From a virus, in the IMG/VR virus record IMGVR_UViG_3300032331_001951, positions 1-39,985 of that record: DNA of 39,985 bases; one strand, written 5' to 3'. This document shows positions 1-39,985 of this stretch, piece after piece. Position numbers and translations under genes: made by a program. Within the stretch, counting starts at the first letter, position 1. Each line of letters begins with the position of its first letter. The notes below the pieces were generated by a model. The model had not been told where the DNA came from and did not search any database. It saw only the letters and a program-made list of their open reading frames with translations.

Positions 1-1622
1 AACGTTTTAGCTAATTTACGTAACTCACCTGTTGCTGTGGTCCAATCGTCTTTGATGTCTTTTCTAATTGCTGTTAGGTATTCAGGATTTAACCAAGGGT
101 CTTTTTCGTTACGAACTTTTATTACTCCAGTTTCACCAAGTTCTTTCTTTTCTTTTTCATTTATATATGTTTGAGTTCCAGTACGAGCAATACCTGATGA
201 TCCAGGAATTATTCCAACCATATTATCAATAAACTTTGTGGCCGATAACATTGCTGTTGACAGCGGTTGCATTCCTATTTGTATCACGTCTTGGAATTTA
301 CGTGTGATACCTATTTGTTCTTGCACCATGGCATTGTAGCTAGCCAATGTTTGTTCTATTCCACCTTTGATTTGATCTGCTTGATCTTCTTTGGTCTCTT
401 TGCCTTTGGATGGCATTCTACCAGACATTTGCATTATAGCATTGAATGGCGCCAAGAAATCTGTTTTTCCTACTGTATTGACGAATCGATCATTGTTTTT
501 TCTAGTCTCCTCGGCACCTGCCTTTATTCCCGCCATTTTTTCGTCGTAAGATTTATTTTGATCTTGTAACCCTTCAGTAGCAACGTTTCCAATTGTGTTT
601 ATTATTTTTATTCCATCTTCACTAAGTGTACCAACTCCAGCTAATACATCTTGCATACCACCACGCACTGACTCTGGAACTGAATTTAGTATAGCAAGGT
701 TTGTCGCTAGTTGTTCTTTAATTTTATCTGCTGCTTCTTGTTGCCCTTCTCCTCTAAGCCTTTCCATTTCAGTTTGTTGCATCGATACATAAGCAGCATA
801 TCGATCATTTGACATTGCTTGTTCTAAGGCTTTTTGTTGCTGTTCAGCATTTGCTCCTGTAAGTTTGGTTACTAAGTCTTGTTGTTTGATAAAATCAGCA
901 GCCGCTCTAGCTTGTTCTGCTGTGGTCATGCTTAGTAATCTTTGTGAGTTTCCTAGCTGTGTGGTTGTTTTAAGAAAGTTTCCTAGTCCTTTAGAGATGG
1001 CTTCTTCACTCATGCCTAGGTTCATTAATTCAGCTTGCAGTCCAGTGCGTTTGACTCCTTCGGATAAATTAGCAAATGATTGTAGACCTATCTTTACTGA
1101 CCCGCCGAATCCAGCTAAACTTTCGGCATTTTCTTTGATCATTGCATTGAATTGAGGCAGTTGAGCAATGCCAAGACCAAACTGCTGCATGGTGTTAAAC
1201 ACACCCTGTAATCCTTCTTTACCTGTTGCACCTACACTGGAGATATCTTGATAACTTTTGTATAGTGCATCAGTTTGTTTGTTTACTAGAACAGCATAAT
1301 CACCTGCTTTAACTCCCAAATAGTCAAATGTTTTGCCCAAAGGACCTAATAGGGTTGTCAATGATCCAAAAGTTGATGCGCCAGCTTGAATAGCATCATT
1401 ATAGGCTGACTGGCCTTGATAACCTTGATTTAGGCCACCGGCTAATCTTCCTAAACTATCGGCAAATTTAGCAGATTCTCTTTGAAAATCTGCTAACTCT
1501 TTACTACTAGCACCGCTACCTAAACCACTAAGGCGAGCCAACCTAGCAGATTCTTCTGCCTGAATGCGGGCATATTCCCGCATCTGTGATTCAGTCATTC
1601 CGGGTGGTGGTGGTGCGCTCAT
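1..1622 (-). CDS. Tail tape-measure-like protein, N-terminal part (runs off the left edge)
   Basis: An open frame of 540 codons runs leftward from ATG 1622-1620 to the window edge without a stop. It is preceded by a good ribosome site (AAGGA, 6 bases before ATG). The protein begins MSAPPPPGMTESQMREYARI and is rich in Ala, Gly, Gln and Lys. It is largely helical in appearance, with heptad-like stretches (for example around residues 265-310) and no enzyme motif. Length, composition and position next to gp26/gp51, whose T4 neighbours include the tape measure gene 29, suggest a tail tape measure or another long internal tail protein. Its start lies 65 bases from that of gp26, in the opposite direction. 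The tape-measure assignment rests on context and composition, since I see no diagnostic motif. The reading frame itself is secure. Confidence 0.6.
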   Translation of the reverse strand, partial: MSAPPPPGMTESQMREYARIQAEESARLARLSGLGSGASSKELADFQRESAKFADSLGRLAGGLNQGYQGQSAYNDAIQAGASTFGSLTTLLGPLGKTFDYLGVKAGDYAVLVNKQTDALYKSYQDISSVGATGKEGLQGVFNTMQQFGLGIAQLPQFNAMIKENAESLAGFGGSVKIGLQSFANLSEGVKRTGLQAELMNLGMSEEAISKGLGNFLKTTTQLGNSQRLLSMTTAEQARAAADFIKQQDLVTKLTGANAEQQQKALEQAMSNDRYAAYVSMQQTEMERLRGEGQQEAADKIKEQLATNLAILNSVPESVRGGMQDVLAGVGTLSEDGIKIINTIGNVATEGLQDQNKSYDEKMAGIKAGAEETRKNNDRFVNTVGKTDFLAPFNAIMQMSGRMPSKGKETKEDQADQIKGGIEQTLASYNAMVQEQIGITRKFQDVIQIGMQPLSTAMLSATKFIDNMVGIIPGSSGIARTGTQTYINEKEKKELGETGVIKVRNEKDPWLNPEYLTAIRKDIKDDWTTATGELRKLAKT

Positions 1623-1660
1623 TTTGAGTCCTTGTAATTTTTAATCAAGTTTGATTTTGT

Positions 1661-1676
1661 CATAATTATATTTAGC
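1661..1676 (-). promoter_or_regulatory. Putative late promoter for the tape-measure-like gene
   Basis: Reading leftward, the sequence is GCTAAATATAATTATG, with the CTAAATAT octamer at 1675-1668. This resembles the T4 late -10 element TATAAATA. The distance to the ATG at 1622 leaves a leader of roughly 38 bases holding the AAGGA ribosome site. The same octamer occurs before gp25. On the + strand the overlapping TATATTTA (1668-1675) could serve gp26 divergently, but it is a poorer match. A gp55-type late sigma factor is encoded in this window. Confidence 0.5.
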
Positions 1677-1686
1677 GAGGAAAAAT

Positions 1687-2520
1687 ATGCTACCAAACAA
1701 CCCCCTAACTCAATACTTTCGACAACCAGCTATTCACATCAGATTGCCCAGTCAAGGCAAATTCTACCCACAAGGCACATTAAACATGCCACCAAACGGC
1801 GAATTACCAGTACTACCCATGACGTCAGTGGATGAGATCACATATCGAACCCCAGACGCATTGTTCAATGGATCTGCCACTGTGAGCGTGATACAAAGCT
1901 GTGTGCCATCCATTAGAGATCCCTGGAGCATGCCCAGCACAGATATGGATGCTGTGTTAGTGGCCATACGCATTGCCAGTTACGGGCATGGAATGGACAT
2001 TTCAACCACTTGTCCTGCGTGTGAAGAAGTAGAAGATGTTACTGTAGATCTGCGTCGGGTCAACGATTCACTAAGCGCAGGAAACTACGAAGAAAAACTA
2101 CAGATTGGTGATTTGGAGTTTTATTTCCGCCCTCTCACATTCAAATCTATAAATCAAAACAATCAGATACAAATGGAACAACAGCAATCCATTAGATCGT
2201 TTGAATCTTTTACTGATGCTGAACGGTCAGAAAAAATACAAACACTGATGACAGCCATCAATGACGCTACGTTGAGCACAATATCCAGTAGTATAGCTGC
2301 TATCAAATCACCCACTGCCTTGGTTACAGAATTTGAGTTTATTTTAGATTATTTAAAAAACACCGACAGCAAGAGCTTTAACTTGATCAAAGATCATGCT
2401 ATTGAACTTAAAAAACAAAGTGAAGTAAAACCATTAGATCTTACTTGTACCAGTTGCAAGCATGAATACACACAGCCGTTTACTTTGGATCTTTCAAGTT
2501 TTTTCGACAACGCCTCCTGA
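1687..2520 (+). CDS. gp26: gp26-like baseplate hub / tail assembly protein (T4_baseplate family)
   Basis: This 277-residue protein belongs to the family of T4 gp26, a baseplate hub assembly component. The N-terminal part (AIHIRLPSQGKFYP, then VLPMTSVDEITYRTPDALFNG) and the DPW motif are typical of the family. Two CxxC pairs, CPAC near residue 109 and CTSC near residue 254, look like a split zinc ribbon. The start ATG follows AGGAAAAAT. The gene ends with TGA at 2518-2520, but a slippery heptamer at 2499-2505 lets the frame continue into the gp51-like sequence. The product is therefore probably made in two forms, 277 residues and about 349 residues. This resembles the short/long pair of tail assembly chaperones in lambda-like phages. 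Family assignment is firm; the chaperone role is inference. Confidence 0.85.
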   Translation: MLPNNPLTQYFRQPAIHIRLPSQGKFYPQGTLNMPPNGELPVLPMTSVDEITYRTPDALFNGSATVSVIQSCVPSIRDPWSMPSTDMDAVLVAIRIASYGHGMDISTTCPACEEVEDVTVDLRRVNDSLSAGNYEEKLQIGDLEFYFRPLTFKSINQNNQIQMEQQQSIRSFESFTDAERSEKIQTLMTAINDATLSTISSSIAAIKSPTALVTEFEFILDYLKNTDSKSFNLIKDHAIELKKQSEVKPLDLTCTSCKHEYTQPFTLDLSSFFDNAS

Positions 2521-2593
2521 CACTTAGTTCAGAAGAGATTGATGAGTTAGTCGACCAGATGGATAAAGATTGTCGAATGATTCGTCAGGAGGC
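2499..2593 (+). promoter_or_regulatory. Predicted -1 programmed ribosomal frameshift signal between gp26 and gp51
   Basis: The heptamer T_TTT_TTC at 2499-2505 lies in the correct phase of the gp26 frame (codons AGT TTT TTC) for a -1 slip. Six bases later GCCTCCTGAC (2512-2521) is perfectly complementary to GTCAGGAGGC (2584-2593). That makes a 10-bp stem closing a 62-base loop and covering the gp26 stop codon. An alternative pairing, TTCGACAA (2503-2510) with TTGTCGAA (2570-2577), overlaps the slip site. After the slip, the -1 frame reads on through the whole gp51-like sequence. Spacer length and stem strength match known -1 signals. The 3' arm also carries AGGAGG, eight bases before an in-frame ATG at 2601, so internal initiation is a competing or additional use. 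Confidence 0.75.
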
Positions 2594-2735
2594 TTTAAAA
2601 ATGAGTTGGTTCATGCGAGGAGGATTAACTTATGATCAAGCCATGGCTCTGGGCATACAAGAACGTGAAGTTATCAATGACTTGATCAAAGAGAACTTGG
2701 AGACCACCAAAAAAAGTGGATTGCCATTTTTTTAG
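2505..2735 (+). CDS. gp51: gp51-like baseplate hub assembly protein, expressed as -1 frameshift extension of gp26
   Basis: This frame has no strong start of its own at its 5' end. After the slip at 2499-2505 it adds 76 residues to gp26, ending TTKKSGLPFF at TAG 2733-2735. The segment MSWFMRGGLTYDQAMALG and the terminal KSGLPFF are what I recall of short gp51-type proteins of marine T4-like phages. T4 gp51 acts as a catalyst of baseplate hub assembly. The region upstream of ATG 2601 (DELVDQMDKDCRMIRQEALK) looks like real coding sequence, which favours frameshifting or an upstream start. A 44-residue product starting at ATG 2601, behind AGGAGG, is also possible. No catalytic motif is visible. 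Confidence 0.75.
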   Translation, partial: RQRLLTLSSEEIDELVDQMDKDCRMIRQEALKMSWFMRGGLTYDQAMALGIQEREVINDLIKENLETTKKSGLPFF

Positions 2736-2787
2736 TAAAAAGGAAACTTTCATTTGTTAGTATAAGTAAACATAACAGGAGACAAGT

Positions 2788-3570
2788 ATGTTTATTCAAA
2801 ACAAGTACAAAAAATGGTATGATGCTATTATTAAAAAAGCACAATCAAGGTCATCAACATCCACATATTCTGAAAATCATCACATCCTACCACGTAGTCT
2901 AAGTGGTAGTGACCTAATAGAAAATATAGTCACACTTACTGCTAGAGAACATTTTATTTGTCATGTGTTATTGACCAAATTCACCACAGGTGTACACAGA
3001 CATAAAATGTTATATGCTGCTAACATGATGTCACAAGTATCAAGAGATTATCAAGAGCGTTTTATACCAAATTCAAGACTTTATGAAATGATCAAAAAAG
3101 AATTTGGTCAGATGCATTCAAAAAGATTAACTGGACGTATACTCACCAAAGATCACAAAGCAAAGATTTCGGCAGCCGGGCGTGGCAGAGTAAGTTCTCA
3201 AGAAACCATCGAGAAGCGACGTACATCGTGTACAGGTAAAAAACGTACACCTGCACAAAAAGAACGAATGCAGAAAGCACAGCTTAATCGTAAGGAAAAA
3301 ACACCAGAAGAAAAAGAGGCTATAGCTTTTAAACTATCTCAAGCACTAAAAGGTAAATCTACTGGTGCAAAGTCAGACGCACATAAAGAGAAGTTATCTA
3401 AGTCATTGGCAGGTAGAAATAAAGGTATTCCTAAGTCAGAAGAAACTAAACAAAAAATGCGTAAACCAAAATTAGAAGCGCACAAGAAAGCAATTTCAGA
3501 AGCACGTATTGCAAAATATAAAGCATTACGTGAGTTATCTGTTTCAAGACTTGCTACGCAAGTCTATTGA
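2788..3570 (+). CDS. HNH homing endonuclease with NUMOD3 DNA-binding repeats
   Basis: This 260-residue protein has an N-terminal HNH fold. His31-His32 sit in ENHHILPRS, Asn46 in ENIVTL, and His55 and His59 in REHFICH, the expected metal and catalytic positions. From about residue 115 to 225, several Lys/Arg-rich copies of the pattern SxExxxKxxxxxxGKxx appear (such as HKEKLSKSLAGRNKG). These are typical of NUMOD3 modules that grip DNA in phage homing endonucleases. The start ATG is preceded by AGGAG. It stands alone between gp51 and a convergent operon, with non-coding structured DNA behind it. Such enzymes are usually selfish elements that cut a related genome lacking the insertion. The cut site cannot be told from the sequence. 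The basic C-terminus is complete. Confidence 0.85.
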   Translation: MFIQNKYKKWYDAIIKKAQSRSSTSTYSENHHILPRSLSGSDLIENIVTLTAREHFICHVLLTKFTTGVHRHKMLYAANMMSQVSRDYQERFIPNSRLYEMIKKEFGQMHSKRLTGRILTKDHKAKISAAGRGRVSSQETIEKRRTSCTGKKRTPAQKERMQKAQLNRKEKTPEEKEAIAFKLSQALKGKSTGAKSDAHKEKLSKSLAGRNKGIPKSEETKQKMRKPKLEAHKKAISEARIAKYKALRELSVSRLATQVY

Positions 3571-3596
3571 TTCGCTGCGCTCATCAATGTTTTTTT
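3547..3596 (+). terminator. Probable rho-independent terminator after the HNH gene
   Basis: Two hairpins follow each other at the end of the HNH gene. AGACTTGC-TAC-GCAAGTCT (3547-3565) is a perfect 8-bp stem just before the stop codon. ATTGAT (3566-3571) pairs with ATCAAT (3583-3588) and is followed by seven Ts (3590-3596). The second stem is short and AT-rich, so termination may be partial. The T-run supports rightward termination only. Confidence 0.5.
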
Positions 3597-3603
3597 GTTT
3601 TAT

Positions 3604-3930
3604 TGACTTAGTATCATCTAGATACTGTGGTCATAATTCACCGTATGCACGGTGAATATGCATCATCTGAGTGACAGCAGTCATCTACGGTAATGAGATT
3701 GTAGTTTCCTACGCGGAGGCGGTTGACCGGTACCCCCTACTCAAGCTTCACATATCAACGGAACCCTAGTAACCCGATCGAGATCCAAGTCCTATAAGCA
3801 GGGGTTGTATCTGTTTCACAGAGCCCCGACCATTTGTTGCCTTAAGTTAGCAATTGCCTTTGACGTCCAAGTCCAGACCGGGTATCTCACCGTTCCTCAA
3901 TGGAGCCGGACCAAACATCCGGCACAGAGT
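3604..3930. ncRNA. Structured non-coding block of unknown class between convergent genes
   Basis: No convincing reading frame exists here on either strand, and base composition is visibly more GC-rich than the flanking genes. Several hairpins can be drawn: AGTATC/GATACT (3610-3626); ATTCACCGT-ATGC-ACGGTGAAT (3636-3657, perfect 9 bp); GTAG/CTAC (3701-3712), which on the - strand has a GAAA tetraloop; GGGG(3801-3804)/CCCC(3824-3827) enclosing TCTGT-TTC-ACAGA (3810-3822); and GCCGGA/TCCGGC (3905-3923). The 9-mer TCCAAGTCC occurs twice (3784-3792 and 3866-3874). The GNRA-type loop hints at leftward transcription, as a 3' tail of the SGNH transcript, but strand is not settled. I could not match it to tRNA, tmRNA or a group I intron core. 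A decayed intron next to the HNH gene is one possibility. Confidence 0.4.
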
Positions 3931-3936
3931 CGTAAT

Positions 3937-4941
3937 TTAAATTAAACTGAGAATAAACTCTTTATAAAGATTGTGCTGTTGCGGCCCTGGGTGTTCGTTA
4001 TCTGTGCCCAAGTCTTTAAAACAATCATGTTGATTGCCGGCAGAAAATGTTTGTTCATGGATATAATGATGATATTGTTTTTTGTCTACTAGATATCTTA
4101 ATGTGGAGTTGGCTGTTAAAATACCAATGATCAATAATCTTGCTTGAACTTTTTCGCAAAAGTTTATAGCTTGTTCAATGGCATAAATGTTCTGATAAAA
4201 TGTATTTTCGGATAGCAGTGTTTTTTCAGGTAAAATAGATTCTAGATTTTTTATAATTGTGTATTTGGCGTGGTTAACATGCAGTAATTTGTTATTGTGT
4301 ACATATGGTACTCGCCAATTATTAGTCAACCCCCAAATTACAGTATCCCCTGGGCGAATGTCGGATCGTAAAATTTGGTCAGTTGCCCATTGTATTGAGC
4401 TACCTGAACAAGTTAAAAAACTGCACGGCATACCAAGTTCACTTGATACTAGATTTCCGTACCTTTCACACTCGCTGACTCCGTATCCATGAGAAACACT
4501 GCATCCAACTACCCATAGCTGTGGCTGATCGGTAATGCGCTTATCAACCAGGCCAATGGGATCTATTAGATTTGATCTCAAATTCAAATTAACAATCTTG
4601 ACACTGGGAGACAACCCAAAAAGTAAATGCTCGGTTTGCCCTTGTATACAGTCAGTGGGATAAAGTGGATCAACTATTTTTTTGTCAGACCAGATTTTAG
4701 GTGGGCAATACACTATCTCATTGGCTAAATTTAACAACTTGATTATTATTGTGACATCTTTTGGTAAATCTCCTAATGATGTATATACAGTAGTGTCTTG
4801 CTCTAGATCCAAGTCAATGAAAGTTTCACAATTGTCATAGTCAATTAAAAATGCCGTTGGATCATACATCTGTGCAGATTCTGCCAAAGATTTATCTACA
4901 TCCCCTATAAAAATAGTGAGACGGTATCCACATTTCTTCAT
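3937..4941 (-). CDS. SGNH/GDSL-family hydrolase-like protein
   Basis: This 334-residue protein has all four blocks of the SGNH hydrolase fold in order. They are the Ser148 nucleophile in GCSVSHGYG, Gly in SGSS (179-182), Asn207 in WGLTN, and the Asp314-x2-His317 pair in DNEHPGP. These enzymes remove acyl or acetyl groups from lipids, sugars or glycans. The substrate cannot be read here. Residues 1-135 form an extra N-terminal domain I do not recognise. No signal peptide or membrane segment is evident, so it is probably cytoplasmic. It is the last gene of the leftward operon and starts two bases after the stop of the GIY-YIG gene. In phages such enzymes may modify glycans or host envelope precursors; that is inference. 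Confidence 0.7.
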   Translation of the reverse strand: MKKCGYRLTIFIGDVDKSLAESAQMYDPTAFLIDYDNCETFIDLDLEQDTTVYTSLGDLPKDVTIIIKLLNLANEIVYCPPKIWSDKKIVDPLYPTDCIQGQTEHLLFGLSPSVKIVNLNLRSNLIDPIGLVDKRITDQPQLWVVGCSVSHGYGVSECERYGNLVSSELGMPCSFLTCSGSSIQWATDQILRSDIRPGDTVIWGLTNNWRVPYVHNNKLLHVNHAKYTIIKNLESILPEKTLLSENTFYQNIYAIEQAINFCEKVQARLLIIGILTANSTLRYLVDKKQYHHYIHEQTFSAGNQHDCFKDLGTDNEHPGPQQHNLYKEFILSLI

Positions 4942-4943
4942 TT

Positions 4944-5372
4944 TTAAATCTTGTTTAAAATTTGCCTGCCATGTACTCTTACCTGTATATGGCCGTTGTA
5001 ATAATCTAGTGATTCCAATACCTGTCTACTGAACTGCTCGCGTGCCTCAATGTATGAGCATTCACTCTTGCTTGCACAGTAGTAGAGTATTTCTCTGGTG
5101 AAATTGTCGGTGCCTAGTTTTTCGATGTCTGCGGATAGCTCTGCGCTGGATCCATAATATTGTTGCCAATCTGAATCAATTTTGCTTCGTATCCGTTTTT
5201 TCTTCTTGATGCCGTTTTTTTGTTTGACTGTTCTGTAAGTGGTTTTTGAGAACTTTGCCAGTTTTTTGCCTATGTATTTGCGTCCAGTGAGATTATTTGT
5301 GATCAAGTAAACAAATCCTACACATGAGTCGGGCAATGTCTCCACCGGGGTGTTTTGATATAGCCATGTCAT
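4944..5372 (-). CDS. GIY-YIG nuclease superfamily protein
   Basis: This 142-residue protein carries the GIY-YIG signature as VYLI (21-24) and KYIG (32-35). It is followed by a Lys/Arg-rich stretch (residues 36-65), a WQQYYGSS motif, and a C-terminal YIEAREQF segment that supplies the usual glutamate. No separate DNA-binding module is attached, unlike typical homing enzymes of this class. It may therefore be a resident phage nuclease rather than a mobile element. The start has no clear Shine-Dalgarno sequence and lies 29 bases after the SDR stop. It is the penultimate gene of the leftward operon. Nuclease activity is inferred from the motif alone. Confidence 0.7.
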   Translation of the reverse strand: MTWLYQNTPVETLPDSCVGFVYLITNNLTGRKYIGKKLAKFSKTTYRTVKQKNGIKKKKRIRSKIDSDWQQYYGSSAELSADIEKLGTDNFTREILYYCASKSECSYIEAREQFSRQVLESLDYYNGHIQVRVHGRQILNKI

Positions 5373-5401
5373 GTTGCAGGTCGATTACTTGAGTCATATA
5401 G

Positions 5402-5986
5402 TTATGCCTTGTAGTTGAAGTTTACGTAAAAAGTTGCCTGTTCTATCGTTGTGTTTGCGTTGATATTTGTAGTATAGTTGATAAAGTTGCTGATGTCTTC
5501 TAGTTGTTGTCCATTGCCGGTCCATGTGGGCCTGCTACGGCTGAGTTCAGTATCCAATCGATCCAGTGTGAGCAAAGTGGTTCGAAATCTCACTAGATCT
5601 TGCTTGAATGCCTGTGTTCCTTGCCTGCTGGCATGGCTTAATGCTGCTTTGCTGGCTCTGTATGTTTCCCACCTAGGTTCGGGTGCTACAATGCTTTGTT
5701 CGCCCACAGAGCCAATATTAAAAATCCATCCGGATTTATCGGCTGCTTTCCAAGCATCGTAAACAGCCATGTATACCTGTGTCTGCCCAAAATCGGCCCA
5801 GGATTCTTGTGGTGGTCCATCAAACGCATTATTCACAAACACATCATACTCAAGACTCATCGCTGCGATTTCTTGATGATTTTTTGTGATATCAAATCCA
5901 TTTGTACGGCTTATACTCACAGCATCAAATTGTTCCACTAGGTGTTGTCCTAGTCCTTTATTGCCACCGGTTACTAACATTTTCAT
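5402..5986 (-). CDS. Short-chain dehydrogenase/reductase (SDR)
   Basis: The NAD(P)-binding motif TGGNKGLG lies at residues 6-13 of a 194-residue protein. It is followed by VNNAF (the NNAG-like motif), the catalytic Ser in NIGSVGE, and the YxxxK pair in YRASK. It is shorter than the usual 240-260 residues, lacking much of the C-terminal substrate loop. I place the start at ATG 5986, because it overlaps the upstream stop as ATGA and follows AAGGAGG at nine bases. An in-frame ATG at 6010 lies inside the radical SAM gene and would add eight residues. The enzyme should oxidise or reduce a carbonyl/alcohol in the cytoplasm. Tight coupling to the radical SAM gene suggests a shared pathway, but the substrate is unknown. 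Confidence 0.8.
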   Translation of the reverse strand: MKMLVTGGNKGLGQHLVEQFDAVSISRTNGFDITKNHQEIAAMSLEYDVFVNNAFDGPPQESWADFGQTQVYMAVYDAWKAADKSGWIFNIGSVGEQSIVAPEPRWETYRASKAALSHASRQGTQAFKQDLVRFRTTLLTLDRLDTELSRSRPTWTGNGQQLEDISNFINYTTNINANTTIEQATFYVNFNYKA

Positions 5987-7119
5987 CTTATGGATCCTCC
6001 TTGATCCCATACCTTGGTAAATTTACTACCACAGGTCATTGCACATTCAAATAACCTATGTTCATTGTTCCAACTATCTACTAGATCACTCCACATGGGA
6101 TTTTCAAATACACCAGCCAATGAATTGTTGTATATGTTGAGATTGTCCAGTCCATATCTTGACAAGAAGTCTGTGATCTGATTGCGTCCATTGTGCTGGC
6201 TCAATGAATTGGCACCAGGCAAGCTACCATCTCTAAATCTAGCATCATACAGATTGTGATTGAAAAAGTTGCAAGGTAGTACCACACCTTCGGCGTTGAT
6301 AGCCACTTTGTGTCCTAGCATAGCATCACAGCGTATGGGAGTAGTATCAAAATATTCTTTAACTGATGCATATTGATTTTTGAGATCGGGCAAAAACATC
6401 ATGCTGGTATTTCGATATTCTGGATTAATCGGTGGCTCTAATACCTGATTGCTATTTTTAATAGGCCATGAGTTGATCTCTTCCATAGTGTCATGATTGA
6501 GGAATCTGCCAGTTTTGCGAACTAAAATGTTATGGAATCCCATGCTGTTGGCCAGTTGTTTGGCCTGTTCAACTTGATGCTCGTTGTGCCGGAACACAAT
6601 GTAGTTCCATTGGGCACGGCCACCGGCATTAATAAACGCCTGTGCATTGGCCATGACTCGATGATATTTTACATTTTTGCGATAGAGATGTAAGGTATCT
6701 TCAAGCCCATCTATGCCAAAATCAATTTGACCGTATCCATTCATGATACCAGCTATCTCTGCCCAGTACTCAGGGCCATGCACACCACCATTGGTATGCA
6801 TGTACAACCATAGGCTAGGATTCTTGCTGCGAAAATCACGCAGTATTCCCAAGAAGTCTGGATGCATGATTGGATCACCATAACTGCCACAGAAGAATAT
6901 CTGTCTGAGACGGCTGCATAGATCTGTATCAAATGCACGGTCTATCACAGCACGATCAAGATGGGTCAATGGCATGTAAGGATTGATACCTTGGCCAAGA
7001 TCATTACGTGGGCATTGCGGACAAGCCGCATTGCAATATGTGGTTATCTCAATCTGATATTCGTCAATTTGAAAAAAATCAAACAAGGTCGATATCCGTG
7101 CTATAACTGGTAAACCCAT
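5983..7119 (-). CDS. Radical SAM enzyme with SPASM-like C-terminal cysteines
   Basis: The 378-residue protein has the [4Fe-4S] SAM cluster motif CNAACPQC, with Cys29, Cys33 and Cys36. A GSYGDP segment (78-83) sits at the place of the GGEP motif that binds SAM. C-terminal cysteines Cys264, Cys283, Cys359 and Cys363 could hold an auxiliary cluster, as in SPASM/twitch proteins that modify peptides or sugars. The ATG at 7119 overlaps the end of gp46 by 41 bases. An AAAGAG ribosome site lies just before it and no better start follows. Its stop overlaps the SDR start. Reductive radical chemistry in the cytoplasm is secure from the motif. The substrate (peptide, nucleotide or sugar) is not. Confidence 0.85.
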   Translation of the reverse strand: MGLPVIARISTLFDFFQIDEYQIEITTYCNAACPQCPRNDLGQGINPYMPLTHLDRAVIDRAFDTDLCSRLRQIFFCGSYGDPIMHPDFLGILRDFRSKNPSLWLYMHTNGGVHGPEYWAEIAGIMNGYGQIDFGIDGLEDTLHLYRKNVKYHRVMANAQAFINAGGRAQWNYIVFRHNEHQVEQAKQLANSMGFHNILVRKTGRFLNHDTMEEINSWPIKNSNQVLEPPINPEYRNTSMMFLPDLKNQYASVKEYFDTTPIRCDAMLGHKVAINAEGVVLPCNFFNHNLYDARFRDGSLPGANSLSQHNGRNQITDFLSRYGLDNLNIYNNSLAGVFENPMWSDLVDSWNNEHRLFECAMTCGSKFTKVWDQGGSIR

Positions 7120-8842
7120 TCTCTTTCACAACCCGGAGAATGTTCTCTACCCGGCTGGTAAGTTCATCTCTATGACTGACCAACCAAATACTCTTGTGTC
7201 GTTCTCGACTCATCTTCTTCAGCAGGGCCAATGCGTTCTCTACGCCTTGTGTGTCCAACCCAGAATCAATCATCTCGTCGATAAACAAGATGTTGATGGG
7301 TTGGTACAAACTTTCCCATACGTCACGGAACGCCCAGCTCATGCTGAGAATCAATCGATTGCGCTCACCACGCGATAGATTGTCAAAGTCCAGCTCACGA
7401 CCTAGTTCTTCAATACTCACTGTGAGATCGTTCTGGAACTTCACAGTGTGTGGCAATCCAATGCGATCAAGATAGTGTGTGAGTCGACTGTTGAGATAAC
7501 TCAAGTTTTGATCAATGATCTTCTTACGCACAAAGCTATCTTTGCTGGTCAGCAGTTTTAACAAGAACTCTTGATGCTCCTGCACTCTAGTGAATTCGTT
7601 TAGTGTGTCATAGGAAACTACCTGCAAGGCTTGATTCTGCATTTCTGTGATCTGTTCACTGTAGGGATCTGTTTCTGAAGACCGAGTCACAAGATCCTTG
7701 TTTAATGTATCCACGGTGTTCTTGTGATTCAAGGCCTGTTCCAAACTGTCATAGAACACCAAGGGCGCTGTACCTAATGTACCAAGTTCTCGCAATTGGT
7801 CCTGATGCTCCATACGCTGCGAGTCATTAGTCAACAATTGCAATGCAAGTTCTTGCAAGGTTTTTTCACGCTGTGCTTTTACAGCGTCAAGACTATTATC
7901 ATGTATCTCTGTGCCACAGGCAAAACACTTGTGACTGGCAATCTGATTGAGATCTTTTTTGATTTGATCAAATTGTTTTTGTAATTTTGTATCATCGGAG
8001 TCAATCTGCCGTATCCAACGATTGGCGTCGTCTATGGCTTTCTTACGCACATGATATGCTTCGAGATCTCTGTGTGCTTGGACCTCTGCTGCGATATCAA
8101 TGTGTTCGAGATCAGCAATACCCTGTGCTAGGCCTTCTACATCTTCTGTTTGTTTTCGTAGCCACAGGGTTCTGCGTTTCTCTAAACTTTGTATCTGTTC
8201 TTCAATGCGCCGGTTGGCTTCTTGCACAGCCCGGATACGCAGTTCTTCTGATTGGATGGAATCTTTGGTTTGTCTGTTGAGTTCTTTGATACGATCAGCA
8301 CGTTCACTCAGTAGTGTGATACCCAGCAGTTGTTCGATAATAGTTCTTTGTTCATTGGCCTTGAGACTCAAGAACGGCGGCGTATATGTGTTCAAGGCAA
8401 CGATGTGTTGAAACATGTCGTGGCTCATACCTAGCACACGCTCGATGGCTTCTTGAGTTTCTCGACTGTCACCTTGTGCTTCGTCCTGTGCTGCTTGATG
8501 TTCGTCGTTCACATAGAACTTGATCACATTGGGTTTGCGCCCACGTTCAATTCGATAAGTCTTGCCACCTACTCCAAAATCAAGACTAACCAACATGTTC
8601 TTACCATTGGTTTTGTTTACAAGATTGTCCTTGCGAATGTTTGACAAGGCTTGCCCATACAATGCATAACTTAGTGCATTGATAATTGTGGTTTTACCTG
8701 TGCCATTGCGTGATCCATCACCACCCATGTCAAGATTTTCACCCAGCACTAGTGTGAGATCAGATCGATCAAAGTCAATGGCTTGCGTGGTGTTACCCAC
8801 GCTCATGAAGTTCTTAACGGTTAGATTTTTTATATGGATCAT
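7079..8842 (-). CDS. gp46: gp46-like recombination endonuclease subunit (Rad50/SbcC family ATPase)
   Basis: The 587-residue protein shows every SMC/Rad50 element: Walker A GDGSRNGTGKT (41-51), long coiled-coil arms, a zinc hook CFAC (306-309), the ABC signature LSRGE (489-493), Walker B ILFIDE (518-523) and an H-loop VSH (555-557). In T4, gp46 with gp47 resects DNA ends for recombination-dependent replication and helps degrade host DNA. It lies downstream of gp47 but is separated from it by two metabolic-type genes. There is no strong ribosome site before ATG 8842. The length matches T4 gp46 (about 560 residues). Confidence 0.95.
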   Translation of the reverse strand: MIHIKNLTVKNFMSVGNTTQAIDFDRSDLTLVLGENLDMGGDGSRNGTGKTTIINALSYALYGQALSNIRKDNLVNKTNGKNMLVSLDFGVGGKTYRIERGRKPNVIKFYVNDEHQAAQDEAQGDSRETQEAIERVLGMSHDMFQHIVALNTYTPPFLSLKANEQRTIIEQLLGITLLSERADRIKELNRQTKDSIQSEELRIRAVQEANRRIEEQIQSLEKRRTLWLRKQTEDVEGLAQGIADLEHIDIAAEVQAHRDLEAYHVRKKAIDDANRWIRQIDSDDTKLQKQFDQIKKDLNQIASHKCFACGTEIHDNSLDAVKAQREKTLQELALQLLTNDSQRMEHQDQLRELGTLGTAPLVFYDSLEQALNHKNTVDTLNKDLVTRSSETDPYSEQITEMQNQALQVVSYDTLNEFTRVQEHQEFLLKLLTSKDSFVRKKIIDQNLSYLNSRLTHYLDRIGLPHTVKFQNDLTVSIEELGRELDFDNLSRGERNRLILSMSWAFRDVWESLYQPINILFIDEMIDSGLDTQGVENALALLKKMSRERHKSIWLVSHRDELTSRVENILRVVKENGFTSYSTDIDLV

Positions 8843-8873
8843 TAAACTATTTTATAGATTGTCAGTAGTAAAG

Positions 8874-9800
8874 TCAATTTGATTGGATCTTATATTTTGC
8901 AAAAATAGATTCGAAGTTTGTTGTATCTTCTCTAACATACTCAATAAACTGTTTTAAAGTAGTCTTGCCCCAGGTCTGGTATCCCATGTTGGCAATTTGA
9001 TCTTGAACAGTTTTGCTAGAAATAGTCTTCTGCAATGCTTGTTCAAGTGCTAGTCGGTCGGCGGCAGGCATGTCCTTGTTTACATAAAATGCTGCCCACC
9101 CAATAGACACAACATCGATGCCAAATACTTCTTTCATTGTAGGTATCGTTGGGTATTGCATACTACGTTGCTTTGATGTCACAGCAATATATTTTAACTT
9201 GTTTGCATCAAACATAGCTCTTGTTGATGGGATTGTAGAAAAAGAAAAACTTAGATCTTTGTTGTAAATATCAGAATACCAGTTATTAAAGTCTCTATAC
9301 GGAACATGCACTGCATTGTTTAACAAATTAACTGAATCAAGGAACTGCAGGCTAGCTATATGAGCATTTGATCCAACGCCCCATGATCCAAATTTGGGAT
9401 TTGTTCTAACAGCAGTAACAAAGTCTATTGATGGAGTGTTAGATGACGTTACCAGTACCATGTCGTTTTTGAATATAGGGGCTACAGCAATAAAATCTTT
9501 ACGATAATCCTTGTTGTAGAGAAGATGGTACGACATCATGTTCTCTGATACCGCTACTAGCAAAACATTTTTGTTTTCTTTTCGTGATATATATTCCATT
9601 GCAATCCCACCACTGGCCCCGGGTCGATTTTCAATTACTACGGACTTTCCTAAGTTAACTGAAAGTTCAGCTGCAACGGAACGTGTGATTACATCAGGAC
9701 CTGACCCAGCTGGCAATCCGATTACAATTTTTAATTCTTCGGCCAGAACTTGTCCTGCTAACAAAATGCTCAATACTCCCCAGAAAATAATTTTTTTCAT
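8874..9800 (-). CDS. Periplasmic solute-binding protein, Bug/TctC family (tripartite tricarboxylate transporter type)
   Basis: The 308-residue protein starts with a classical signal peptide (residues 1-20, cut after QVLA). It then shows the Bug-family signatures LPAGSGPD (29-36) and IENRPGASGG (56-65), and the family's C-terminal half with PTIPTMKE. Length is normal for the family and no residue block is missing. Bug proteins bind carboxylates such as citrate, amino acids, nicotinate or terephthalate in the periplasm and usually hand them to TctAB membrane proteins. No such membrane genes are in the window. If functional, the product must work with the host transporter or act as a scavenger or sensor. 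Its ATG overlaps the ANL stop as ATGA, so it is translationally coupled. This is a host-derived accessory gene inside a phage core operon. Confidence 0.9.
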   Translation of the reverse strand: MKKIIFWGVLSILLAGQVLAEELKIVIGLPAGSGPDVITRSVAAELSVNLGKSVVIENRPGASGGIAMEYISRKENKNVLLVAVSENMMSYHLLYNKDYRKDFIAVAPIFKNDMVLVTSSNTPSIDFVTAVRTNPKFGSWGVGSNAHIASLQFLDSVNLLNNAVHVPYRDFNNWYSDIYNKDLSFSFSTIPSTRAMFDANKLKYIAVTSKQRSMQYPTIPTMKEVFGIDVVSIGWAAFYVNKDMPAADRLALEQALQKTISSKTVQDQIANMGYQTWGKTTLKQFIEYVREDTTNFESIFAKYKIQSN

Positions 9801-11233
9801 AACAAGTTGTTTTCCTTTCTAAAAAAATCTCTTGCACTGTTGTAGCTAAATTTAATTTGATCAAAAAATAGTTTTATATCGATGAATTCTACATAGTCGA
9901 TCTCTGTGTTATGGTACATGTTGCGTATCTTGGTTCTCAAAATGTTTATGTTTTTTTCAACAACAGCAACTGAGTCACTATTGCATAGTAGATATAGTTT
10001 ATTGGTAACTGAATCAGGAACTAAAAAACAGTTCTTTCCTAGAATTTCTGTTGTAATTTTTTCTAATTCTGAAATTGGTAATACTACATCATTGACTCTG
10101 AAAATGTCGTTGCGGCCAGAAAGAACAAAGTTTGACTGTTGATCTAGGATGAACGAGTCGTTTAAGCTAGCATTGATATTGTGCAGATGATTAAAAATGC
10201 TCAGCTTAGAACCATCAATTTTAATTTTAAAAAAATCATCCAGTGGTTTGTTGTAGTTTAAAACGTCAAACGTGTCGCTGCATTCTTTGGTAATAGTATT
10301 TACTAGCACTGGACCTAGGGTCTCAGTTGATCCGTATCCTGAAATAATAGAGTTTACATTTTTGTCTTTAATTTGTTGAATCCAGATTTTCTGATTGGCT
10401 TGCACTATGATCAAATCAAGTTGGTGATCTAGTTTTGGTAATGCTTCAAGTAATTCTTCAAGAATAACACGGTTTGGTATCACCATCTTGGTAATTTTTT
10501 CTTCTACAATACGTCTGACGACCTTTTTCATATCATTTTTATACTCAAAGTAGTGAGTGTTGCACACTGACATTGACGGAAAAAAGAACTGTGCAGATGT
10601 TCCTCCGTGATGTATATTTGTTAAGTGCAACACTCGATCCTCAGGTTTAAGATCGTATATCTTTTTACACCTGTTACCTATGTCGTATAAAAAGGCATGA
10701 GTATACCTCATGGGCATCGGTATACTGGTTGTCCCACTAGTAGTAACAGCAAGGGCAACTGTCTCTTCAGTTGCCCACATACTTTTGTTATGTAAACAGT
10801 TAGCTGATGTGTAAGTGTGCCATATAGATGATGGTAGTTGTTTTATTGCATATAAGTCCCCAACTGCTTTTGCTTTTACATCTGCGGTCCTAGGGTCTAC
10901 ATCAAAAACAAATGCATCAAACGGAGCAAGAACACGACACCTTACCGTTTCTGCACGGTCTGGGGATGATGGTTTGTCCCCAACAACTAACTGACCGCCT
11001 AGATCTAAAGCTGCGTAAAGTAACGTAACATATTTTATATCACACAAAGTCATAGAAGGCAGCAGACTTTTATTTGGACCAAAATCTGCTTGCTCGACTA
11101 ATATGTTTTTCCAGTGTTCTATACCAGACATCAAATCATCGTAGCCTAGAACAATTTTTTCATCCTCTAGGTCTGAATATTGGATCCACTGTATATTTTT
11201 AGATATATTTTTGCTGCAAATTAATTTGTTCAT
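9797..11233 (-). CDS. ANL-superfamily adenylation enzyme-like protein (acyl-CoA synthetase relative), divergent
   Basis: This 478-residue protein has the ANL phosphate loop as TTSGTTSIP, an HHGG segment resembling motif A4, the YGxTE motif as GYGSTETLGP, and the hinge-region motif GRNDIFRVNDVVLP followed by SELEKI. ANL enzymes use ATP to turn a carboxylic acid into an acyl-adenylate and then usually a thioester. Several catalytic positions are unusual. The Lys expected after the P-loop proline is Met. The TGD aspartate before the GR motif is not seen. The C-terminal A10 Lys (normally in a GK motif) falls in KFSYNSARDFF without a clear equivalent. It may therefore bind rather than activate acids, or use altered chemistry. 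It overlaps gp47 and the binding protein by 4 bases each. Confidence 0.75.
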   Translation of the reverse strand: MNKLICSKNISKNIQWIQYSDLEDEKIVLGYDDLMSGIEHWKNILVEQADFGPNKSLLPSMTLCDIKYVTLLYAALDLGGQLVVGDKPSSPDRAETVRCRVLAPFDAFVFDVDPRTADVKAKAVGDLYAIKQLPSSIWHTYTSANCLHNKSMWATEETVALAVTTSGTTSIPMPMRYTHAFLYDIGNRCKKIYDLKPEDRVLHLTNIHHGGTSAQFFFPSMSVCNTHYFEYKNDMKKVVRRIVEEKITKMVIPNRVILEELLEALPKLDHQLDLIIVQANQKIWIQQIKDKNVNSIISGYGSTETLGPVLVNTITKECSDTFDVLNYNKPLDDFFKIKIDGSKLSIFNHLHNINASLNDSFILDQQSNFVLSGRNDIFRVNDVVLPISELEKITTEILGKNCFLVPDSVTNKLYLLCNSDSVAVVEKNINILRTKIRNMYHNTEIDYVEFIDIKLFFDQIKFSYNSARDFFRKENNLL

Positions 11234-12246
11234 AGTTCTCTATAAATTTTCAACAACAATTTGTTGTCGTAAAACTCACTTTCGATATTGGTCAACTGAT
11301 CTGTAACAATCTGATCTACGCTTTCAAACTTTACTTCGCCAGGTGCCATATCAGTATCTACTGCGGAGTTCTTGTTGGGTATCAGTGCCATCTCTCTGAG
11401 AGAGTAATCCTTGATGTAGGTTTCTTTGATGAAGTTGGCTTCTTCGTATGAAATCTCAATGTCCAAGTTTACACGCACATGCATTCTGGGCGCCAGCAAT
11501 GTGTCTGCATTATCGATGATGTTGGCAAGTCCTAACACACGATATCTAGGTTGGTCCGGCCAAGCATGATAAACAGGATCTTGGCCCCACTCTAACACAG
11601 TAAGTCCGCGAGCATCATCACCGGCATCAGCATAATTATGCGGAAAACAATTGCCAATGTAAGTGATGTTTTTCTTGGTTTGGCGTTTGTGGAAGTGACC
11701 GGTGAAAACATGTTCAAAGTTGTTGAAGTCTTCTCTCCGTACCTCGCCGTGATCCGGCATCTCTACCATGGCATTCATGAGGTAACCGGGCAATTCAAAA
11801 TGCCCAAACATGTATTTGCCATGAAGTTTAGAAATACGTTTGTGATCGTCACCAACCAGCCAAGGAGCAATAATCACATTGCCGCTTGAGAACCAATCGT
11901 TACAGATTTCTACATTGGGCAAATGCCTAGCCCATTCTACACTTTGGATATCTCGCTTGTCACGATAGTATAGGTCATGATTGCCTGGAATAAAAAACAC
12001 CCGATCAAAATTAGCATTCATGTGCTCCAGTGCCTGTAGGCTGTAGTGTAGTGTGACAATATTTAAGCTGGCTCTATTGTTGTGCCAGTCACCAAGAAAC
12101 ATGCAGGTCTCACAACCTTCCTCTCGTGCCTTGGTAGTAGCCCACTTCACAAAGTTTAAGCAGTCTTCATTGTGAGTGGTGCTGTTTGATTTGAGTCCAA
12201 AGTGGATGTCTGTCATCAAGGCAGCCTTCTTAAAAAGATTACTCAT
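11230..12246 (-). CDS. gp47: gp47-like recombination endonuclease subunit (Mre11/SbcD family phosphoesterase)
   Basis: The 338-residue protein holds the calcineurin-like phosphoesterase motifs in order: Asp13-x-His15 (TDIHFG), Asp53 (LGDWH), Asn89-His90-Asp91 (PGNHD), His149 (FGHF) and His184-x-His186 (GHFH). These bind two manganese ions. With gp46 it forms the end-processing nuclease of T4-type recombination. The size equals T4 gp47 (339 residues). The ATG directly follows a stop (TAAATG) of a possible 21-codon frame. A sigma70-like promoter stands just upstream, at the end of gp55. Its own stop overlaps the ANL start as ATGA. Confidence 0.95.
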   Translation of the reverse strand: MSNLFKKAALMTDIHFGLKSNSTTHNEDCLNFVKWATTKAREEGCETCMFLGDWHNNRASLNIVTLHYSLQALEHMNANFDRVFFIPGNHDLYYRDKRDIQSVEWARHLPNVEICNDWFSSGNVIIAPWLVGDDHKRISKLHGKYMFGHFELPGYLMNAMVEMPDHGEVRREDFNNFEHVFTGHFHKRQTKKNITYIGNCFPHNYADAGDDARGLTVLEWGQDPVYHAWPDQPRYRVLGLANIIDNADTLLAPRMHVRVNLDIEISYEEANFIKETYIKDYSLREMALIPNKNSAVDTDMAPGEVKFESVDQIVTDQLTNIESEFYDNKLLLKIYREL

Positions 12247-12312
12247 TTATATTTCCCATGCTTTATAACCATGATGTGATAGACCCTGATTAGTTTTTTC
12301 AATATTAGTCAT
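12247..12312 (-). CDS. Possible 21-residue leader ORF before gp47
   Basis: Between gp55 and gp47 a frame reads MTNIEKTNQGLSHHGYKAWE plus Ile, and its TAA abuts the gp47 ATG. The predicted start point of the 12319-12347 promoter falls on or next to this ATG. The message would then be leaderless, or this stretch would be a 66-base 5' leader. The AAGG before the ATG is too close to act as a normal ribosome site. The function is unknown and the frame may be fortuitous. Confidence 0.25.
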   Translation of the reverse strand: MTNIEKTNQGLSHHGYKAWEI

Positions 12313-12318
12313 CCTTAG

Positions 12319-12347
12319 ATTATACTACTCATCCAAGGTACTTACAA
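12319..12347 (-). promoter_or_regulatory. Sigma70-like promoter for the gp47-gp46 operon
   Basis: Reading leftward, TTGTAA (12347-12342), a 17-base spacer and a perfect TATAAT (12324-12319) form a good host-type promoter. It overlaps the end of gp55. The predicted start near 12312 lies 66 bases before the gp47 ATG. It would give gp47 and all eight genes to 3937 a source of transcription separate from gp55. Confidence 0.6.
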
Positions 12348-13224
12348 CCGGTCCGGACATGGCTTCCATTGAGTGTTTGCCGGAATTCTGTCTAGTCCAC
12401 GAAGGATTGAGTCCGTTCATCTCAAGAATGTCATCTCGGATGTTCTGCATCTTCTTTTCAATGTTCAGGATTCTAGTGAATGAGTTAGTGATAGCAGCAG
12501 TGTAGTATGCAAACGGATTTTGTGATTTGGACTCGTCGAATTGCAATCCAATTTGACTCAGCTGTAACAGGGCTTGTCCACGCATCTCTTCGTTATAAGT
12601 GTAACCACGCCAGTTTGAGCGTGTGGCATAACGTTCGCACAGTTTCATAAACATTCGAGCCAGTGTACGAGTCATCTCACCATGATCTTTTGAGAATTCT
12701 CCAGTTATCAAATCTCCACGCCAATGGCTTTTGCCCACCAGGAATGGTTCTTTGTTGTCATCTACCCGGTAGTGGAAGAATGGAGGAAAGTTTACCCGCA
12801 TGTGTGTGGGATCCAATATAACTTCATCAACAATTCCAGCTAATGGATCATCTTCCACAGGATCATCCAGTTCCAAAAGTTCTTCTAATTTGCGTTTTTT
12901 GGCTGCCGCTTTGGTAATTTTTTTTGGTGCCATGGGTATGTGTTCCCAGGTCATTATGCGAAACACTACGTCTGTGTTGGGGATTTTTTTAGGATCTACA
13001 ATCTCACCAGTTTCACGTTTGATGCGATCTGCTCGATTTCTACGTGCTTCGGCTGTGGTTTTTTGATTGATTTTGCTCGTACTGGGCAAGATAATGTCGT
13101 ATTGATGATCCAAAATTGGATCTCTATATGTGCAGTAGTTGTTCTTGCTGAGATGTATTTCTTTCAGGATATCTCTGTTGTTGAGATAGTTGGTTTTTGG
13201 TGTTGCTCTTGTGATTGTGGCCAA
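12325..13224 (-). CDS. gp55: gp55-like sigma factor for late transcription
   Basis: The 299-residue protein matches the T4-type late sigma factor. The hallmark block runs from about residue 145: PPFFHYRVDD, VGKSHWRGDLITGEF, the RSNWRGYTYNEEMR segment corresponding to sigma region 2, and QIGLQFDESKSQNPFAYYTA. gp55 binds host RNA polymerase core and recognises the 8-base late -10 element. The N-terminal 140 residues are an acidic/basic extension beyond T4 gp55 (185 residues). The start is a TTG at 13224-13222, eight bases after AAGGA. No in-frame ATG lies between the promoter and the conserved part until about residue 91. It is the first gene of the leftward block, behind a near-perfect sigma70 promoter. 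Confidence 0.92.
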   Translation of the reverse strand: MATITRATPKTNYLNNRDILKEIHLSKNNYCTYRDPILDHQYDIILPSTSKINQKTTAEARRNRADRIKRETGEIVDPKKIPNTDVVFRIMTWEHIPMAPKKITKAAAKKRKLEELLELDDPVEDDPLAGIVDEVILDPTHMRVNFPPFFHYRVDDNKEPFLVGKSHWRGDLITGEFSKDHGEMTRTLARMFMKLCERYATRSNWRGYTYNEEMRGQALLQLSQIGLQFDESKSQNPFAYYTAAITNSFTRILNIEKKMQNIRDDILEMNGLNPSWTRQNSGKHSMEAMSGPVVSTLDE

Positions 13225-13249
13225 GGGGCGGATCCTTAAAATATTATTT

Positions 13250-13277
13250 ATTATAACACATTTTACACAGTTGTCAA
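13250..13277 (-). promoter_or_regulatory. Strong sigma70 promoter for gp55
   Basis: Reading leftward, a consensus TTGACA (13277-13272), a 16-base spacer and a consensus TATAAT (13255-13250) stand 26 bases before the TTG start. This perfect hexamer pair implies recognition by the host housekeeping polymerase soon after infection. A late-type motif for the opposite strand lies only about 30 bases away. Confidence 0.85.
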
Positions 13278-13307
13278 CGGTTATAAACTATGCGGTTTAT
13301 TTTTTGG

Positions 13308-13315
13308 GTAAATAA
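13308..13315 (+). promoter_or_regulatory. Putative late promoter of the baseplate operon
   Basis: GTAAATAA (in GGGTAAATAAAG) resembles the T4 late -10 octamer and stands 16 bases before the first baseplate ATG. The same octamer recurs before gp6 (22996-23003). The leader would be about ten bases, with AGGA at 13321-13324. No -35 is expected for gp55-type promoters. Confidence 0.5.
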
Positions 13316-13331
13316 AGAATAGGAAAACCCC

Positions 13332-15515
13332 ATGAGTGATGATTTTGACATAGGCGACACCGCAACCAGTTTCAACGATGCCACGCAGTTTGGTCTTGAC
13401 GACACCGCAGCAGCGGCTGAGTCTGGCATCACTGTTGATAATTCCTATGATTTTGCTCAAGGACCTGACGGTAATTTAGGATCTGCTATTCCTGGTGCAG
13501 GCGGTGACCTCAACAACAATGGGTGGTACACAGTAGATTACAATCAACCAGCAGAGGGTATAGATACACAATCTCCAATTGCTGATGGCGCTGGAGCAAT
13601 TGATGTAAATGCCGACGGGTCGGATCTTGCTGCATTACAAAATGATCAAGTAGCCGCATTTAATCCAGCAGCATCGGACACAACTGGATTCCAAGGGCAG
13701 ACTGATGAATTTGGTGGAATTTCAAATGTAGCTCCTGAACCGGTGTTTAATCCTAGAGACGGCACATTCTCAATACCGATCCCCACAGTAAGTGCCGGGG
13801 CAGTTGATAGATTTTTAACCGGACTATCTTATCAAACAAATTCACTTATAAATATTTTACCAGCTAGTTTAACCACCACAGTAAAAGATTTAACAGCATC
13901 ACTAAAATCAGCATTTACGGCCATAACAACAGGTGCTGCTCCTGTTAGCCCTAACGTACCCAGTGGTGCTAGATTTCAAACTGATGAAAATGGATTACCA
14001 ATTTCATCTCCGGCACCACTCAGTAGAGTAGTTGATGGGCAAGGATTACCCATTGAAACCGGTACTCCAGGAGTATTTGTCAACGTTCCTGCGCCCCAGG
14101 CACCACTAGATCAAACAGCCGCTGAATCAGCACGACTAGGTTTAACAAGTCCCACTCCACTAAATCCCGCTGCTGACCCGAGTCAGTTCCCAGCATTCGA
14201 TGATGACGGTAACTTACAACCAGGTTTTGCTATCAATGAGGAAACAGGCGAACCTTTCTATCGTGGCTTTGGTCCAAATGTCGCTGCTCCAGTAAGTGGG
14301 GTTACAGGAGTTCCGGGGGCAGCAGCTGACTTTGTTGGCCCACCTATATCAGCTGCAAATCCGTTGTCGCTCTTCCAAGCAAATTTGACCAAAGCCAAAG
14401 CAGCGTTTGCAGAGGCAGGCATACCATTCCCTAGTGTGTTCAATGCCAACCCAGTTACCGCAGTATTAGCAGCCCTCAATAATAACAATGGTGGTAATGC
14501 TGCATCTACTACAGCAGCCGTGGCAGGCAGCATATTGCCCACGGCTTTCTCTCCAACCGCAGTGGGAGCAGGCACGGCAACAGCCGCAGTATTAAATGCA
14601 GCACTTGACGCTGCGATCAATGCTAGTATAGCTGGATTGACACCAGACCAAGTGCAGGCTGCTGCTGCTACTGCTGCGGCAGCTGAAGCATACACATTGA
14701 AATTGGCTGCACAAGCCCAACAAGTTAGAGAAGCACAGACCAAACAAACCAACAACGGTGATTGGCGTGTGAGACTTAGTTTGGCTCCTGGTGCCGATTA
14801 CTTGTACAACGCAACACCAAGTGGCATACTTGCACCTTTACAAAACACTGGTGGTGTGATATTCCCGTACACTCCTAAAATCACAACCAACTACACTGCC
14901 ATGTACGCACAAACAGATCTCACACATTCAAACTACAAAGGCTATTACTATCAAAACAGCAATGTAGGAGAAATTTCAATTGAAGCCAAATTCACAGCAC
15001 AAGACACCAACGAAGCACAATATCTATTGGCGGTGATACATTTCTTTAGGTCAGTTACCAAAATGTTCTATGGGCAAGATGCTCAGCGAGGCGCGCCACC
15101 ACCATTGGTATTCCTGTCAGGATTTGGAGAATACCAATTTAATAGACATCCTTGTGTGGTTTCTGGTTTTACATACAACATGCCAGACAATGTGGACTAT
15201 ATACGTGCTCGCAGTGTAAACATCAATGGAGCCAGTTTGCTAACTCGTAGAGATCGCCAAACTTCGCCCACTGACCCTATATCAGGCGCCGCACAGCGTA
15301 TAGCCAATTTGGTTTCCAGCCAAGGTATCAGCCCAGGTGCGATTGTGACTCGTCCAGCACCACCTACGTTAGGGCAAAATAACCCTACCTATGTTCCAAC
15401 TAGTGTAGATCTTTCAATAAGATTATTACCCATGCAATCACGCAGGCAAGTCAGTCAACAATTCAGCCTTAAAGGATTTGCCAACGGTGATTTAATTAAA
15501 GGAGGATTCTGGTAA
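13332..15515 (+). CDS. Baseplate/tail-tube junction protein (gp48/gp54-like C-terminal domain)
   Basis: The 727-residue protein has two parts. Residues 1-470 are low-complexity, rich in Ala, Pro, Asp, Gly and Thr, and probably disordered or spacer-like. Residues 475-727 look folded and tail-tube-like: WRVRLSLAPGADYLYN, then ISIEAKFTAQDTNEAQYLLA, HFFRSVTKMFYGQ, PCVVSGFTYNMPDNVDYI and a final YVPTSVDLSIRLLPMQSR. Ordered strands followed by a late VDLSIRLLPMQ segment resemble tube-initiator proteins such as T4 gp48/gp54, which cap the baseplate and start the tube. It opens the baseplate operon and its TAA shares an A with the gp53 ATG. Which of gp48 or gp54 it replaces is not decided. Confidence 0.6.
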   Translation: MSDDFDIGDTATSFNDATQFGLDDTAAAAESGITVDNSYDFAQGPDGNLGSAIPGAGGDLNNNGWYTVDYNQPAEGIDTQSPIADGAGAIDVNADGSDLAALQNDQVAAFNPAASDTTGFQGQTDEFGGISNVAPEPVFNPRDGTFSIPIPTVSAGAVDRFLTGLSYQTNSLINILPASLTTTVKDLTASLKSAFTAITTGAAPVSPNVPSGARFQTDENGLPISSPAPLSRVVDGQGLPIETGTPGVFVNVPAPQAPLDQTAAESARLGLTSPTPLNPAADPSQFPAFDDDGNLQPGFAINEETGEPFYRGFGPNVAAPVSGVTGVPGAAADFVGPPISAANPLSLFQANLTKAKAAFAEAGIPFPSVFNANPVTAVLAALNNNNGGNAASTTAAVAGSILPTAFSPTAVGAGTATAAVLNAALDAAINASIAGLTPDQVQAAAATAAAAEAYTLKLAAQAQQVREAQTKQTNNGDWRVRLSLAPGADYLYNATPSGILAPLQNTGGVIFPYTPKITTNYTAMYAQTDLTHSNYKGYYYQNSNVGEISIEAKFTAQDTNEAQYLLAVIHFFRSVTKMFYGQDAQRGAPPPLVFLSGFGEYQFNRHPCVVSGFTYNMPDNVDYIRARSVNINGASLLTRRDRQTSPTDPISGAAQRIANLVSSQGISPGAIVTRPAPPTLGQNNPTYVPTSVDLSIRLLPMQSRRQVSQQFSLKGFANGDLIKGGFW

Positions 15516-15814
15516 TGGCCACATACGATTCAACTAGCGCATACTTCTCCACAGGATACAGTCAGTTTTTCTTGGATGTAATGACCAACAGGCCCATACC
15601 CAAACAAAGTGATGATCAACTGATGGAAATAACACAAACTTATCAATACAGACCAGACATGTTGGCATTAGACTTGTACAACAACAGCACTCTGTGGTGG
15701 GTGTTCTACCAAAGAAATCCCAACACACTCACAGCACCTCCATTAGATTTCAAAGCTGGGGTACGTATCTATTTGCCCAAGATAACCACTCTACGTAGCG
15801 TGTTAGGATTTTAA
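15515..15814 (+). CDS. gp53: gp53-like baseplate wedge subunit
   Basis: A 99-residue protein with the motifs YRPDMLALDLYNNSTLWWVF and PPLDFKAGVRIYLP. These are typical of gp53 and related LysM-like wedge proteins, in which the WW aromatic pair and the final LysM-like strand are conserved. T4 gp53 joins wedges to the hub; it is longer (196 residues), while short forms are usual in marine T4-like phages. The start overlaps the preceding stop (TAATG) and the next gene starts two bases after its stop. Assignment is good by motif, size and operon position. Confidence 0.75.
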   Translation: MATYDSTSAYFSTGYSQFFLDVMTNRPIPKQSDDQLMEITQTYQYRPDMLALDLYNNSTLWWVFYQRNPNTLTAPPLDFKAGVRIYLPKITTLRSVLGF

Positions 15815-15816
15815 TC

Positions 15817-17373
15817 ATGGCATTGACTGAAAAACAAGGACTTGAGGCGGCTCTCAGAGACATCAATGAGTTGATCACCCTTACTCTAAGGCAAATTGTA
15901 ACTACAGAAAATTCAAGGTTTCTCACTGATGCCCAAAAACAACAAAAACTAGCTGATCTTCGAGCCGAGTTGGCACAGTATCAAGCCCAGCAGCGTGCTC
16001 TGGAACAAGCATTGAATCAGTTAGACCTTGCCAACCTATCTCCAACTGCTAGTGCAGCAACTATCACAGCACAAGCACAACTATACAGAGAGGATAACGC
16101 CAATCCCGGAGCACCGGCGCCGCCAGTGCAAACGGTACAAACTGTAGATGGCAGAATAGTAACCAAACTCACAATAGAGCCTACCAATGCTCGCGGCACA
16201 CCCAGCGAACAAACAGGAGCATTGACTGCTGGAATAGATGCCACCGCAGTGCCTTTGACGGTTAGCCAATCTATACCATCTCCGCAGACGTCAGGGCCAT
16301 TGCCAAATACGCCATTCTTGGATCCAGCTCAAAGAGCCGATTTTAATCAATTACAAAATCAGGGCGCATTGGGCAATACAGCTCCTCGAAACAGTGGCAC
16401 ACAAATAGGAGTAGGTGCCGGCAACGAGGACACAGCACAACCACCCACCAATGCCACACGAAATCGACTAAGTGAGTTGTATGGCGGTGCAAATGCTTTT
16501 ATCACACCACAAGACAATGTGTTGGATCAGTATTCCAGTTATACCTACAGTCTCAGCTGGTACTTGTTGGACCCTAAGACCTATAGCAATCTTATTTTGT
16601 TGCCCAATCGCAATCTAACTGGATATTATTTGTTAGCACAAAGCGGTGGCGCACCTGTACAAAATGCTGTACCTACTCAAACAGGCATAGCCGGAGGTGG
16701 CGGCGCTGGCACAGTAGGAGTGGGACGTAATCCGTACTTTCCATTGGACTACTATCTTGATAATTTTGAATATGATACTTACTATACAGCAACTCCAGGA
16801 TCAAGAGGAGCATCAAATATAAGTATAATTAAATTCACAGTTACAGAACCCAATGGTATAACATTGTTAAAAAATCTGTACACCGCAGTTACTGATGTGT
16901 ACAATACTATGAATATTAGCAAACCAGGTAGTCCTGTAAATTATAAAGCGGCACAATACTGCATGGTCATAAGATTTTATGGCTACGATACTGAAGGTAA
17001 TCTTGTTCAACCTATTGCACAGAGATCAGGAGTCACAGACCGGTCAGCTGTGGTAGAAAAATTTGTACCGTTTACTATTAATAATATTACTTTTAAAGTT
17101 GCTAGTAAATTAGTTGAATATAATATTGAAGGTGCAGGAGTAGGACAAGTTTATAATAACAGTACCATCAAAGGAAGTATACCACAAAACTTCACATTCA
17201 ATGGCGCCACTGTCAAAGACATATTAGTTGGTAGTATAACACAACCAACGGCTAGCACCGCTGCCGGAGATCAAACTAGAAACAATGTTCCAATACAAAG
17301 TTCACCGCCTACTAGCAATAACACTGTTCAAGATGCACAGCAACGAGCTCAGGCAACAGGAGTCACACCATGA
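15817..17373 (+). CDS. Baseplate hub-like structural protein, probable N-terminal half
   Basis: The 518-residue protein begins with a coiled-coil segment (about residues 1-75, with many Leu, Gln and Ala). A Pro/Thr/Gln-rich linker (75-225) comes next, then a folded region (225-460) with YSLSWYLLDPKTYSNLILLP, AQYCMVIRFYGYDTEGN, VPFTINNITFKVASKLVEYN and NFTFNGATVKDILVG. The last two segments look like the strand-rich first domains of phage hub proteins (T4 gp27 type). The tail is Ser/Thr/Gln-rich. The next gene seems to carry the remaining hub domains, so the two may form a split hub. No enzyme motif is seen. The homology is my inference from pattern and order. Confidence 0.5.
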   Translation: MALTEKQGLEAALRDINELITLTLRQIVTTENSRFLTDAQKQQKLADLRAELAQYQAQQRALEQALNQLDLANLSPTASAATITAQAQLYREDNANPGAPAPPVQTVQTVDGRIVTKLTIEPTNARGTPSEQTGALTAGIDATAVPLTVSQSIPSPQTSGPLPNTPFLDPAQRADFNQLQNQGALGNTAPRNSGTQIGVGAGNEDTAQPPTNATRNRLSELYGGANAFITPQDNVLDQYSSYTYSLSWYLLDPKTYSNLILLPNRNLTGYYLLAQSGGAPVQNAVPTQTGIAGGGGAGTVGVGRNPYFPLDYYLDNFEYDTYYTATPGSRGASNISIIKFTVTEPNGITLLKNLYTAVTDVYNTMNISKPGSPVNYKAAQYCMVIRFYGYDTEGNLVQPIAQRSGVTDRSAVVEKFVPFTINNITFKVASKLVEYNIEGAGVGQVYNNSTIKGSIPQNFTFNGATVKDILVGSITQPTASTAAGDQTRNNVPIQSSPPTSNNTVQDAQQRAQATGVTP

Positions 17374-17385
17374 GGAAAATACAAC

Positions 17386-19005
17386 ATGGCTGATAACTTA
17401 GAACCAGCATCAAGAGTAGGAAGCAAACCCGGGGAGAACGCACTTGGGGGAGTTGGTGCGCCGCCGGCTAATGCGTCTGCGGCACCCACACCAGCTAATG
17501 TTCGAACTGGCACAGGACTATGTGCGGCTATCAATGCATACTATGCAGACCAAGCTAAAAAACAAGGTACTATTGCAGATGTATATGAAATATATTTTGC
17601 TGATCCTGTGTTAGGGGATGCCCTTATGGTGCCTGACGGCCCTGTAGAAAAAGAATTTACTGGCACAACACCATTGAATTCAGCAGCTGATAAATTAGAT
17701 CCTGCAAAACAAAATGCACCATTGAAAGTACGAACTCGAGGTGCTACTGCAGGTCAACAAATAGTACAGTTCATTGATCAAGTTTTACGTAGTAGTAGAT
17801 ATATTGGTGATCAACAAAATAAAATTTGGAATAACAAAACAAATGCATGGGTTGAATATGGAAAACCAGGGCAAGTGTTTGCTTGGTTTAATATAGTAAG
17901 CAACGCAATACCATTGCAATATGATTATGCAAGAAATGACTTTGCATATAGAATAATTTACACAATAACTCCGTATCAAACACCAATACAAAGTGAATAT
18001 TTTACCAGCGGCAGATTCAGAGGAGTCCACAAAGTTTATAACTATTGGTTCACTGGTCAAAACACACAAGTGACACAGTATGAACAAAATTTCAATAATC
18101 TATGGTTCCAAGCTATAACTTCTGGAGACACTACTGCAAGACTTCAGTCTAGTAATAATCCAGACTTTTTGTGGAAAAAAGCCTATCTACCAGCCAGTAA
18201 TCAAACTAGACAGGGAGGAACTAGCAAAACTTTTGAACCAGGTGCCAATGCTGCTGATATTTTGTACTCCAATGATTATGCTACTATTACACTTAATATC
18301 ATCGGAGATCCAGCGTGGTTACCATCAATAGTTCCTCTCACATCAGGTCAATTTGCAACAGGCCCGTTTAATCCTGATGGCAGTATCAACTCTACTGCTA
18401 GTCCACCATATTTTAAATTTGCATGGAATCGTCCCACTGACTATAATCTTGATACTGGTCTTATGGATACTGGTGCAAATAATTATCGTACCAATTTTGT
18501 TGAGTCGGCAGGAGGCGCACAAGAGTCAGTAGCATATAAAGCAATTAGTTGTCGTAGCAGTTTCAAAGCTGGAAAATTTACCCAGGAACTAAAAGGTATG
18601 TGGCTACAAGATACTACCAGTGCTACCAGTGCTACCACCACATCTGACGTAGGAAGAAATACTGCCTCCTCGGCAACCTCAACACTGACCAACTCAGGTG
18701 GAAACACAAGTACATTCTCTCAAACATTGCAAGCTGGTGCACAAACTGCGGTCAACACAGTAATAACCAACGTATCTAATGCAATTTATAATCAAGTAGC
18801 AAATTCAATAACTTCTTTTTCTACGCCAACACTTAGAACACCAGTGCCGCCGGTGTCAATAGTGGCCACGGTAGGACAAACTAATGAATTTGGCGGATTA
18901 GAATCGCCACCCACGTTGGCCGTAAAGCCTGGAGAGACCGCAGTTGGAGGCATTGTAACTCCAGTGCCGCAACAAGGAATAGTGCAAGATGATCAAGGAC
19001 CATAA
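17386..19005 (+). CDS. Baseplate hub-like structural protein (gp27-like C-terminal domains)
   Basis: The 539-residue protein follows AGGAAAA at nine bases. Its middle part has VYEIYFADPVLGDALM, QQIVQFIDQVLRSSRYI and FRGVHKVYNYWFTGQNTQ. A later stretch, TLNIIGDPAWLPS, and then AISCRSSFKAGKFTQELKG, matches the closing pattern of gp27/gpD-type hub proteins: a GDPxWL strand, then VxSxFxxGxFTQxLxG. Ends are low-complexity (Ala/Thr/Ser). It lies directly before the gp5-type spike gene, where a hub is expected, because gp27 trimers carry the gp5 spike. With the preceding gene it may make the complete hub. Confidence 0.6.
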   Translation: MADNLEPASRVGSKPGENALGGVGAPPANASAAPTPANVRTGTGLCAAINAYYADQAKKQGTIADVYEIYFADPVLGDALMVPDGPVEKEFTGTTPLNSAADKLDPAKQNAPLKVRTRGATAGQQIVQFIDQVLRSSRYIGDQQNKIWNNKTNAWVEYGKPGQVFAWFNIVSNAIPLQYDYARNDFAYRIIYTITPYQTPIQSEYFTSGRFRGVHKVYNYWFTGQNTQVTQYEQNFNNLWFQAITSGDTTARLQSSNNPDFLWKKAYLPASNQTRQGGTSKTFEPGANAADILYSNDYATITLNIIGDPAWLPSIVPLTSGQFATGPFNPDGSINSTASPPYFKFAWNRPTDYNLDTGLMDTGANNYRTNFVESAGGAQESVAYKAISCRSSFKAGKFTQELKGMWLQDTTSATSATTTSDVGRNTASSATSTLTNSGGNTSTFSQTLQAGAQTAVNTVITNVSNAIYNQVANSITSFSTPTLRTPVPPVSIVATVGQTNEFGGLESPPTLAVKPGETAVGGIVTPVPQQGIVQDDQGP

Positions 19006-19018
19006 GGAAGCATAATCA

Positions 19019-20542
19019 ATGGCAGAAAATAATCAGCAATTATCGGGACGTTCCAGTACCTACAAATTTGATCGTGGTGGTACTCCTACGGAAATGGGTC
19101 CATTTGTTGGAACTATAACAAACACTGTGGATCCTACTAGAGTTGGACGTGTGCAAGTTTATATAGAACAATTTGCGTCTGGTCCGGGACCCGGATCCGG
19201 CCTTGCAGGTCAAGATGGGTTGAGATGGGTAAGCTATTTGTCACCTTTCTATGGTGCTACAGAAAAAACCGGAACCAGCGCAGACTATGGTGATTACCCA
19301 GGAAATCAACAAAGTTACGGAATGTGGTTTACCACGCCGGACATTGGCACACAAGTGTTGTGTTTCTTTGTGGAAGGTGATCCCAGCCAAGGTTACTATG
19401 TGGGATGCATCATCAATGACAACTTGAATCACATGTTGCCAGCTATTGGTTCTGCACCGCAAAGTCAGTCTGTTCCTCAAAACAAGTCACAAGGAACTTA
19501 TTTTGCAAATAGTCCTTTACTTCCAGTCACAGAGATCAATTCTGAAAATAAAAGATTAGACGAAAATCCTAAATATTTTGATCAACCCAAACCAGTACAC
19601 AGCTATCAGGCCAGCATCTTTTTTCAACAAGGATTGGATCAGGATCCAGAGCGCGGACCTATCGTATCCAACGCACAAAGAGAAAGCCCTAGCACAGTTT
19701 ATGGAATTTCTACACCAGGGCAGCCTATATACCAAAAAGGGTTGGATCCTAATACCATAAGAAAACAACTAAGCTCAGGTAGCCTGAGCCCTAGAGACGT
19801 TAAAGTAATTGGCCGGGTAGGAGGGCATACTTTGGTCATGGATGATGGCGATCTAGAAAACAAAAATTCATTGTTTAGATTACGAACCTCCAAAGGTCAT
19901 CAGATCATGATGAATGACAGTCAAAACTTCCTTTACATTGGTCATGCCAACGGACAAACTTGGATTGAATTCGGCGCCGAAGGTACTGTGGATGTGTATT
20001 CAACTAATTCTGTAAATGTACGTACTCAAGGCACAATCAATTTACATGCTGACAAAGATATCAACATGTATGCTGGTGGCAATATCAATATAAAATCAAA
20101 TCTTGCCACAAACATTGGTGCAGTAACATCTTTACAAATGGCCAGCCAAGGCGCAATGACTGTGTACAGTCAAAAACAAATAGGTGTTCTTAGCGACGGA
20201 TCTTTGGCATTACAAAGTAAATCTGGGTCTTGGAATGCCGGTAGTGCAATGAGATTAAATGCCAGTAAAATAGATCTCAATGGCAGCGCAGGTGCCACAC
20301 TAAAAACGCCTCGCTTGTATCCTACCACAACTATGCCAGATACAAAATTTAACAACAGCACTGGATGGCAAGTTACTCAAAATGCACTAACTAGTATAGT
20401 AACTCGTGCGCCCACACACGAACCATATCCTTATCATAACAAAGGTGTTGCTGTTGCAACTACAAACAGTGATGGAAAGAATTCACCACCTCCGGCGGCA
20501 GAGCCAGTGGCTACCAATTGGAGCATAATTAGAACAGCATGA
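19019..20542 (+). CDS. gp5: gp5-like baseplate spike protein (OB fold plus beta-helix, no lysozyme domain)
   Basis: The 507-residue protein starts with the OB-fold signature GPFVGTITNTVDPTRVGRVQ (residues 27-46), as in T4 gp5 and VgrG. A Pro/Gln-rich middle follows. From about residue 290 a repetitive beta-helix reads GHQIMMNDSQNFLYIGHANG, then repeated TxxVxVxTxGxINLHADKDI-type strands (350-420). These form the membrane-piercing needle. T4 gp5 has a lysozyme between OB fold and needle; here no catalytic Glu/Asp lysozyme core is seen, as in many marine T4-like phages. The start follows AAGGA. The stop overlaps the next ATG (ATGA). Confidence 0.88.
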   Translation: MAENNQQLSGRSSTYKFDRGGTPTEMGPFVGTITNTVDPTRVGRVQVYIEQFASGPGPGSGLAGQDGLRWVSYLSPFYGATEKTGTSADYGDYPGNQQSYGMWFTTPDIGTQVLCFFVEGDPSQGYYVGCIINDNLNHMLPAIGSAPQSQSVPQNKSQGTYFANSPLLPVTEINSENKRLDENPKYFDQPKPVHSYQASIFFQQGLDQDPERGPIVSNAQRESPSTVYGISTPGQPIYQKGLDPNTIRKQLSSGSLSPRDVKVIGRVGGHTLVMDDGDLENKNSLFRLRTSKGHQIMMNDSQNFLYIGHANGQTWIEFGAEGTVDVYSTNSVNVRTQGTINLHADKDINMYAGGNINIKSNLATNIGAVTSLQMASQGAMTVYSQKQIGVLSDGSLALQSKSGSWNAGSAMRLNASKIDLNGSAGATLKTPRLYPTTTMPDTKFNNSTGWQVTQNALTSIVTRAPTHEPYPYHNKGVAVATTNSDGKNSPPPAAEPVATNWSIIRTA

Positions 20543-22581
20543 GCGTTTGGAAATTTACTACTGCCGCTGGAGAAGCTTATGAGTTGCAAGGACCAACAGG
20601 TGCTACCTATGATCAAGCACAAGCGGTTTTTGATAAACAACTCAACTCAGGTGGCCTTGTGGGATTACCGGTAGGTGGGTTGTTAAACGCTGTGACACAG
20701 TCCATCGATGGATTACCCACTGCACCTGCACAGATAGGACCGCAGGCAGTTAGTACAACTCAACAATCAGGAGGGTATGTCACTCTTCCTACCCAACCAG
20801 GTGCTAATGTAGCCACGGCTATCACCACCAGTGATTTTGTCAATACCAAAACTGGATCACAGACCATTGGCACGCTTTCACCAGCGGAAATACAAGGATT
20901 GATTGCAACTATTGCAGCGTCAGTAAAACAATCTTCAAATGTAGTCACCAACAGCAAAGGAGTAGGAATTTATGGACTTACCGCCGATCAATTACAAACT
21001 GCAGGCTTACTAAAACCAGGAGTTGCTGACCAAGTTAAACAAGATCCTGCAAATGCAGTTATTGTACTGAGCAGCCCAACATCATGGACTGGTAAACAAG
21101 GTGCCACAGATATCAATGTGATATTAAATGATATCAATTTGCAAACATCAACTCAACAAGGGTTGATGGAAAATACATTTAGTCAACTCAAACAAGCCGG
21201 GGTCATCAACGGAACAGAAGTGTCAACAACATTGGGCCCAATAGTTAATGCGGCTACGGTATATGGGGTATCTAATACAGCACAAGTGTTAAACAATACT
21301 TCAACTGCGACTGCAAATGCCGCTGCAACCGCTGCTGCTGTTGGAGTCATTGGATTTATTGCGTCATCTAGTTTTGGTGGGTCATTTGGGTCGATCAATC
21401 AGATTTTATCTGGCGGCGGCGGTGCATTATCATCGGGCACTGTGCCAGCTATAGGTTACACCAATACTGTAAATCGAGTCAATGTAAATCAGGCCATGAA
21501 AGCTATCATTGGCAATCCAAAAATACCAACACCGTATTTTCAATCATCAGGTGCCAGTGCATCGAATCCTGCTGCTGCTGCGTCTGCAATACAATCGGCA
21601 ATATCTGCATTGACTGCTACAGGACTCACTGGCGCAGAAATTGTGGACTTGATCAACAGTAGATCGGGACCCGCTGATAGAATTAGTACCTATGGTGGAA
21701 TACTAAGAACCGCTGATGGTACACCAGTAACTGATAGTCGTGGTAATCCAGTTACCATTGGCGGAGATAGTCCAACACTGGGCAGTGGGATCACATCTGC
21801 AGACAAAGCAGCCATGTTTGGTGGAGCAGCCAGTGCTGCCACAGGAACAACCAATGATGGTGTTCCGTCTACTAGCACAACTACAACTACAAATTCAATC
21901 ACCAATACTCCTGGTGGATTTACAAATGTGTTTAACAATGCAGCAGTACAAAAAGCAGTCATTACTAGTGCCCTTAGTGGTAGTCCGAACGCGGTAATAG
22001 GTGCAATAGTAAATAGTGCTCTAACTTCTCAACCTACTCAGTCGGCTACTCCTGGGGTAAGTTCTTTACCTGCTGGCTATACTACAACGCAGTTGCAAGG
22101 AGGATATAATCCTGGACCAGTAAATACTCTCAGTTTTGGGGCAACATTAACTAACGCAATAAACAAAATAGTTGACGGTCTTAAAATATCCGCAGCAGAA
22201 AATCCACAAGGATTTAAAACAGCCTTGACATTGGCCTCATCCATTCCGGGCGCTGGACTTTTTACTGGGTTGGTAAGCGCCCTAGTGACCCCTACCATAA
22301 ACACAGCATTGGCAACACAGGCTACACAGGCTGCACTGGCAAATCCCAATACTGTGACTATACCTGGAACTGACGGATTGCCCCCTATAACTATAACTTT
22401 TGATGCTGCTGCTTTAGATAGTTTTGAGTCAGCTGCTGAAAACAATCCTGTTCCAACTAGCGAACAAAAATCAGAAGACGCCAGACAATTTGCGGGCAAT
22501 GACCCTCCTAGCAATGACAACGGAAGTTACAACAATAGTTTGACTCAATCAAATGACTCTGACGGCGGAGGCGGTCCATAA
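20539..22581 (+). CDS. Low-complexity structural protein of the baseplate operon, function unknown
   Basis: A 680-residue protein rich in Ala, Gly, Ser, Thr and Asn. The N-terminus (VWKFTTAAGEAYELQGPTGA, then TYDQAQAVFDKQL) is a short conserved-looking module that I have seen at the start of other phage structural proteins. A more ordered region near residues 135-260 reads GIYGLTADQLQTAGLLKPG and SSPTSWTGKQGATDINVIL. The rest looks like flexible linker, with hydrophobic Ala-rich stretches at about 240-275 and 560-595. It lies between the gp5 spike and gp25 and is coupled to gp5 by ATGA. It could be a hub-associated or injected protein. I do not recognise a T4 counterpart. Confidence 0.55.
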   Translation: MSVWKFTTAAGEAYELQGPTGATYDQAQAVFDKQLNSGGLVGLPVGGLLNAVTQSIDGLPTAPAQIGPQAVSTTQQSGGYVTLPTQPGANVATAITTSDFVNTKTGSQTIGTLSPAEIQGLIATIAASVKQSSNVVTNSKGVGIYGLTADQLQTAGLLKPGVADQVKQDPANAVIVLSSPTSWTGKQGATDINVILNDINLQTSTQQGLMENTFSQLKQAGVINGTEVSTTLGPIVNAATVYGVSNTAQVLNNTSTATANAAATAAAVGVIGFIASSSFGGSFGSINQILSGGGGALSSGTVPAIGYTNTVNRVNVNQAMKAIIGNPKIPTPYFQSSGASASNPAAAASAIQSAISALTATGLTGAEIVDLINSRSGPADRISTYGGILRTADGTPVTDSRGNPVTIGGDSPTLGSGITSADKAAMFGGAASAATGTTNDGVPSTSTTTTTNSITNTPGGFTNVFNNAAVQKAVITSALSGSPNAVIGAIVNSALTSQPTQSATPGVSSLPAGYTTTQLQGGYNPGPVNTLSFGATLTNAINKIVDGLKISAAENPQGFKTALTLASSIPGAGLFTGLVSALVTPTINTALATQATQAALANPNTVTIPGTDGLPPITITFDAAALDSFESAAENNPVPTSEQKSEDARQFAGNDPPSNDNGSYNNSLTQSNDSDGGGGP

Positions 22582-22587
22582 CACCGA

Positions 22588-22595
22588 CTAAATAT
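22588..22595 (+). promoter_or_regulatory. Putative late promoter motif before gp25
   Basis: CTAAATAT, identical to the octamer before the tape-measure-like gene, lies only four bases before the gp25 ATG. If used as a late -10 element, the message would start at or about the ATG and be leaderless. No Shine-Dalgarno sequence is present there. Both points are odd, so the match may be chance or an older remnant. Confidence 0.3.
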
Positions 22596-22599
22596 CATT

Positions 22600-22974
22600 A
22601 TGGCCACATTCATTGGATTTAACACACAAAATCAGTACAAAAAGTTCACACTCACAGATACTGAACTGATCAAACGAGATTTTTTAAACGCTCTTAATAT
22701 CTTGCAAGGCCAGTTACCCGGACGCCCAACTTACGGAACTACATTGTGGAATATCTTGTTTGAAAATCAAAATCAAACTACTATGACTGCTATACTGGCA
22801 GAAATACAACGTGTGGGTGGTGGCGACCCTAGACTCAACATCACTGACGCTAACATATATCCTCAAGAAAATGGTGTACTAATTGAAATTCAAATACAAT
22901 TTGTGCCCAATACTGATGCTGAATTGTTGAGTGTGTTTTTTGACCAACAACAGAGAAGAGCCAGTTTTGTATAA
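22600..22974 (+). CDS. gp25: gp25-like baseplate wedge subunit
   Basis: This 124-residue protein fits the gp25/gpW family. It shows LTDTELIKRDFLNALNILQG, then GRPTYGTTLWNILFENQN and a C-terminal EIQIQF strand. T4 gp25 (132 residues) is a core wedge protein that nucleates the sheath. The DPRL segment before the last strands is also characteristic. It lies between the low-complexity protein and gp6, its direct structural partner in the wedge core bundle. Confidence 0.88.
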   Translation: MATFIGFNTQNQYKKFTLTDTELIKRDFLNALNILQGQLPGRPTYGTTLWNILFENQNQTTMTAILAEIQRVGGGDPRLNITDANIYPQENGVLIEIQIQFVPNTDAELLSVFFDQQQRRASFV

Positions 22975-22995
22975 ACCTAGCCGTTTATATCATTG

Positions 22996-23003
22996 GTAAA
23001 TAA
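22996..23003 (+). promoter_or_regulatory. Putative late promoter before gp6
   Basis: GTAAATAA in TTGGTAAATAACAAATAAC repeats the octamer found before the first baseplate gene. It lies in the 42-base gap between gp25 and gp6, about 20 bases before the gp6 start. That distance fits a short late leader. Confidence 0.45.
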
Positions 23004-23016
23004 CAAATAACAATGG

Positions 23017-26000
23017 ATGATCATGGCACGCACTACTAGACAAACAGTTGTATTCGGAGTAGAGGATTGGAAACGCATTTACCAAACCTACAGAGAAGCA
23101 GACTTTCAAAGCTACGACTTTGAAGCACTACGCAAAAGTTTTATAGATTACCTGCGTCAATACTATCCAGAAACTTTCAATGACTATATTGAGTCATCTG
23201 AATTCATAGCCATGTTAGATGTAATTGCGTTCATGGGGCAGGCTATGAGTTTTCGTAATGATCTCAACACAAGAGAAAATTACATTGACACAGCAGAACG
23301 TAGAGACAGCGTAGTAAAATTAGCCAATTTGGTAAGCTATACTGCCAAACGTAACACAGCAGCCAGCGGATATCTCAAAGTATTTTCTGTACAAACCACA
23401 GAAAATATTACAGATTTCAACGGAATAAATTTGGCCAATGCCACAATCAACTGGAACGATCCTACCAATTTCAACTGGGCCGAACAATTCACTGCCATTA
23501 TCAATGCTGCCTTGATAGACAGTCAACGTATAGGTCATCCAGGCAATCGTAGCACCATAGTGGGTGTGGATACTAATGAATATACCATCAATCTAGTGCC
23601 AGGATTTTTGCCTGTGGTGCCATACAGCGCCACAGTCGATGGCGTGACCATGCCATTTGAAGCAGTAAATTCCACAGCAGTGGGTACGCCAACAACAGCA
23701 CCATTCGTATATGAACCAGCACCACAACCCAACGGACTGTTTAATGTTTTATTTCGCAATGACCAATTGGGATTTGCCAGTGCCAACACAGGATTTTTCT
23801 TTTATTTCAAACAAGGTGTGCTGCAAAATCAAGACTTTAACCTAGCTGAACTTATACCTAACCGTACAGTAAACATCAATATTGAAGGGGTCAACAATAC
23901 AGATCGTTGGTTGTTTCAATTGGATAATACTGGTACTATTGCCACCGAATGGACTTATGTACAATCAGTATATGCTGCGGCACAAGAACAATTGGCACCT
24001 GATCAACGCAAATTGTATTCTACACTGAGCAGAGCCAATGATCAAATTACCATGACATTTGGTGATGGTGTGTTTTCATCTGTCCCAGTGGGATTGTTCC
24101 GTGCGTATGTGCGAGCCAGCAATGGACTCACATATATTATCAATCCAGAAGAAATGCAAAGTGTAATCATTCCTATCAGCTATATCAGCAGATCAGGGCA
24201 GTTGCAGACCATTACTTTTACCTGCGGCATCACTGCTCCTGTGAGCAATGCACAGGCCAGAGAAACGCTGGACGAAATCAAACAACGTGCGCCAGCTAGA
24301 TTCTACACACAAAATCGCATGGTCAATGGAGAAGATTACACAAACTTTCCATTCACATACTACAATTCAATTATCAAGAGTTATGCATTGAATCGTGCTA
24401 GTATTGGTACCAGTAGATATCTTGATCTAGTAGACAACACTGGAAAATATAGTTCAACAAATATATTTGCCAGTGATGGTGCAATCTGGAAAGAAAATCA
24501 ACTGCCTTCTTTCTTCTTCACTTGGATCAATAACAATGAAATTGCCAGTGTAATTACAAATCAAATTCAACCGTTGTTGGCCAACTCAGAGTTTACACAA
24601 TTTTATTATGCCAACTTTCCTAGACCCAATTTAATTCCGTTACAATTGACTTGGAATCAAAGCACTAGATTGGCCAACGAAACTACTGGTTACTTTGTAA
24701 ACGGGTTAGGAAATCCCGCTATTGTAGGCAGTTATTCAAGCAGCAGTACCAAATTTATCACCACGGGCAGTTTGATAAAATTTGTTGCACCTGCAGGATA
24801 TTTCTTTGATTCTGATAATCGACTGCAATTGGGTGTGCCTACAGTAGCAAATGAAAGATATTATTTCTGGGCCAGCCCACAAAGCATCTATCAAGATGGG
24901 ACCAATCAAGGTCAAGGAAACTTCGTCAACGGCACCGGGCCTGTAACATTGAATGTTTTTGTACCCACAGGAGCAATTCCTGAAGTGGTAATTCCTATAT
25001 TGGTAACTACATTCTCTACAACATTACAACAAGACATTATCAATCAAATTTCATTGTACAGGAATTTTGGGTTAGGGTACGACAATACTGGCAGCGTAAC
25101 AGGAACCCCTTATACTTGGTATCTTATCACTAGCACAAACTTAGCAGTAGATGCATCATGGAGTCAAGCCAATGCCGGCAACACATCGGGCACCAATCAA
25201 GACGCGTCGTGGATGATACAAGCAGTCACCGACGGATCAAAATACACTGTGAGCAGCAGAGCCCTGGTATACAACTTTGGATCAGTGCTGCAAACTAGAT
25301 TTTTCTTTGAAACTGGTAATCGCATTTATGATCCTAGACTTGGCAACATAGTCAGCGACTATATCAACGTATTAAAAACCAACAGCTTACCTGATTCAAA
25401 TAGTCCATTGCCAACTGATATCTATCTTAAAATTATTGACCAACCTGTGCAAGTTGATGGACTAGTAGATGATTATCAAGTTATTGTCAGTTACGAAGAT
25501 CGTAACAATGATGGAGTTACAGACGATCCAGATTTCTTTGATGAAATTGTAGCACCCGACGTGAATCCAACCACCAAATATGTGTTCTTTGAAAAGACCG
25601 TGGATTTTGACAATTTGCAACGCTATCTTTTGGTAGAACCTAATCGTGTAAACAGCAGCTATGCAACATTGGATGACATTGAACTAGTTAAAAACGAATA
25701 TGTAATTGGCAAAATTTTCTATGCTTACAATCAAGAAATTTATATAGGGCCACTAACTGGGCAAATTGGAGCGTTTTACGAATTAACTGTTGACACTAAT
25801 GGTACGAGAATACTAGTAGACGTCAGCATAGATTGGTTGGCTAAAGTAGGACGATCAGGATTATACTTTCAATATAGACACAATGCTCCACTTACAGATC
25901 GTATTGATCCTGGGACTAGTAACATAATTGATTTGTATGTGGTAACAAACGCATACTATACTGCTTATCAAAATTGGATCAAAGATAGCACTGGCACAGT

Positions 26001-26493
26001 ACCTGAGCCTTCGGTTCCCACAATCAATCAACTTAGTACAGCATATCAAGGACTCGACGCTTACAAGATGATATCTGACAACATAGTTTTGAATTCAGTG
26101 ACCTTTAAGCCACTGTTCGGTCCCAAAGCCGCTGAGAATTTACGTGCCACTATCAAAGTGATTCGTGCTGCAAATTCAACGGCCAGTGTGAGTGAAATCA
26201 AAACACTGGTAGTGGCCAATCTTAATCAATACTTTGACATCGGTGTATGGAATTTTGGTGATACATTTTATTTCTCTGAACTAGCTGCGTATATCCACAG
26301 AAACATGGGCGGTATTGTGAGTAGTGTGGTGGTGGTGCCAGTAGATCCTCAACGTTATTTTGGAGATCTTTATGAAATACGATCAGCACCCAATGAAATA
26401 TTTGTCAATGCTGCTGGAGTAGAATCAGTAGAAGTGATTACCGCATTGACTTCAACTAATATAAGAACTGCACCTGGCAGCGGAGTAATTTAA
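23017..26493 (+). CDS. gp6: gp6-like baseplate wedge subunit
   Basis: The 1158-residue protein carries the gp6 N-terminal core: [40 protein letters not shown] and [19 protein letters not shown]. This is the most conserved part of the T4 wedge. gp6 with gp25 and gp53 forms the ring whose expansion triggers sheath contraction. It is far longer than T4 gp6 (660 residues), mainly through inserts in the middle (about residues 110-800). The C-terminal part (FWNFGDTF-like [19 protein letters not shown]) resembles the gpJ-type domain. Either ATG 23017 or ATG 23023 can be the start. Neither has a strong ribosome site. Its TAA shares a base with the ATG of the next gene. Confidence 0.92.
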
Positions 26494-29400
26494 TGGCCAC
26501 AACCAAGTCTATAGATTTTTTACCACCAATTTTTCAGACCAGTACTAATAAACAGTTTTTAGCGGCCACACTGGACCAATTGGTACAAGAGCCAGAATTT
26601 AAAAAAACACAAGGGTTTATTGGACGACATGTGGGGCCCGGAGTAAATCCCAATGACTATTACGTGATTGAACCCACTACTAATAGAGCTAACTATCAAC
26701 TCGAACCTGGTGTAATCAGTTTAGTACCTGATACAAATGCTATCTCTGATGCTGTTACATATCCCGGCATATCTGATGCGTTAGCACGCCAAGGTGCATT
26801 CACCGACGACGCTGCACGTCTGTACACTAGCGACTATTATACTTGGGATCCTTTTGTAAATTTTGATAAATTTAGCAACTATTCTCAATACTATTGGTTG
26901 CCTGGAGGACCACAGTCAGTTGATGTTAGTGCCACAGCTATTCCTATTACCGATACATTTGATGTAACTAGAAGTGACACTTATTACAAATTCACAGGGT
27001 CAGCAGCAAAAAATCCAGTGATTACTTTGGTACGAGGTGGTACATATCAATTTGTAATCAATCAAGCACCCGATCAATTTTGGATACAAACAGATCCAGG
27101 TATAAATGGACGGTTGCCGTACGCACCTAACATCAGTTCTAGAGATGTGTTGGGCGTGACCAACAATGGTATATCTGGCGGCACCGTGACATTCAGTGTA
27201 CCATACAAAAACGCACAACAGTTTTATTATGATCTTACATTAGCACCTACTATTCCTACAGCTGGTCAAGTAGACTTGATCACAGACATTGATTACAATC
27301 AAATACAAGGTTCTACTGTTGCAGATTTTTTTATTGCTTATCCTAATGGCATTGATGGTATAACAAATCTTCAAAATCGCAGTCTAGTCTTTAACAATAC
27401 CACAGCACCTACCACAGTGTATCAGATACAGTATCTAGGTACTTTACCTAACCAGACTATAAATTTAGCACCGGTATTGCCAGTTCCGTCATTGAACAAA
27501 TTTACCATTATGTTCGGTGCACAGTACAGCACCACTCAGTGGTATGTAAACGCTTCGGGATATTTTGAACAACTTCCTTTATTGAGTGCAGTGAAAGATC
27601 TGTTGTTTTATCAAGACGGTACCAATCCAGAAATTTTTGGTCAGATTAGATTGATTGATCAAGATCAATCAGAATCTATAAATGTAGATACAGAAATTCT
27701 TGGCAAGAAAACGTATATTGCTCCAAACGGAGTGGTGTTTACCAACAATCTTAAAATAACATTTCAAGGTAATGTTGTACCTTCAAGCTATCAAGGACAA
27801 ACTTATTATGTGGCAGGAGTGGGCACAGCAATACAACTGTTGCTTGAGAGTGATTATATTGTCCCAGAAATCAAAAGAACTGCCAGCACTCCTTGGGATT
27901 TTGTACCTTGGGATTCTGCCAACTGGGATGGCACATTAAATCAACCATTGGATCCAGACTATATTACTATAGCATTAGATAGTCCTGACCTCAATGCATG
28001 GACTCGATCAAACCGATGGTTTCACATTGATGTAATACAAGCAGCAGCAGCATACAACAACACAATCGCTGTGTTGGATAATAATTTCCGAGCCAAACGT
28101 CCTATCATTGAATTTCGTGGCGGAACTCAATTATACAATATGGGTACAGAATCCAAAGACCCAGTGAACATCATTGATTTAAATCAAAGTGATGCATTAT
28201 CAAACGTCAATGGTGCTACTCAATGTTACATAGATGGTTACTTGTTAGCACAAGGCAGCAGAGTAATTTTTGCCAAAGATTCTGATCCTCAAGTACGAAA
28301 TAAAATTTACGTGGTTGATTTTATCAGTCCAGCTACAGGTCCGTTGCCCGATAGCACGTTAGAAGCTGAGCCCGTTATTGATCTAGTACCAGCATCAGAC
28401 GCAGAATCATTGATCAACCAATGTGTGGTTTGTTTAAGTGGTAATACACTAGAAGGCACAACTTTCTACTATGATGGTGTACAGTGGATTCGAGCACAGC
28501 AAAAAACTCAAATAAATCAAAATCCTATGTTTGATGTGTATGACTTAAATGGATACAGTTTAGGCAATCGTGCAGTATATCCAAGTTCAACATTTTCATC
28601 CACAAAAAACAATCTTGGAACCATAGTTGGCGGAAACCCATTGTTCAGTTATGCTATCGGTCCAGGTACTGTGGCAGACACTGTGTTGGGATTCCCACTG
28701 CGATATCTCAGTTTGAATAACATTGGTGACATCGTATTTGATAACAATCTCTACAAAGATACATTTATCTACGTTAAAAATAATGTACAGTTCACTGACA
28801 ATGTTAGCATAGGTTATGTCAGACAATATGCGAATAGAACTGTTTATCAAAAGGAAATTGGTTGGCAAAAAGCAGCGGTCAAGAGCCAAATTTATCAGCA
28901 GTTTAATTTTACCTATCAACCAGTCACTATCACTGGGTCAATCACAGGCACCACACTGACAGTGACTGTGGCTCCTGCCGACGGCTCATCATTGCTGATA
29001 GGACAAGGCATCAGCGGTAGTGGGGTCACCGCAGGTACACAAATCACAGGGTTACTCACTGCCACCGGCGGAACAGGAACATATTCGGTCAATATCTCTC
29101 AGACAGTGGTATCAAAAGAATTGATAGCCACAACACCATTTATATTAGATATAGCTGTGCTGCCCACTGGTACAATACCCAGTGTCAAATTGTATGCCAC
29201 CAGCATTTCTCAAAATTACAGTAGCTTGTTTCAAGATCCGGGCAACTACACAGTGTCCACAACTGATACCGCCACGGTAATAAGAGTTAATCCAACTACA
29301 AAATTGGTATATGGTGATATTGTGGAAGTGCTGGCTCTTAGCGACCAAGTCAGTGCCGTGGGATTCTATCAAGTACCTATCAATTTAGAAAACAATCCAT

Positions 29401-32400
29401 TGAATGGCAATAGTGATTACTTTACATTGGGTACAATAAGAACACACTATGACTCAATTGCACAAAATCTAGTAGATTTAACTGGTGCAATAAATGGAGC
29501 CAATAACTCAAGAGATCTTGGAAATATTGTTCCATATGGATTGAATATTCTGCAACAAAGTTCTCCTATGACACTGGCTGGATATTTCCTTCGCAAGCCT
29601 GAATATAACATTTTCGCTTCGTTGGAATACAATTCAAGAGAATACGAAAAGTTCAAAGCACAGTTTTTAAACACAGCAGTTCAAGGTGACTACACAAATC
29701 TTACTATTCCTGAAATACTCAATGCAGTGTTTTTAGAAATCAATACTGGCCGCACAAGTTCAAATCCATTTTATTGGTCAGACATGTTGCCTACAGGAAC
29801 AGTATACACACAAATTCAAACCACAGTGACACCGATCACTGATCGGGTGTTTGATCTTACGCAGGTATACAATTACACTTCAGCAAATTATCAAGCATTG
29901 TTGGTATATGTAAACGATCGTTTATTGACTAGAAATGTAGAATACATTGTGAGTGTTGATGCCCCATTGATTACTATTGACCAATTGGTATCACTAGCAG
30001 TGGGTGACGTAGTGACCATTCAAGAATACGAAGCTACCAGTGGCAGTTATGTTCCTAACACTCCTACTAAATTAGGATTGTATCCGGCGTATGTGCCAGA
30101 AATATTTTTAGATACCACTTATGTAGACCCTATTTTTGTAATACGTGGACACGACGGATCAATCACTAGAGCATTCAGCGATTTCCGCGATCAATTGCTT
30201 TTGGATTTTGAAACAAGAATTTATAACAATTTGAAGTTAGACGGAAATCCTGTGCCGCTGACCTCGGCAGAAGTTATTCCAGGACAATTCCGCACCACAG
30301 ACTATTCTCTTACTGAGATACAAGAAATTTTAAACCAAGACTTCTTGACCTGGGTTGGGTGGAACAAACTGGATTATAAATCACAAGATTACATAGCAGC
30401 CAGCGCATTTACTTGGAACTACAGTACAGCATCGAACAAACTCACAGACAATCAACCATTGGCGGTTGGTGCCTGGCGCGGCCTCTATAATTATTTTTAC
30501 GACACCATTTACCCCACAACCAGACCTTGGGAAATGTTAGGATTCAGTGAAATGCCTGTATGGTGGATGAACGAATATGGTCCACCACCATACACTTCGG
30601 GTAACTTGGTACTGTGGGGAGATCTAGCAGCAGGTTTAGTACGAGATCCTATTGCTCCTTATGTACGACCAGAATATGTTCGTCCTGAATTGTTGCAAGT
30701 AATACCAGCTGGTAGCGAAGGTGCATTATTGAGTCCTATGCAAACTATAGTTGGTAATTTCAACAGCAATGATTTCCAGCGCAGTTGGGTAGCTGGTGAT
30801 GACGGTCCTGTAGAAAATGCATGGCGCACTTCAAGTGCATATCCGTTTGCTATTATGCGATTACTGGCGTTGACTCGCCCAGCTGAATTTTTCTCATTGT
30901 TTGCCGACAGAGATCTTTATAAATTTGACACAGATTACAACCAATATCTATACAATCAACGTTATAGATTGGATGCCAATGGTGTAGAAGTCTACGGTAA
31001 CGGAATCAGTAAAGCCAGTTACATTGATTGGATTGTGGACTTCAATCGCCAAACTGGAATCAACTCCACTGACGCACTCACTACTGATCTTAAAAATCTT
31101 GATGTAAGATTGTGCTATAGAATGGCATCGTTTACAGGCAAAAATTTATTACAAATTTACACTGAAAAATCTAGTCCTAACAGTTCAAATTCTAGTTTAT
31201 TGTTGCCCGACGACAGTTATAATTTGTTGTTCTACAAAAATGTGCCGTTTGACCAACTTACATATTCCAGCGTGATTGTGCAAAGCACCGGTGCTGGGTG
31301 GGCAGTGTATGGCTATAACATGTCGCAACCATATTTTAATATTTTACAAAGCCGCATAACTGGAAATCTTGCTACTATTAGTTCGGGCGGCAGTACAATC
31401 CGTGTACCGGTGAATTATACCAATGATATAGTGCAAATACCGTATGGTTACGTGTTTACCAACCGCACATTGATAGCTGACTTCTTGTTGAGCTATGGTA
31501 AATTGTTGCAGAATCAAGGCTTAGTATTCAACACAATAGAAAATGGATATGTGTTGGATTGGAATCAAATGGTCAATGAGTTCTTGTACTGGAGCAATCA
31601 AGGATGGGAAACTGGCTCAATTATCAATCTCAATCCAGGAGCCAGCAAGTTTATCGTAGAAAGACCAGGTGCTATAGTAGACAGCATTGCAGCACAAACC
31701 GTGGAGAACATGGTTCTCAATGCCGACGGCAGGCAGTTCAATGCTAGAGATCTTGTGATTGAACGACTGGATAACATGTTTAGCGTTACTAGTTTGAGCT
31801 CTGAAACTATCAACTTCCTCAACATCAAGTTTACCAATTATGAAAATATGATTGTGTTGGATAATGTTAGTATCTTTGGCGATTTAATTTACAATCCTGT
31901 AACTGGAGCAAGACAAAGTCGTGTGAGATTAACAGGATGGAATACTACCCAATGGAACGGTCAACTCAATGCGCCTGGATTTATACTAAATCAAAACAAT
32001 ATTAAACCTTGGAATCCGTTAAAGAAATATGCCCGTGGTGAAATTGTTGAATGGAAAAACACCTACTACAGTGCATTGGACATTGTACAACCTTCTAAAA
32101 ACTTTGACATTACAAATTGGACAGTGTCTGACTACACTTTAATACAGCAAGGTCTATTGCCCAACGCTGCTAACAAGAGTGATCAGCTGGCCAACAGTTA
32201 TAACGTGTACACTGCTAATCTTGAACTCAATCAAGATTTATTTGCCTATGCATTGATTGGATGGAAACCCAGACAGTACATGGTAAACTTAGAATTGGAT
32301 AGTACCAGCCAGGTACAATTGTATCAACAGTTCTTAGGAACCAAAGGCTCTTTACGTGCAGCAGATGTCTTTTCTTTTGCCGATCTTGGTCGTGGACCAA

Positions 32401-35400
32401 CACAATACCAGATTTATGAAAATTGGGCAATCCAGCGCGGCATCTATGGCGCCAATGCCAATCGTAGTTTTTATGAATTACAACTCAATGCTGCTTTGTT
32501 GAATTTTAATCCCAGCACTATACAAGTAGTGTTACCTGGTGAAAGCAGCGAAGCTAATCAAACAGTATTGGTAAACAACTTGTGGAAGAGCAGTTACAAA
32601 ATAACTTCTCCAAACATACTGACCACCGAAATTGTACCAGTGGGCACCGCCGCATTGCCCAGTGCCGGATACGTAAACTTTGATGACGTTGATATTACTG
32701 TGTTTGATCTTTCCGTTCCGGTAAACTTGAATGCAAATCTCACCGATATCAATTTGGCCTCCACAATTTGGGCAGCTAAGATCAATGAGTACGATTGGGG
32801 AATTTACAGAACCAGCAAACTGCCAGGATATTTAAGTTCAGTGACTACTAATCTTGATGGCACCAGTGTGTTTACATTTACAGAACCACATGGTATTACC
32901 ACAGTCAATGCTACTACTGCGGATCTTACATTTATAATTAGATTTTTCTCTGATCTAGTAGATGGTGCTTACAAAATATTACGTGTGCCTAGCATCAATC
33001 AATTTGTGGCTGTGTTTAGTTTTGCCAATCAGAATCAAATCAATGCAACAGGCAACGGCATAGGGTTTGTATTACAAACTCAACGTGTGAGCCAAGCCAG
33101 CGATGTACTTAATTTACCTTACGCTAATAGCTTTATTCCAGGTAACAAAGTATGGGTAGATAACAATGGCCTAGATCTGTGGGAAGTATTAGAAAAACAA
33201 GATGTATTCACTTCTAAGAATGAACTCACTGCTAAAAATCCAGTGTCGGGCAGTTTGTTTGGGCAAAGTGTAGCACAAAGCAAAAACAACACCTATGCCA
33301 TAGTAGGTAGTCCTGGATACAATTCAGGAAGTGGTGCAATATACACCTACGTAAGAACATCAACAGTACCACTATTAGAAAATTCAATAATTGAATTGTC
33401 AGCAACAGACACTATTGGATTTGGGCAATCTCTCAGTATAGGCAATCAAACTTGGCAAGTAATAGGAGCACCTGAAAGTTATACCAGTCGAGGCTACGCA
33501 GCAATTGTATACCTACAACCGGGTGTTGCTGATTTTTCAATTACATCATTGCTTACTGTTCCAGAACCTAAAGATTTAGTGTATCCAGCAGAGTTTGGTT
33601 ATAGTGTAGTTGTAAGCTCTGACGAGCATTGGATGTACGTGAGCGCCCCGGGCATCAACAAAGTGTATGCATACGGTCTTGTAGAAATTCCAACACAATC
33701 AGTAAAATACATCACAGATGGCGACACAACTACCTACAACTATGATAATCATATTATGGTTGATAGTGCATATCCCGGCCAGCTCTCAGTAGTATTAAAC
33801 AATCAACTACTAACTGATGGGGTTGATTATATACAAACTGCTACCAACGTTGTTCTCAACACACCCCCTCCTAAAGATTTAGTATTACAAATTAGTCGCA
33901 GAACTTCAACCACCTACACTGGTGATGGATCTACTGGATTGTTCTCGTTGGACGAATATTTGTATACCGCAACCAACATTTACAGTTTCATTGTGATACT
34001 GGATGGAGTAATACAACGACCAAACATTGACTATGAATTCAATGCTGACTACAGCAGCTCTGGAAGAGATTTAATATTCTTTACTGCACCAAGTAATGGA
34101 TCATCTATCATTGTCAATACTAGTAGCTACTATACTTTTGTTGATACTTTAGAATTTACCACAGAATTCACAGCTGAAATTTCAGGCAGCACAATGACTG
34201 TGACCAGTGTTCCTATTGGTGCATCTGCTCTGTCAGTTGGTATGATACTCAGTGGCAATGGTGTGGCACAAGGCACACGTATCACTGAACTAGTAAGTGG
34301 TACCGGTGGCACTGGAACTTATCTAGTGACTCCAGGACAAAGCACTGCATCTACTGCTATCACAGCTAGATTGGCCAATAATGCAAGATTTGGTGCCAGT
34401 TTGTCCTGTACTGTGGACGGACAACAAGTCAGCATTGGTGCTAACGCCGATTCGTCAAATGGCATAACAGAATCAGGTACAGTTTATGTATATGATCGAT
34501 CAGTACAAAATTTTGTAATTACAAATCCTACACAAACATCTTACACAGTAGATGGTGGAGTATTAGTATCGCCAACTTTCGTGTCATTAAATAATACATT
34601 TTTAACCAACGCCGCAGAAAATATTAATGGAACATTCACTGTTGATGTAGATACAGTCACTGTTGACGTTCCGTTAGCTGTGGGCGATGTGTTACAAATA
34701 CAAACAAATACATTTAATTTGTTGCAAATCATTTCAGCCAATGTTCCAAATAAAAACGCAAGTTTTGGATCAGCAGTAGATATTTGCAGATACAGTTGCA
34801 GCTTATATGTCGCTGCACCACAAGACAGTTCTGTATTACAACAAGCAGGATCAGTTCAACGTAATGTAAATCAAAGTAGACTGTACGGCGTCACTACCAG
34901 CACTAATACGGGTGTACCATTGGTGCCAGGTCAAACTATTCGAATCAACAATCAAGAAGTTGCCGTCGGCACACCTGATTATTGGAACAGCGGTAGCAGT
35001 TATGACAAAGATCAAATTGTAGAATATGCACAAATATTATACATAGCTATCCGTGCGGTGCCTGTGGGCACAGCGCTCACAGATACCACATATTGGCAGC
35101 TCAGCAGTTGGCCAGCGGTGCTGGCACAAGATATCAATGCGTCAGGTATAGATAATGTAGTAGCCACAGCTGGCATAGCTGGCACAAGCAATTACGGATT
35201 GTTAACCATTAGCGTAAAAAATATTCTAGCCGCTGAAGAAGGCAATCGACTAACCGTGTTGCCTGGGTTGATTGGAATTGTGTTCCAAAGTCTGGGATTT
35301 AACACTTATGTTTACACACAGACTATAACTAGTCCTGCTCCTTCAATAGATGCTAAATTTGGATCAGCTCTAAACATTGATACATCAGCTACTACATTGA

Positions 35401-38400
35401 CTGTGGGTGTGCCTCGAGGCAATCTTTATCGTCCAAATACGTTTGATAAAGGCGACACATATTTTGATGGCCGCACCACAACATTTAATGGTCCACTGTA
35501 TCAAACTGGTGTGGTGTACACTTATGATTATCTGCGTAGCGCATCAGATTCGGTTAGCAGTCCAGGAAAGTTTGTATTTGGTCAACAAATATATGATCAG
35601 CGTGTGAGAGAACTGGATCAATTTGGTACTTCTGTAAATTATACCAATGGTGTATTGTTAGTAGGAAGTCCAGGTAGTGATGTAGATGATAGTACGTTGA
35701 GTGAATTAAACTATGGTCGTGTGGCCGTGTTTAATAATCTCACACTCACTCCAGCATGGACAGTGATACGTGAGCAAGTACCAGTGGTCAACGTTAATTT
35801 AATAAATTCTGTTTACAGTTACAGCGCCATCACTGGAGCCAAAACACAATACTTTGATTTTATTGATCCATTGCAAGGAAAAATATTAGGAGCAGCAGCT
35901 GAAAACATCAATTATACCAGTTCTGTGGATCCTGCTGCATACAACGTAGGCAACATAAACAATTATGGGCAAACTTGGGCAGTAGGACATCTAGGTGAGA
36001 TTTGGTGGAATACCAGTAGAGTCAGATTCATTGATCCCAATCAAGACAATATCACTTATGCAGCACGTCGTTGGGGGCAGATATTCCCTGGATCAAATAT
36101 TGATGTGTACCAGTGGGTCAGCAGTACCGTTCCTCCAGCTAGTTATTCTGGTCCGGGTATACCCAGAAGCGCCTCAAGTTACAGTGTGGTGTCTGGAGTA
36201 AATTCAAATGGAATTATAACTACAACTTATTATTTCTGGGTACTTAATCTTGCTACTATAGATACACAAGCTGGTAAAACTTTAAGTGCTCTTGGCATTG
36301 CAAGATACATTGCTGATCCTCGCGCATCGGGTATTACCTACGTGGCATTTTTAAGTGCCAGCGCAACTGGCATCTACAATGCTGCAAATTATATTTCAGC
36401 TCAGGACACCATACTCAGCATTGAATTTGACCAGCAATTGACTGACAATAATGTTCACGTACAGTACAGTTTGATCCCTCAAAATCGTGCTGATGGATTC
36501 CTTCCTGACACGTTGTATCTCAAATTTCAAGACAGTTTGTGCGGAGTGAATTCTACAGGTGCTCAGGTACCTGACATAAATCTTAGCTTGGCCAATCGCT
36601 ATGGAGTGTTGTTCACTCCACGCCAAAGCATGTTTGCTGATCGATTCTTGGCGTTGAAGAATTATTTTGGAAGAGTCAATGATGTTCTAGCACAGTTACC
36701 TATCAGCGAAATTCGCAGTTTTGTATTGTTAAACAGCAGAGAACCTGAGCCCACAGAAGGCACAGGTGCTTGGGATAAAAGAGTAGCTGATCTTGAAGAA
36801 CTTAGCTATCAGAATTTTGCGTTTGTACCAGTGGGATACAGATATCTTGTGGCCAGCGATTCGGGTGAAAATGGTCTTTGGACTATCTATCAAGTAACCG
36901 CACCCAAAACATTTGTGACATTAGAATTAGTTCGAGTTCAAAACTATGACACTCGTAGATATTGGTCGTATATCAATTGGTATTTGCCCGGATATAATTC
37001 TAGCAAACAAGTTATTACCACAGTTTCAGTTTACAGTGATCTTAGCACGCTGAGTGTATTTCAAGCACCTGTAGGATCTAGTGTGCGTGTGACCACTAAT
37101 TCTCAAGGCAAGTGGGAAATATATCTACGTGCAGCTACCAACACTTGGGAACGTGTGGGCCTACAAAATGGTACTATAGAACTTTCATCAGATTTGTGGG
37201 ATTATCAATCAGCAGGATATGGATGGGATGCACAAGTCTTTGATTCACAATACTTTGATCAAGAGCCAGTGATTGAAACTCGCAAAATTATTCAGGCCAT
37301 CAATCAAGAATTGTTGGTTGATGAGTTATTGATAGAACGTAACCGTGCGTTGATGCTGATGTTTAACTTTGCATTGAGTGAGTTCGAAGCACCCGAGTGG
37401 CTGACTAAAACATCATTGATTGACGTAGATCACACCATACGCGAATTGTTAGCATTCCAAACTTACCGCCAGGACAATCAAGATTTTGTAGTAGATTACA
37501 TCAAAGAAGTCAAACCTTATCATGTTCAAATACGCGAATTCAATTTGATTTACAATGGATTGGATGATTATCAGGGGTCAATCACAGACTTTGACGTTCC
37601 GGCATATTATGACACAGATGTAATTCCAAATCAATTTGTGAGCCCTGTGTTGACTCCTTACACTGTAAGCACAGCAACAGGAACTGGTACAGCTAGTGAC
37701 ATCAGTGATGCTGCTGCTGACAGTTTGATATGGCAAACTCAACCATGGAATTTCTGGTATCAAAACTATACTCTTGCTGTGGTAGGTGCAGTAGTTGCCG
37801 ACGCAGGCTCGGGATACACAGTTCCGCCGGTGGCTATAATAACTGGTGATTGTGTCACTCCGGCTGAACTCACAGTGAATATAAACAGTCTTGGCAAACT
37901 CACTGGTGTCACAGTGATCAATCCAGGTGTGGGTTATACAACAACTGCTGTGATTACATTGGATGGTGGAAATGGCACAGGCGGCCAACTGGTAGCGGTA
38001 ATGGCTGGACCAGGTGTAGGTCAAAACCAAAATCCAACTTTGCCAACTTATGGAGATACACAATACTATAACTTGGTACGTAGTTTTGATATCACAATGA
38101 AATATGATAGATACCAATATGTATCCACCATTGTTGATTGGGAACCAAATGTAAATTATGATAATGGTACACAAGTTCGGTATGACAATAGAGTTTGGGA
38201 GGCTGACAGTTCAGATTCTACCGGAGTAGAATCTGCTACATTTGATCCACTACAATGGAATTTAGTCAATGCTGCCACGCTAAGTGGTGTTGATCGTACC
38301 ATGGGCTTGTATGTGCCTACGGTAAATGAGCCAGGATTAGATCTAGGATTATTGATTGATGGCATAACTTACCCAGGTGTACAAGTTAGTGCTCCTACAT

Positions 38401-38600
38401 TTAGTCAGAATACTGGATGGGATGTAGGCAACTGGGATGTAAATCCTTGGGATAACATTGCTTATGGTCCAGAAGGCCGTCCCACTTATGATCCAGCAAT
38501 TTTGGATACCATTTACGAAAGCAGATTCTTAGATGTGTATCTGGGAGTTCGCCCCACAGATATCAATGTTGTGGGTGGTGAGTTTGTTGGTCCATATTAA
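26493..38600 (+). CDS. Giant baseplate/adhesin protein in gp7 position, ended by a suspicious TAA
   Basis: A 4035-residue protein beginning [20 protein letters not shown], a conserved N-terminus of very large proteins next to gp6 in aquatic T4-like phages. T4 gp7 (1032 residues) sits in the same place. Recognisable parts: tryptophan-rich [13 protein letters not shown] (about 470); an Ig-like repeat (812-879) with a second copy (2557-2627); repeated loop modules such as [14 protein letters not shown]; seven FG-starting segments of FG-GAP type between about 2255 and 3075, suggesting a beta-propeller; and three W...Y..G..V...Y.A patterns like carbohydrate-binding modules (about 1838, 2828, 3882). 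A likely role is a wedge component plus host-surface binding. The stop at 38598-38600 is not a natural domain end: the same frame continues open to the window edge. Confidence 0.85.
28930..29130 (+). repeat. Ig-like adhesin repeat, copy 1 (inside giant protein)
   Basis: The encoded segment [20 protein letters not shown], followed by an [15 protein letters not shown] and [10 protein letters not shown] core, is a module often found in phage tail fibres and adhesins. It is repeated about 1,750 residues later. Here it interrupts a more conserved structural stretch, which suggests insertion by domain exchange. Confidence 0.7.
33258..35740 (+). repeat. Seven FG-GAP-like repeats (predicted beta-propeller) in the giant protein
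   Basis: Seven segments start with FG(Q/Y/A/S/T)(S/A) and end in a V/A-G-(S/A/V)-P or similar turn with a following aromatic strand. They are FGQSVAQ, FGQSLSI, FGYSVVV, FGASLSC, FGSAVDI, FGSALNI and FGTSVNY, at about residues 2255, 2309, 2367, 2632, 2757, 2955 and 3043. This is the cadence of FG-GAP/integrin-alpha blades. Blades 3-4 are separated by the second Ig-like repeat, and blades 5-6 by a carbohydrate-binding-like module. Seven blades would close a propeller. Confidence 0.6.
34165..34373 (+). repeat. Ig-like adhesin repeat, copy 2 (inside giant protein)
   Basis: The encoded segment [18 protein letters not shown], with [15 protein letters not shown] and [17 protein letters not shown], matches copy 1 in order and spacing. 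It sits between two FG-GAP blades, so it would project from the propeller rim. Confidence 0.7.
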
Positions 38601-39985
38601 AGCCATGCTCCAGAAGAATTAGTGCCTGGATCAGAATTTGATACCATGGATTTCCGAGTATATACCCGTCCAGGCGCTGATTGGGCCGGCGACGGACATG
38701 GATTTGCGTGGAAAATTATAAAATGGGTGTATGATAGTACCACGGCATACAGTTACAGTTTCAATGACATTGTTACTAATCCAGTTCAAGTACTGGTAAC
38801 CAATCAAACACAACGGCGTGATCTTGCTCAAGGCATAGCATACACCGTGGATTGGGTAACCAATGTTGTGACCATTGTACCTAGTGTCAGTGCACCACCA
38901 GCAGCTAATGGCGACGTGTTAGTAATCAGCGTGTTTGGTATTGGCGGCGGCAATCAGTTATACAATAACAGTTATAATGGTGCAGATGTTGGTAACCAAT
39001 TAAACATTCCTGTAGCAGAAGTTGAAATTTTTGAAATGGCAATCTTTGTCAACGGGACACTGATACACAATTACACATACACAAGTGGTACTAACAATAC
39101 CACAAACATCTTGTTTGGTAATACGTACACATCAACTGATGAAATAAATGTCACGGCCATTGGTGCAACAGATGGATCACAGTTGTATTCTTGGTCAACT
39201 CCACAGACACAGTATTTTGTAAGCACTGGGCAATTAGATTACATGCTTGATAATGCTATGACAGGTACTAATATTCCTAATTTAGTGGTAGAAGTAAATG
39301 GCATACGTGCAAGACCACCCGAGGGTGCATTTTACATTGCTGACGGTAGTTCAGGATATGCTTTGCCCACCCGCGGCGGCTATAGTTTGGAATTAGTGAC
39401 CAACAACGATGTGTTGGTTTATGTAAATGATCAATTGCAGCTATTGGGAATAAACTACACTTTAGAACCGTACACCGACGATGGCACCAGATATGTAGAT
39501 TTTACCGTCGCCCCTAGTGTTGGATCAGAAGTGTTGATCTGTGTTACACTCAAAGCTGATTATGAAGTTGTATATGATGATAGCACTATAGGTCATTATT
39601 TTGTCATATTCCGTACAGACGGTGGATTCTATCCTCAATACGGTGATATTGTTTCTGTTACCAGTTGGAATGATACGTCACAGCAAAGTATTGTGACATT
39701 GTTATGGCAAGGTCCTATAACCGTAGGAGTAACAGTAAACGAACCCTATGATAGCACTGATTTTGACCTAGGAACTGTGACCTATGATCCAGGTAGTTTT
39801 GACTACACACAAGGAGTACAAATCATTGTCAATGATTTCCAATTGGGTAGAGTCATAACAGATCCAACTAGAATGTGGGTCACAAAAAATGGTAACCGCA
39901 TCTTTTACGGTGATGATTATTTGATCTCAGGAGAACAACTTATATTGCATGGTCCGGCAATTGGAGTTACTGATGTTGTGGTTGC
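38601..39985 (+). CDS. In-frame continuation of the giant tail protein after TAA (partial, runs off the right edge)
   Basis: The frame of the 4035-residue protein is open for 461 further codons after its TAA. It begins SHAPEELVPGSEFDTMDFRV and continues with the same style of modules (VYVNDQLQLLGINYTLEP, VVEVNGIRARPPEGAFYI, IIVNDFQLGRVITDP). I recall SHAPEELVPG as an internal, conserved motif of these giant proteins, not an N-terminus. An independent start would have to be ATG 38646 or GTG 38622. Neither has a good ribosome site and both would drop part of the motif. Three readings remain: natural stop-codon readthrough, a recent nonsense mutation (for example TCA to TAA) that split the gene, or a sequence error. 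Confidence 0.8.

Follow-up and report, generated by a model that had tools for sequence, protein, structure and literature searches.

A probable -1 programmed frameshift in a T4-like tail assembly chaperone gene of an uncultured virus lineage

A gp26-like gene lies close to one end of the window, by which we mean the whole stretch of 39,985 nucleotides analysed here (IMG/VR virus record IMGVR_UViG_3300032331_001951, positions 1 to 39,985). It stops shortly after a run of six T, and a second reading frame stays open beyond its stop codon. This locus raises the question of whether the two frames are two genes or a single gene that ribosomes read in two ways. According to our comparative analysis, it is very probably a T4-like tail assembly chaperone gene decoded by -1 programmed frameshifting into a short and a long form. 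The parts of this reading that the sequences support are the in-phase heptamer, its conservation, the coding constraint in the -1 frame and the homology to gp26. The features concerned are the following.

3-1622, minus strand: tape-measure-like virion protein gene, divergent and running off the window, assigned via L082 and GAP32
1687-2520, plus strand: gp26-like gene, putative short chaperone form (TAC-N), 277 aa; PF12322, phrog_150, invariant columns
2499-2505, plus strand: slippery heptamer T_TTT_TTC, in phase here and in cultured relatives, conserved throughout the relatives
2505-2735, plus strand: gp51-like C-terminal domain (TAC-C) in the -1 frame, reached by the putative slip and giving a long form of 349 aa; purifying selection and homology to jumbo-phage -1 frames
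2506-2511, plus strand: spacer of 6 nt from slip site to stem
2512-2593, plus strand: predicted stem-loop, arms 2512-2521 and 2584-2593, with the gp26 stop within the 5' arm; folding and codon-randomised stability excess, weak covariation
2518-2520, plus strand: zero-frame stop TGA, end of the short form; same offset in 103/105 sequences
2587-2603, plus strand: AGGAGG (2587-2592) with ATG 2601, from which a C-terminal piece of 44 aa might be initiated independently; ATG in 38/62 sequences

An in-phase heptamer at the end of a gp26-like gene

The product of the ORF at 1687-2520 matches PF12322 (T4_baseplate, E=3.9e-15) in Pfam and phrog_150 (baseplate hub, E=5.4e-16) in PHROG, and it contains four conserved cysteines, C109, C112, C254 and C257, all of them in invariant alignment columns. 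Its AlphaFold model has a pLDDT of 84.9. A Foldseek search of this model against the PDB gave no match with E<=0.001, and VIA-align placed the HK97 tail assembly chaperone 2OB9 at rank 2 (102/107 residues, rmsd 4.5, with a Z of 5.8 that is under the tool's secure level), a weak resemblance of the predicted fold that we take as suggestive only.

Codons of the gp26-like gene start at positions equal to 1 mod 3, so that TTTTTTC at 2499-2505 is read as T_TTT_TTC, a heptamer of the X_XXY_YYZ type in zero-frame phase, as the initial annotation had claimed. The -1 frame that it described as open after the heptamer up to 2735 was likewise found, ending with the stop codon at 2733-2735 and coding for a product that reads ...FFRQRLLTL... 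across the junction. Two scans of IMG/VR with the -1 frame peptide provided 160 loci, on contigs partly overlapping between the scans, and the window, its IMG/VR relatives and two rhizobial phages together make up 105 distinct sequences. Alignment of these junctions, proposed at the outset as a check for a conserved slip site, placed TTTTTTC at the identical codon in 105/105, and the run consists of exactly six T followed by C in every sequence, a longer run occurring in none. On a tree of approximately 20 substitutions per site, no substitution fell at 2499-2506, while third codon positions just upstream of the heptamer changed 8-38 times each. Codon bias does not explain this invariance, since Phe and Ser/Asn codon usage is mixed within the same genes of the relatives. 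Moreover, 10/105 sequences have a stop codon in the -1 frame directly 5' of the heptamer, which excludes entry to the downstream domain by an earlier slip. As judged across these sequences, the arrangement of the heptamer is beyond chance.

Cultured phages have the same signal. Eight cultured jumbo phages (Cassandra, PBECO4, CBB, XaC1, GAP32, BF, Hallingskeid and RaK2) carry an in-phase TTTTTTC close to the gp26 end, as do the rhizobial jumbo phages Atu_ph07 and Phosso. The distance from the start of the heptamer to the zero-frame end ranges in these ten phages from 12 to 42 nt, with differing stop positions.

A stem over the stop codon

In the window, the 6-base spacer and the perfect stem over the gp26 stop that had been claimed were borne out. 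GCCTCCTGAC (2512-2521) pairs perfectly with GTCAGGAGGC (2584-2593) over 10 bp, the TGA at 2518-2520 being inside the 5' arm, and the 6-nt spacer falls in the range of approximately 5-9 nt for a stimulatory structure. The 95-nt region has a predicted fold of -30.5 kcal/mol (z -4.15 versus dinucleotide shuffles; 0/200 shuffles equally stable), and the window is also stabler than its synonymous-codon randomisations (z -2.78; 0/150 as stable). Over the relatives, natural folds exceeded such randomisations in stability with a mean z of -2.1 and p<=0.05 in 67/105, the sequences being related and the trials non-independent.

RNAalifold returned no consensus structure for 103 gap-free sequences, and the alignment columns of the stem covary weakly; arms that hardly vary, or that are displaced between sequences, may be the reason. 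For this reason we argue for the stem from the stability excess and from a stem of other spelling in Atu_ph07 and Phosso, which are approximately 30% identical in gp26 and have GGCTCTT/AAGAGCC stems at the same site. The stem is not found in every relative: local 7-bp arm pairing near the slip site was absent in 29/105 sequences. A perfect helix common to all relatives was considered and rejected; in some of them the arm may be elsewhere or missing. Five relatives (L153, L155, L166, L170 and L177) keep GCCTC(C/T)T 3' of the slip site and lack the usual 3' arm, and a candidate arm is located approximately 113-116 nt downstream, near MRGG codons. In most of the jumbo phages, the folds predicted 3' of the slip site include no convincing stop-covering stem. 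From these comparisons we conclude that the heptamer would be the essential element and the stem a frequent, dispensable stimulator.

Coding constraint in the -1 frame and rival readings

No stop codon interrupts the -1 frame in 62 distinct sequences (0/62), and the other frames are closed in 62/62 and 60/62. In the stretch from the zero-frame stop to ATG 2559, the -1 frame bears the mark of purifying selection (omega ~0.49, z 10.1) and the other two frames have no such signal. The constraint persists if this stretch is shortened so as to exclude the alternative starts 2547 and 2550. On this comparative evidence, selection acts on the protein encoded in the -1 frame, beginning at the slip site.

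The initial annotation had considered the downstream frame devoid of a strong start of its own, which is wrong for the window: ATG 2601 is in the -1 frame, 8 nt after an AGGAGG that sits in the 3' stem arm. This start is not conserved. The codon is ATG in 38/62 distinct sequences and ATA, ATC, CTC, TTC, TTA or CAA in the others, and one relative, L079, has no ATG, GTG or TTG before position 2604. ATG 2559 is kept in 59/62 sequences, and in the window no recognisable Shine-Dalgarno precedes it. Because the -1 constraint extends upstream of ATG 2559, which in the window lacks a recognisable Shine-Dalgarno, and because the ATG at 2601 is found in part of the sequences and L079 is startless before 2604, independent initiation cannot, judging from the sequences, be the general mechanism.

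Translational coupling deserves separate consideration. The -1 frame would then be a separate small gene, with an AGGAGG hidden in the stem until ribosomes translating gp26 set it free, so that initiation at ATG 2601 would yield a protein of 44 aa. The position of the AGGAGG within the 3' stem arm, 8 nt 5' of an ATG in the correct frame, agrees with such a scheme, as do the records of several phages, where the downstream frame is annotated as its own gene, and the ATGA overlap in Atu_ph07 and Phosso, at which translation could reinitiate. However, only 38/62 sequences have the ATG, the coding constraint reaches upstream of ATG 2559 and of 2547/2550 up to the zero-frame stop, and distant relatives keep the heptamer together with a stem that is free of GGAGG. 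Coupling would also leave the invariant in-phase TTTTTTC unexplained, and we think it very unlikely that it replaces frameshifting. It could act as an addition to it. The stem would in that case have a double role: besides stimulating frameshifting, it would, wherever codon 2601 is ATG, hide the Shine-Dalgarno for coupled synthesis of a free C-terminal domain. We regard this combination as unlikely; if true, three chaperone forms would come from one gene.

The long form could also arise before translation, if RNA polymerase added or dropped bases in the T6 run and thus edited the mRNA. The homopolymer run common to all junctions is in keeping with this. Nevertheless, transcriptional slippage usually requires longer homopolymer runs and this one is exactly six T and then C in 105/105, never longer, while the strict phase and the downstream stem fit ribosomal slippage better; we therefore deem it extremely unlikely. 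As for a sequencing or assembly error that split a continuous gene, single-base homopolymer errors are common, but contigs independent of one another show the same arrangement, as do the finished genomes of cultured phages, which many different laboratories have produced. The comparative data already refute such an error, to which we give practically no chance.

We thus favour -1 programmed frameshifting, and we infer slippage itself, at a rate that would let most ribosomes stop at 2518-2520 and release the short gp26-like form (TAC-N). A minority, aided in the window lineage by the stop-covering stem, would slip back by one base on T_TTT_TTC and produce the long form of 349 residues with the C-terminal domain (TAC-NC). 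Of the roles these products could have, tail assembly chaperone would be the best supported, since they belong to the gp26/gp51 family and would come in a short and a long version, and since the adjacent gene has a relative among jumbo-phage virion proteins. Lambda gpG/gpGT (PMC5009743) suggests the binding partners: if the analogy holds, tape measure protein would be coated by the short form, and tail tube subunits would be recruited through the long form's C-terminal domain.

T4 genes 26 and 51 and other chaperone systems

The -1 frame of the eight jumbo phages is homologous to that of the window family, and the C-terminal domains of the two match with E ~1e-9; the domain of the window alone has no significant PHROG or Pfam match. 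The records of these eight phages, among them GAP32 (L188), PBECO4 (L185), RaK2 (L191) and Cassandra (L184), either list the -1 frame, and with it the C-terminal domain, as a hypothetical gene of its own or leave it unannotated. Further in-phase heptamers are present in cyanophage S-RIM8, OLIVR6 and Aeromonas phage 65.2 (TTTTTTC) and in phiM9 (TTTTTTG), and the -1 frames of these four match phrog_634, annotated 'baseplate hub assembly catalyst'. Profile similarity between the C-terminal domain of the window family and the cyanophage/T4 type is weak (E 0.02-0.6), and when profiles of the window families were set against individual T4 sequences, the similarity was too weak to establish homology by itself.

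In T4, gp26 as well as gp51 is a member of PF12322 and phrog_150, the latter being a PF12322 protein in full length that is extended by a C-terminal domain matching phrog_634. T4 has the same protein family, with gp26 as the counterpart of the short form and gp51 as that of the short form plus the C-terminal domain. It differs from the window in that genes 26 and 51 are separate, divergently oriented and without the heptamer. Acinetobacter phage Meroveus likewise has separate, divergent genes 26 and 51, with no in-phase slip site at the end of gene 26, and both products are already named tape measure protein assembly chaperones in its record. Separate genes lacking a heptamer had been named as an observation that would speak against frameshifting. 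They are seen in T4 and Meroveus, but gp51 of T4 is a full-length member of the family, as the model predicts, and the separate genes do not refute it because they are expected where a second gene has replaced frameshifting. On this view, T4 genes 26 and 51 seem to be derived, the long form having acquired a separate gene.

The proposal that gp26 and gp51 are a short/long chaperone pair made by -1 frameshifting finds strong comparative support as to mechanism, and fits T4 gp51 as a gp26-family protein with a C-terminal extension. The initial annotation was unaware of an earlier description, but one exists: to judge from the citing papers PMC10885494 and PMC12846349, a T4-like chaperone frameshift was described in Vladimirov et al. 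2022. PMC10885494 cites Vladimirov, Gautam and Davidson 2022 (PMID 34826709) for T4-like phages that do without frameshifting and have two genes, a short one and a longer, fused one; in PMC12846349 the same work is the reference for T4-like phages with poly-T frameshift signals in their TAC-N genes. As portrayed in these citations, those systems share with the window the short and long chaperone forms and a poly-T -1 slip site in TAC-N genes; they reportedly share the gp26/gp51 family too. Consequently, the window cassette belongs to an already known kind. The window lineage would differ from those systems in being uncultured and in having a conserved stop-covering stem. The abstract by Vladimirov and colleagues reportedly names T4 genes 26 and 51 and describes frameshifting as conserved in several other T4-like groups. 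What is added here, possibly in partial overlap with the 2022 paper, is the evidence of selection, the stem in the window lineage and the list of cultured phages with an unannotated long form. Comparative support for the gp26/gp51 module as a frameshift-decoded short/long chaperone is thereby given across a broad set of T4-like phages, and -1 frames annotated as hypothetical or left unannotated are now identified in known jumbo phages, e.g. GAP32, PBECO4 and RaK2.

The gpG/gpGT frameshift of lambda (Levin 1993; Xu, Hendrix, Duda 2004) is reviewed in PMC5009743, a 2016 review that still gives T4 as the exception. Compared with gpG/gpGT, the window protein is larger, has four conserved cysteines and is a member of PF12322, and the tape-measure-like gene is divergent instead of downstream. 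The slip sequence of lambda differs from T_TTT_TTC. In phage Adele (Vandenendeviridae/Andersonviridae), a -1 poly-T chaperone frameshift at GTTTTT joins TAC-N to a frame annotated as hypothetical protein (PMC12846349). The likeness of Adele to the window is one of arrangement, and it differs in phage family and in slip sequence.

The product of the minus-strand gene at 3-1622 is 60% identical to L082:1900-3936. The latter is distantly homologous (E=9e-8) to a virion structural protein of GAP32 (phrog_14121), and the related jumbo-phage virion protein weakly resembles tape measure proteins. The initial annotation had placed the cassette beside a tape-measure-like gene; the neighbour is a candidate for such a gene by its distant similarity to named proteins and not by a family match, and it is divergent.

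On the other side, a free-standing HNH/NUMOD3 homing endonuclease (2788-3570) lies directly 3' of the chaperone cassette, and a SegE-type GIY-YIG endonuclease is found at 4944-5372 (PF19835, E=1.4e-32). The minus strand at 5402-7119 codes for a radical SAM protein and a short-chain dehydrogenase-like protein with overlapping ends. At 26493-38600, a single ORF of 4035 aa, the first 500 residues of which have no Pfam match, follows a baseplate wedge gene. An unusual phage cargo is the tripartite tricarboxylate transporter receptor TctC at 8874-9800 (PF03401, E=1.1e-29). Next to its gene are those of an AMP-binding enzyme at 9797-11233 and, at 11230-12246, of a metallophosphoesterase.
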